Assembly: GCF_937616625.2 (NCBI RefSeq)
Contig: NC_065572.1
Coordinates: 73,158,653-73,222,652, forward strand
Direction of reading: 5' to 3'
DNA from: Mercurialis annua
Lineage: Eukaryota; Streptophyta; Magnoliopsida; Malpighiales; Euphorbiaceae
Length of the DNA: 64,000 nt
Part shown: positions 1 through 64,000 of the stretch, piece by piece
How the letters are laid out: every line of letters starts with the position of its first letter
Numbering within the stretch: the stretch's first letter is position 1
Made by a program: the position numbers and the translations under genes
The notes under the pieces: model-generated
Databases searched by the model: none
What the model was told of the DNA's origin: nothing
Seen by the model: the letters and a program-made list of their open reading frames with translations, nothing else

Positions 1-763
1 ACCGTCTACGGATGGACAACATGTGGCAACGCAGAATCTCACTAAAGATGAAACGCCGCCCACAAACATACGAAACGACTCGCCCGTATAAAAGAACTCA
101 GCTCCAAAAGAGCTAAAATCCACTAAGGCATAAATGCCAAACTACTTCAGCTCACTTGCGGGGGGGCTAATGATGGATACCGAATCCTACTGAAAGTATA
201 ATGGAGCCGAGTTGCAGGGGATCCACTCTCAGGCGACGCCGGACTCCCCCTGAAGACCGAAAGATACGGAGGAGATGCCGAATCTCTAAGATTCGGTAAT
301 ACACTAATAAAGACCGAATCCCACATGGTCCGCCAAGAGCGCGTCAGGTCCGGGATTCGGGTAAACGACTGAATATGGAAATATTGTCCTATTTGGACAC
401 AAACACTACATATGGAAGGATAAGCTCTACTTTAGGAAGATAAGACTATTTAGGAAGACGTTCCTAAATAGGACTCTTATCAGATTAAGGTAGATCTCGA
501 CAAATCAGGAGAATCCCTACGATACGGCCGAATCCCTACAAAGTAGGATTCACCTGCCTAATACAACTCTACTAGGTATATTCGACTACTATAAAAGGAG
601 CGCGAGGTATGCCTAGAATCACAATTACATTCATATACTCAAAACGCTGCTCAAAGCTCTAAACTGACTTTAGCATCGGAGAGTTAATCGGACAACCACC
701 GTCCGGTTAGCTTCTACCCTGTTTTGCAGGTTCACTCACCGGTTCAGAAGGCAGACTCCATCA
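1..763 (+). mobile_element. LTR fragment or solo LTR, Ty3/gypsy (Tat-like)
   Basis: GC-richer DNA than its flank, with LTR signals in order: a TATA box (CTATAAAAGG, about 591-600), then a GACTTTAGCATCGGAG motif near 666-681, then a pyrimidine-rich stretch ending TTTTGCAGG and a CA end near 763. The LTR of the retrotransposon at the right edge of the window has the same order (TATAAAAGG, GACTTAAGCATCGGAG, TTGTGCAGG), so the two belong to related families. No primer-binding site or gag follows; AT-rich host DNA starts at once. It is therefore the right end of a 3' LTR or a solo LTR. The left part lies outside the window, so the target duplication cannot be tested. Confidence 0.6.
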
Positions 764-773
764 AGATTGTCTA

Positions 774-1031
774 GTTTCAATTTGAAAATCAGTTTTCGAA
801 TTTAAAATTTTACAACAAGAATTGCGTTCTTCGAAATTTTTTATAAACAGATCTCAACTATAAAACGACATTTTTAAATCTTCTACATTCAAGTTAATCT
901 CCACTTTAGCAGTGTAGGTCACTTGTGGGAGAAAAACTATTGTCTCAAGTTTTAAATCGCTATAAATGAGTATGAGTCGAACCCGTGACCTCCCTTAAGT
1001 AAAAAAAATGCTTTACCAACTCACATGCGCC
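774..1031 (-). mobile_element. tRNA-derived SINE
   Basis: Read on the minus strand from 1031, the sequence has a pol III box A-like stretch (TGAGTTGGTAAAGC, 1023-1010) and a box B-like stretch (GGTCACGGGTTCGACTC, 990-974), spaced as in a tRNA head. Beyond the tRNA-like part it runs about 150-200 bp into a T- and A-rich tail without coding capacity. A tRNA gene is excluded because there is no foldable acceptor or anticodon stem: the middle is a run of T. The 3' limit is not clear, and I found no convincing target duplication. Confidence 0.55.
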
Positions 1032-1243
1032 TTAAAAATTACTTTAAATCATTAAAATACATATTTATTTCAAAACAGATACCTATATTTCGTGATAAAT
1101 TTAATAGGATGTAAATTTTTGTTGTTCACTTATGCAATACATTATTAGAAATCATTTAGTTATATATCGTTGTCGGAAAAGTAGATGTTTAATTACAAAA
1201 ATAATTTTTTAAAAATTCAATTACCATTGTTTAAAATTGTATA

Positions 1244-1546
1244 CACTCTCTTCGATCCATAATATTTATCGTATTTGATAAATTGTTTTACTCCATAATA
1301 TTTGTAACTTTAGAATTTTATGAAAGTATTTATCGCTATTTTTTCAAGTTTATTTCTTATTGCTTTAAAAAAAAATCCCTAACAATAAATAACTTAGTAA
1401 TTTTAAAATGACTAGTTAAACATAAAAATAGTAGTAATTAATATAGACATTTTAGTAAAATATGTACTATAAATTAAACTATATTTATCATTTTTCTAAT
1501 TTATGTGAAACGACCAAATGCGATAAATATTATGGATCGGAAGAAG
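1244..1546. mobile_element. Stowaway-like MITE
   Basis: 303 bp flanked by TA on both sides (1242-1243 and 1547-1548). The ends are inverted repeats of about 25 bp: the left begins CTCTCTTCGATCCATAATAT and the right, reverse-complemented, begins CTTCTTCCGATCCATAATAT. This matches the TA target and CTCCCTCCG-type ends of Stowaway (Tc1/mariner) MITEs. The interior is AT-rich and non-coding. It sits 24 bp from the hAT element to its right. Confidence 0.7.
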
Positions 1547-1570
1547 TATTTTTTTTTGGTACCACCTTGC

Positions 1571-4500
1571 TAGGGCAGAGCATCGGTCGGGTCGGTTTGG
1601 TTCGGTTCTAAAAATGTCAAAATTGAGGGTATCGAAGTATTAAATATTTGAAACCAAACCGTTTTAAAAATTACATTAAACCGAGATTTTAAATCACCAA
1701 AATTTTTCCTCGATTCGGTTCGGTGTCGGTTTTTTAAATTGTTATGGGCCTCTACCGAAGCCCAACAAATTGAAGTCCAATTATATTAAAAAGGCCTTTT
1801 TTGATTATAAAAACTAATTGCTATAAAACATTCACAAATGCAAACATAACCAGTTAAATCTGTTTATAAGTTACAACACAATTGACAATTGCTATAAAAT
1901 TACAGAGGAAGCAAATCTATACAAGTTATACTATATAACTTATATGCAAAAAATAATTACCTATACTATTACATACATTTGTGTCCTGAACTTATATGCA
2001 AAAAAAAATAATGAACTGAAAATTAAAACATCAGTTTCATTGATCAATGTTTCAAGCCTTCAAGGCATCCAGGCATCAAAAATTGCCTATGATCACAGAT
2101 TCACAGAAGGAGGAGGAGCAACACAGAATAATAATTCAAGACTAAAGTCCTGAAAGTTAAACAATTCTTCATTTAGTTTTGAGATCAGATCAGACTATTT
2201 AGTATTTACAAATTACTACTAAGAAAAATAAAACATTTTAAAAAAAAGGCTCAGATATAAAAGATTATAATCATTATTAGGCGATCCAATTCGCACGGTT
2301 GCACTAAGCAGCATCATCATGCAAATCAGAAGGCCTAATGTGAAGTAGATAAGGTGGAAGCATCATCATAGCCAAAAATTAAAAGTTTAAACTGGAAAAT
2401 TGAAGTTTAAAACAAACAAAATCCAAAAACCAAATCAAAAGTTGAAGTTCATAACACATAGTCAAAATAGAAATAGTTCAATGAAGTATTAAACTAATGA
2501 AGTTTGGTAAGTTTTAAAGAGGTATTTAAAACATTAAAAGTTTGGTAAGTTTCAAAAATTATAAGTTTTAAAAAGGTATTTAAAACATTAAAAGTTTGGT
2601 AAAATATAGAGTAAATAGCAAATTTGAGAATCAGGATTCAGTCTTCTACCTTTTCAATTGCCATGCAAGCCCAGTCTCAAAAATAGAACTTCAGAAGGGG
2701 CAAGATGATACTTCAAAAGGGACAAAAACAGATCAGGCACATAGCTTCACATTTGTTTCCACCACCAAAAAACAAAATACCACTTAGAAAGAGTCAACAG
2801 ACTCCCTCACATTGGCAAGTCTGCATCAAATGAGAGCAGGTACAGATTAGTATCCAAACAGATAAACAAAAAATTTCAATAAAATTAGTAAAAGGAGAGT
2901 GAGAATGCATAACCTTACTCAAAAGGTTCAAGCTCGTCCAGACATTCCTCAACCACAAGAGGGATAGTTTCTGCTCTGAGCCAATCCTGGGCTCACACTA
3001 AAGCTCCCACAATTCTTGGAGTTAAAGAACTCCTAAAACAATCTAACACTCTGTCATAGGTACTGAAGGCAGATTCAGAAGCAACAGTAAAAATTGGGAC
3101 ATCAAGGATATCTCGAGCCATCCTCGAAAGGATTGGAAATCTTACAGCATTCTGCTTCCACCAGTTCAATACATTAAAGGCATCATCATTCTCAACAGAT
3201 GCCTCGGTCAAGTATATTTCAAACTCAGATTTCCTTTGCCCAGTTTCTGCAAGCTCCTTATTAAGTTCAGCTAATTTAGCCTTCATCAAAGAGGTATGCC
3301 TCTTTGCAGGATGAGGCACTGGCAAAATTGGCACTTTACTAGAAACAGTCCCCTCTTCAGGCTGAGTCGAACTAAAATGAAAGCTTCCAGCTCCAGACAA
3401 ACCATTCAAGTAGGCATTTCGATACTCATCAAACAAGACATTTAACTCATATTTCACAGTCTCAAACAAAATAGAACCATTCTCTTTCCCAAACATACTA
3501 GACACAGAAAACAACATATCATTCAATTTAGAGGTAGGATCAAAAATATATGAGAAAAAAAATCAATTTGTTCATCTTACGAGGATCACCCCAATACTTG
3601 TTCAATTTCTCTCTCATTCTCATGCCCATCTGCTTAATTTCTACATCATCACTAGCAGTCATCTCATCTAACATGATAGACATATCACATACCTCCAAGT
3701 AATGCAGGTTTAATGTCACATATAAAGAGCCAGATATTCGTAGTGTAGTGATATAAAAATAAGATAGGCGAGTAGAAAACTTCTTAACAGTTTGCCAATC
3801 ATGAATATTAGGTATGTTTTCTGCATATCATTCCTAAAAGCTTCATTCACTCCCTCAAAAGAGTCGAACACATAACATGCAGCAGTATCAAGCATAAGAT
3901 AGGTGAAATTCCATTTAATAGGCACATTAAGGCAAAGAGATTTTTTAGTACCCAGTTTAGCTTCATTAGCAAGATCTTTAAATTGTTTAAGCCTAAATGG
4001 ACTATTCCTGATATATCTAATGCAATCTCTTACTTTTTTGACAGAAGAATTCATATCTTTCAATCCATCAGACACTACAAGATTGATAACATGCGCGATA
4101 CACCTCATATGCATATATTGGCATTTGGAAACATCAGTGCCCCACAATAGCATTTTCTTTTTAAAAGCAACAATAACAGTATTGTTATTTCCAGCATTAT
4201 CCATTGTAACAGTAAAAACATTTTTCAAACCCCAAGCTAGCAAACAGTTTTCTAAGGTCTTACTAATGTAATCACCTTTGTGGCCACAGACAGGAACAAG
4301 GGACAAGATTCTCTTATGTAGCTTCCACTGATTATCAATCCAATGACATGTTACACACATGTAATTGATCCTTTGTATACTAGTCCAGGTATCAGTAGTA
4401 ATACAAACCTTTTGGCTTTAATTTTTCAAAAAAGTTTTCAGTTTTAACCTTTAATTCAGATACAACTGATAACAGTCTCTGTTCATAGTCCATCTAGAAG

Positions 4501-6268
4501 GGATAACAAACATATGGCATGCAATGTTCATCAGTCTCCTAAAGCCAGGACCCTCCACAAATCTAAAAGGAAGCTGATCTATAATAAGCATGTACGCAAC
4601 AACATCCCTAATAGCCTGTTGTGAAAATTTCCATGTACCTAACTGGCCATTTCCTTCATCCCCCATCACATTTAATATCAGGATGCAGAGTAAGCAAAGC
4701 CTGCCTAGTATGCTTAGCGTGTGGATCTTTAAGGCATGCAAGATTATGTGATATAAGAGTTGATGTGCCATTTAGTTTAGTGTCAGAATTATACACTTTA
4801 GCACAATATAAACACGTATCCACAATCAATTTCCCAGATGATTCATCAACAATACGCTCAAAATGATCTCATACCTTTGATCTCATCACAATCTGCTTTC
4901 TTTTATTTATAGCTGGGTCATTTCCAGCCACATTTGCATCCACTCCTTGCTTCTCTTGAGTGGGCTTAGATGAGTCTTCGCCCACAGCAGCATGTTCCTG
5001 CTCAGGGCATGGCGGCGACGAATAAAGCAATCCATCACCAGCAGCACCCAGAGCAACAACATGCTCAACCTCAGAGTCAGACATCTGCACAAAGCACAAG
5101 CACAACAAATCAAACACAATAATCAAATACAAAAATCAGACAAAGAAAACAAAGCAAAAAAGATTAAAAAAAACTTACTAAAGCAAGTGGATGCAAACAG
5201 ATCAAGCAGATTTGAGATCAGGACAGGAACAAAATGAATCAAGTGAAGGCTCCCACCGATGATTACAAGAGTATGTGAATCTTCTTCCAGTGCAGAATCC
5301 ATAGCACAAACATAATAAGTTAGTTAATACAGAAACTGAGCAGCAAAAAAATACAAAACAGGAACATAGAAAAAAGGTGTTTGTTGTTCATAATACCTCA
5401 GTAATATCAGGGGATTCAGGGTCAGGGACTCAGCGAACGTCCACCATGGTTCCATTTTTCAAAAACAAACCATGAAAAGTGAAAAAAAATAGTATCAAAC
5501 ACCCGTCAATACTTTTCTCAAAAACAGAAAACATAGATCACAAAAAACAAAATAAAACATAGATCTAATAAACTTTCTTATTGTGGTTAAACAAGGGCTT
5601 CCACCAAGCCTCCATGTTCATAAAAGAACACATGCACAAAAGAAACACCAAGTAGCAAACATCAAAACGGTAAAAGAATAACCATAGAAGGTCAAAAACT
5701 ATAGGAATAGAAGAAGCTCACGATTTACAGAACAAGGAAGCAGGTTCATCGATCGCGAGTCACTTAAACCACCAAATGATTAAGAGAAATTGTATATGAC
5801 TAAGTATTATATGAGAGATTTGCAGTAGAGAGTAGAGAATAGTTAGGGTTTGAAACGATTAGAGAATTGAGAGAATGAGATGTTTTAGAGAGAGGTTAGA
5901 GAGAGGAGCGTATGAGAGGGAGAGAGAGTAAAAGGGGGCGAATGATTTTAGGGTTCAGAAATAAAATGGCTTTTATACCAAAGGCTTGAAATGAAACGGT
6001 GCGTTTCATATTAGGGTTAGGTCTTATCACTGAAACGGCGTCGGATGAACGCCTGAACCCTTTTTATAAAAACGACGTCATATAGCTGGTTCAGTGTTCT
6101 CGGTTTTTCGGTTTCTGGTTACCTCAAACCAAACCAAACACCAAAGTCCAAAGATTTACATATTTAACACCAAATCAGACCAAATTCACCGAATAACCAA
6201 CCCAAAGAATGAATTTCGGTCCGGTTCGGTCCGGTTTTTTGGACAGGTTCGGTATCTGTTCTGCCCTA
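1571..6268. mobile_element. hAT DNA transposon, degenerate
   Basis: 4,698 bp bounded by a perfect 8-bp target duplication, CACCTTGC, at 1563-1570 and 6269-6276. Both ends begin TAGGGCAGA (9 bp), which fits the hAT terminal consensus. Inside each end are repeats of CGGTTCGGT type, as in many plant hAT ends. The only recognisable coding content is a broken transposase on the minus strand (2915-5084). The left non-coding arm (2157-2600) contains a short tandem repeat centred on AAAGTTTGGTAA. The right arm (5085-6090) holds AT-rich DNA that probably includes the transposase promoter and leader, with GAGA-rich DNA near 5820-5930. Confidence 0.88.
2915..5084 (-). pseudogene. hAT transposase (BED finger, RNase H-like core, dimerisation domain), broken
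   Basis: The frame begins MSDSEVEHVV at 5084, just after a splice-acceptor-like TTTGTGCAG. An acidic lead runs into a BED zinc finger, but a TGA at 4871-4869 falls where family members have the conserved Trp before HFE. The finger and the next region continue in shifting frames (about 4868-4451). The catalytic core is readable at 4360-3716 (VTMDNAGNNN, then RCIAHVINLVV). The C-terminal hAT dimerisation region is at 3526-2993 (FPILSRMARDILDVP, VASESAFST), followed by another in-frame TGA before the final residues, which end at the TAA at 2917-2915. With at least two nonsense mutations and several frameshifts the gene cannot make transposase. Its closest type is the RICESLEEPER-like zinc-finger BED group. 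Confidence 0.82.
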
Positions 6269-6276
6269 CACCTTGC

Positions 6277-7202
6277 TATACCACATGACGTGTCTATAAT
6301 AATTAAAAAATAATTAGATTAAATTAATTAAAAAATGGTAGATTAAATAATTTTTTATATTTTTAGATATATTTTATTTTGGTAAAGATGCACTTTTTTT
6401 AGGAAAGTACATAATACTCTTTTAATTGAGAGATTTTTCCATATTAATTATTTGATTGTATTTGTTTTTCCAAAATAAGAATTTGTACTTTTCAATTGTT
6501 CGTTTCTTTCCACAGCTCACCTATTAAAGTATGATGGATCTTTTCCATTTTATCTTCCTTTGGGAAAAAAAATATCGGATACCATATGGTCATTTACTTA
6601 TGTTTCTTTATATGTATGCCTTATAATTTTAAATTTTCCTTAAAAATAATCTCTTAATAATCAATTTATTCAATAATAAAACAGAAATTAAAATTTGTAG
6701 TTTATGTTTATGCAATAATATCATTAATTTTGTTCAAGAAATTTGAAGATTTTTAAAGAGAACTTAAAAGGAAAATTACAAAAGAAAATCCAATAATAGA
6801 ACACTTATGATATTTTTTGAGACCGCAAATACTACATGATTGGCTAAAACAACACGTACGCGTCGGACTTAATTTTTTTTAAAAGCAACGTATTAATATA
6901 AAATACCAAAAAAACCCCAAAACAAACACAAAAATCCCAAATAAATCCTCAAGAGAGCGTGGTGGTATTTGAATCACCACTTTATTGTGAACAAAACCCT
7001 CTCTCTTTCGCTGAGCCCAAACCCTAACCCTTGGCGGCTGTGAAAATACTCTTCAGTCTCCCCCAGCACATCTTTTCCCCTTCTTTCCCTCTCAAATCTC
7101 AAACGTCTCTCTTCAAATTCCCAGTTTTCAATTTTTTTGGGGGAGATTTAGGGTTTTTCTGTAAGATCTAGGGTTTTTATTCGAGGTTTTAGTATCCAAG
7201 TC
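6277..7202 (+). promoter_or_regulatory. Promoter and 5' UTR of the ECT2-like gene
   Basis: AT-rich spacer without coding content up to about 6950. Close to the gene it carries CT-rich leader DNA and a telo box, AAACCCTAA, at 7019-7027. A second TAGGGTTT-type motif is seen in the leader (7150-7180, read in reverse). Telo boxes are common in promoters of plant genes for translation and RNA metabolism. The 5' UTR probably starts near 6980-7050 and ends at the ATG at 7203. Confidence 0.5.
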
Positions 7203-10200
7203 ATGGCTACTGTTGCTCCTTCTGCTGAGAGTATCCTTTTCTGATTTTATTATCTGGGTTTATCGTTATTTTTTGATTTGTATTCAGCTCGATCCGGGTT
7301 TTTTTAGTGTTTAATTAGTTTTTTGATGCTTAATTTAATTAGTGTTTAATTGGGTTTTGTTAGTGTTTAATTAGTTTTTTGATGCTTAGTTTAATTCGTG
7401 CTAATTGGGTTTTGTTAGTATTTAATTAGTGTTTAAGTACTGAATTAGAGAAGAGAATTGTTTTCCTTTACTTTACTTTTATATAGAAGCTGCAGATTTG
7501 CTTCAGAATTTGAGTTTGGATTCTCAAGCGAAGCCCTTGGAAATTCCTGAACCTACTAAGAAGGTGAAATGAAATTTGAATTTACTGTTGATTGATTGTA
7601 ATTTATAGGATTGATTTTAATAAGTGTATGTGTTGATGTGTTTAATTGTGTTTGTGTAGACTTCTGTTTACCAGTATGGGGCTGTTGAGTCTGGTGTTTC
7701 TGCTAATGGTCAGATCCCACAGGCGGACCGGTCGTTGACGCCGTTTTTACCTGATTTGATGGATCCAACCATGTGCTATGTTCCTAATGGCTACCACTCT
7801 CCTGCCGCCTATTACTGTAAGTTTATATGTCGTATAATTGACGGTTTATGTTCATAGCTCTATTTATCTGATTTGTGTTGGTTATTATTAGTATTCGGTA
7901 GAGTTTAATTTAGCGTGCTTGTATCTGTTTGTCGTTTCTTGTAGGTGTTGGTAGTGACTGGGAAGATTTCTCCAGATACGGAAACACAGAGGGAGTTGAG
8001 ATGGCATCAGTATGTGCTTCTTGAATTTGGTTTTTGTTGAGTGGCTATATTTATCATTGATGGCTTCATAGTTGGTTTTTATGAACAGTTTTAAGAGTCT
8101 TGGAATTGATTTGAAATTTGGTTATTGCATTTTTTTCAGGGGGTTTACGGGGACAATGGGTCTGTTATGTATCACAGCGGTTATGGTTATTCGCCGTACG
8201 GACCATATTCACCAGCAACTTCTCCTGTTCCAACAATGGGAAATGATGGTCAGCTTTATGGGCCTCAGCACTACCAGTACCCTCCGTATTTCCAGCCTCT
8301 GAACCCAACCAGTGGGCCATTCACTCCTAATCAAGCAGCAGCCACATCTCAACCGGAGACCACCTCTGTCGCTCCTGATCAAAAAGCCTTGCCTGTTGAT
8401 ACAGCCAAAGGGAATTCTACTGGAATTGTGAACAGTGGTGGAGCAAAGGGTAACACCGGTTCTACTCCTTATAAACCATTTTACCAGAATTCATCTCTTA
8501 ATGGATATGGTAGGGGCGTTTTGCCAGGTGGTATTAATGGTTCGGGTTACCAGGATCCAAGACTTGGTTACGATGGGCAGTACAGAAGCACAGGAATTAC
8601 GCCTTTCGCAAAGGGTAATAATGCTCCTTCTACAAAGAATAACAATTACCGTCAGCCTTCCAACTACATTGTAAGCTGTTTTTCCCTTATTTTTGAATTT
8701 TTCTTCCTGTGAGCCCTTTAATTCCATCTTATTTTGAGTATATGAGTAATGGTTAAGAGTTCAACTACTAAACTATTTCTACTGGGCTTTGTAAAATGAT
8801 TCTCCATTTTTTTGCTTTGCTGGTTTAATGACTTCTTTGTCGCGAAGAATAATAATGGTGCCGAGTTACTATTAGAATTTCTTGATATTTTTCATGCATT
8901 ACTAAGGTCTGTTGTTTTCTCCAACTATTCTCACTATTGTTTAATGATTCTGTCTATGCAGGGTTTGCAGCAGTCTGGTCCAATATCTAGTATGGGATCA
9001 GCTCATGGTTTTATGAACAGGATGTACCCCAACAAGTTCTATGGTCAGTATGGAAACACCTATAGATCTGGTATGGGGTTTGGACCTGGTGGTTATGATT
9101 CTAGAATGAATGCGCATGGGTGGTTGGCTGTAGATGGAAAATACAAACCCAGGGGACGAGGAAATAACTATTTTGGGTATCGCACTGAGAACATTGATGG
9201 TTTGAATGAGTTGAACAGGGGACCCAGGGCAAAGGGCTTTAAAAACCAAAAGGTCTTGACCCCTGTCACAATAGCTGTCAAGGGACAAAACATTCCAACA
9301 ATTGAAAATATTACTGAAGATAAAGACGAAGCAGTTCCAGAGCGGGAGAATTATAATAAAGCAGATTTTCAAGAGAGCTATGCTGATGCTAAGCTTTTTA
9401 TAATCAAGTCTTACAGTGAGGATGATGTGCATAAAAGTATCAAGTACAATGTATGGGCTAGCACCCCAAATGGTAACAAAAAGCTTGATGCAGCATACCA
9501 GGAGGCTCAGCAGAAATCTGGCGGCTGTCCTGTGTTTCTTTTCTTCTCGGTGAGTATAGATTGGGTTGATTTACTCATGTATATCTATGTATAGTTTTCA
9601 CTCGAATCCATTGGCTTTAGCAATTAAAATTATTTCTATCTTCACGTAGGTCAATACCAGTGGTCAATTCGTTGGTCTTGCGGAGATGGTAGGATCGGTT
9701 GATTTCCACAAGAACGTCGAGTACTGGCAGCAGGACAAATGGACTGGCTGTTTTCCTGTAAAGTGGCACATTGTAAAAGATATACCCAACAGTTTGTTGA
9801 AGCACATTACCCTTGAGAACAATGAGAACAAGCCTGTGACTAACAGCAGGGACACACAAGAGGTGATTACAATTACACTTGTCTACCTATTTTCAAAGCC
9901 CCTGTCATTGTCCCTCAGTTTCCCAATCTAAATTGCAATGTTTCGTGTGAATTTTTAGGTTAAGTTAGAGCAGGGGCTTAAAATGATCAACATATTTAAG
10001 GAGCACACCAGCAAAACATGCATTTTGGATGACTTTGGATTCTATGAGAAACGACAGAAGATAATTCAGGAGAAAAAGGCCAAGCAACAGCAATTCCAGA
10101 AACCTGTAAGTCCTCCCTTGCCTGCGAGTTACATTATTAGATAAATCTATGTGTTATTGTACATTTTACCTAGTGTTAATTAAAGTATTATATGGATCTT

Positions 10201-10481
10201 ATTTTTTGATTTACTCTTATTTTAAATTTGTGATTAAAAACTTGCAGGTAGTGGAAGTAAGACCTAATGATGAGAAGAAAGAACTGGTTAATGGTTCACA
10301 TGAGTCAGTGGAGTCTCCCTCTGAGGCGGCTAAGGAACCTTCTCCGGCTGTTCAGTCCAATGGGGACCTGAAGCATTTAGAGAATGGATTGACTAGTAAA
10401 ACTGAAGATGATACAAAGGTGAGTAAGCCAGTTGCCTTAGAGAAAAAAATTACTGCTAACGGGATTGCCAATGGTTATTAG
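7203..10481 (+). CDS. ECT2: YTH-domain m6A reader, ECT2-like
   Basis: Nine coding exons with GT-AG introns: 7203-7230, 7487-7563, 7660-7816, 7945-8009, 8140-8670, 8962-9549, 9650-9862, 9959-10105, 10248-10481. Phases close exactly and give 679 residues, near the size of Arabidopsis ECT2. The N-terminus [20 protein letters not shown] matches the ECT2/3/4 group. Residues 70-430 are a low-complexity region rich in Tyr, Gly, Pro, Gln and Asn. The YTH domain spans about 430-570; its aromatic cage Trps are visible in NVWAS (W451) and in YWQQDKW (W508, W513), and the conserved [18 protein letters not shown] follows. YTHDF-type proteins bind m6A in cytoplasmic mRNA and affect its stability and translation. 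The last exon is Glu/Lys-rich and poorly conserved. Confidence 0.95.
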
Positions 10482-11070
10482 CTTTTAGCATGCACCAGCA
10501 GTCCTATGGTCTTGTAAGAAATTAAAAGGTAATGCCATAAGTTTGCTGGAGGTATTATAACCGCTGGCGATCTCTATGAACCTTTGGACTGCTGTTGGGA
10601 AGCTCACTTGTTGATATACTTAAACTAAAGACAAATGGAGAATGACAGTGAGAATCTCTGGTTCCGGTTAGCCTTCGATGCGATGGATCTGTTCTAAATA
10701 GTGGTTAGCTCCTGACAAGTTTTCATTCCGTAGGAGTTTGGGTTTAGGGTTCTTCTCTTTTTTTTGGTGGCTTTTTTTATATTATTGTTTTGGTCTTTTA
10801 TTTTTTTTGACCTTTTTTCTTCTTATTTTACTTCAAACCTTATGTTGCCTTTTTCTGTTTATGATTAATATTTTTGTGCTTTTACCAGTGTGGTCAATTT
10901 CCTGCCTTGTAAATCTAGTTCAAGTTTAATGTGATTGTATTTGTAAAAGAGCTAGAAGCTTGGTGGGAAGGTGGTTCCAATATAGTGGAGTGAAAGAGTT
11001 CTATTTTTGCACCTATTTTATTACTGCTATTTCTTTTCTCTGATTATGCAATTTCAATATGTATTTAAAT
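10482..11070 (+). other. 3' UTR and downstream DNA of the ECT2-like gene
   Basis: Non-coding. It starts at the stop codon and runs through pyrimidine-rich DNA; T-rich and TTGTAAAT-type signals near 10905-10950 are plausible polyadenylation context. The block from about 10450 to 11070 is present a second time at 15648-16101, after the first eEF2 gene. Confidence 0.6.
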
Positions 11071-12340
11071 TATGGTATAATGCATTATTTGATCCCTGAA
11101 CTTTTACAATTTCGCCCATCTAACTTTCTATCCATCAGTTTAACTATTTGACATTTTGATTTTTCAATTTTATTGTTTAAACTTTAAAAGATCCTCAATT
11201 TAGATATACTTTCTGTTATATAAAACAATTAAAATTGATTGATCGGATTACAAAACAAATGGGATGAAAAGTCATACTAAAATATTATTTTAGATTGTAT
11301 ATTATTATTGTCTTTACTAATTTTCAGTTTTTCTATTAGTTTTTACTTAATCTTAAAATTCAAACATTTATTTGTTTAAATAACAGATTAAATAACTTTT
11401 TAGGTATTAGATTCAATCTTTGTGGATAGATACTTCCTTCATCATTATATAATTTAATTCATGATACTATATAGTTATAATTTTGTATATTAATGTTACA
11501 ATATTTTATACCAAAATTACACGAATTGTACATCGAAAAGTATAATTTGGTCACCTAAATCTAAAAAATTATGGCTTTTTTTTTTAAAATGTACCTGTAA
11601 GAGCATTCTAACGAGCTCTCTAAAATTACCAATTTTTTTATTTTAAGGAGTCTGATAATAAATTAGATGTCCAATAAAATTTTATTTTTTAAATTCAGAT
11701 TAGAGGGTGAAATGACTCTCCACATGTAGAGAGCCATTTTCACCCTCTATTTTATCTTTTAAGAGATAAGTTTTAAATTTAAAAAATAAATTGATTAGTT
11801 TTATTTTAAAATGTAATATTCTTTATTTTTAATACAAAAAATAAACCAAACTCATCAGTAAATCAATTACACTCAAAATATAGTTTCTATAAAACAAACA
11901 AAAAAATTATATGTTCACAATTTTATGAGATTTTTTTTCTTCCTCCTAGTTCCGAGTGCTATGGGGGTGTGCATTTGGTTGAACTAAACCTAATTGAGAT
12001 TTTTTTCAAAAAAAAAAAAACAAACCAAAATAAATCTAAAAGAAATTAATTTTTTAAGTTGAATTAAACTGAATTTATCGGATCGATTCAGCTTGGGTCG
12101 GTTTTTCCAACTCTTACGGTAGCTGGTGGATATCAGTGGTGGAATATCATAGTGGAGAACAAGCAATAGAGATGGAGAAAGAAAAAGGCAGTCACTTATT
12201 GTTGGAATATTTTTTATACAATTTACATGTAAATGCGACTGTTTTTGTCAAAAAAATGTTGCCTCTAAAATTAAAGTCGACAAATATTTTATAATTTAAA
12301 AAACAAGATATTTTCATAAAAAGCCAAAATATCGTCGGCA
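11071..12340. other. AT-rich spacer with a hairpin-bearing MITE remnant
   Basis: No gene seen. A near-perfect inverted repeat at about 11701-11749 (TAGAGGGTGAAATGACTCTC against GAGAGCCATTTTCACCCTCT) sits in a stretch that begins GAGCATTCTAACGAGCTCTC at 11602, resembling a common class of plant MITE. I could not define its ends. Near 11960-12110 there are GTGCATTTGGTT and GGGTCGGTTTTTCC motifs of a decayed hAT-like MITE. Confidence 0.4.
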
Positions 12341-12848
12341 ATTTCATTCTTTCTTTTATTGGCTTCATTTCAGCGAGAGGCTTTGTAAACCCTCTCTTGG
12401 TATCGCCACCGCCGTTGACCCGTCCTCTTCTCCACCGTACGTATCTCTCTGTTACCTTGAGTTTTAGATCTAATTTTAAACTCAGCTTATTTAATTATTT
12501 TGTTGAGTTTTTTTCTTTTTGCACAAATATTTTTATAGCTTTGTTATCGAACTGATCAAATTAATTTTTTACTACATATAATAACAGTAGTTTTATTATC
12601 GATCTTCAACTTATTTTATGTAAATGATCTTTATATAAAATGTTTCAATTAGCACTAAAATATGTTCATTGATAATCTGTTAGTCCATAATTGAAATATT
12701 TAGTAGAATTCAAAGCTATGCCTACTTATTCTTTTAAAATTAACTTGTTGAAATACTTCATGAATCATTACATGTTGATTTAATTGTTTTTAACTTGCAA
12801 ATTTATTGTTTGTTTTTGCAGGTTATTGAATACTAAAATCTAGTAAAA
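12341..12848 (+). promoter_or_regulatory. eEF2 copy A promoter, 5' UTR and leader intron
   Basis: The leader exon with GTAAACCCTCTCTTGG (about 12387-12402) matches the leader of eEF2 copy B at 21019 onward. A leader intron is supported by a donor at 12437 (GTACGT) and the acceptor TTTTTGCAG ending at 12821. This lets the short second leader exon run straight into the ATG at 12849. Unlike copy B, no clear site II (GGCCCA) or telo box lies just upstream. Confidence 0.6.
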
Positions 12849-15561
12849 ATGGTATGTGGATTTTTATATAATTGTTTTGATAGTTATTTTTTTTTTATTA
12901 AATCTCGTGTTGACGGAGAGACGTATTTGTTTTGTGCAGGTGAAGTTTACATCTGAAGAGCTTCGTCGCATTATGGACTATAAACATAACATTCGTAATA
13001 TGTCTGTTATTGCCCATGTCGATCATGGTATGCGTTTTTGCTGTGTGGTTTAATCTCTAATTTAATGCGAATTAAAGTTATATCAGTTTTCTGATTTTTT
13101 TTTTGTTTTGCTCTTTACAGGGAAGTCGACACTTACGGATTCTCTAGTGGCTGCTGCGGGTATTATAGCTCAGGAAGTTGCTGGTGATGTTCGTATGACA
13201 GATACTCGTGCAGATGAGGCAGAGCGTGGTATCACTATTAAGTCTACTGGTATCTCACTCTACTATGAGATGACTGATGAGTCCCTTAAGAGCTACAAAG
13301 GAGAGAGGCACGGGAATGAGTATCTTATCAATCTCATTGATTCTCCTGGGCACGTTGACTTTTCGTCTGAAGTCACTGCTGCTCTTCGTATCACTGATGG
13401 TGCACTTGTGGTCGTTGACTGTATTGAAGGTGTCTGTGTCCAAACTGAAACTGTGCTTCGTCAGGCATTGGCTGAAAGGATCAAGCCTGTCTTGACCGTT
13501 AACAAGATGGACAGGTGCTTCCTTGAGCTTCAGTTTGATGGTGAGGAGGCTTATCAAACTTTTTCCAGGGTCATTGAAAATGCCAATGTCATCATGGCTA
13601 CCTATGAAGATCCCCTTCTTGGAGATTGTCAGGTCTACCCAGAAAAAGGAACCGTTGCATTCTCAGCTGGATTGCATGGTTGGGCTTTTACTTTGACCAA
13701 CTTTGCTAAGATGTATGCCTCAAAGTTTGGAGTTGATGAATCGAAGATGATGGAAAGACTTTGGGGTGAGAACTTTTTTGATCCTGCCACAAAGAAGTGG
13801 ACCACCAAAAACTCTGGGTCCCCATCTTGCAAGCGTGGCTTTGTGCAATTCTGTTATGAGCCTATCAAGCAGATTATTAGCACATGTATGAATGACCAGA
13901 AAGATAAATTATGGCCGATGTTGACAAAGCTTGGTGTTACCATGAAGTCTGATGAGAAAGAGTTGATGGCGAAGCATCTGATGAAGCGTGTCATGCAGAC
14001 CTGGCTCCCTGCCAGTACTGCTCTTCTTGAAATGATGATTTTTCATCTTCCCTCTCCTTCCACGGCCCAGAGATACCGTGTTGAGAACTTGTACGAGGGT
14101 CCCCTTGATGATGTGTATGCAAATGCAATTAGGAACTGTGACGCTGATGGCCCTCTCATGCTTTATGTCTCCAAGATGATTCCCGCCTCTGATAAGGGCA
14201 GATTCTTTGCTTTTGGTCGTGTCTTTTCTGGGAAGGTCTCAACTGGTCTGAAGGTGAGAATCATGGGTCCAAATTTTGTACCTGGTGAAAAGAAAGACCT
14301 GTATGTCAAGAGTGTTCAGAGAACTGTTATCTGGATGGGCAAGAGGCAGGAAACAGTTGAGGATGTTCCATGCGGTAACACTGTTGCCTTGGTTGGTTTG
14401 GATCAATATATCACTAAAAATGCAACTTTAACCAATGAGAAGGAAGTTGAGGCCCATCCTATTCGTGCTATGAAATTTTCTGTCTCACCTGTCGTCCGTG
14501 TGGCTGTTCAATGTAAAGTTGCATCTGATCTACCGAAGCTTGTTGAAGGTCTTAAGCGGTTGGCCAAGTCAGATCCTATGGTTGTCTGTTCTATTGAGGA
14601 ATCTGGGGAACATATCATTGCTGGTGCAGGAGAGCTACATCTTGAGATCTGTTTGAAGGATCTGCAGGATGATTTCATGGGTGGAGCTGAGATTATCAAA
14701 TCAGACCCTGTGGTGTCTTTCCGTGAGACTGTCCTGGAGAAATCCTGCCGTACTGTGATGAGCAAATCCCCTAACAAGCACAACCGTCTGTACATGGAAG
14801 CGAGGCCTTTGGAAGATGGGCTTGCTGAGGCTATTGATGATGGTCGTATTGGACCAAGAGACGATCCCAAGGTTCGTTCTAAGATCTTGTCCGAAGAGTT
14901 TGGCTGGGACAAGGATCTTGCCAAGAAGATCTGGTGTTTTGGACCTGAAACTACTGGGCCTAACATGGTGGTTGATATGTGTAAGGGAGTGCAGTATCTT
15001 AATGAAATTAAGGATTCTGTTGTGGCTGGTTTCCAGTGGGCTTCAAAAGAGGGTGCATTGGCAGAAGAAAACATGAGAGGTATCTGCTTTGAAGTTTGTG
15101 ATGTTGTTCTTCATACTGATGCTATTCACAGGGGTGGTGGTCAGGTCATTCCTACCGCCAGGAGAGTCATCTATGCTTCTCAAATAACGGCCAAACCCAG
15201 ACTCCTTGAGCCAGTTTACCTGGTTGAGATTCAAGCACCGGAGGGGGCTCTTGGTGGTATTTACAGTGTGCTTAATCAGAAACGTGGTCATGTGTTTGAA
15301 GAAATGCAGAGGCCGGGCACTCCTCTCTACAACATCAAGGCTTATCTTCCTGTCGTTGAGTCGTTTGGGTTCTCAGCACAACTAAGAGCTGCCACGTCCG
15401 GACAAGCGTTTCCTCAGTCTGTGTTTGATCATTGGGACATGATGTCTTCTGATCCATTGGAGGCTGGTTCACAGGCAGCGACACTTGTAACCGATATCCG
15501 TAAGAGGAAAGGATTGAAGGAAAGCATGACCCCTCTTTCCGAGTTCGAGGACAAGCTGTAA
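12849..15561 (+). CDS. EEF2: Elongation factor 2 (eEF2), copy A
   Basis: Exons 12849-12851 (only the ATG), 12940-13027 and 13121-15561 give 843 residues, the standard plant eEF2 length. eEF2 is the cytosolic GTPase that moves peptidyl-tRNA and mRNA through the 80S ribosome. GTPase motifs: AHVDHGKST at 26-34, DSPGH at 104-108, NKMD at 158-161. The Thr residues of the switch I region aligned with the eEF2-kinase site are T57 and T59. The diphthamide acceptor is H700 in IHRGGGQ. The protein ends EDKL. The start is fixed by homology and by sharing the one-codon first exon with copy B. It differs from copy B at about 20 residues, several near the C-terminus ([15 protein letters not shown] against [15 protein letters not shown]). 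Confidence 0.97.
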
Positions 15562-15647
15562 TCCAGAGGCGACAACGTCTTTTGGTGCCTTCTCCATCTT
15601 TACCTTTTTGTTTTTGTTGTTTAAGTTTTAACACTGCTGACTTTTTC
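15562..15647 (+). other. eEF2 copy A 3' UTR, cut by the duplication junction
   Basis: Starts like the 3' UTR of copy B (CCAGAG, then TTTTGGTGCCTTCT against TTTTGGTACCTTCT) but is interrupted after about 90 bp, where sequence from the end of the ECT2-like gene begins. The polyadenylation signal used by copy A therefore probably comes from the ECT2-derived tail. Confidence 0.6.
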
Positions 15648-16101
15648 TTACTGCTTATGCGATTGCCAATGGTTGCTAGCTTTTAAGCATGCACCAACAC
15701 AACAGTCCTATGGTCTTGTAAGAAATTGAAAGGTAATACCATTAGTTTGCTGGAGGAACGATAATCGCTGGCGATCTCTATGAACCATGCACTGCTGTTG
15801 GGAAGCTCACTTGCTGATATACTTAAATTGCAGACAGATGGGTGATGACATTGAGAATCTCCGGTACCGGTGAGGCAATCCAATTCGGTGCCATGGATCT
15901 GTTTGAATAGTGGTTTTATTTGTATGTTCTTATTTTGCCTCAAACCTTATGCTGCCTTTTTTTTGTGTGATTAATATTTTTCTGTTTTACCTGTGTGCTC
16001 AATTTCCTGCCTTGTAAATCTAGATCCAGTTTAATGCGATTGTGTTTGTATTTGTTACTGCTGTTCCTTTGCTCTGGTTATGCAGTTTCAATATATGTTA
16101 G
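15648..16101 (+). pseudogene. Duplicated 3' end of the ECT2-like gene
   Basis: Begins in a TTACTGCT shared with the last ECT2 exon (10450-10457), then follows that gene: GATTGCCAATGGTT (last coding codons), TAGCTTTTAAGCATGCACCA, CCTATGGTCTTGTAAGAAAT, CTGGCGATCTCTATGAACC, GGAAGCTCACTTG and, after a small deletion, AATTTCCTGCCTTGTAAATC. It keeps only the last few codons plus 3' UTR, so it cannot code. It marks the junction of a tandem duplication. Confidence 0.9.
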
Positions 16102-17117
16102 TCAATTTCTGCAATGTTAGTCGATTTCTGCAAATGGTACATTGTGTAATTTTTTCTTGAGAATTATTCATTTTGACCGTGTTCACACAGCAATACCGTC
16201 GATTGAATCTGAGATAAAATTATTAGGGTTTTTACAAAAATAGTTACCATACAAAAATACAATGCATACACTTTAGCCGTAAAAACATGGGATCTATTGG
16301 TACTTCTTCTGTTTAAACTGCTGGAGTGGTAAAAGTATTTATTTATTTATTTTATGTTTATACAGTATATCCATTTTAACAAAATTAATAATAATTTTTT
16401 GTTTAGTCTAATTTATTTTATATTTTTTTCCGAAGCTAAAAATTAGGTAAATATGTTGAAGGCTTACATGATAATCATCTTTCGAAATGTAAACTAAACA
16501 AGATAATCATAAACACAAATGAAACTATAGAGTACAAGTAAAAATTAATCGAAGAAGCGTGATTAATCTGGAATTTCGCCAAATTTGCCAAAAGGGCGCT
16601 CTTTTTCAAGAGAGCGGTGATGAAACCACAAAGTTAGATCTAAGAAATATCTTTATTAAGCACCAATACAAACTTTTAAAGAAAAATAACTACAATATTT
16701 ATAAAATCTCAACTCAAAAAATTGAAGAAATCACAATTTAAAGCTAGAAGGTGGGTTTTAACTCCCAAAAAACCATCTCCTCTAAAAACATTAAATTTCT
16801 TCAAAATCCAAAAAAAAACTCTAGATTTTAGAAGAAATCTATAAGATAAAATTAGGATATGATTTTTCCGGTCAAAAATGCCGGAAAATCACCTCCTCAG
16901 GCCAATAGTATTAGTGTGTGGTTTTTAGAGAGAAGAGAGGTAGATGTATTCTAGAGAGAGAGAGTTTTTTTGTATTTTTTTTTATTATTATTGCCTTAGA
17001 TTTTGATTTGTATATTTATTATACATTTAGTTTGTGAGTATAATATAAGTTCCGATAAACTTTATTGGCAAATAGCTATGGTAATATTTATTCTTAATTT
17101 TTATATATATATATATA
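16102..17117. other. Spacer without recognised gene
   Basis: AT-rich. Homopurine GAGA runs lie near 16925-16970, and a T-rich stretch follows. A palindromic TTTTTCCGGTCA...TGCCGGAAAA motif is at 16863-16890. One short frame at 16559-16741 has no recognisable domain. This spacer and the elements after it have no counterpart in the first duplication unit. Confidence 0.4.
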
Positions 17118-17747
17118 CAGTCGACCTTCTGATAATTAATACACATGGTGGATCAAAAATTTATTAATTATTATAATTATTAATTTATTGAATTTATATA
17201 AAAAAATTATAAAAAATATTTTAAAACATCTATATTAATAGACATAATATTAATATTGTATTATAAAAAAACTAACTAAATACACTTTACAATCACTCAA
17301 TTAAAATAAATAATTTTATATTTAATTTAAGAAATATCAATTGATATCAAACTAAAAAATAATTATTAAAAAGTTTTACTCATAAAGTAAAATAATTTTT
17401 AATATTTTTTATACTAGAGATACTTTACTTACTTTAATTTTGTTTATCTAATAATTTCTTTTAAAATTTCTCAAAAGAATAAAAAAAGTCATAATTTGAT
17501 GATATTTTAACTTCTACTTTATGAATTAAGGTTAGTATTACCTCAAATAAATCATCAATTGTTATATATTTTTTTAAACAAATCTCTCTATTAATTAATA
17601 TTCATGTAGAATATATTTTAAATTTTATTAATTATTAAATAATAGAATTATTAATTATCCGACGTGGAACGAAGTTGGTTCTCTCAATTTTCTATTAATT
17701 ATTAGAATTATTAATTTATAGAATATTAACTACTAGATAGTCGACTA
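17118..17747. mobile_element. pogo/Tigger-like non-autonomous element
   Basis: Starts CAGTCGACCTTCTGATAATT after TA and ends with the reverse complement of TAGTCGACTATCTAGTAGTT before TA. The inverted ends match at roughly 19 of 25 positions. The TA flank and CAGT(C/T)GACC-type end resemble the pogo/Tigger branch of Tc1/mariner. The flanks are themselves TA repeats, so the target duplication is weak evidence. The interior (about 630 bp) is AT-rich and non-coding. A related copy starts at 29686. Confidence 0.5.
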
Positions 17748-17762
17748 TATATATATTATTTT

Positions 17763-18143
17763 GGGTTAATCCCAATAATGTACCAAACGTTTGCGGGTTT
17801 TGTCAGCTATAATCAGACCTTTCAAAAATGACTGGTTTAGCCCATTTTGAAATATTTGAAACTTGTTCTAACTATTCGTAAATAAAACTAAAAAACTTAT
17901 CATTTGTGAATGGGCTAAAGTAACCGATTTTGTTTGATTTCGGTAGATAAGGTATGAAATATCGCATATCATTTAAAATCTGTTAGTTTATCCAATTCAC
18001 AAATGGCAAAATTTTCGATTTGATTTGCGAATGACTAGAAAAAAATTTAAATATCTCAAAATAGGCTAAACTAGCCGATTTTAAAAGATTTGATTATAAC
18101 TGAAAAAAGCCGCAAAATTTTGGTATTTTATTGGAATTAACCC
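17763..18143. mobile_element. Long-TIR MITE (MULE-like), GGGTTAATTCC family
   Basis: 381 bp. The left end GGGTTAATCCCAATAATGTA is mirrored at the right end (reverse complement GGGTTAATTCCAATAAAATA), and the inverted repeat continues for more than 100 bp on each side with scattered mismatches. Flanking 9-mers are TATTATTTT (17754-17762) and TTTTATTTT (18144-18152), 8 of 9 matching, as expected for an old Mutator-type 9-bp duplication. Non-coding. Confidence 0.65.
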
Positions 18144-18152
18144 TTTTATTTT

Positions 18153-19578
18153 TGTATATAACATTTGTGACATATTTGAAATTTCTTTGTTTAGCGACAA
18201 CTATATGAAATTATCTTTATTAATGCAACAAAAAATTATGGTGTCTAACCACAGACGATGCTTTTAAGATGGACACTGCTATATTTTTTTTTAATTTCAA
18301 TTTTCGTTCATAATCTATTCTTTTGTATAATGCATAAAAATATAACTATGCTAAACTATTGTTTACCTTTGTTTTATTTTTCTATTTATTTTATGTTTAT
18401 TTTTCGTTACATTATAAACTACAGACTTTAAAACAATTTTACGTTATAATATTATTTTTATAATTAGTGTATTTTTATGTAAAATATTAAAATTATATTA
18501 TATTATAGCATTTTTTATAATTGATTTATTTTTATTGCAAAATATAAAATTTAAATTGTTTTTATTTTGATACTTTTTATCTTTAATTTATTTGGTTGTG
18601 AGATGCTAAAAGTATAGGTTTGATATCTGTTCTTAATTTAATATTTTTTTGAGTTAACTGTTTTGTCTATTTTATGTTAATATAGTAATTAGTTTTCATT
18701 TATTTTATATTTTAAACCGTTTGAAATCCTTTTATAATTTTTTTAAAAAACGGTTGCCAAAACCTCTGGAAACTGATTTTTTTAAAAAAAAAAATAGAAA
18801 TAAAGTCGTAAATTGTGTTTTTAGAAACTGTCTGAAGTCTTTTATAAGATGTTTTTTTTTAAGTTTCAAAACTGTATTTTAAAAGCCGTAACCGTTTTAT
18901 GAGCTGTCTTTTCAAAACAATTATCAAAGTGTGTTTTACAAACCGTCTGAAACCGTTTTTTTTTAACATGCTGAAACTAGACTTGAAATAAAAATTTAAA
19001 GTGCAAGAATACAAAAGTAAGCTCTAAACACGCTATAATATGACTTTCAAGTTTTATTTTTGAAATTAAATTTTACAAATATTTTTATTTTTACGTATTT
19101 TCTAAAAATGACTTATCAATTTAGAGTTATTTTTCCTCTCTAAAAAAACCTTAACCGCCAATAGTTTGTTTTTTTAATTCTTCTTCAGCGTCGTCAATAA
19201 TTTTAATTTGCCGTTTGCCGTAGCCATCTCTTTTTCTATTTCGCTTTAATTCCATAAAATATAATAAGTGGCCAACTTTTTTTATTTTTATTTTTGATGG
19301 ATTAATATTTATCATAGAAAACCGAGTTGAATACAAATTTAAAACCTTTCAACAATGAATATAGAATCATCCATGAGCTATATTGATTTTTTTATTGTTC
19401 TTTTCTAAATTTTTTGTCCTTTCTAGGTGAAATGTTTGTTGCCCTTTCGTCACAAAACGTTTGTTGTTTTATTTTTTAAGATGTTTGTCGGATAGTGGTT
19501 GATCGTAGGTTATGGCCATAAGCCACTTAGCAAATACGAAGAAGTTTCATTGAAAACTACACATAATTAACGAAACAA
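18153..19578. other. AT-rich spacer with degenerate AAACCGT repeats
   Basis: No gene seen. Between 18715 and 18960 the motif AAACCGTCTGAAA / AACCGTTTT recurs in both strands, suggesting a decayed tandem or inverted repeat. The short minus-strand frame at 19151-19336 is Lys-rich and shows no family signature. Confidence 0.35.
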
Positions 19579-19581
19579 TTA

Positions 19582-20665
19582 GGTCATGTTTAGTTCTAGA
19601 AACCATTTTCTATTTTCTGTTTCCATTTTTCTTCTCATTTTCTCTATTTTTCAATTTTTAATTTTTCAAATAGAAAACTAGAAAATCAAAATTTTATTTG
19701 CTTATCTAATTTTTTTATTGTTTTCTATTTTCTATTTTCTAAAATTAAACAACATACTACATCTTTTTAACGAGATTTTCGTATTTTTATTTTTCATGAA
19801 TGTTGTTTAACCTCATAAAATATTAAAAAGAATTGAAATTCGACTTTTAATTATTTAATATTTAATTTAAAATAAATACTTAATTTAATTATGAGGAGAA
19901 AATATGTGCTGAGGAACTTTTTTTATATCATGATGAATGTGTATGACTTAATTCGAAAATAATATGGTTGGATCATTGATTATGTTTAAAAACCAGACCA
20001 AAAATGAACTGAGAGATTTTAGGCCGGTTCAAAAAAAAATTTGGAACCAAAAATGTCGGTTGGTATATTTAAAAATTATACATTTAAAATTATATACTAA
20101 ATATGTTTATATAATTCATTGTTAATATAATTAATTATATTAAATTTATTATAAATTTAAACTTATTTTAATGTATTTTTAAATTTTTCGAATCAGGTAT
20201 AGCCGGAATTTGCCGGTTTAAAAACGGTCTGGAACAATTTAAGAGTCGGTTTAGGGCCGGTTCAAGTGTTTCTCAAACTGTGAACTATAGAGTTATAAAC
20301 TGTTGTCATTTCTACATGTAAGTGTTTATTAATGATTAAAAAAATTAATTAATATTAAGATTGAATAAACATTGATTCTCATTGTTAAATTCTTAAATTA
20401 AATTTTGTTAGTATTTTTTGAACTCGTTAGGTAGAAATATCAATTAGAAAATTGTGTTTTCTAAAAGTTAATTTTAATTAAAAAAAAGTGAGAAAACATG
20501 TTTTGGTGTTTTCCAACTATTAGTTATAATATAGAAAATTATGAAAATTGTTTTCTAGTTTTCTAAATTAAAAAATAATACAATTAAACACCAGATTCTG
20601 TTTTCCAGTTTTCTTGGAGTAATTTTTTGGAAAACAGCCAGTATTTCCCACAACTAAACATGGCC
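19582..20665. mobile_element. Tourist-like (PIF/Harbinger) non-autonomous element
   Basis: 1,084 bp flanked by TTA on both sides (19579-19581, 20666-20668), the target size and sequence of PIF/Harbinger. Ends are GGTCATGTTTAGTT and, reverse-complemented, GGCCATGTTTAGTT, the typical GGnCnTGTTTgGTT end of Tourist MITEs. The interior is AT-rich with repeated TTTTCTA motifs and GGTTC-type islands (20015-20270) that may be a further nested MITE. No transposase frame. Confidence 0.65.
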
Positions 20666-20849
20666 TTAGTAATTTGGTTATTGTTTTCGTAAGTAGATTT
20701 GTGAATCAAATAACACATATTAGCGTAAATAGTATGTTTCATGTCAGTTTATCGGGTTTAATTTTTAATGTTTTATAAATATAACTGCTTCGGATTCTAT
20801 TTTATGAAATTTCACGTAATAAAAAAGCGGTAATATTTTCTAAAGACCC

Positions 20850-22039
20850 CTTGCTTATACAGGGCCCATTTTCAGCCGAACAACCGTCGGCCTAGCTGCA
20901 AGCCCAAAATGAAAACCCTAGCTGCTGTGGGGTATCTCATCCCCGAATCTGAAATATATACCCTTCATTTCAGCAAATTCTTTCTTTCTTTTATAACGCT
21001 TCATTTCGAGAGGCTCTGTAAACCCTCTCTTTGTTTCGCCGCCGCTGTATCTCTATCTTCTTCTCCACTCGTACGTATCTCTCTGTTAGCTCCAATCAAT
21101 TGAATCATTTCTCTGCTATTCGTACTTGGAATCTTGTGTATGTTCATTTTTTAGATTTGGATCTGTTTTTAAACTGTTTTTGATGATTTTATTGAGTTTT
21201 TTTTCTGTTATATCTATGAACAATTAGGTTTTTGTAGCTTCGTAATAGAGTTGATTTCAAATTATATGTTTAATACGTATGATATAGTATCAGTAATTTT
21301 ACTATGGATCTTCAATTATTGTTTATGAATGAGCTTTGTTTATTCAATTGCTATCGTTTTCAGTAGCTAAAATGTTTTAATTAGTAATAAATTCACTGTT
21401 TCTTTAGAATTTTGATTTTCTTGACGCTTATATACTGTTACTCAATAGTTGATATATTATTCGGAATCTAAATGTATGCATAATTATATTCTTTTAAATT
21501 CTCACGAATTTCTATATTTATATTGCATGTACACTGTTTTGAAATAGTCGAAATATTTATCAAAATTTAAAATCTATGCTTATATATATTTTTTTGTAAA
21601 AATTCTTATGAATTCTGATATTTACAATGCAAGTTTACTGTTAAAGTGTATAAATATTTATCAGAATTCAAATTTATGCAATGATTATTCTTTTAAATTA
21701 TAATCATCTTCATTGGTTTCAATTTCGTTATGTCTGTGGTGTCTGTGGATTTTGTTAGTGTGACATTCATAGTAGACGGTAATTTATTATGAGCATGTTG
21801 ATGATAATATGTGCTTATCAGATGATTTCCTTCCTACCTGAATTTGTGTATCCGATACTGTTTCATTTTGGAAAAAAAAATAAAATGCGATTTTCCATGT
21901 CGCACAGAAACAGTGAATTATTGTTTAACTTCAGCTTCATGACTCTTTGGATGTTGATTGAATTGTTTTTAACTTTATTGCTTGTGTTTGCAGGTTTTCT
22001 TATATAGTGTTTGGTGGTGAATACTAAAATCTAGTTAAA
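20850..22039 (+). promoter_or_regulatory. eEF2 copy B promoter, 5' UTR and leader intron
   Basis: A compact promoter is visible: site II core GGCCCA at 20863-20868, telo box AAACCCTAG at 20913-20921, a TATA-like AAATATATACC near 20952, then the leader exon GAGGCTCTGTAAACCCTCTC (21009-21028). The leader intron runs from a donor at 21071 (GTACGTATCT, as in copy A) to the acceptor GTTTGCAG ending at 21993. Site II plus telo box is the usual pair in plant translation-machinery promoters. Confidence 0.65.
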
Positions 22040-24866
22040 ATGGTATGTATTTTCTTATATAATCATTTTGACAGTTATCTTTTTTTCTTAAATCTCATGT
22101 TGATGGAGAGATATACTTGTTTTGTGCAGGTGAAGTTTACAGCTGAAGGGTTACGTCGTATTATGGACTACAAACACAATATTCGTAATATGTCCGTTAT
22201 TGCCCATGTCGATCATGGTATGCATTTTTGTAGTTCTGTCTATTTTGTGTCCATATAAATTAAATATGTTCCTGGTGTTAGATAGCTTTCTGCAGTTCGT
22301 TTGTGTGTAGATTTTGATGATATATGTGAATATTCTCTCGTTTTATGATTCAGCTTCTTTAATTCTATTTTTAATCTAATGCAAATTAACCTATTTCATT
22401 TTTCTGTATTTTTCGATCTTTACAGGAAAGTCAACACTTACAGATTCTCTAGTGGCTGCTGCTGGTATTATAGCGCAGGAAGTTGCTGGTGATGTTCGTA
22501 TGACAGATACTCGTGCAGATGAGGCAGAGCGTGGTATCACTATTAAATCTACTGGTATCTCACTTTACTATGAGATGACCGATGAGTCCCTTAATAGCTT
22601 CAAAGGAGAGAGACACGGGAATGAGTATCTTATCAATCTCATTGATTCTCCCGGGCACGTTGACTTTTCGTCTGAAGTTACAGCTGCTCTACGTATCACT
22701 GACGGAGCACTTGTGGTTGTTGACTGCATTGAAGGTGTCTGTGTCCAAACTGAAACCGTGCTTCGTCAAGCATTGGGTGAAAGGATCAAGCCTGTCTTGA
22801 CTGTTAACAAGATGGACAGGTGCTTTCTTGAGCTCCAGGTTGACGGTGAGGAGGCATACCAAACATTTTCGAGGGTCATTGAAAATGCTAATGTCATCAT
22901 GGCTACCTATGAAGATCCCCTCCTTGGTGATTGTCAGGTCTACCCAGAGAAAGGAACTGTTGCTTTCTCAGCTGGATTGCATGGTTGGGCTTTTACTTTG
23001 ACCAACTTTGCTAAAATGTATGCCTCAAAGTTTGGAGTTGATGAATCTAAGATGATGGAAAGACTTTGGGGTGAGAACTTTTTTGATCCTGCCACAAAGA
23101 AGTGGACAACCAAAAACTCTGGGTCCCCATCTTGCAAGCGTGGATTTGTGCAATTTTGTTATGAGCCTATCAAGCAGATTATTAACACTTGTATGAATGA
23201 CCAGAAGGATAAACTATGGCCTATGTTGACAAAGCTTGGTGTGACCATGAAGTCTGATGAGAAAGAGTTGATGGGCAAGCACCTGATGAAGCGTGTCATG
23301 CAGACCTGGCTCCCTGCCAGTACTGCTCTTCTTGAAATGATGATATTTCATCTGCCCTCTCCTTCCACGGCCCAGAGGTACCGTGTTGAGAATTTGTACG
23401 AGGGTCCCCTTGATGATGTGTATGCAAATGCAATTAGAAATTGTGATGCAGATGGTCCTCTCATGCTCTATGTCTCCAAGATGATTCCCGCCTCTGATAA
23501 GGGTAGGTTTTTTGCTTTTGGTCGTGTCTTTTCTGGGAAGGTTTCAACTGGTTTGAAGGTGAGAATCATGGGTCCTAACTTTGTACCTGGTGAAAAGAAA
23601 GATCTGTATGTTAAGAGTGTTCAAAGAACTGTTATCTGGATGGGGAAGCGGCAGGAAACTGTGGAGGATGTTCCATGCGGTAACACTGTTGCCTTGGTTG
23701 GTTTGGATCAATTTATCACTAAAAATGCAACTTTAACCAATGAGAAGGAAGTTGAGGCCCATCCTATTCGTGCTATGAAATTTTCTGTCTCACCTGTCGT
23801 CCGTGTGGCTGTTCAATGTAAAGTTGCATCTGATCTGCCGAAGCTTGTTGAAGGTCTTAAGCGGTTGGCCAAGTCAGATCCTATGGTTGTCTGTTCTATT
23901 GAGGAATCTGGAGAACATATCATTGCTGGTGCAGGAGAGCTACATCTCGAGATCTGTTTGAAGGATCTGCAGGATGATTTCATGGGTGGAGCTGAGATTA
24001 TCAAATCAGACCCTGTGGTGTCTTTCCGTGAGACTGTCCTGGAGAAATCCTGCCGTACTGTGATGAGCAAATCCCCAAACAAGCACAACCGTCTGTACAT
24101 GGAGGCGAGGCCTTTGGAAGATGGGCTTGCTGAGGCTATTGATGATGGTCGTATTGGACCAAGAGACGATCCCAAGGCTCGTTCTAAGATCTTGTCCGAA
24201 GAGTTTGGCTGGGACAAGGATCTTGCCAAGAAGATCTGGTGTTTTGGACCTGAAACTACTGGCCCTAATATGGTGGTTGATATGTGTAAGGGAGTGCAGT
24301 ATCTTAATGAAATTAAGGATTCTGTTGTGGCTGGTTTCCAGTGGGCTTCAAAAGAGGGTGCATTGGCTGAAGAAAACATGAGAGGTATCTGCTTTGAGGT
24401 TTGTGATGTTGTTCTTCATACTGATGCTATTCACAGGGGAGGTGGTCAGGTCATTCCTACCGCCAGGAGAGTCATCTATGCCTCTCAAATTACTGCTAAG
24501 CCCAGACTCCTTGAGCCAGTTTACTTGGTCGAGATTCAAGCACCGGAGGGTGCTCTTGGTGGTATTTACAGCGTTCTTAATCAGAAACGTGGTCACGTTT
24601 TTGAAGAAATGCAGAGGCCAGGAACTCCTCTCTACAACATCAAGGCTTATCTTCCCGTTGTTGAGTCGTTTGGTTTCTCCGCTACACTAAGAGCTGCCAC
24701 TTCCGGACAAGCATTCCCTCAGTGTGTGTTTGATCATTGGGACATGATGTCTTCCGATCCTTTTGAGCCTGATTCACAGGCATCGAAGCTTATAACTGAT
24801 ATTCGCAAGAGGAAAGGATTGAAGGAAAGCATGACCCCTCTTTCCGAGTTTGAGGACAAGCTGTAA
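22040..24866 (+). CDS. EEF2: Elongation factor 2 (eEF2), copy B
   Basis: Same structure as copy A: exons 22040-22042 (ATG alone), 22130-22217 and 22426-24866, 843 residues. All GTPase motifs (AHVDHGKST, DSPGH, NKMD), the T57/T59 switch I threonines and the diphthamide site IHRGGGQ are kept, so both copies should be functional translocases. Substitutions relative to copy A include S6A, E8G, K85N and Y87F near the switch region, and a changed segment about 35 residues from the C-terminus. The promoter of this copy retains the site II and telo box pair, so it is the more likely main source of eEF2. Its 3' UTR continues to about 24960. Confidence 0.97.
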
Positions 24867-26613
24867 GCCAGAGTATAACTTTTTTGGTACCTTCTGTTTT
24901 TGTTTTAATTTTGGTCAGTGTTGAGTTAGTACTCTTGTTAATGGGATTTGATATCCTATAATGTTTGTTTTAATATCTACTGTGTCGTCTTACATTCTGA
25001 ACTATGCCAACCCACATTGGTTGATTATATTCTATTTTGTTTTAGACAATTTCATCCCTCTTTATGCATGTTTTTGCTTGTCTGAATGCTATCTTATGCG
25101 GTCAATTAAAGATTATAGCTATCTGAATGTGTATTCTTATTAATGATTTCAGTCTATCCTGCTAGACGCCACTCAAAATTATTGTGAACTTTATATCATG
25201 TTATATTTAAATTATCCTAAAAATATGTGTTTCTTTTTCAAGTTCCATGTCAATTTCTTTTAATATAGTTTTGACTTTTCTTTTTCTTTCAGTTAGAGAC
25301 ATTATAAATTTAGTTTATTGTGTTTCAGTTGAGATGATTTTATATTTTAAATGTTGGTTAAAAAGTCTGTTGGAATATGTCAGTATTGCGAGTATCTTAT
25401 CTACAATATTTTAGATATTTTAAGCTAATTTATTTAAGATGACATTTTATTTGATTTATTGTAGTTTTCAGTTAAATCAGGTTTAATTTTCCGATTTCAT
25501 AAAGAAAAGTTTAAGTTTTTGATTTTTTTATACAAAATTGAATCTGGACATTATTTCAAATATGTTTTTACCATGTCTAAGTAAAAGATACACTCGATGA
25601 TCTAGTGATTAAATATTGAAAAGATAATGAAATACGATCTGAATAAAATCATCAAACAGCTAAAAAAATAATTGAAATCATGACGAGTCTTTACAAAAAT
25701 CATTTAATTTTGAAAAGACCCGTTCATTATTACAGATTCATTCGTATTTGTATTTTAACACCACACTTTATTTAAAGAAGATTCTATGACAAAAAAAAAA
25801 GGTTATGAAACAGCTAAAGAGTATGAGGCTTATGACAAATAAAGCCTCCCACTTTCCCTTGTAATACAAGGGTTCCCCAAAAAAATACAAGGGTTCCCCA
25901 AGATCATTGCCTCTATTTGCTTTTGTAGTTCTAACTAATTCATGGGTGGTTGGAGTATTTTAGGAGGAATTGTAACAACTGAAACTCGAAAGAGTCTATT
26001 AACATCTTTGACAAAAAAAACTTGTACCTCCTCCATCTTCTTTCTTATTTTGAGAAAAGGGTGTAAGAGAGATCTCCAAGTTAGAGAGTAAATTCCTCAA
26101 ACAGTTTGTGAGAGCAGAGGAAAAATTTTCTTTTAACATCGATTGATGAAATAGTATCATCTCTCAAGAATAATTTCTTTTTTGTTACTGCAGGAGTAGA
26201 GTGACACAGGTTTTAAGAATTTAAGAGAATGTCACAACTAGACTAATTTATAAACAATTTTCATAATGTATGTAATGAAAAATAAGAAAATTTAGTAATG
26301 ACTTGTTCATATCATTGAACTTGAACTAGAAAGGTTTATCTAAAATAATTACAAAATAGAATCTTTGAATTTTTTTAGCACTTAGCATTGTCACGCACAT
26401 CCTAAAATGTTTCTTTCATTTTCATAAAATCAGGAACATTGAATGCACATCTTAGTAGAAGGTTAGTACAAGAATGAAGTTTTTTAAGTTGATACAGAAA
26501 AATGTCATTTAAAAAATCATCATTTCAGTAGCAAGTCATACAACGATACAACACTGCAAATGCAGATCAAAGATCAAAAACATTTTTTTCTCACATCAGT
26601 ATGAACTTCTGTA
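24867..26613. other. eEF2 B 3' UTR and AT-rich spacer
   Basis: The first 100 bases are the copy B 3' UTR. After that it is AT-rich with no gene. A small tandem duplication, ACAAGGGTTCCCCAA, lies at about 25867-25900. Bases 26500-26613 are the probable 3' UTR of KRR1, which is transcribed towards this region. Confidence 0.5.
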
Positions 26614-29110
<2,497 letters not shown>

Positions 29111-29157
29111 AATTCTTGAATCTTTTGCTTCTGTGAAAATATTACCAGACTTCACTT

Positions 29158-29260
29158 AAACCCTAGCCAAATCAAGGAAGATGATGAATTGGAGGCCAGT
29201 TTAGTATTAGGCCCACTAGCCCAATACAGTTATATAAACGACCTCGTATCGTAGACTTAA
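29158..29260 (-). promoter_or_regulatory. KRR1 promoter: telo box and site II
   Basis: AAACCCTAG at 29158-29166 lies about 50 bp upstream of the KRR1 ATG, and GGCCCA at 29210-29215 about 100 bp upstream. The two together are the known signature of plant ribosome-biogenesis promoters. The block is similar (about 70 percent by eye over some 65 bp) to DNA upstream of REV7 at 31829-31895. Confidence 0.6.
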
Positions 29261-29685
29261 AAAAAAATTAAGAGAAAATTACAAAAGTGAGCTAAACACG
29301 CTCAATTATTACAACAGTGCTAACCCTTCTAATTATTTACAATCAATGCTAATTTTAACTTTACAATTAATGTGTCAGTTTTTATATTTATTTCACCTAA
29401 TGCTAACTCTCTCTCACACTAACATGTGTCCTTCTCTATTCCAACTTTACAATTAACTTTACCATTTCTCTTTTTTTTTATTGTCCTTCTCTATTTCAAA
29501 TCCAACGTGGCAATGCATATATAGTTTACGAGACTTCATTCTATACTCACCATTTCATTTATCTCCTTATAAATTAATCTCTTAAAATAACAAATTTTAT
29601 ATTAAAAAAATATTTAAAGCTCCATTATATTCTCTTTTTTATAAATAAAATTTCATTAATTTAATAGACTTCAAACTAGATACAG

Positions 29686-30200
29686 TCGACCCTCTTATAA
29701 TTAATATACATGGCGGACCAAAAATTTATTAATTATTAAAATTATTAATTTAATAATTATTAAAATTATTAAATTATTAAATTTGTATCTAAAAAATAAG
29801 AAAATATAGTTTAAGTCATTTAATTTGCAAAAACCTAATATTTATATTATATTACAAAAACATCAACTAATAGAGTGTTTATCCCATGCAATAGTTGTTC
29901 CATGTCATATGTACAACAAGCCAATTAGCATTTGCGATAGAAATTTTTTCAATTATTATTTGATTTTTTAATCATTACAAATTTTACATGGCTTGATTTG
30001 TTGCATGAATAACATGGCACAACGGTTGTATTGGATAATTTTTCAACTAAACACACTTCACAATTTGGCTATTGATAAGAATTAAGCTCGCCTTGACCTT
30101 TTTAAAAAGCCAATAATAACTGATTAGCCAACTAGCTTGGTAGTTAGGTTTGTTGATTTAATCTAAATTTTACTGCATACTTAGCTGGAGATTCCTACTG
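29686..30200 (+). mobile_element. pogo-like element fragment, related to 17118-17747
   Basis: Starts CAGTCGACCCTCTTATAATT and follows the copy at 17118 through ATGGCGGACCAAAAATTTAT and onward to ACACACTTCACAATTTGG (30051-30068), interrupted by a MITE at 29871-30042. Beyond that it diverges and no right end is found, so the 3' limit given is a guess. Confidence 0.45.
29871..30042. mobile_element. hAT-like MITE nested in the pogo-like fragment
   Basis: 172 bp between two copies of TCAACTAA (29863-29870, 30043-30050), an 8-bp target duplication. The related sequence at 17265 onward runs through the site without the insert, giving an empty-site comparison. Imperfect inverted arms: TTATCCCATGCAATAGTTGT on the left against TTATCCAATACAACCGTTGT on the reverse-complemented right. 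Starts TAGAGTG; the right end has decayed. Confidence 0.6.
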
Positions 30201-30549
30201 CATACTTAGAAACCTTGCCTAAATTATGTTTTGTGTTAATTTTTTTAATTAAATAGAGTTTGTGAATGATTACATAATTTGTTTGTAAGGATATCTTAGT
30301 TTTTTTCTCTTGCTGTGATAAAATTAGCCTTTGAGAGGTTTAGATTTGCAGTACCCTGCTTGAAATGCTTATGCCACCTGCTCTTATTTTTCACAAAACT
30401 TTCTTAAGAATAACCAAACATATGAAAAAATATTTAGATATTAGGTAAAGGATACATTTTAACTTTCTTTGTAAAAAAAGATAGAAAAGTCCAGTATCTA
30501 ATTGTAAGTGTTTGTTGAATGGTATTGAGTCAAACTCTAATTTTTTAGA

Positions 30550-31550
30550 TTTCTGCTTTTTTATCTATGTTATACATATGTTATGCATAGCATATACATA
30601 TGTTATACATATCAGATACATATTAGAAATAGTTTAAATATATTTATTTTTAAATATATATTAATTCATCAAACGTGTTTGATATGTTTCTTAAATGTAT
30701 TTATTAGGTAAATTTGTAATATATAATTACATGATAAATATATCCTTGATATGCGACTTCTCGTCAATGGTGGTACCTCAATGCCTTCGAGATATATTTT
30801 CGGTACATCTCCTATACATTTCCGATACATCTTGCATACGTCATTAATACATATCAGAAACACAAAGAATATTTAAATATATATTATATAAATATATATG
30901 TCTTTTAGATGTATTTTTAGATACATCTTTCATATACAATTAAAACATGACAAATATATCCTTAATACGTATCATTGATAAATAATTTACACAATTTACA
31001 GAGCATATGACATGTTTTTATTTTAATATATGTTATAGGTAAATTTCAACTACTCGTAAGTTATATATTCAATACGTTAAATATATAACTCAAATACAAA
31101 TACTATGCATATTCGACACATCTTTTATACATATCAGAAATAGTTTAGACCTATAATTTTTATTTTAATATATGTATTATGTGTGTATTTTGAAATGTAG
31201 TATTATCGATAGATCTCTGATACATTGTATATAATAGTGGTTGTAATTCAAGTGAGGATGTTTATATTGATCAAAGTTGAGTTAAAAAAATCACAACTTA
31301 TTATTTTTATATTTCAATTTATAGTGAATAGTAACATATCAATAATATATATAATTTGATGCGTGAATTTTATTAAAGCACGTGATATATATATCTTTTA
31401 ATTTAAAATATATTATACATACACCTTATAAACACATAAATAGTACATATTAATAATATATTTATTTATTTATTTTTATTTTAGAAATATGAAAAAATAA
31501 TAATCAGATATGTCCTTGATACATAACAGATACATAAATGATACATGTTT
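30550..31550. repeat. Degenerate GATACAT / ATACATATCAGA repeats
   Basis: The words ATACAT, GATACATCTT and CATATCAGAAATAG recur many times in both orientations across about 1 kb with irregular spacing. There is no coding frame. It looks like a decayed tandem array or the subterminal region of an element. Confidence 0.45.
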
Positions 31551-31565
31551 GAATAGTTTGACAAA

Positions 31566-31662
31566 ATGACGCGTGTTTGATGCACGCAATCTGACGCGCG
31601 TGTCAGACGCATGTCAGACGCGTTTCTGACGCGTTTTTGACTTATTCTGACGCGTTTTGACC
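31566..31662 (+). repeat. TCTGACGCG short tandem array
   Basis: About nine copies of GACGC, often as TCTGACGCG or TCAGACGC, spaced 9-16 bp apart within 100 bp. This is an island of CG dinucleotides in a very AT-rich block. No gene is associated. Confidence 0.6.
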
Positions 31663-31828
31663 TTTTTTTATTTGTTTTGTGTGTGACATGTGTTGCATTC
31701 TCATTGGTAAGGTATTACATGTAAAGTTTCAATTTTTTGAGGTGCTCATGTAATATTTCAGCAAATTTAGCATTGTTGTTATTTTCTTCCTCTTTTTGTA
31801 TAGTTTTGTAATTTTCTCAAAAATTAAA

Positions 31829-32061
31829 CACTAGCCAAAATAAAGAAGAAGGTAGATTGGGGGCCTGCTAAGTATTAAGCCCATTCGCCCAAAATAGTCC
31901 AGTAATCTCTGGTCCATTTAACGACATGTCGTTTGGACTGGTCAAACCAAATTTGTTCGTGAATCGTATTTCATACGACAAAAATGGAGAAAATCAAAAT
32001 CAAAATCAAAATTAATCCTTAATCTGTTAGCTTCAAATCTTACTGTAATAAGAACATTGAA
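31829..32061 (+). promoter_or_regulatory. REV7 promoter and 5' UTR
   Basis: CTAGCCAAAATAAAGAAG, then GTATTAAGCCCATTCGCCCA, resembles the KRR1 upstream block in the same strand orientation. AGCCCA and CGCCCA are weakened site II-like motifs. The leader is A-rich (AAATCAAAATCAAAATCAAA) and ends at the ATG at 32062. Confidence 0.45.
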
Positions 32062-32830
32062 ATGGCAGATGAAACGGCTAAAATTTTGGTTGAATTTTTG
32101 GAGGTAGCTATTACATCAATAGTGTATGTAAAAGGAATTTACCCAACCGCCGCGTTCGAACGACGAAGGTATCTAAACGTCGTCGTTCAAAGAGCTAAAC
32201 ATCCAGAGCTCAGAGATTATATTCACTCTGCTGTTACTTCTCTTCTTCCTTTCATCCCAAAGGTAATTTTTATTTCTATTTGGAATTATTTCTGTTTTAT
32301 TTTCGTAAAATCTGAATGAAATTTGTTTAAAGTAGGGATTGGTGGAGAGAGTGGCGGTAGTGTTCTTTAATAACGATTGTGTTCCGGTGGAGAGGTTTAT
32401 ATTCAAGCTTACAGTGAGCCAATCTAATGGACTGACAGTTGAAGAGAGTGGGTTAGAATTTTCTCTTAGATCCTTCTTGATGAAACTCTCCGTTTCATCA
32501 CCTCTTACTCAAGTTCTTCCTAATGGTAACAGAATTTAACAGTTTTTTTAATGTTTTTGCTGTATTGATTGATTAATCTGTCAGTGTGTAATTGGTGAAT
32601 GTTGTTTATTAGGTTGTAGGTGGGAGATAATATCTTACTTTCGAGAGATTCCGGAGATTGGTACGAGTAAAGATGCGGAGCTATGGATCCCGACGGATAC
32701 GAAGCAGTGGCAACAACCTCCACGAATAACGCCGGTGAAGTCGATGAGCAGTGAGCCTTTATGTTTGCAATTGTACGTGGAACATCCTAGTGTCTCTGAA
32801 CCCAAATCTGAAGAAGAAAATGCAGGCTGA
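32062..32830 (+). CDS. REV7: REV7 (MAD2B), HORMA subunit of DNA polymerase zeta
   Basis: Three exons, 32062-32262, 32336-32525 and 32613-32830, with GT-AG introns and matching phases, give 202 residues. REV7 bridges REV3 and REV1 in translesion synthesis past DNA damage. The HORMA domain fills most of the protein: LVEFLEVAITSIVYVKGIYP (9-28), FERRRYLNVVVQRAKHPELR, ERVAVVFFNNDCVPVERFIF and the C-terminal safety-belt part AELWIPTDTKQWQ with PLCLQLYVEHPSVSEP. The start is the first ATG, and the N-terminus is a few residues shorter than that of Arabidopsis REV7. It is divergent from KRR1 with a 2.9-kb spacer and lies 0.7 kb before the PORR gene on the same strand. Confidence 0.94.
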
Positions 32831-33539
32831 TGTACTTGCAGGCAGGGTGAGCATGTACGCTTACTATCCTATGCTCTATCCTCAGCGACGCCTTCTAGTA
32901 GGCCAAGCTTAAGGAGCAATTCTTTGTGGCAATCGCTTGAAAAAACATAATACGCCCCGAGGAATTCCTACCAGGAAACTTCCTGACTCAATCATCCCAC
33001 TGGAAAGCAAGATTCCAGCCGGTAAAATTGTCGAAGAAAGTGGTCCGGTACTTGTATCATTTTAGCTAGTTTTTGCTACTTAGCAGCACTATGTTGTGCT
33101 TTTTATAATTAAAATTTAATGTATACACTTCACTTGACTAGTAAATATATGTACAAGAGCTCATAGATTTTAATCTAAATCCTTAGTTGATAGCCCAAAG
33201 CTTAGATTGTTAGCTAGGCCCACTGCCTAGCCTGAGAGCTGATATTTTTCGCTGAATACCCACTGCTAAATTGGCATTCACCTACCTGCAACTAAAATTT
33301 GACTTCACTAGCATGCTGCATACACTACTGAAGCATGAAAACAGTTCCGATCAGCCATTATGAATCAATGCCGTCCCCGTCTAGTTCCTTTCCGACCATA
33401 TTCCGACGCCCAATTTGTGCATGTGCTAGCGTAAGGATAACTCTATATACCAATAATTTCTGAGTTGTCTTACTTTCTTCAGTGTGCACTCCAACTGTTT
33501 GGTTATTTGTCTCAACGAAAATTTTATCTTCCGCTCCAA
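32831..33539 (+). other. REV7 3' UTR and PORR gene 5' region
   Basis: No gene. Bases up to about 33110 are the probable REV7 3' UTR. A frame of some 38 codons at 32945-33064 ends in a stop and resembles nothing I know. From about 33350 the DNA is the leader of the PORR gene; upstream of 33540 the frame is open but without an ATG. Confidence 0.4.
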
Positions 33540-34718
33540 ATGCATAAATCATCCCTATTTTTAACATCACCTAGATCTCTCAAATCATGGCTAAATTCAA
33601 GTGCAATGTTGGTGCCAATAAAGCAGAAGTCAACCGGTGGAAGAAGACCCAAGAAGAAAATATACCACAGAGTCTATGACCTAGACAGAGTCATGGACCT
33701 TCAGAAAAAACCATCGCTCATCTTACACCTTAAATCAATCCTCCAATCTCAAAAAAACCAGTCTCTTCGCCTTCGAGACCTCGAAAAGCAAGTCGGGTTT
33801 GTTCAGAAATGGAATTTCATGGCTGTCATTGAGAAGTACCCTTCAATATTCTATGTTAGTGGTGGCAGTAATGGAGTTCCTCCCTCTGTAACACTCACTG
33901 GTAAAGCTGCTAAGATTGCTAGTGAGGAGGATCAAGCTAGAGAATTAATGGAACCTATTGTTGTCAAGAATTTGAGGAAGTTGTTAATGATGTCTATTGA
34001 TTGTAGGGTGCCACTGGAAAAGATTGAATTGATCGAAAACGAACTTGGTTTGCCTCAGGATTTTAAGAACTTGTTGATTCCGAAATATCCGGAGTTTTTC
34101 TCAGTGAAAGATTTCAATGGAAAAGATTATCTTCATTTGGAGAATTGGGATTCTTCGTTAGCAGTCACTGCTCGAGAGGAAAGATTAGCACTAGAAGGAG
34201 TTTCGACATCTAATCCACCTAAAAAAATGGTCAGAATATCGAAAGATGGCAATTTTTTCGGTCCATTTGCTTTCAAGATGTGTTTTTCCACTGGTTTTAG
34301 GCCGAATGCAAGTTTTCTCGAGGAACTCGAAAGATGGCATAGAATGAAATTTCCATCGCCATACTTGAATGCGAGAAGATTTGACATTGCTGAACCAAAT
34401 GCGAGAAAGCGCGTAGTGGGAGTGCTTCATGAACTCCTGAGCTTGACAATGGAAAAGAGGATGACATCTATGCAAATTGACGCATTTCATTCGGAGTTAT
34501 TGCTGCCATCCAGATTGCTGCTTTGTTTGGTGAAGCATCACGGTATGTTTTATATCACTAACAAAGGTTCAAGAAGTACTGTGTTCCTTAAAGAAGCCTA
34601 TGATGGTTCTAATTTACTTGAGAAATCTCCTTTATTGTTGTTTAATGATAAATTTGTTGCACTTAGTGGTCGTAAAGAGACATACTTGAGTAATCAGATA
34701 CAAGTTTCGCAGTTATAA
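33540..34718 (+). CDS. PORR-domain organelle RNA-splicing protein (WTF1-like family)
   Basis: A single exon of 392 residues. The start is the first ATG in an open stretch that begins earlier without one. The N-terminus (MHKSSLFLTSPRSLKSWLNS) is rich in Ser, Leu and Arg and lacks acidic residues, fitting a mitochondrial or plastid targeting peptide. From about residue 45 it matches the plant organelle RNA recognition domain: VYDLDRVMDLQKKPSLILHL, FVQKWNFMAVIEKYPSIFYV, GLPQDFKNLLIPKYPEFFSV and, near the end, LVKHHGMFYITNKGSRSTVF. PORR proteins bind group II introns or other organelle RNAs and help splice them. The exact orthologue and organelle cannot be decided here. Confidence 0.88.
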   Translation: MHKSSLFLTSPRSLKSWLNSSAMLVPIKQKSTGGRRPKKKIYHRVYDLDRVMDLQKKPSLILHLKSILQSQKNQSLRLRDLEKQVGFVQKWNFMAVIEKYPSIFYVSGGSNGVPPSVTLTGKAAKIASEEDQARELMEPIVVKNLRKLLMMSIDCRVPLEKIELIENELGLPQDFKNLLIPKYPEFFSVKDFNGKDYLHLENWDSSLAVTAREERLALEGVSTSNPPKKMVRISKDGNFFGPFAFKMCFSTGFRPNASFLEELERWHRMKFPSPYLNARRFDIAEPNARKRVVGVLHELLSLTMEKRMTSMQIDAFHSELLLPSRLLLCLVKHHGMFYITNKGSRSTVFLKEAYDGSNLLEKSPLLLFNDKFVALSGRKETYLSNQIQVSQL

Positions 34719-35639
34719 ATTTCATGCTACTTCCCATACCTAACAAAAGTTCAAAGATTGCTTCAATTATTATGTGCTTATGATATTGCAATGGATGGTT
34801 GAAGAGTTCAGTATGGATTGTGGCAGACTTAAATTTCAATTTGTACTCTCAACTAGTATGCTTAATACATCCTAATAGAGTGCTTTCAAGAGTATAATGA
34901 CCGGTTGATCACTATATGCCCCATAAGGAGCGTACGTTATTCATTGAGATTTAGATCTTCGGGTTCAAGCTGAAAAAACAAATTCTTTTTTTGATATGAA
35001 GTATAGGTATTTTTAGAATAAATATAAATTATTTTTATTATCAAATTATAAATCAATTAAAATCAATTTGGTCATAAGTATATAATTTATACAATCGTTG
35101 ATTTTAGAAGTAAATTGGTATAAATAGTAGCAAGTTTGTGATCAATTTGACAATATATTTAATTTCTGAATTCGTTGATTAACACATGTAAATTAAGGGG
35201 CTAATTTGCTATTTAACTCAATTGTGGCGTGTCTATGTTGGATTGGATGGTTAGAACCTAGAAGTTTGTAGACTGGGCTTAGACGGGCTCGAGCCAAACT
35301 GAGCTTCACTATTTTCAATGCAAGTTTGCTCGAGCACGATTCGGACTTCATATATACCATCCAATGCATGTTGGTATGCCAGGTTTATATGGGCTTGGAT
35401 TGAGCTTTTACATAATGATGGAAACCCAAATCCGCCCGTTAAAAATCAAATTTATTGTGGGTCGAGCCAAATTTGAGAAAAATATTAGAGAAAAAAATCA
35501 TAAATACCCATACCGTGTATAAATATTTTGAAAAATACGATTTGACCAGTCTGGGTTGATTTTAACGGTTTGGCTTTTAAAAGCAGCGAAATTACACTTT
35601 TTGAGTTGAAAAATACGGTTTTTTATTTTTAAAAATACA
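34719..35639. other. Spacer after the PORR gene
   Basis: Bases to about 34880 are the 3' UTR. After that it is AT-rich with no gene. GGGCTTAGACGGGCTCGAGC at 35276 and GGGCCTAGACGGGCCAGACA at 36827 share a core and flank the repeat array in direct orientation, suggesting paired ends of an old element. Confidence 0.35.
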
Positions 35640-36150
35640 TTAAGTTTACTATCGGGTTACTAACAGTTTACCAATGGTTTACAAACAAAATATTTACTAA
35701 CGGTTTACTAACAATTTACTAACGGTTTTTATTTATAGCAATACGGTAAATCTCCTATTGGTTTACTAACAAAAAGTTTAATATCAATTTACTAACTGTT
35801 TATTAAAATCAAATTTACTAAAGTTTACTAACGGTTTACTAACATTCTACTAACGGTTTTTATTTATAAAAAAAAGGTAAATCTCCTATCGGTTTACTAA
35901 CAAAAACTTTACTATCAATTTATTAAATGTTTACTAACAGTTTACATAAAAATTAAATTTACTAATAACTTATTTTTTAACCATATAGTTAATTCGTTAA
36001 TCGTTTACTATCAGTTTACTAAAAAACAATTAATTTACCATACGTTTACTAACAGTTTATTAGTTTTACTAAAAATTATAGCTAATTTATTAAATATAAA
36101 GTATAGTTATATTTATTAACCGTTTACTAACAGTTTACTATCGTTTTACT
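35640..36150 (+). repeat. GTTTACTAAC degenerate tandem array
   Basis: A 10-12 bp word, GTTTACTAAC with G or AG between copies, recurs more than 25 times with point changes (GTTTACTATC, GTTTATTAAA, ATTTACTAAC). Blocks such as GTAAATCTCCTAT occur twice (35744, 35877), showing a higher-order unit of about 130 bp. Inverted copies (TAAACCGTTAGTGAA) lie at 36251. Non-coding. Confidence 0.75.
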
Positions 36151-38506
36151 GAATAATAAATCAGACTCCTGAAATAGAAAATCTCTGATTCTATTTTCTC
36201 ATTAATGACTTCGCTAAAATAATTAATAAAACTTTTAGTAAACTACTAATAAACCGTTAGTGAACTGCATACCCACTTACATTACTCACTGACTCCCAAA
36301 ATTATCAACTACCCATTTTAATCAAAAATCCAACACCGATTTCATCAGATCCACCGCTGTCAGCAAACCACCGCAAACCCATCAATTCAAACAAATCCAC
36401 AAAATCTGAGAAAACCTCAGCCGCCACAACCATCGATCAACAACTCATCAATCGACCCAATTTAATAACTACAGATTTTAAGCAACCATCACCGCACCTC
36501 ACCAGCAGAAGAAGAAATTCCATCACCGCCGCAGAAATTCCAAGTTTCGCCTATTAAACCATCGCTGGAACCGTTTGTTTCTTTTTATTTCTTCTTCAAA
36601 GAAACAAAGAAGAGGAGCAGCGTTGATGACGATGAATGGAAGATTCGTGGAGCAGCAAAAACAAACGGCACCGTAATTTTCAATAGCAGAACGTAGGAAA
36701 CAATTTTAGAAAGTATTATTCAACACGGACATTTGAAACAGTAAAAGTGAGATTAATTAGGACTTCCACAGTGTCCCATCTAATTTCCTCTAAAAATTAA
36801 CCATCTAAGCCCGGATCAAGGAGAATGGGCCTAGACGGGCCAGACAAATATCCAGGCCCATAGTCAGGTCCAGTCGAACCTCATATGCAATTTTAACTCA
36901 CTATATACTGTTAATGTTAAAATTACAATTGTTCAAGAAAGAATTTGAATTTTTATATAAGCATAAAATGGGCAAAAAATATCAGAATTCAGATTAAGAT
37001 TGAACCAATATACACCAATATTTCCTAGGATCACACCTCAGAACAGTGTCTAAAAGAAATTAACGATCGTGTTTGGTACACCGACACTAACGTTGTCAAC
37101 TAGCAAGACATCATACCATTGTTGAACATCTTCATTTATTCTTCTTATGCTGCATTATCAGACTTTGGCACCAATGATCTGTTCTTTTCGTGATCCAGTA
37201 CACACTTTTATGAGCTATTCACATTTTTGTTGAGACACACTCTCACTCTCTCACATGCAATGTGGATCATAGATGGAGACTTAGTTCCATCTATATTTTT
37301 AATATTTTAGGTCATGCCAGTGCAAAATTTGACATTTTAAATGTTGGATTTGATATTAGAAAGTTTTATTATTAAATTCTTACGATCATTTATTTTATTA
37401 TTATAAAAGAAAAATTGAAGCCTCGCAATCAGAAATCATGACCATAAAAAATAATTAGAGATGCTATTGAAGTTGGACATTCCTCCTACTTGTTGATGAG
37501 CGTGTTAGTCTTATAGTAATTTATATTTTGATTTAGTAAGACTATTTGCAAATATTGTAGCGCATTGTTAACTGCAGGTTTTCCATTCGTTGTCTTGCTA
37601 ATTGGATTTAATCAAACCAACTTTCACATTTTGGTTCAATTCAATTTTATTTTATTTTAAAATTGATTGATTTGTAATCAATTATTTTTTTTAAACGGAA
37701 CTAGTTGAGTAATTTTTAGTATGTAAAAGTTAAATTCTATACATGGTCCGTGATTAAACAAGTTGAATCACATGTTCAATCTGATTCAACCCGATTCAAT
37801 CCAGTTGGATTAAATTTTTATTTTTTAAGATCAATTGAAATTATTGATTTTCGATTCAACTTGTTTGTTCGGTCCGGTTTTTAAATCACTCGTGTCGGTT
37901 AGGTGACCATTCTTGCATAAGAATACTACCTCCATTATCAAGCATACATTATACCAAACAATGTTTGTGTATGGAAACAGTAGCTCCATATTGGAGTATC
38001 TTATCCAAAAATAGACTCTACTGTGAGAATATCTACATCCATCTTCATGTCAGAATTATATGCTAAGGAAAAGTCCAGATCTTATTGATGACAGTGTGGG
38101 GTTCAGTCACAGGCTGTGCATTATAGAGAAAATAAGTCTTTTCACTGAAACAAAACAAGTCCCATTCATTTCTTAATTAATTTGGCAGATAAATCATCAG
38201 TTCATGCTGGGCCCACCTTTTTGGCCCAATGATTTTAATCACTCTTGTCTGCTTGTTTCTTGTGGCCCATTTTATTTGTTGGATCTTAAATGTTTATTTA
38301 TGTTCTCACCATTAGATTTTCAAATAAATTAATAGCCTCGCCATCACTCTCAAAAGGCTACAAATTTAATGTTTTAAAGGTAATTCCAATGCATGTGATG
38401 GAATATTTATTGTCCTATTCATTTACTCTTCTTTAAATTAAGGTAATTCTCATTACGCCAAATCTTTAGTTACGGTCATTAGAAATAAAGACTAAAATTA
38501 CTTCTG
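36151..38506. other. Gene-free spacer
   Basis: 36280-36700 is less AT-rich and rich in ACCACCG / CATCAA words; it may be an old exon or the leader of a transposon gene, but no frame is sustained. The rest is AT-rich with scattered GGTTCAATTC-type motifs (37610-37880) typical of decayed plant MITEs. Confidence 0.3.
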
Positions 38507-38761
38507 CTAATTTAAAAAAGAAATGCTATACGCAATATTATTTGTAGATCGTCTAACATAACTAAATAGCCGCTCGGCTAAAATCAAACAATCATCAATA
38601 GAAAGCCCGTTTTTCTCTGAGGCAACACTTGAAAATCTTCGATGATTTAAAGGACATTTGACTCCATTACAATATTGGAAACCTTTCAACCGACTCAAAA
38701 CTTTTTTAATTGCAGTAGTTTCCGTAGCTCTAAGAAAATCAATATCACAAAACTTTCCCAC
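38507..38761 (-). CDS. Unrecognised 84-codon frame, possibly a TE fragment
   Basis: An open frame without family resemblance that I can name. It has balanced composition (RATETTAIKKVLSRLKGFQY, then LSIDDCLILAERLFSYVRR), unlike the AT-driven frames around it, so it may be a relic of a coding sequence. It begins and ends in AT-rich DNA with no visible splice context or promoter. A fragment of a transposon or captured gene is as likely as a real gene. Confidence 0.2.
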   Translation of the reverse strand: MGKFCDIDFLRATETTAIKKVLSRLKGFQYCNGVKCPLNHRRFSSVASEKNGLSIDDCLILAERLFSYVRRSTNNIAYSISFLN

Positions 38762-40029
38762 TGTTACTTGCTTTATCTGTATTCATTTATTTACTAGTGG
38801 TTAGTACTCTTATTAATTCACATTGTTATTATTATATATTGTTAATTTTTATGTTTAATTTTAGATTAATTAAATTTAAAATTCATTTTAAAACATTATT
38901 ACAAAATATAATAAATTATAGCATATGATAGGGTGTGTCTCTGTATTATTGCAGACAAAATCATTTGTATCAAACTGAAAAGAGTGGAATAATTAACAAA
39001 CTTGCTTTTGAAAAAAAGAAAAAACTTTGGTGGAGATAAAAAGTAAAATGCTAATTCTTTTCTGATAACAAATTTGAGATACTTTCCTTTTTAGGCATTA
39101 ATTATGTTCATTATATAATCTGTAGAAATTGCAAGCTGAATCTAATTAACAACAATTTGACGTTAATTAATTTTAAAACATATAAAAAAAATATGAAGTT
39201 TCTTGAACTAAACTTTTTGAAAACTTTGCTCAAAGTTAAAGAAACTGAAATGATATAAATATTCTGGCAATATCATTTGAAGCATCGGCATATGCTTCTA
39301 AATTAGGTACAAAGTATCCAATTTTTCAAGTTGCCAAGAAAATATAAACTCTTCAAAAAAAGCATTCAATTCTCAAAAGCAATGTGAACCGTTCAAAATG
39401 TGATTGATTTGAAAGTTGAAGAAATAATAATGTGATCTTTCAGATTTCACAACTATTCTCCATCAATTGTATTGTTATATTAGGCACACACTTAATAATT
39501 AATATAATTGTGGTGCACAATAATAATATGTATATATTAATATACAACCCATTTTAGGAGCAAGATCATCTGTTTAAGGTGACAAAAGTTGATGGTCCAC
39601 TACTGGTAGGCCCAATAATATCCCAGAATTGGGGCAATGTTCCGTTGATAATAACATAATAATTTTTTATTACTCCATTCATCTGGTCCAAGCTGTGTTG
39701 GATGATTCTTTGTAATGTCAACTCCAATGTCAATAGTCTTTTTGACAGTGAGAATGTGAAAAATCAGTGTTTTAAGACTCGAACCGGCCAGTTCAACTAG
39801 TCCGACCGCGAGTCAGGTTCAAATTCTCTTAGAAAGTAAAATTATGGTTCAACTGCTTTGTCTAGAAAAACCACACAAACCAGTGAACTACTAAATTGGT
39901 TGAATTGTAAAAATTAACTTGTTTTGATAAATTTGATTATAGTTTTTTTTCATTTCTCATATTAAAAATATTAGTATTTTTGATTAATTGGTAGGAGCAA
40001 TTGATTATAAATTGATGAGAATGTGACAA
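38762..40029. other. AT-rich spacer
   Basis: No gene or defined element. A TACTCCATTCATCTGGTCC motif at 39670 resembles one end of a Stowaway element, without a partner. Confidence 0.3.
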
Positions 40030-40298
40030 CACTACAAGGAATTCTGTATTTGGCAACAAATTCTTTTGCAGCTAATTTTTTTTGCAGCTAAAAAATATTT
40101 TGCAGCATTAATTTCGAAAATTGCTGCCATTAGTTAACTTATAGCAGTATTTTACAGTAAATTTTTTTACCAATTACTTAAGGCAACATTTTATTAGTAG
40201 CAACATGACACATTTTTTTTGCTATATGTTAATAGTAACAATTTTAGCATTATGAGCACCAAAAATATTTGCTGCGAATTCTAGTATTTCTTGTAGTG
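40030..40298. mobile_element. CACTA-like MITE
   Basis: 269 bp. The left end CACTACAAGGAATTCTGTAT and the reverse-complemented right end CACTACAAGAAATACTAGAA share CACTACAAG and, after an offset, GAATTC and GCAACAAAT/GCAGCAAAT. CACTACAAGAAA-type ends are typical of plant CACTA (En/Spm) elements. The interior repeats TTTTGCAGC and TAGCA words. The expected 3-bp target duplication is not clear (CAA against AAC), so the assignment rests on the ends. Confidence 0.6.
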
Positions 40299-41397
40299 AA
40301 CCCTCATACTTAAAGAAGGTGCTTAGTTTCAACAATGACCTAAACTATGATTGCGATTTTTTTATGCTCCATAACGAACCGAATTGAAAATCCAAATTTA
40401 TTTTATAAAATTAAATCGAACCGAACAAAATTTAGCAGTTTTATTCTATTTTTGATTGGTCGGTTTTTGTACACTACTGCCGATGACTATATCTATTCGG
40501 CCATCGTTGTGAAATTTAAAATAATACTAGAAACTTTCAAAAGGAGAAAGGGAAAATACTTATATCGCATAGACTACATATATAAACATATTCTATCTTT
40601 GTTCTTGACATGTCATAGGCATCACTTTTTATTAATTTAGAACCAAATACTTAGTCCAATCAAATATCTCATCATCCTATCCATCCACATGGAAAATCCA
40701 TCAACTAATCATGTTTGCCCACTTAAATCAACCTAATAGCTAGCATGGAACATTTTAGTGGTAAGCTTTTGAGTAGTGCCTATTGGAGCAATTAACTTTA
40801 AACAAAGTGGGCAATGAAATAAGAAAAAAAGTAATGATTTTGCCAAAGATGAAGGAATTGGGTTAGGAACCACAATCTCCAAGACCCATTAATGGGATGA
40901 GTGAGAGATGATAGCTATGGCACATGGATCTAGTGGGAGAAGCTGATGTTTACACTTGCATAGCAAAAATCTGTCAACCCTAGAAATAAGAATAGTTATT
41001 GAAACAGTCTTGTTTTGGTGCATGTTTCTTTGTATTTGTTGTGAGCAATTGATAGTGGGGTTCAATTAATAAATAATGACAAAAGTAATTTTAAGATTTT
41101 AGTGTTGTACAATTTTAATTTATATGTTTTTTGAAAATCAATTTTAGTTTATATGTTTTTAATGAAAAAAATTACAACCATGCATCGATAAGTAACATTC
41201 ATAGTTTATAAATCAATAAAAAAAATTATATATTATCAAAATTAAAATTAAAATATAATCTATTTTAGAGATTGTGCATTGATTTGATTTTTGAGACGTG
41301 TGGACTGATTTTTTTTGTGTTGATATGATAATTATGAAAGTCTACTAACAATTTGTAGAGCTGGTGAATTTTAATTGATTTTGAAAGAATGGATAAA
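40299..41397. other. AT-rich spacer before the MULE
   Basis: No recognisable gene. Includes short open frames without family features (40347-40640, 41265-41450). Confidence 0.3.
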
Positions 41398-41406
41398 TAA
41401 AAAAAC

Positions 41407-41586
41407 GGGTTTTTGACGGATCTGTGCCTACGGGCTTTTAAAAATTCCATTTTAGTGCCTGTGTGGAAATTAATTCCACATTTGTGCCTGGGACCACGTC
41501 ATCCGCGATTTAATATCGCGGATTGCCATGTCATCCGCGATATTAAATCGCGGATGATGTTAATTACTCAATTCTGAGTAATTAAC
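41407..41586 (+). repeat. Left terminal inverted repeat of the MULE
   Basis: 180 bp. Contains TGTGGAAATTAATTCCACA, two ATCCGCGAT hairpins in opposite loop orientation, and the hairpin TTAATTACTCA...TGAGTAATTAA that forms its inner edge. Confidence 0.92.
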
Positions 41587-41735
41587 ATCACTTAAATGCC
41601 ATCCGCGATTTAATTTCGCGGATGGCATTTACAGATTCCCTACCATTGGCAGGGAATCTGTTGACCGTTGGAAGCTGTGCTTCCAACGGTCAACAATTGA
41701 ATGCAATCCGCGATATTAAATCGCGGATTGCATTC

Positions 41736-42285
41736 TATAAAATGGGGGCTCACATCCCTCATTTTTCTCACACCTCAAACTCTCAACATAAAATTTTTTC
41801 TCAAGTGTTTTTAGAGCGTTTTTAGAGCGGTTTTGGAGCGTTTACTATTATTATTGCGGTTCGGTTTTAGAGCGATTTTGGAGCGAATTTTATTATTTTA
41901 GCACTATTGGCGGAGGACTACAAGAGGTAAATTTACTTTTCATTTTTTATTTTTATATTAAATTAGAAAAAAATAGATTAATATAACTTAAATGTTAGGT
42001 ATTTAATTATTTATTAAGTATGTGTACCTGTTAAAAATACGAGGTGTTAGTATAAATTATTAATATGTTATATTTTTCAATTAGTGACTGTTAGCAAAAA
42101 TGTAGGTGTTATTCTAGTTTATTGGGAAATTGTAATTTAGTTAAATATTAATTTTTTTAAAAATAGTATAAATTGTGAAAAAATGACAAAAAAAATATTG
42201 CTGAAAAAATTAGACTTTATTTAATGAATTTGAAAAAATGCTAAAATAAGTTGTATGTATATTTATTTTGATAAAATTTGTAGCA
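41736..42285 (+). promoter_or_regulatory. TATA box, leader and leader intron of the MULE gene
   Basis: TATAAAA at 41736-41742 lies directly after the last left hairpin. A CT-rich leader follows (CTCACACCTCAAACTCTCAA), then three TTTTAGAGCG(T/G)TTTT-type repeats at 41809-41885. A leader intron is suggested by CAAGAG/GTAAAT (donor 41927) and TTTGTAG/CA (acceptor ending 42283), two bases before the ATG at 42286. Confidence 0.6.
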
Positions 42286-43737
42286 ATGGCGACCTTAAAC
42301 CTATCGTTTGTGATATGGTGCGATGGTCGTATGGTAAGCTCTCCGGCTGGAGTAGAATACCAGGGCGGCCGTCGGGCGGATATGCCAATTATTGATAGGA
42401 TGAATTTTGAAGAATTGAGAAATATTTGTATAAGGGCAGTAGCTACGGACTCGGAAGTGGAGATTACAAAAATCTACTTTCGGCTTCCAAAAATTGAAAG
42501 TGGTCGTATTGTCTCCTACTCGTTGTACTCAGTATAAAACAACGAGCATATTTTTGGAATTTTGAGAGAGACGATGCGGTACCGAGTGTACGTACCTTTT
42601 TTTTTTACAAATTTACAATTACATTTTCTACTTTCTATATATTTACCGATTACTGTTTTCCCTTGTATAGCGTGATCTGGCGGAGATGGTACACGTTCGG
42701 AGATCTAGCCGTGACTCCATAATTGGGTCCGCTGCACGCAGTTCACAAATGGCGTACATGGAGGATCGTCGGGATGTCACTCTTCCACCGCCTGAGCCAG
42801 CAGTCCCGGCATTTGTACTGCCTCCTCTCCCTCCTTTGACGGTTGACTTGGATTCCATTCACGGTCGTCGTAGACAACGGCCTACACCACGCCAGCCTCG
42901 CCAGCGGCCAGATCAGCCTATACCGCCCCCTGTGTACTATCATTACGATGCAGGAGAGAGCTCGCAGACACGACAGAACTATTGCGGGCCTACTCAGTTT
43001 CAGGGTGACGGTTCACAGTTTCAGCAGCACTCGCAGGTATTGCGTACTTTATTATGTTTTTTTGCATAATAGTTTCACTTTATTTTAAAATACAAGTTAA
43101 TAAATGTTGATTCTTATATTTTTAATTTTATTCTTTATTACAGGTCCCTCCGATCTCATCGTTTCCGGTACCACCGTCATCCGGGCCGTTCTTTTACTCC
43201 TCTGAACAGACGCCGTATACCACTCATCTGACAGAGCCGGCTCAGTATCGACAGGCTACACCACCCCCATTTCAGGCACCTCAGCATGGTCAACCTTCTA
43301 CCCCCTCTGATCAGGGTTACCGGCCCGTGTTTTCTTGGCTCGATCAACCGTCAGCTTCACATTCGCGTCCCTCCCCTTCCACCCCGGTCGCGGATCCGTC
43401 GCAGATGTTTTTTTCGATATCAGAGGCTTGGTTGAACAGTCCAGGTCTCGGGGAGGGGGGCTCTTTCGAGGCGTTACAGTCCGGTAGTATTCAGTTTTCG
43501 GGTCCGTCCTTCAGCCTCCTTCCGCAGTCACAGGAGGCACCGACTACTGCACCGGCTGCAGATGATCAGGAGCTATCCCTAGACGATGATCACGAGAGCG
43601 AGGGCGCGCCAGGTGACAGGCCGGGTGATAGACAGTATCGCGATCTTACTGAGAGCAGTCTGCGCCGCAGGCAAGATATGGGGTACGATATGAGGACTCA
43701 ACTGGAGAAAAACACTAGATATCGAGATTATTTATGA
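42286..43737 (+). CDS. MULE-carried gene: transposase-like N-terminus plus Pro-rich tail
   Basis: Model: exons 42286-42531, 42671-43036 and 43144-43737, 401 residues. The first exon (LSFVIWCDGRMVSSPAG, DRMNFEELRNICIRAV, EVEITKIYFRLP) resembles the PB1-like N-terminal domain of MULE transposases. The second and third exons are Pro/Gln/Ser-rich (EPAVPAFVLPPLPPLTVDL) and end with an acidic stretch and an Arg-rich tail (RQYRDLTESSLRRRQDMGYD). There is no DDE core, no MuDR or SWIM zinc finger. The first intron uses a weak donor, CA/GTATAA; if splicing uses the stronger GTACGTACC near 42590, an in-frame TAA at 42535-42537 truncates the protein, and translation could instead start at the ATG at 42686 (314 residues). 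The function is unknown; it may be a deletion product of an autonomous MULE or an accessory protein. Confidence 0.5.
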
Positions 43738-44021
43738 TTTTGTTATTTTTGTAGACACTTTAAATTTTGTAATCCTACTTTATTTTATCGACTATTCCGT
43801 ATTATTATATCGTTCATCATTTTATATTGTTTATGCAAATTGTAATTTTTGTATAAACTAGTAAAAACATAAAAAATAATATACAATGCTAACTAAAAAA
43901 CGGTTTTTATATTTTATTAGAATTTTAACAAAAAATCTAAAATACGGAATTTATTCAAAAACGCTAACTAAAACAATTTTAGTGATTTTATAGTAATTTT
44001 TTTTTTAAAAATATAAATAAA
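43738..44021 (+). other. 3' UTR of the MULE gene
   Basis: AT-rich, non-coding, between the stop codon and the first right-hand hairpin. Several AATAAA-like words (ATAAATAAAATG near 44012) could serve polyadenylation. Confidence 0.45.
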
Positions 44022-44146
44022 ATGATTGGGTAAATAATACCCAATCATTGTCTTTCTCCAATGATTGGGGAGACAGTAATCTGTCTCCCCAATCATTGGG
44101 GAGAGATGCAATCCGCGATTTTATATCGCGGATTGCATCTAATTAG

Positions 44147-44326
44147 GTTAATTACTCAGAATTGAGTAATTAACATCATCCGCGATTTAATATCGCGGAT
44201 GACATGGCAATCCGCGATATTAAATCGCGGATGACGTGTTCCCAGGCACAAATGTGGAATTAATTTCCACACAGGCACTAAAATGGAATTTTTAAAAGCC
44301 CGTAGGCACGGATCCGTCAAAAACCC
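44147..44326 (-). repeat. Right terminal inverted repeat of the MULE
   Basis: Mirror of 41407-41586, with differences only at the base after GACGGATC (C against T) and in the GGGA(A/C)CACG stretch. Confidence 0.92.
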
Positions 44327-44335
44327 TAAAAAAAC

Positions 44336-47300
44336 TTATTACTCCTGAAATGACTTCTGCCTAAATAAATATATCTATATCTTTAGCCTTACTCCACCCA
44401 TCACACCATGTAAAGTAGTCTCATGGCATTGAAATTCCCCACATAAAGGAGAGGAAATCAAAAAACAATATATTCATTCATTGTGCTATGAGATATGATT
44501 TTTTAGGTGAATTATTATGGGTTTATGCCTTCTTTCTTTTGGGGTTTGTGGATTCTTATCTTCACCCACCATTTCTTCTCAAAATCAAATATATATTATT
44601 CAGTCCCCAACTTTATTAGCACAGTTGATTTAACTGAGAAAAATGAAAAGGCAAATAAAAAAAATCAATAGCTAAATGATGGACAATAGAAGAAGATATA
44701 TATACTTTTTAAGATGAAAAAAATAAAAGAAAAAGGGAGAAAAGAAGTTTTAGGGTTGGCATCATGCATGGCCCCCATGGCTTGCTACCTCTTTTATTGG
44801 ATTCATATTCTATGCTAGGCATTATAATTGTGATGTTCATTCGGTTTGAACCAAAACAAATTAATTTGTTCAAATAGAACCAAATAATATTTATAAAGAA
44901 TAAAAAATTCCGATTTGAATCGAATCAATCGGTTTAATTGATTACCATACTATTCCTTCTTTCGTAAAAAGCAAGATGGGCTACATATTTTAACAAGAAA
45001 AAAAATATCATCAGACTTCTTTATATTTGTTATAGAGTGCGAGAATTATATTTGTACCTGTAATTGATCTTAACTATAGAAGTCGACACATCTATAGCGA
45101 TGAATCCATAATTCAAAATGTTTTTCTTACGGTTTTTGATATATATGTTCGTAGAATTTCAATCTAGGCATAGTTAAATTCAGTTGAAATTCAATCTGCT
45201 ATTCTCAATTCGGCTTTTCAAATCGTAGTTTGAACTGTTTACATTAAGAAACAAATCGAATCGAAAAACTAAACTTTCTAATAATGTGAGGATAAATCTA
45301 ACTGAATTTGTCGGTTTTGATTTGATTTTTCGACGTACCTAATTATAATGGCCATTGATTAACTTTGGAATAAGGCCCAAGCCTTAGCCCTAGCCCCACC
45401 CCAAAGTGAAACAATGGGATAGAATATGGGTTTGCATTAGACGTTCTTAATAAGTGACACACATTTGGTTTTTACCTTACAAACTTACAAAAGAGAAAAA
45501 GTAGGAGAAAGAAAAAAAGCATGGAGCTATAATAATACTTGTTGAATTGGGCATTGGGTGAAGTGTCACTTTCGTAATAGTCGGCATTTTGTTGGCCTTG
45601 TGCGTAGTGTGTACGTGACGATGAATTCGAGCATTATTATTACCCATTGTACGTTTTTAGTCTTTTTGTGGGAATATATTATCACTCTTCTTCCGGGTAT
45701 TTGCCAGATAAAACAACTTCATGACCCACATGAAGTGGATTTGTGATTCTATAGGGCAATTGGGGACCAAACCAACCCATCAATTTGTTTTAGTAAATTT
45801 ATTCACATTTCCTTTTCATAACTAATACACATGGCTTTGTGTGTTTTTATGTCTTGCTTTGGTTGCATAATTACCTAAGCTTTTATTCATTACTATATAG
45901 TATTTATTTATGCAAGTTTTGGTATTTTTGATCATGTATTTGATTCCAATGTGCAATGCACCACTCAACTAAAACACATCATGATTTGTGCCATTATGTA
46001 CTTAATTCGTTCATTCTCTTTCATAATCTCAATTATTTATTAAGATAGCATTTTTTATTACTAAGGTATAGCCTTTATTAGCATGTAATCTAGCTTAGAA
46101 TAATTAATTAAGTATATCTCATGTTAAACCGTCACCATCCAATTAATATTATTCACATGGGACCCATTTATTGATTATGCAATGAATCCTTTATTTATGC
46201 TCAATTGGTGTCAAGTTATAAAAAACAAATCAAACTAGCCGGTTCAACCAATTGGATTGTGAATCGAAGACCATTTCGGTTTGATTCTTCCTAAAAAAAC
46301 AAAGAAAGTGGCTCAACCACTATGAACAGAGAAAAAAAACTTTACTAATCGGTGGAATCTAGAACATTAAATACGACTGATTTTCATAAATTTATAGTTA
46401 TCATTTTCTTTGTTTTTTATTTTTTGATTTACAAAAATCTTATCATATTGTTTTATTGTTTTAAGGATCTATACCTGTATAAATTTAAAGATATATATTG
46501 TATATAGTTATAAGTATTGTTATTTTTATTTAAGCGGTTTAATCATTGATTAGCTACACGGCTTCAACCACTAATTTGATTCTTTAAATATTGTTTAGAG
46601 TAATTCCACATATAACAAAATGACCTCCTTACTCATGACTAATACTACATGATTATGCTATTTTAATCAAGAATTCGTTCTAATCCGGAGTTCATATTGG
46701 ACTGCACTTAGGTTGAATTATATTGAAAATTCGGTTAATTATTAGGTTAATCCAAGTGTTTTATAATGCTAAAGTCAAAACATACAATAATAAAGATAAG
46801 TTCAATCCAAAAGCCATATTTAGCTACCAAGACAAAGGTAATGGCCAAACACATCAATTGTTTTTGAGAGGACCACTTAAACCAATGGAGTATTTTGAAA
46901 ATGATGTAATTGAAAACAAAACAATTTATTTAGAAAGATTTGCGATTATGACTCAACTTGTTCTAATCAATGGTTTAATAATTACTAATGTTACATAAAA
47001 AGGAATAACATCAAAAAACTAAAAAGAAAAACATATATTAGTAATTGTACTAAAAAACAAGCCAATTTGGTCATTGGTGGACACAATGTATTTGAATTGA
47101 TTTAGCTTTAATTAACCGCAAATTAAGCTAAAGTTTGAACTAAACTAGGTGAGAAATAATATGGAATTGTCTATACTTTAAAGACAATTCTCAAACGTCT
47201 ATTAAGGACAAGTCATTTTCAATTTGCCTATATTTGAAAACAATTATTGGTTATGTATGAATTAGCATTTTAAAGATAAAATATATAAAGTTATATAGGC

Positions 47301-48013
47301 AACTTCTATAGGGTGGCAATTTGTGAAAGTGACCAATTGTTTTTATTGATAATTGTTATTGCATTGACATTAAATTGGACTATTGCACCTAATATATACT
47401 ATTCTCTTGTAGCAATCACAAATGGGTACGGCAATTTAATTTGAACAAGAAGAATAGACAGTTTGCAAGTATAAATTTGAATATATTTTTTTATTAATTG
47501 ATTCCTCTAATATTTTAATTGAGAAATCTAATTATGGAATAAATTATTTTAATGGAATTAATGATTAAGATAATCAATTTGTAAACCATATATTCTTCAA
47601 GAAAAAAATAATTTAAATCCTCCACTTGTTTGGTGGCAATTATGATGTTGCAATGCTAACAAGTATCAATATAATAAAAATAAAGAAAACCCACCAAAAG
47701 AAGTATCATTTCTTTTTCAAGTAAGATGTTCCTCAACTTTTGATTAGATTCCTAGGCCAAGACACCCTTTATGATTAAACAAAGGATCATCTTAGTTATT
47801 TATATAATGGGCTCTTATAAATAAAGTTTAACACATTTCAATAGTTTAGTTCAATTTTATCAATTCATATTATTATTATTATTATTATTGAGAAGATCAA
47901 TTCATGTATTTTTAGAGGACATGAAAAGCAATTGAATAAAAAAATTAATGGTATTAATATAAATATAAAATAATAAGTATAAACAATATTGCGTGTTGAA
48001 TTTTTTTATAACA

Positions 48014-48073
<60 letters not shown>

Positions 48074-49359
48074 CGGTTAATTTATATGTAACTTATAAAA
48101 TATATATTAAATTTTATTTATAAATATTTATTTTTTAATTTAAAAAAATTGAAATAATTTTTTTTAATTGGAAACTCCATTTATATTTGAGTAAAAAAAT
48201 CAATTGTATTCTTAAAATTGTTACTGGGGGTCAAATAACTTATTTTTAAGTATTTTAATCAATTAAGAAAAATATTTTCATATTTTTTAAATTTGTTTAT
48301 GTTATATAATTTTATTTTAAATAAATTGAAAAATAAAAATATTATACTTTTTTTTTGAGGAAATAAAAATATTATACTTAATCGACCGAAATGGGCTGAA
48401 AGTGAGTGATTGGATGAAGATTCACGAGTTGAAGGACCAGATTGATTTTTCTATTTGATTATATTCTGTAATTGATGGAAAAGAAGAAAATAATTACCAA
48501 ATAGTTCATCATAAATAATTAGAATATAAATAAACTAATTAAAAAAAGAAAGGAAGAAAAAAGTAGGAAATAGGAGGAATCAGAATTCACGTGTTAAAGA
48601 GGGGATGCCGGTCATAAAGGGACAGATGGTCCTGATATAAAAGGGGCCCACAAGTGGACCTGAAAATCCTACAAACAAAATCTCCTATTATTTTTGTGTT
48701 GTCCTTCTTTACTTTCTCCTTATTAAATGCTAACTTTGTTTTCTTCTGTCTTCGCTTGTGGGCTCCACCTCTTACTTCCCTAACTTTGATATTCATATCA
48801 TTTAATGCCATTTTTTAAATTAAACATTTTTTATTTTATTATGAATAAATAAATTAGTTGGCCAATTTTGAAGGTTGAAAGGCTTGAATGGAAATATGAG
48901 TATGACAAGTTTGGGCATATTTTTCTATGGAGGTAAGGTAAGTACTATTATTGGAGTCTTGTTATATTCTCAATTCAATGTCACCTTCTTTCGAATTGAC
49001 CCATGATCGCAAATTTTTGGAATTTATTTCTCGAAACATCTTTCTCTTTTATTACAATTCATATTTATCCATTCTTTATTTGAATTTTCAATAAGAATCA
49101 AATCATTCTTATACCAGTTTTTAAAAAATAGAACACTCCATCCATATAAAAATTCATGTATAAATTGTTCGAAATTTATAACTTTTTAAGTATTATAATA
49201 GATTAAATGCCTTTATTTAATATTTTCACAATTTATTTTTTATTTTTACGTATACTAATAAGTATGGACTAATATCGATAATTTTTTCTAAAGAAATTAG
49301 TTATAATAAATTATAATTTACTAATTAGAATATATTAAATATATTGTTTAGAATATTAA
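44336..49359. other. Long AT-rich gene-free spacer
   Basis: No gene supported. Open frames at 45558-45746, 46723-46998 and 48587-48811 are short, AT-driven and match no family I recognise. A CA/TG-poor segment at 46220-46590 has GCCGGTTCAACC and CGGCTTCAACC words suggesting a decayed MITE. Confidence 0.35.
48020..48070. repeat. (AT)n microsatellite
   Basis: About 25 uninterrupted AT units. Confidence 0.95.
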
Positions 49360-49368
49360 AAAAAATTA

Positions 49369-49737
49369 GGATGAGTTCTTAAAAAATCACGAACTTTACA
49401 CGAAGTTCCATTTTAATCATGACCTTTAAAAGTTGTCATTTAAAGGTACGAACTTTCATTTTATTTCAAATCTATCACCAAAGTAAAATTCAGTGTATTT
49501 TATCTCACTAAAAATTCCTAATCCTAGATACTCTAACCGAAAGATAATAAGATTTGATGTCGACTAATAACTTGGGTCTTTCATTAATGATTTAGTGAAG
49601 AATTTAGTCAATAAAAATACACTGAAATGATGAATTTAAAACAAAATGAAAGTTCGTGCCTTTAAATGGAAACATTTAAAGGTCATGATTAAAATGAAAC
49701 TTCTTGTAAAGTTCGTGATTTTTTTAGGAATTAACCC
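49369..49737. mobile_element. Long-TIR MITE (MULE-like), GGGTTAATTCC family
   Basis: 369 bp with a perfect 9-bp target duplication AAAAAATTA (49360-49368, 49738-49746). The two arms are inverted repeats of about 110 bp each: TCACGAACTTTACACGAAGT on the left against TCACGAACTTTACAAGAAGT on the reverse-complemented right, then TTTTAATCATGACCTTTAAA on both. The right end, GGGTTAATTCCT, is the same as the ends of the element at 17763-18143. Non-coding; a transcript would fold into a long hairpin. Confidence 0.85.
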
Positions 49738-49746
49738 AAAAAATTA

Positions 49747-51312
49747 TAATGCATTACTGATAGTTTTATTTATGTGTAAATTTAAAAGTGCCATTTTTTT
49801 ATATTGGACGGAAGACTGTAAAACAATATAATTATTGTTCAGATTAAAATCTTCGATTGAATTTGACATGTTATGTTCAATTAATTTATATTATTTTATA
49901 AAAATAAAAAAATATTTTATTTTATATGTAAGAAAATATAAATTAATTGCAAGTATATAGATTAATTTAAACTCTTTTAATTTATATTATTTATTTATAC
50001 AAAAATATAAATTGATTGTAAATTATATAATATATTAAATAAATTGAGAAGATTCTAATTTTAGATTTAGTATCATCCACTAAAACTAATTAAATTATCA
50101 AATAAGCTTACGATAATGTAAATATCAAATGTAATATTCATGCAATACAATTACTTTATAAAAAATAATAAAAGCAAACAAAAATATGAAACTTTCTAAT
50201 CAATAATGTCATTTTATTTGGAAAAATATAAAAGATACAAAGAACAAACACGTCAACATTTTAATCAAAGCATAGGAGAAAGTTAAACGTGGCCCTCCCT
50301 TTCTCATTTTTCATTACAAGACAATCCTAAAAGTTATCTAAACATTTGTGGATTTGTCTTAGCCGTGGCTCAGCATAAATCAATAAAATTCTGAATCAAA
50401 CACGTATTTTTACCTTTAAGGCTCGGAAAATGATAGAGTATGGGTAGGACTCATATCAATCAGAGGGTCCATTCCTATCTCGTCCGTTGATTATGTTTAC
50501 TAATTTCTAGAAAGTTCCTTATCATTGACTCTTCTTATCGTATTTTATGGATCAGAGTGCTTGGCGCCTTTATCATTTCCTTGATTCGTGTCATATTTAT
50601 ACTTACATAGTAACTTTTATTATTGTTACTTTTACTATCTACTCCTAGAGTAATTTTATGGAGTTGTTGATAAATACGTTACACCTCCTAACCCTAGATA
50701 ATCATAGGCATGCCTTGTTTTGAACTAAAATATCAGAAATAGACATATATTTGACCCTATTTTTATAAAATTTAATTTAGATTATTTATGTATTTATTAT
50801 AATTCAAATTGTTATATTTTTATTTTAATAAAAAATTAAATTATTTTAATTTTAATTTTTAAATGTATATTTTTTAATTTGATTCAAAGTAACTTCAACC
50901 TATTCACTAATCAGATAAAAAATTAAAATATTTTAATTTATTTTTTAAAATTTAATTTAGACAAGGAGCTTTAAAATTCTTTTAAAAGTTAAAGATCTAA
51001 TAATTAAATATTTAAATCCATATACATATTTTAATATATATTTCATACTTTGAACTAAAAAATGACTTATCTTTTATTAGAAATAAATATATATGCATTT
51101 CTCATTTAAAGTAATAGTATGCATATGTAAAGTCTAAAATAAAAATATAAGAATAGTACAGAATCAAACGTCAATTTTTATATAATATATTGGGCATGAT
51201 AAATTGGACTTTTTCACAAAAAATGTGTCTACTTTACAAATCACGAGTCCATAGTGTTATAATGATTATAGTAAAGTGATTAAAATAAAAGAAGATAATA
51301 ATATTACCCATG
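49747..51312. other. AT-rich spacer
   Basis: No gene seen. Nothing recognisable apart from AT-rich simple sequence. Confidence 0.35.
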
Positions 51313-51320
51313 GTGATAAC

Positions 51321-51549
51321 TAGGGCTGTGCGTTCGGTTAGTTCGGTCTGTTCGGTCACCGAACCGAACAAACCGAACACCGAAGTTTGTTAAAAATCAC
51401 AAACCGAACCGAACCGAAAACCGAACACCAAACTTTTACCTAATTACAAACCGAACCGAACCATAGTCACCAAATAACCGAACCGTAATTGTAATTTCGG
51501 TTTGGTTCGGTGAAACGGTTCGGTTTGGTTCGGTTTTTGCACAGCCCTA
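51321..51549. mobile_element. hAT MITE
   Basis: 229 bp with a perfect 8-bp target duplication GTGATAAC (51313-51320, 51550-51557). Both ends read TAGGGCTGTGC (11 bp). The interior is made almost entirely of CGGTTCGGT / ACCGAACCGAAC words in both orientations. The subterminal words are like those of the larger hAT element at 1571-6268, but the termini differ (GGGCTGTGC against GGGCAGA), so it belongs to a different family. Confidence 0.9.
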
Positions 51550-51749
51550 GTGATAACAATGATGATGAGAATTGTGATTTTGGTAGTTGTTGGCTGGTTA
51601 TGCTACTTTAATCAGATTAGATTAATGATAAAAATAATACAATTCAAATCTCTTTCATGTTATTTTTAGTACACTTTATATTATACTAATAGAAAATGGT
51701 GATGCCATCACTTTATTTAAATAGTATTTAATTTTATTGACAATGACAA

Positions 51750-52640
51750 AAGAGAGACAGAAAAAGTAACGTGCTAAAGACGGGCCTTCTTCAATTCAAT
51801 TCAACCATCAATATGTTCCATCGCCACCACTACGCACCGCCTCGCTATTTTCAATAAACTTACACGCTAACCTGCGCCACCAGTTGAAGATACCGTCGTC
51901 ATCTTTGTCATCATATCACCTTATTTATTTTTGAATATTATTGATAACGACGTCGTATTGAATACGCTAAAAAAAATGATGATGCACAAGATACGGTATT
52001 GCCATGACTGGCTTTACTTTTTAAAATTTTGGTTGTTTTAGGTGTTATCTATTTCATCTTTTTCTTGCCTGTTTTGGCGGGCCTATTCAACCACCCATTT
52101 TAATCTATCTTTGAAACTTAAAAAAATATTTTAGAAATTTGAAGAGGAATAAAAAAAAGGAAAAAAACAAGAAGAAAAAGGCGTAGATTTACAGAACTCC
52201 TCGTTCTGCACTAAACACACCCTATCAGTCTCTGTGAATGACCGCATCACCAGAAAAGAGGGGAAAAAATAGTATTAAAATTAAAGATAAAAGCAAAAAT
52301 TGTGGGTTTAGGTGTGCGCACGAGAGAGAAACAAACACAGTTCAGTGGCACTACTGCTTGTAACAGCGACATTTGCGCGCGTCCTACGTGTCAGCTTTTG
52401 CCTCACACCTGTCGCTTTTTAACTTCTCGTTGACTCCTCGCTGCACGCATCTCTCGTGAATTGCACGCTCCTTCAACTCGCCGGTGTTATTGCTTCTGCT
52501 GCCTATCTGTTTAGATGGGTCCCACGTGGCAATAAGCCACGCTCCCCACTTTCACGTCTTTTTGGCTTTGCTTTCAAGCCCCGAGGCGCAGAAGGTCCCC
52601 AAAATTAACCTCGTCTACTTGCACTCAACCCAATTTCTGC
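51750..52640. other. GC-richer non-coding segment with ACGTG motifs
   Basis: Markedly less AT-rich than its surroundings, with CCTACGTGTCAGC (52382), CCCACGTGGCAATAAGCCAC (52520-52539) and a CT/GA-rich flank. No sustained frame in either direction. It looks like a promoter or leader region, but no gene follows on either side within reach; it may belong to a lost or non-coding transcription unit. Confidence 0.35.
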
Positions 52641-53122
52641 TAACATGAGCCTCCTTATCCATAAATAAAATTATCTCACAATAAACATAAAATATGCATA
52701 TAATACGATTGAATATTTAAATTCACACCATGGCTGCAAACATTGCTTGCATAATCGCATTAATAATCCACCGGTGAGCTCGGTAGCACGGACATGAATA
52801 TGGAACACTTCAATGCGGATATGGAAATTCTCTGTGTCAAATAATAAAATTTTATATTTTAATTACATTTAAAACGTCAAATTGGCAGGTTTACGAAAAC
52901 GTATCCAGAACATCAACCGTCCGACATAATGAGATTTTGTATTCAATACGTATTCTGAACGTCAAATGTCCGACTTGTTTGTATCGTCTTAACGGATGAA
53001 TGGAGTAAAAATGAACAAAATTAAAGATGAAATAATGAAATTGAACAAGAAGAAGATATAATAAAATGAACATAATAATTTTGTTGTTCTGGAAAGTTAA
53101 ACTCAGAATTTGGCGTCATGTA

Positions 53123-54392
53123 TCATGACATGTTTACATGGAAACTGGCATTTTTGGTGGCTTTACAGATGGGGCAAGTATTGAGACTTGACCCACAAAC
53201 AGTACACAAGCAAAGATGCCTGCACGGCAATAGTAACACACACGACTCTTCTTTTCTACAGTTTCTGCACATCCTACTGTTATTACTCGACCCACCACCT
53301 GTCTCCTTATCCTGCGCCCTTCCCACTAAAGTACACATCTCCGATGACCCAATCTTCTCCCTTTCCTGCCCCTCATCGCTGCTGCCGCAGCACGACTGCG
53401 CATCGTCCATCTCCGCCGCCGCTTCGTCGAATACACCGTAACCGGTGCGCTCGTGCGACGTAAGGATTTGTTCAAGATTTGTCCGTAGAGCATTGGCTGT
53501 TGCTTCGTTTGTTTGTGCTAAATCTCGCCATATTTGATTCTCAATGCACAGAGACTTAACTTTCTCCTCGAGCGCCCAATTTAACTTCCCCATTTTTTCA
53601 ATTTCGTCCTCTTTTGCCCTTAATCTTTTTAACATCCCTTCTTCAATCGCCTCTATAATTCTCCTCGCTTGCCTTTTTCTCCTCTCTTCTAACTCCATTC
53701 TCACTTTTTCCATCTAAATAAATAAAAAAATCAAAATCAGTTCGAATTTCTCGTTCATATAATAAAATGACGGACTCATATTTAACTTGAAAAAATAGAT
53801 AACTTACGTGTTGAGAAATAAGATGGTCGACGTCAATTTGCTGCTGGTGAATCTGTTGGGAGATGTCTTGCCCCAAGAACGAGTAAGGAGAAGAAATTTT
53901 GTTGTTAGGCTGTGGAATTGGGTATGAAATCAGCGGATTGATCGAGTCTCTCGACCGTTTTCTTGACATGGGAACGTTAATATTGTAGGATAAACCGCTT
54001 TCTGATTTGATTTGATTTTTCTGCGGGATTGAATCTGTAATCACGGAATTGTACATCGGAAGCAGAGTCTCCGTCGTTGATGTGGTGGCGGATAGCGGAA
54101 GACGGTAACCCATCTGGGTACTGTAAATATTTGTGTTTCCTTCAAGTTGGTTCACTAATTCCCTGCAAAAGAATCAAATACAATGAGATGTTGCACTAAA
54201 ATAATAACAAATGCGTACAGTTCAAATAGTATAAACGTTTAGGTTGTGGATTCTATTCTTTCCACAAAGCGTTTTTGTTTTCAATTATCAAAAAAAATGA
54301 GAGGAAGATTAAAAGGGCCGGCTACAATCTACATACCGGTTGCCTAAAAGTTGACGAGGGAATAGATTGAGATGCTGAGCTTCAACAGCCAT
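53123..54392 (-). CDS. BOI-like RING E3 ubiquitin ligase
   Basis: Three exons on the minus strand, 54392-54337, 54162-53808 and 53713-53123, with GT-AG introns and closed phases, give 333 residues. The N-terminus MAVEAQHLNLFPRQLLGNRE is typical of the BOI/BRG family (Botrytis susceptible1 interactor and relatives). A Ser-rich variable region with a basic SRKRSRD motif is followed by a coiled coil with the family's ENQIWRDLAQTNEATANALR (WRD) region near residue 195. A C-terminal C3HC4 RING follows: C286, C289, C301, H303, C307, C310, C317, C320. Family members ubiquitinate MYB factors or bind DELLA proteins and act in stress and cell-death control. Which BOI/BRG paralogue it is cannot be told. 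Confidence 0.92.
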
Positions 54393-55440
54393 GTTCAACA
54401 AAGAGAATTTACGAAAGAAAATCGATTCTGGTTCAAGAATTGGTGCTTGGTCTCTATATAAGAGGCTTCTGTTATGGTTACTTGGCCAGTAGTAATTGGT
54501 TTTGAGAGAGAGTTCTTGTTTTTAAGAGGGGAGGGGAGGAGAAGAGAACAATGAGATTAAATATTTAAATGAAACAAAAGAGGGGCATGCAATAGATGTG
54601 GCAAGGCTGGATGGTGGGGTTTATTTAGGGTTTGGTTTGGGGCTGGAGAGAGAAAAAAATCATTAAAAAAAGCTAGTGAGAGAAAGTAAATCAAATCATA
54701 ACATAAATATTTGTTTTAAAGAGAGAAAAAAAAGGGTGGATATAGATGAATGAAGATGGGGAGAGAGAGAGAGAGAGATTTGTTTTTTGTTGGTTTGTTT
54801 TCTTTTGTCTATTTTAGGATTCGGTTACCAGAAAAACCCCATCTTCCTACTTGACTCCAATTCCACAACAAACAAAAAGATTACGTAATTTCCTCTCTTT
54901 TCTAGGGTCATTTCCGGTATTTTTGGCGTTTTATGGTAATTTAATTTTACCAAGTTTATAAAAATCAAATTTAAAAAATAGGGAGATTTTATTATAGTAA
55001 CTGACAATGAGAAAGGGTATCTGCCACGTAATAACCTGCCGACTGGTGCCTGCTGAGTAAAGCCACGTAGACATAATAAACATCATGAGAGGGTTGAGGT
55101 TGGGTCCGGTTTAACACGTGTGGGACAGGGTAGTAGGAGGAAGTCTCCTGAGTGAGAGAGGACAAAAAAAGAGTGGGGTCCAGGGCAAGTGGCCAGCGTG
55201 GCAAGGTGTAGGGCCCAGAAAAGATTGGATTGTTGTCAAGGAAAAAGGAGACTAAGGGTAAGCGGCCGTTGGGAAAAGGTAAGGTGTACCCAGTGAGGTT
55301 CATTTTGGCAGTTTTCTTTTTATTTTTTTTACTTTTTTGATTTCTTTTTCTGATTTAAGACACGTTAATTCATGCTGGTCGCATGGGAAACGCTTGCGCA
55401 GGTTTGGCTTTGTCTGTGACACGTGTCCTTTTCTGAAGAG
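54393..55440 (-). promoter_or_regulatory. Promoter region of the BOI-like gene
   Basis: Upstream of the minus-strand ATG are a GA microsatellite (54761-54778; GAGA-type element), the G-box/ABRE ACACGTGT at 55114-55121, the palindrome GACACGTGTC at 55418-55427, and single CCACGT motifs near 55024 and 55062. Such ACGT cores are bound by bZIP factors in ABA and stress responses. Confidence 0.5.
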
Positions 55441-55928
55441 CTTTTGGACTATTTCTCTTTTCACCCTGATTTTTCTGTTTTCCTTACGATTTTATCCAGA
55501 TATTATGAATTTACAATAGTGAATGAGGTAATCTTACGTTTTACGGTAAACAGGATTTGTATAACAGTGGGATATGTATTGGTTAATCGATACACAAATT
55601 TAATTTATAAGCCGGTTTATAATACTTAAATTTCTGAAATTAATAATATAATTGTCAAATATAAATTGATTTACTATTAAAACGGGTTAGATTTTTGATT
55701 TTAACATTTTACAAATATAACATCAACAAATCGAAAATTTATAGGAAAAAAATAGGTATAGAAACTAGTAGAATTTAAGTCTATTTAATTGTTTGACAAA
55801 TAAAATAATGTCATAGAAATTCAAACTATTTCCTAAAAATAGGATGCAAAATAAAATTTCCTTTGTATGTTTTTTATTTAGATTTTACATAAATGTATTT
55901 GATTCTAAACATAATAAAAAAGTATCTA

Positions 55929-56008
<80 letters not shown>

Positions 56009-57089
56009 TTTATAAACTTCAAATCTTAAATCTAGACTGTAACTATAAAATTTAAAAAATTCAAATTTAAATCTAAATTTTATGACCTAAACCACATTTT
56101 TGATCAAACTTTTCAATTTCGGATGAGTTAATTGGTTTGATCGATTTTTTTCTCACCCCTACATTGTATGCTTCAGTTTAATAATTTTGTAATGCAGCTA
56201 ATTTAACTTTAACACATATTATGCATTGTAAATATAGACTTGAAAAAATAAATTTTTAAAAAATCATTTACTTAGAAAGAGGAATTGGACACTAAGCTGG
56301 CAGGCAGACATTTCTTATAAATTTAGCAGCATTCATTTTCAATGTTGTGGAAAATTGAATCTATTTGACCCCTGAATTTGCCTTTAGAACAAATAATGTT
56401 GAAATTCTTGCTTGGCGAAAATACAATATTTCCCAGGCTGAATCAATTTTCACATCTTTGACAGAAAAAATGATTTCCCATTCAAAACCAAGTTTCATGG
56501 CAAATGAGAATTCTAATTTCTAAGTTGTACTTAACACATTTGACTAAACATTTATGATAAGGCATTCAACATAAATCCCAACTTTTTAAAATTATCTAAT
56601 TTAATCCTATAAATCTGTCATTTCTGATGTGTTTTCTATATGCACGTTATTTACAATGTTTGACAACTTACATACTATAAAATAAATTAATCAAGCAATT
56701 AATTTATTTCTTAAAATTTAAGAAAGCAACTAACAAGAATGCATATATATCTAGATGAATCCAAAGATAAGAATTGAAGAAATTGATTTATGAGTTGAAT
56801 AAAAGTTGTGGTATCCAAATTGGACCATACTGCCTTAAAAGTGTTGCAAAGTTCATGAACAGAGGCTGTTGTGCCTACACAAATCAAGATGTCTGTGAAC
56901 ACATTTATGGCAATGTATATTCATAATCATCTGTCAATTTTTGTGCCTTGCTGGGCAAATGCTCCACCCAATGTATCTCATTTTCACCTCTATTTCATCT
57001 CTCATTTATTTATCTTTACTATAAATCTATATAAAAATAATATGCTACTGAATTTATACAATTCGATTTAATTAATTGGATATGTAATT
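55441..57089. other. AT-rich spacer
   Basis: No gene. Contains the (AT)n microsatellite at 55930-56006. The rest is unremarkable up to the start of the retrotransposon LTR. Confidence 0.4.
55930..56006. repeat. (AT)n microsatellite
   Basis: About 38 AT units in a row. Confidence 0.95.
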
Positions 57090-57547
57090 TGATACCGACC
57101 TAATAATATTCGAACTCCAGGCATCGCCTAACAAATGCTATGCTCGCCCAACGGGTCTCCAAATCTCCCATCGCCCATGTCTGTCTCGGGCGGACTCCTC
57201 CAGGTCTGCCATCCAGGCGACCTCATCCACTCTGTTTCCTGACACCCACTACCCGGGATAATCGGGAACGTGCCTTCACCATTATCAATAATCGTGGGAC
57301 AAACCCACGATTTACCAGATAACCACCGCCTTAAAATCATTATAAAAGGAAGCCACTGAATGCCGAGAAGGGTAAGCACAAATCAGACTTAAATACTCTT
57401 ACACTCATTTACCTACCAAAAAACCCTCTCTGACTTAAGCATCGGAGTGGCTTTCAGGCTGAGCAAGCCTGAGGTCCTTTGAGCTTATATTTGTTACTTG
57501 TGCAGGAAAAGCAGTACAGGCGACCCTTGGAAGATCGACCTGTATCA
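57090..57547 (+). mobile_element. 5' LTR of the Tat-type retrotransposon
   Basis: Probable limits TGATACC at 57090 and ATCA at 57547, both provisional because the 3' LTR is outside the window. Internal signals: the TATA box ATTATAAAAGG (57339-57349), a leader with GACTTAAGCATCGGAG (57431-57446), then TTGTGCAGG. Directly after it, TTTGGTGCGGTGAACGTGGA (57548 onward) is placed like the primer-binding site of this lineage (usual form TTTGGCGCCGTCTGTGG). Confidence 0.6.
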
Positions 57548-57622
57548 TTTGGTGCGGTGAACGTGGAACTTATTAGTTTCGTCGTTCCTTTTAGATACTT
57601 TTCAGAATTCGCTTTTTCAAGA

Positions 57623-60600
57623 ATGGATCCCCCAGGAGATAATACTCTACCAGCCACCAACCGAGAAGACAGGGAAACAGAACCACCGGCCCTAAACCTG
57701 TTTCCCCCAACCAGCGAAGAAGGAGAAACCAGCGACCCCCTGGCAATAAGACAGACGATACCTCCGATAGCCATAGCACCTGATGGAGAGCCAATCAACA
57801 ACCAAGCAATGTTCAAGGCTTTCCTAGAAATCACCAGTCTACTCAAAGACATCAAACAGAGTATCTCGTTAAAACCGCCAGAGCAGGGATCAGCAAAATC
57901 ACCAGTACAGAAGTTAACGTCAACCATGGACAAGGGAAAAGAACCGATGCGAGAGGAAGATGCCCCTGAAAATTCCACACGGAAACAAAATGCCCCCATC
58001 ATAATTCCAGACGAAGAACGTTGGATGGATGAACAACACACCCTCAAAGGCGGAGAAGAGCATCTGGAGGAAAAAGTCCGTCAAGTCATGAGCAGGCTTG
58101 GAATAAGATGTGAAGACGTGGACATCTCTCTTCGAAGTGACTCACCACTCGCAGATTTCATCATCTCTCACGAGTTCCCTACAAAGTTCAGATACCCCCC
58201 AAATTTGGAGTCATACGATGGAACAGGCTGTCCCAAGAGCCATATTCACAAATTCCAAGCGGTGATCAATGTTCAGACAAACTTGGATCACGTACTATGC
58301 AAACTTTTTCCTACTACCTTAAAAGGTCTGGCGCAGGAATGGTACCAGAGTTTAAAGCCAGGATCAGTGCTGACGTTCAAACAATTCTCAGGACTATTCC
58401 AGGCTAGATTCGTAGCATGCATCCCTCAAAAGAAGCTATCCACAGATCTGCTGGCCATCATGCAATGGGAAGGAGAGACACTCAGGAAGTATGTAGAAAG
58501 ATTCAATAAGGAGGCGATGCAGATAGAAGACCTGAGCCAGGAGATCGCCTACACAGCATTACTCAATGGAACTACCAACTCCGACCTACGAAAGGAATTA
58601 TTGGCTAAATCGCCAAAATCATTTACCACACTGATGACCATCGCACATACACAGATCAGAGTGGATGATGGCCAGAGAGAGATAGAGAATCGCCTCGGAC
58701 GGGCAGAAGAACGAACGTTTGCAGAAAGAAGAAATGGGGACAGGTCGCCCATAGGAAAGAGGTTCGGAGAAAAAGGCAACGACCATTTCAGAAATAAAAG
58801 AAAAAAAGACGAAGATAGGCGATATACGCCCCTGAACACGACCAGAACCAACGTACTGTTTTGGGTAAAAGACAGCCGAGAGAAGGTCAGATGGCCAAGG
58901 AAGATGAACGCTGCGTCAGCCAGCAAAAGAGACAATAGCAAATACTGTGAATTTCACAGAGACAACGGCCACACCACAGATGAATGCTGGCACTTGAAGG
59001 AGGAAATAGAGAAGCTGATAGAAAGGGGATCCCTTTCCCAGTTCGTAAAAAGGGACACCGAAGCCAGAGAAACGGAATCAGAAAGAAAGAAAGAGCGGAA
59101 AGAAGAAATCACCAGAAGACCCAGACCAGAGCCAGCAGGCGTGGTTAACGTAATAATGGGCGGATCGACCGGAGGAGACAGCAATACTACAAGGAAGAAA
59201 GCTGCAAGAACAGTCTACTCGGTTAGCCCGGGTGCACCGAATGCTAAGAAATTCAGAAGTGTATCTTTTTCGGAGGTCGATAGTCATGGCTTATCAGTCC
59301 CCCATGAGGACGCCCTAGTTGTCAAGGGGCGACTCAACAATTTCGAGGTTTCTCGGATGCTCGTAGACACGGGAAGTTCGGTAAACATGATTACGATGGA
59401 GGTGTTCGGCAGAATTGGACTCAAGAAAGAAAATTTGACACATGTCTCTACTCCACTAGTGGGACTAGGAGGCAAATCTGTACAGGTGGAAGGATCACTG
59501 GAAATAAGCATCCAACTGGGGGATGGAGAGATCTACAAAGAGATCCGAGCAGAATTCATGGTGGTCAATATGGATTTCGCATACAACGCAATTCTCGGAA
59601 GGCCACTCTTGCACGATACATGCGCATCCATTTGCATGAGGTACCTACTAATGAAAATCCCAACCAGAGAAGGCGATGCCGAAGTCAGAGGATGCCAAAA
59701 GTCAGCCAGAGAAGCATACTTTACAGCTCTCAGGAAAGTACATATAACTTTGCCAGTACTAACAATGGAACCTCCAGAGAAGAAGGAAAGGGCGGAGCAT
59801 TATGGGCGAACTGAGAAAATCGAATTATCCCCAGGAAAGGAGATAGAAGTGGGAGATGAGCTAGAAGAAGAAATCAAGCGATCTCTGACCGAAAACCTCA
59901 GATCGCTTGGAGACTCCTTTGCCTGGACAACAGACGAATTGATCGGAGTAGACCCGGACGTCATATGTCATCGGTTAAACATAGCGACTGACGCGAAGGC
60001 AGTGATACAAAAGAAGAGAAGGCACTCGCCCGAAAAACAACTCGCCATCGCAGAAGAGGTCGCCCGGTTAAAAGCAGCAAACGTGATCAGAGATGCCTAT
60101 TACCCGAAGTGGGTAGCAAATGTGGTGATGGTAAAAAAGTCCAATGGCACTTACCGAATGTGCGTGGACTTCACAGATCTGAATAAAGCATGTCCCAAAG
60201 ATAGTTTCCCACTTCCACACATTGATCAGTTAGTAGACTCCACAGCAGGTCACGCCCTCTATACATTCCTAGATGCCAAGGCGGGATATCACCAGATACC
60301 CATGGCACCGGAAGATCAGGAGAAGACGGCCTTCATAACGGACCAGGGATTATTTTGTTACAAGATGATGCCCTTCGGTCTGAAGAACGCAGGAGCCACA
60401 TATCAGCGGCTGGTGAACTCGATATTCAGAGATCAGATAGGAAAACACATGGAAGTTTATGTGGATGACATGATTATCAAGAGCATCCGAGCTGAAGACC
60501 ACCCAATAGATGTGAAGATAGTCCTGGAGACACTAAAGAGATACCAGCTAAAACTCAATCCGGAAAAGTGTGTATTCGGAGTACCGGCAGGCAAGTTCTT

Positions 60601-63010
60601 GGGGTACATGGTCTCTCAGAGGGGTATCGAGGCTAACCCAGATAAAATCGAAGCGGTCTTAAGAATGACACCGCCACGGAGCATACATGAAGTCCAGAAG
60701 CTCAACGGCCGGGTCACGGCTCTAGGTCGGTTCATGTCCTGCTCGGCAAAACGATGCCTGCCTTTCTTCAAAACCCTGAAACAGATCAAGAACTTCACAT
60801 GGACCGCAGAATGCCAGCAGGCGTTTGAAGAATTGAAAAGCTTCCTGTCCTCGCCCCCACTGTTGGCGAGACCGGATCCGGGCGACGTGTTATATTTATA
60901 CATCTCCTGCTCTGACGAAACAATAGCAGGAGTATTGGTGTCGGAAAAAGGAGGCGAACAATACCCGATCTACTACATTAGCAAAGTACTCAGAGATGCG
61001 GAGCTGAGATACCCGAAGTTGGAGAAGCTGGCGCTGTGCGTATACACCGCCACCATCAAGCTCCGACATTACTTCGAAGGGCACCAAGTCATTGTACGGA
61101 CCGACCAACCATTACGAAAAATCCTCCAGAAGGCAGAGACAAGTGGACGCATAGCAGAATGGGCCGTCAAAATAGGAAGTCTGGGCGTTATCTATGAAGC
61201 TCGGAAAGCACTGAAAGCTCAAGCACTAGCCGACTTCTTCGCTGAATTAACATTCAAAGAACCCATGGAGGACAAAGCGACTCCCTGGGAGATGCACGTC
61301 GATGGAGCAGTTTGCGGAGAAGGAGCAGGCATCGGAGTCGTGCTCAAAGGACCAGGAAGAATCCAAATGGAATACTCAGCAAGACTCGAATTTCCAGCTT
61401 CCAACAATGTGGCGGAATATGAGGCGCTGATAACAGGGTTGCAATTATGCGAAGAGCTCAACATCTCCGAAGTCCAGATCTGCAGTGATTCACAGCTGGT
61501 TGTGAACCAAGTCTCGGGGAACTTCGAAGTAAAGGAAGCTACGTTGAAGAAGTACGCCAAGCAGGCCAAAACCTTCTTTGCCGATAATGGGCGATCCTGG
61601 TCGCTACAGCAAATACCCAGAGCAATGAATGGAAGATCAGACGAATTGGCAAAGTGGGCAGCAACAAAGAATTACGACTCGATGAGAAACATTCCTCATG
61701 AAATCAAACGACAACCTAGCTTTCAAGAAGAAATTGAGGAAGGCGAAGTACTGATGGTAGAAGGGGAAGAAACCTGGATGTCCCCCCTCACAGCATACCT
61801 GGCTAATGGAATACTCCCCGAGGATAAGAAGGAAGCCAAAAGGATAGTGATACTCTCATCAAAGTTCGGAATATACAACGGCCAGCTGTACAAACGGTCA
61901 TTCACCCATCCCTGGCTAAGATGTGTGAACAAAGAAGAAGGGGAGTACATCATAAAAGAATTACATGAGGGGACCTGCGGAGCACATGACGGAGCATCAA
62001 CACTGGTCAGGAAAGCACTACTACAAGGCTATTATTGGCCCACGATGAAAGAACAAGCTACAACGCTAGTAAGGGGATGTTGGCCTTGCCAGCAACATGC
62101 CTTGGTACCAAGAAAGCAAGCTTCAGAAATGAAACCCATCGGCAGTGCATGGCCGTTCGCCCAGTGGGGTATGGACATCCTGGGACCTCTCCCTTTGGCC
62201 ACAGGACAACGGAAGTTCCTGGTAGTGGCAATCGACCACTTCACCAAGTGGATAGAGGCAGAACCACTGGCAAAGATCACCCAACAACGCATAACTAACT
62301 TTTTCTTTAGATCTATCTTGTGCAGGTTTGGAATACCGAAGGTGCTGATCACAGACAACGGAAGGCAGTTCGACTCAGCAAAGTTTAGAAAGTTTTGTGC
62401 CGAGTATCAGATCGACCTAAGGTTCACTTCGGTTTACCATCCACAATCGAATGGGCAAACCGAAGTGGCCAACAGAATCCTACTGGCCGGACTAAAAAGA
62501 AGACTAGACGAGTGCAAAGGAAGATGGGTAGAAGAACTCTACAGTGTCCTATGGAACTACCGTACCACCCCTAGAGAATCAACGGGCGAAACTCCATTCG
62601 CCCTAGCCTATGGAACGGAGGCTGTAATTCCTGTAGAGATCGGCGCACCCACGCCAAGGACAGAAGACAACCAGCTAAACCTAGAAGAAAACGAAGAAGA
62701 GCTCAGGAACAATCTAGATCTCCTGGTTGAAAAAATCAACAGATCAGACATCAGGATGGAAGCCTACAGACAAAAGATGGCCAAACATTTCAACAGCCAT
62801 GTAAAGAAAAGAAAATTCAAACTAGGCGACCTAGTCATGCGAAAAACCGAAGTCAAAAAAGGAGAAGCAGGAAGCGGAAAACTGCAGCCAAACTGGGAAG
62901 GACCTTACACCATCAGCGAGGTCATCAAAGAAGGAACATTTAAACTCACCAACTCCATGGGAAGAATCATACCAAGGACATGGAACGCCAACAACTTGAG
63001 AAAAATTTAG
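57623..63010 (+). CDS. Gag-Pol polyprotein of the Tat-type element
   Basis: 1,795 residues from the first ATG (MDPPGDNTLPATNRED). Order: gag capsid region about 195-300 (AQEWYQSLKPGSVLTFKQF); zinc knuckle C442-EFHRDNGHTTDE-C455; aspartic protease DTGSS at 582-586; reverse transcriptase from about 800, with YVDD at 946-949; RNase H about 1090-1200; a second RNase H of archaeal type from about 1222 (MHVDGAVCGEGAG); integrase with the zinc part HEGTCGAH...CWPC near 1446-1490 and the catalytic triad D1518, D1578, E1614 (35 residues between the last two); a C-terminal chromatin-facing tail. No stop or frameshift, and all catalytic residues are visible. It would copy its RNA into DNA and insert it into the host genome. 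Gag and pol are in one frame, so balance between them must come from processing. Confidence 0.93.
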   Translation: MDPPGDNTLPATNREDRETEPPALNLFPPTSEEGETSDPLAIRQTIPPIAIAPDGEPINNQAMFKAFLEITSLLKDIKQSISLKPPEQGSAKSPVQKLTSTMDKGKEPMREEDAPENSTRKQNAPIIIPDEERWMDEQHTLKGGEEHLEEKVRQVMSRLGIRCEDVDISLRSDSPLADFIISHEFPTKFRYPPNLESYDGTGCPKSHIHKFQAVINVQTNLDHVLCKLFPTTLKGLAQEWYQSLKPGSVLTFKQFSGLFQARFVACIPQKKLSTDLLAIMQWEGETLRKYVERFNKEAMQIEDLSQEIAYTALLNGTTNSDLRKELLAKSPKSFTTLMTIAHTQIRVDDGQREIENRLGRAEERTFAERRNGDRSPIGKRFGEKGNDHFRNKRKKDEDRRYTPLNTTRTNVLFWVKDSREKVRWPRKMNAASASKRDNSKYCEFHRDNGHTTDECWHLKEEIEKLIERGSLSQFVKRDTEARETESERKKERKEEITRRPRPEPAGVVNVIMGGSTGGDSNTTRKKAARTVYSVSPGAPNAKKFRSVSFSEVDSHGLSVPHEDALVVKGRLNNFEVSRMLVDTGSSVNMITMEVFGRIGLKKENLTHVSTPLVGLGGKSVQVEGSLEISIQLGDGEIYKEIRAEFMVVNMDFAYNAILGRPLLHDTCASICMRYLLMKIPTREGDAEVRGCQKSAREAYFTALRKVHITLPVLTMEPPEKKERAEHYGRTEKIELSPGKEIEVGDELEEEIKRSLTENLRSLGDSFAWTTDELIGVDPDVICHRLNIATDAKAVIQKKRRHSPEKQLAIAEEVARLKAANVIRDAYYPKWVANVVMVKKSNGTYRMCVDFTDLNKACPKDSFPLPHIDQLVDSTAGHALYTFLDAKAGYHQIPMAPEDQEKTAFITDQGLFCYKMMPFGLKNAGATYQRLVNSIFRDQIGKHMEVYVDDMIIKSIRAEDHPIDVKIVLETLKRYQLKLNPEKCVFGVPAGKFLGYMVSQRGIEANPDKIEAVLRMTPPRSIHEVQKLNGRVTALGRFMSCSAKRCLPFFKTLKQIKNFTWTAECQQAFEELKSFLSSPPLLARPDPGDVLYLYISCSDETIAGVLVSEKGGEQYPIYYISKVLRDAELRYPKLEKLALCVYTATIKLRHYFEGHQVIVRTDQPLRKILQKAETSGRIAEWAVKIGSLGVIYEARKALKAQALADFFAELTFKEPMEDKATPWEMHVDGAVCGEGAGIGVVLKGPGRIQMEYSARLEFPASNNVAEYEALITGLQLCEELNISEVQICSDSQLVVNQVSGNFEVKEATLKKYAKQAKTFFADNGRSWSLQQIPRAMNGRSDELAKWAATKNYDSMRNIPHEIKRQPSFQEEIEEGEVLMVEGEETWMSPLTAYLANGILPEDKKEAKRIVILSSKFGIYNGQLYKRSFTHPWLRCVNKEEGEYIIKELHEGTCGAHDGASTLVRKALLQGYYWPTMKEQATTLVRGCWPCQQHALVPRKQASEMKPIGSAWPFAQWGMDILGPLPLATGQRKFLVVAIDHFTKWIEAEPLAKITQQRITNFFFRSILCRFGIPKVLITDNGRQFDSAKFRKFCAEYQIDLRFTSVYHPQSNGQTEVANRILLAGLKRRLDECKGRWVEELYSVLWNYRTTPRESTGETPFALAYGTEAVIPVEIGAPTPRTEDNQLNLEENEEELRNNLDLLVEKINRSDIRMEAYRQKMAKHFNSHVKKRKFKLGDLVMRKTEVKKGEAGSGKLQPNWEGPYTISEVIKEGTFKLTNSMGRIIPRTWNANNLRKI

Positions 63011-63556
63011 TCACAATGGGTCGCCCTCAGATATGATTAGTTATTCCTTAAGAAGTAACATAATTAGTCAAGCGACGTTTAGTTTCAATATTGTATTTCA
63101 ATTCCTCCAAGTGATGTTTAATCACAGCATTATGTTTCAATTTCTACAAGTCATATTTCATCACATTATTGTATTTGAATTTATGCAAGTATTTTAATTT
63201 ACCCTTGCTCGGACAAGGAATTTTCACAGATATCGTCTCTTTACTATAGTTACCTGATTACTTAAAATATTTCCGAAGAGGAGAACTGACGAGTTCATTC
63301 CCAAAAAAGGAAAATACACAGTTAAAATATATATCGCCTAAAATAAAGAGAACAAAAATAAAGAAGGCAAGAAAATTTATATATTTTCTCAAAAAAAAAA
63401 AGAAAAGATATATATTTAAAAGAGGACAAATGCCTCACAAAAATTACAAAGGAAAATAAAATTCCTAACAAAAGAAAATATACAAATGTACAAAGTACAT
63501 AACAAAAAAAAAAAAGAAAGGAAAATTCTTCCTATACAAAAACAAAAAAGAGGAAT
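63011..63556 (+). other. Retrotransposon 3' untranslated stretch
   Basis: A-rich, non-coding (GAAAATATACAAATGTACAAA). It includes weakly repeated words TTTCAAT/TTATGCAAGTATTT (63082-63190). It separates the pol stop from the antisense ORF. Confidence 0.5.
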
Positions 63557-64000
63557 CTAAAGCTTGATGATCTCTGGCTCAACCTTCTCCGGGGCAGCCT
63601 CTTTGTTCCCCTCCAAAATATTTGGGACAGATAGCCCCTCCTGCGAATCCCGCCTGGCTGAAGAAGAAGCATCGACACGAATGTTGCCAGAACGGGTGGG
63701 AGAAGGGACATCGGCAAGACTAAGAGGATCGGACCCCGGAAGGATAGACTCCAGATCAGAAGGCCGATCCAATAAGTCCAGAGCAGCAAAAGGCCGCTCC
63801 GAAGATATAAGCAAGCCGAAGTCCTTCTCCTCAGGACTACCTCCCAAACCGGGAACAAGAGGCTTCTCGCCAGCCTTGGCAGGTTCCTGGACCCCCGGGG
63901 CAGACTGTTCGGCAACCTCAGCAGCACCTCCACCATTTTCAGACTTGATGGAGACAAACAAGTCTTGGGGAGAATCTGGCTCACTCTCACTGTTAACCCC
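63557..64000 (-). CDS. Antisense ORF of the retrotransposon, partial
   Basis: A minus-strand frame open from the window edge to the stop at 63557, 147 codons without a start in view. The product is acidic and rich in Ser, Pro, Glu and Gly (SENGGGAAEVAEQSAPG, RPSDLESILPGSDPLSLADV), with a C-terminus EPEIIKL. Some Tat-lineage elements (for example maize Grande) carry an extra gene in opposite orientation between pol and the 3' LTR; the position here fits. I recognise no domain. A competing frame over the same DNA (63532-63990) is Leu/Arg-rich and looks like a shadow. Confidence 0.5.
   Translation of the reverse strand, partial: GVNSESEPDSPQDLFVSIKSENGGGAAEVAEQSAPGVQEPAKAGEKPLVPGLGGSPEEKDFGLLISSERPFAALDLLDRPSDLESILPGSDPLSLADVPSPTRSGNIRVDASSSARRDSQEGLSVPNILEGNKEAAPEKVEPEIIKL

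Follow-up and report, generated by a model that had tools for sequence, protein, structure and literature searches.

Palindrome ladders at both ends of a Mutator-like element in Mercurialis annua, with slowly changing stems and inverting loops

We analyzed a 64,000-nucleotide stretch of the Mercurialis annua genome (RefSeq assembly GCF_937616625.2, contig NC_065572.1, positions 73,158,653 to 73,222,652 of the forward strand), hereafter the window. Positions 41407-44326 are a 2,920-bp Mutator-like element (MULE), the left end of which is formed by a row of seven palindromes (41501-41738). The element is flanked by a target site duplication (TSD), TAAAAAAAC, whose left (41398-41406) and right (44327-44335) copies match at 9 of 9 positions. 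Its terminal inverted repeats (TIRs) are 180 bp long and 99% complementary, the left one lying on the forward strand at 41407-41586 and the right one on the reverse strand at 44147-44326. On the forward strand the interior holds the first exon of a MULE transposase gene (42286-42585; residues 1-100 of 655, 99% to the Mercurialis protein P0007), which is interrupted by an in-frame stop at 42535-42537; the remainder of this gene is absent from the window copy. Downstream on the same strand is the tail of a plant-mobile-domain (PMD) gene (42671-43734), matched as two exons, 42671-43039 and 43141-43734. Judged by eye, both edges of the missing part lie within introns, one of the transposase gene and one of the PMD gene, which the deletion apparently fused into a single intron at 42586-42670.

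A protein search with the joined exons of the window returned 10 matches, all 10 from Mercurialis annua. In a domain scan of 8 of these 10 proteins, the MULE transposase domain PF10551 was found in P0007 (655 aa, E 1.8e-17) and the plant mobile domain PF10536 in P0001, P0004, and P0010. The window's own pieces gave no accepted Pfam domain, and their single match, to YolD at E 0.12, fell under the cut-off and was disregarded. The 9-bp TSD (within the range of 8-11), the long TIRs, and the MULE/MuDR transposase of full-length members identify the family as a MULE. Longer copies match both transposase and PMD proteins, and the window copy, with only residues 1-100 and the PMD tail, has therefore lost part of its interior by deletion. 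A prokaryotic or viral origin was rejected in view of protein matches confined to Mercurialis annua and a genome of 451 Mb, and a scan of viral contigs for the ladder hairpin found none.

Several other features were noted elsewhere in the window. The 1,845-aa open frame at 57473-63010 reads, by eye, like a complete Ty3/gypsy-type gag-pol polyprotein. An inverted repeat with 123-nt arms (49355-49477 and 49628-49750, 83% complementary and 150 nt apart) may be a small foldback element or MITE. There are also two sets of direct repeats, 12827-13394 with 22018-22699 and 10496-10945 with 15700-16050 (85-93% in the listed blocks), spaced 9.2-9.3 kb and 5.1-5.2 kb apart, and long (AT)n-rich microsatellites at 48006-48159 and 55932-56077.

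A preliminary description of this DNA had claimed seven adjoining palindromes running up to a TATA box, four of them built on a common arm. All seven were located (H1-H7), and H1, H2, H4, and H7 do share the core arm ATCCGCGAT, which H3, H5, and H6 lack. Outermost, a hairpin scan found a small palindrome, pal (TGTGGAAATTAATTCCACA, 41462-41480). The core palindromes H1 (41501-41523) and H2 (41531-41557) follow; together the two can form a single palindrome whose arms are 28 nt long (41496-41560). Next come the AT-rich palindrome H3 (TGATGTTAATTACTCA, 41555-41590), which is replaced by a different perfect stem in most other family copies, and the core palindrome H4 (41593-41631; 16-bp arms, 7-nt loop, one mismatch to the core in its second arm). 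Two accessory palindromes, H5 (AGATTCCCT.CC, 41631-41661) and H6 (TGTTGACCGTTGGAAGC, 41659-41695), precede the last core palindrome, H7 (41696-41738; 19-bp arms with one mismatch). The perfect stem reported for H6 is indeed perfect, closed by a 3-nt loop, but it is 17 bp long and not 16. The row ends at a TATA box on the forward strand, TATAAAA, recognized by eye at 41736-41742. Stem arms cover 212 of the 243 bases of 41496-41738. Whereas pal, H1, H2, and most of H3 lie inside the TIR and are mirrored at the right end, H4-H7 occur at the left end only. Three GTGCCT direct repeats, seen by eye at 41424, 41455, and 41484, are spaced about 30 bp apart in the left TIR; most modules are palindromes.

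In 41501-41734 a hairpin scan, which merges H1 and H2 into one and skips any hairpin that has two or more mismatches or whose loop exceeds 9 nt, counted 6 non-overlapping hairpins with 102 paired bp. In comparison, 200 dinucleotide shuffles of the same stretch held a mean of 0.45 hairpins and 3.7 bp, with a maximum of 3 hairpins and 26 bp. A chance origin of the left ladder is excluded. Folding of the ladder, proposed in the preliminary description as a check, gave z-scores of -24.2 (DNA) and -23.5 (RNA), and 0 of 200 shuffles were equally stable.

The right end carries a second, mirror ladder (44019-44237, fold z -20.6) that the preliminary description did not mention. It begins with the accessory palindromes R6 (AATGATTGGGTA, 44019-44051) and R5 (CCAATGATTGGGGAGACAG, 44055-44102; 22-bp arms with one mismatch) and the core palindrome R4 (ATGCAATCCGCGAT, 44104-44140), all three of which (44019-44140) are present at the right end only. 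The right TIR then carries copies of H3 (44147-44174), H1+H2 (44173-44237), and pal (44253-44271). The motif CAATSATTG in R5 and R6 resembles an HD-Zip II site. At both ends the TIR is composite and self-complementary, as in foldback-type elements.

A genome search with 41400-41900 returned at least 171 matches (40 of 150 candidates scored), and 17 of the 22 longest start exactly at 41407. Besides the window copy, 27 further loci of this family, family A, were fetched. A perfect TSD of 8-10 bp flanks 21 of the 25 copies with both ends, the window included; the test let the ends shift by up to 3 positions, which 2 of the 21 needed and 19 did not. The exceptions are L012, which matches at 9 of 10 positions, and L017, L033, and L035, which have no convincing TSD. 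Many copies are internally deleted, and five longer two-ended copies (L013, L014, L020, L028, and L032; 5.7-6.9 kb) match transposase and PMD proteins. Across the 451 Mb of the genome there are 178 occurrences of the core pattern ATCCGCGAT-N3-9-ATCGCGGAT and 0 of its reversed control pattern.

The preliminary description had also proposed that inner arms are fixed while outer arms change. We compiled 130 distinct hairpins on the ATCCGCGAT palindrome, allowing at most 2 mismatches over both arms together. Outer pairs 1, 2, 4, 6, 7, and 9 are complementary in 87, 75, 63, 52, 64, and 42% of them, above every one of 500 shuffles (means 46, 47, 35, 36, 30, and 30%), and the proposal holds across the family. 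At outer pairs 3, 5, 8, 10, 11, and 12, complementarity was not above all 500 shuffles. Further paired outer arms were seen in more diverged copies.

Three copies depart from the usual arrangement of the ends. L030 (G000 C4:36590911-36596400) is a 5,490-bp element made of an inverted duplication of the element's right half, with arms of about 2.6 kb that are 99.4% alike and about 260 bp apart. Both of its ends carry a right-type ladder, and it has a TSD; the element is similar to the maize Mu killer locus and might give rise to hairpin RNA. L047 contains, at its positions 108-318, a 211-bp element consisting of two outer TIRs and a single core hairpin within a perfect 10-bp TSD, GATCAAAAAG. 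In L018 a TSD is present and no hairpin was found at the right end. Together these copies suggest that much of the ladder may be dispensable for transposition, unless it was lost after insertion. If the ladder is not needed for transposition itself, a use in the promoter would weigh more.

To compare substitution rates, we used the 19 copies with comparable left ends, the other 9 of 28 having been dropped because their left interior is rearranged or deleted. Stem arms show 0.035 differences per site (bootstrap 0.024-0.049), and loops and spacers show 0.216 (0.159-0.273). The intron differs at 0.065 (0.051-0.077) and exon 1 third codon positions at 0.068 (0.045-0.090, a range that just overlaps that of the stems); the outer TIR and the 5′UTR differ at 0.098 and 0.141. 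Loops are about three times faster than intron and third positions, and stems evolve at about half their rate. The stems look constrained and the loops unusually fast.

Pairing was examined in alignments of each end, with shuffle tests for double changes that ignore the relatedness of copies. At the left end (25 copies, 97 named pairs; L030, L032, and L034, rearranged or short, left out), 95.6% of stem cells are paired, against 28-44% when partners are slid by 1-3 columns. Both sides have changed in 11 of the 97 pairs and 35 cells, a level reached in 0 of 500 shuffles, and pal pair 61/69 has changed on both sides in 9 of the 25 copies. The right-end alignment (22 copies, 80 pairs) leaves out L018, L019, and L035, which are rearranged or short, and L021, L027, and L031, which have no right end as fetched. 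Here 93.1% of cells are paired and 37 are double-changed (0 of 500 shuffles); the 7 double-changed pairs were reached in 64 of 500 shuffles, and further pair types are not raised (496 of 500). Family C, a related group described below, was aligned from 14 of 21 rows (L055, L056, L059, L061, L063, and L071 are partial and L068 apparently belongs to another family). Of 103 pairs, 96.7% of cells are paired; 48 cells are double-changed (0 of 500), the 11 double-changed pairs were reached in 17 of 500 shuffles, further pair types are again not raised (500 of 500), and most changes divide two clades. The family copies thus do not show palindromes decaying like their loops and without compensation, the outcome that the preliminary description had named as contrary to its proposal.

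The fast loops change in a particular manner. A scan of 14 sites found eight exact reverse-complement pairs of loop alleles with at least 2 differences each. These include the H4 loop (TCAAT/ATTGA, flipped in L022 and L023), the H7 loop (AATCAAA/TTTGATT), the H1-H2 spacer (TGCCATGTC/GACATGGCA), the H6 loop (TGT in the window copy, L009, and L024; ACA in most copies), and the R5 loop. Reverse and complement controls gave 0 and 0, but this comparison is unfair since the scanned windows include closing pairs, and a fairer scan is preferred. With windows of at least 5 nt at both ends, that scan found 9 maximal reverse-complement replacements versus 1 complement and 2 reverse, and no replacement of any kind in the 5′UTR and intron control. 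One of the 9 stems from misaligned L035 sequence, and the other eight fall on hairpin loops or spacers. With windows of at least 3 nt the raw counts (reverse-complement/reverse/complement) were 15/3/18 at the left end, 11/1/9 at the right end, and 2/0/1 in the control, the classes often being indistinguishable at 3-4 nt. On trees built from non-hairpin sequence, well-supported branches require the H6 loop to have changed orientation at least twice, and likewise the R5 loop; the H1-H2 spacer flip may be a single event.

Inversion of a loop or spacer between related copies marks template switching. In the portions of the two papers available to us, loop flips with arm homogenization are a described signature of this process, in yeast coding genes and RNA genes and not in transposon-end arrays (PMC8604942; PMC8794818). 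The 'repeated invention' raised in the preliminary description is supported in this form, by the loop inversions, by adjacent double changes on both arms of the family C small palindrome, and by an extra hairpin unit in L027.

Ladders are also found in other MULE groups of this genome. Searching with P0006 brought up numerous loci encoding MULE transposases (70 of 1121 candidates scored), which we grouped by eye. Among the matches listed, group B is P0006's own, groups C, D, and E are 50-54% identical to P0006, and family A is 53-54% identical. We inspected the 1.6 kb preceding a single copy from each of groups B, C, D, and E, and a ladder was present in 4 of 4, with 7, 6, 6, and 9 hairpins (5 in family A by the same count), compared with shuffle means of 0.06-0.22 and with 0-2 hairpins in control 380-bp stretches at the same loci. 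These ladders adjoin a TATA-like word, which in B, D, and E is followed by one further hairpin.

The core arms differ between families: ATCCGCGAT in A, ATCCGCAAGT in B, TCCGCATTC in C, GCCCGCAA in D, and GCCCGC[CT]AT in E, with YCCGC common to all, and each left end read has 2-4 core palindromes. A, C, and D share one order of modules: small palindrome, two cores in a row, AT-rich hairpin, a third core, accessory hairpin(s), a fourth core, and TATA; that in E is similar, and B deviates most, with two cores and several GATTCCC hairpins. Core, module order, and family letters were read by eye in one genome, with B, D, and E resting on one copy each. Accessory letters recur between families, namely ATTCCCTGC in the left ends of A, D, and E (ATTCCCTG in B), CCGTTGG in the left ends of A and C, and CCCAATGATTGGGG at right ends. 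In three family C elements, all with 9-bp duplications, the right end reads pal, core, core, AT hairpin, and core in C letters, followed by A-like R5 and R6. The right ends of A and C are 69% identical over 309 columns, including an identical stretch of 22 nt.

Hairpins at the ends of a plant transposon are known from Tam3, a member of the hAT superfamily with an 8-bp TSD. The Mercurialis elements resemble plant MULEs of the MuDR/MUDRAVI type in their TSD of 9-10 bp, long TIRs, MULE transposase, and second gene of PMD type; in the accessible parts of that source, no end carries 6-9 separate palindromes as an ordered ladder with cores specific to the family (PMC6446971). The TIRs of MuDR hold a transposase site and promoters with cell-cycle motifs, according to the portion of the source at hand (PMC3310237). 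Modular foldback TIRs, subterminal repeats, and many deletion derivatives are shared, as far as the consulted sections go, with the foldback-type MULEs MuTAnT and FARE1 (both PMC4486113), Muta1 (PMC5225508), and Tm1 (PMC3169594). However, the same sections present the TIRs of Muta1 and Tm1 as built on direct repeats, whereas the Mercurialis modules are mostly perfect palindromes, several of them specific to one end. Open-access literature on palindromes in MULE and transposon ends and on Mercurialis MULEs, as partly available, yielded foldback MULEs and no ladder with family-specific cores, which does not imply absence from print. Looking for the hairpin letters in the literature brought up five papers, none related by its title.

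Taken together, the slow evolution of the stems, the accessory letters that recur, and the cores specific to each family at both ends fit palindromic binding sites. We see an even chance that the ladder is an array of such sites for proteins, kept as near-perfect hairpins partly by template switching. The core palindromes, YCCGC with a family-specific extension, would be read by the family's own transposase. Transposase docking, one of the functions suggested in the preliminary description, is plausible because the core recurs at both ends and differs between families; as the cores differ in concert, each transposase would recognize its own ends. Accessory palindromes that recur between families (at the left ATTCCCTGC and CCGTTGG, at the right CCCAATGATTGGGG) would bind conserved host factors, and those at the left may double as part of the gene's promoter. 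The H6 arms fit the MYB3R/MSA consensus. The AACGG core of that consensus appears in the part of the source we could consult (PMC10905365), but in two divergent copies, L043 and L046, one or both H6 arms read AACAG. The length of the arms, 16-30 bp, exceeds what binding needs and speaks against binding sites. Template switching by DNA polymerase between arms would copy changes across, lengthen arms, and invert loops, and would account for hairpins whose perfection goes far beyond what binding requires.

Alternatively, hairpins that need no function might arise and be perfected solely as a mutational by-product, when replication or gap repair switches templates between inverted repeats. In favor of this are the flipped loops, the changes on both sides of a pair and the adjacent double ones, the lengthened arms, and the duplicated unit; the same marks are described for template switching in the parts of PMC8604942 and PMC8794818 available to us. 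Unbiased copying between arms should nevertheless leave the substitution rate unchanged, while stems evolve at about half the intron and third-position rate, and a similar module order with recurring accessory letters across families also speaks against this reading. We therefore keep both binding sites and template switching, and regard the by-product alone as unlikely.

Selection on structure itself, as cruciforms, single-strand hairpins, or hairpin RNA, appears similarly improbable. In Tam3, end hairpins limit the loss of transposon ends by gap repair, and single-strand hairpins could act likewise here. The extreme folding energies are compatible with such selection, as are H3, the small palindrome, and the outer arms, which alter their letters yet stay paired; cruciform formation, too, is compatible with the data. 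Core and accessory arms, however, keep their letters within a family, and the accessory letters recur between families. A transcript from the left promoter would not contain the ladder, which lies upstream of its TATA box, and the many internally deleted copies indicate that ladders do not prevent abortive repair. Resistance to silencing, in which a CpG-dense ladder attracts an anti-silencing factor or repels methylation, seems to us very improbable. Stem CpGs are dense and kept, with 327 of 340 cells still CG at 18 sites versus 174 of 210 at the 12 other CpG sites of 41407-42326, but the general constraint on stems accounts for the same numbers.

Returning to the binding-site reading, a more specific form of it is possible but on balance doubtful. 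The ends of plant MULEs may carry a two-tier palindromic code, in which concerted family cores co-evolve with the transposase and ordered, end-specific palindromes, conserved between families, serve host factors, all written in hairpins by template switching. If true, no family would mobilize another, and copying a half-site to the partner arm could create a symmetric recognition site in one step. Several families in one genome, with similar order, different core letters, and recurring accessory modules, offer a natural experiment on how a MULE transposase distinguishes its own ends from those of sister families that share the nucleus. Through their repeated loop flips and double changes, the ladder ends also form a rich natural archive of template switching in a plant nuclear genome, in which stems, loops, intron, and codon positions can be compared directly. 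With similar rows in related families, and with hairpins that stay paired as their loops invert, the way in which these elements identify their ends can be put to the test.
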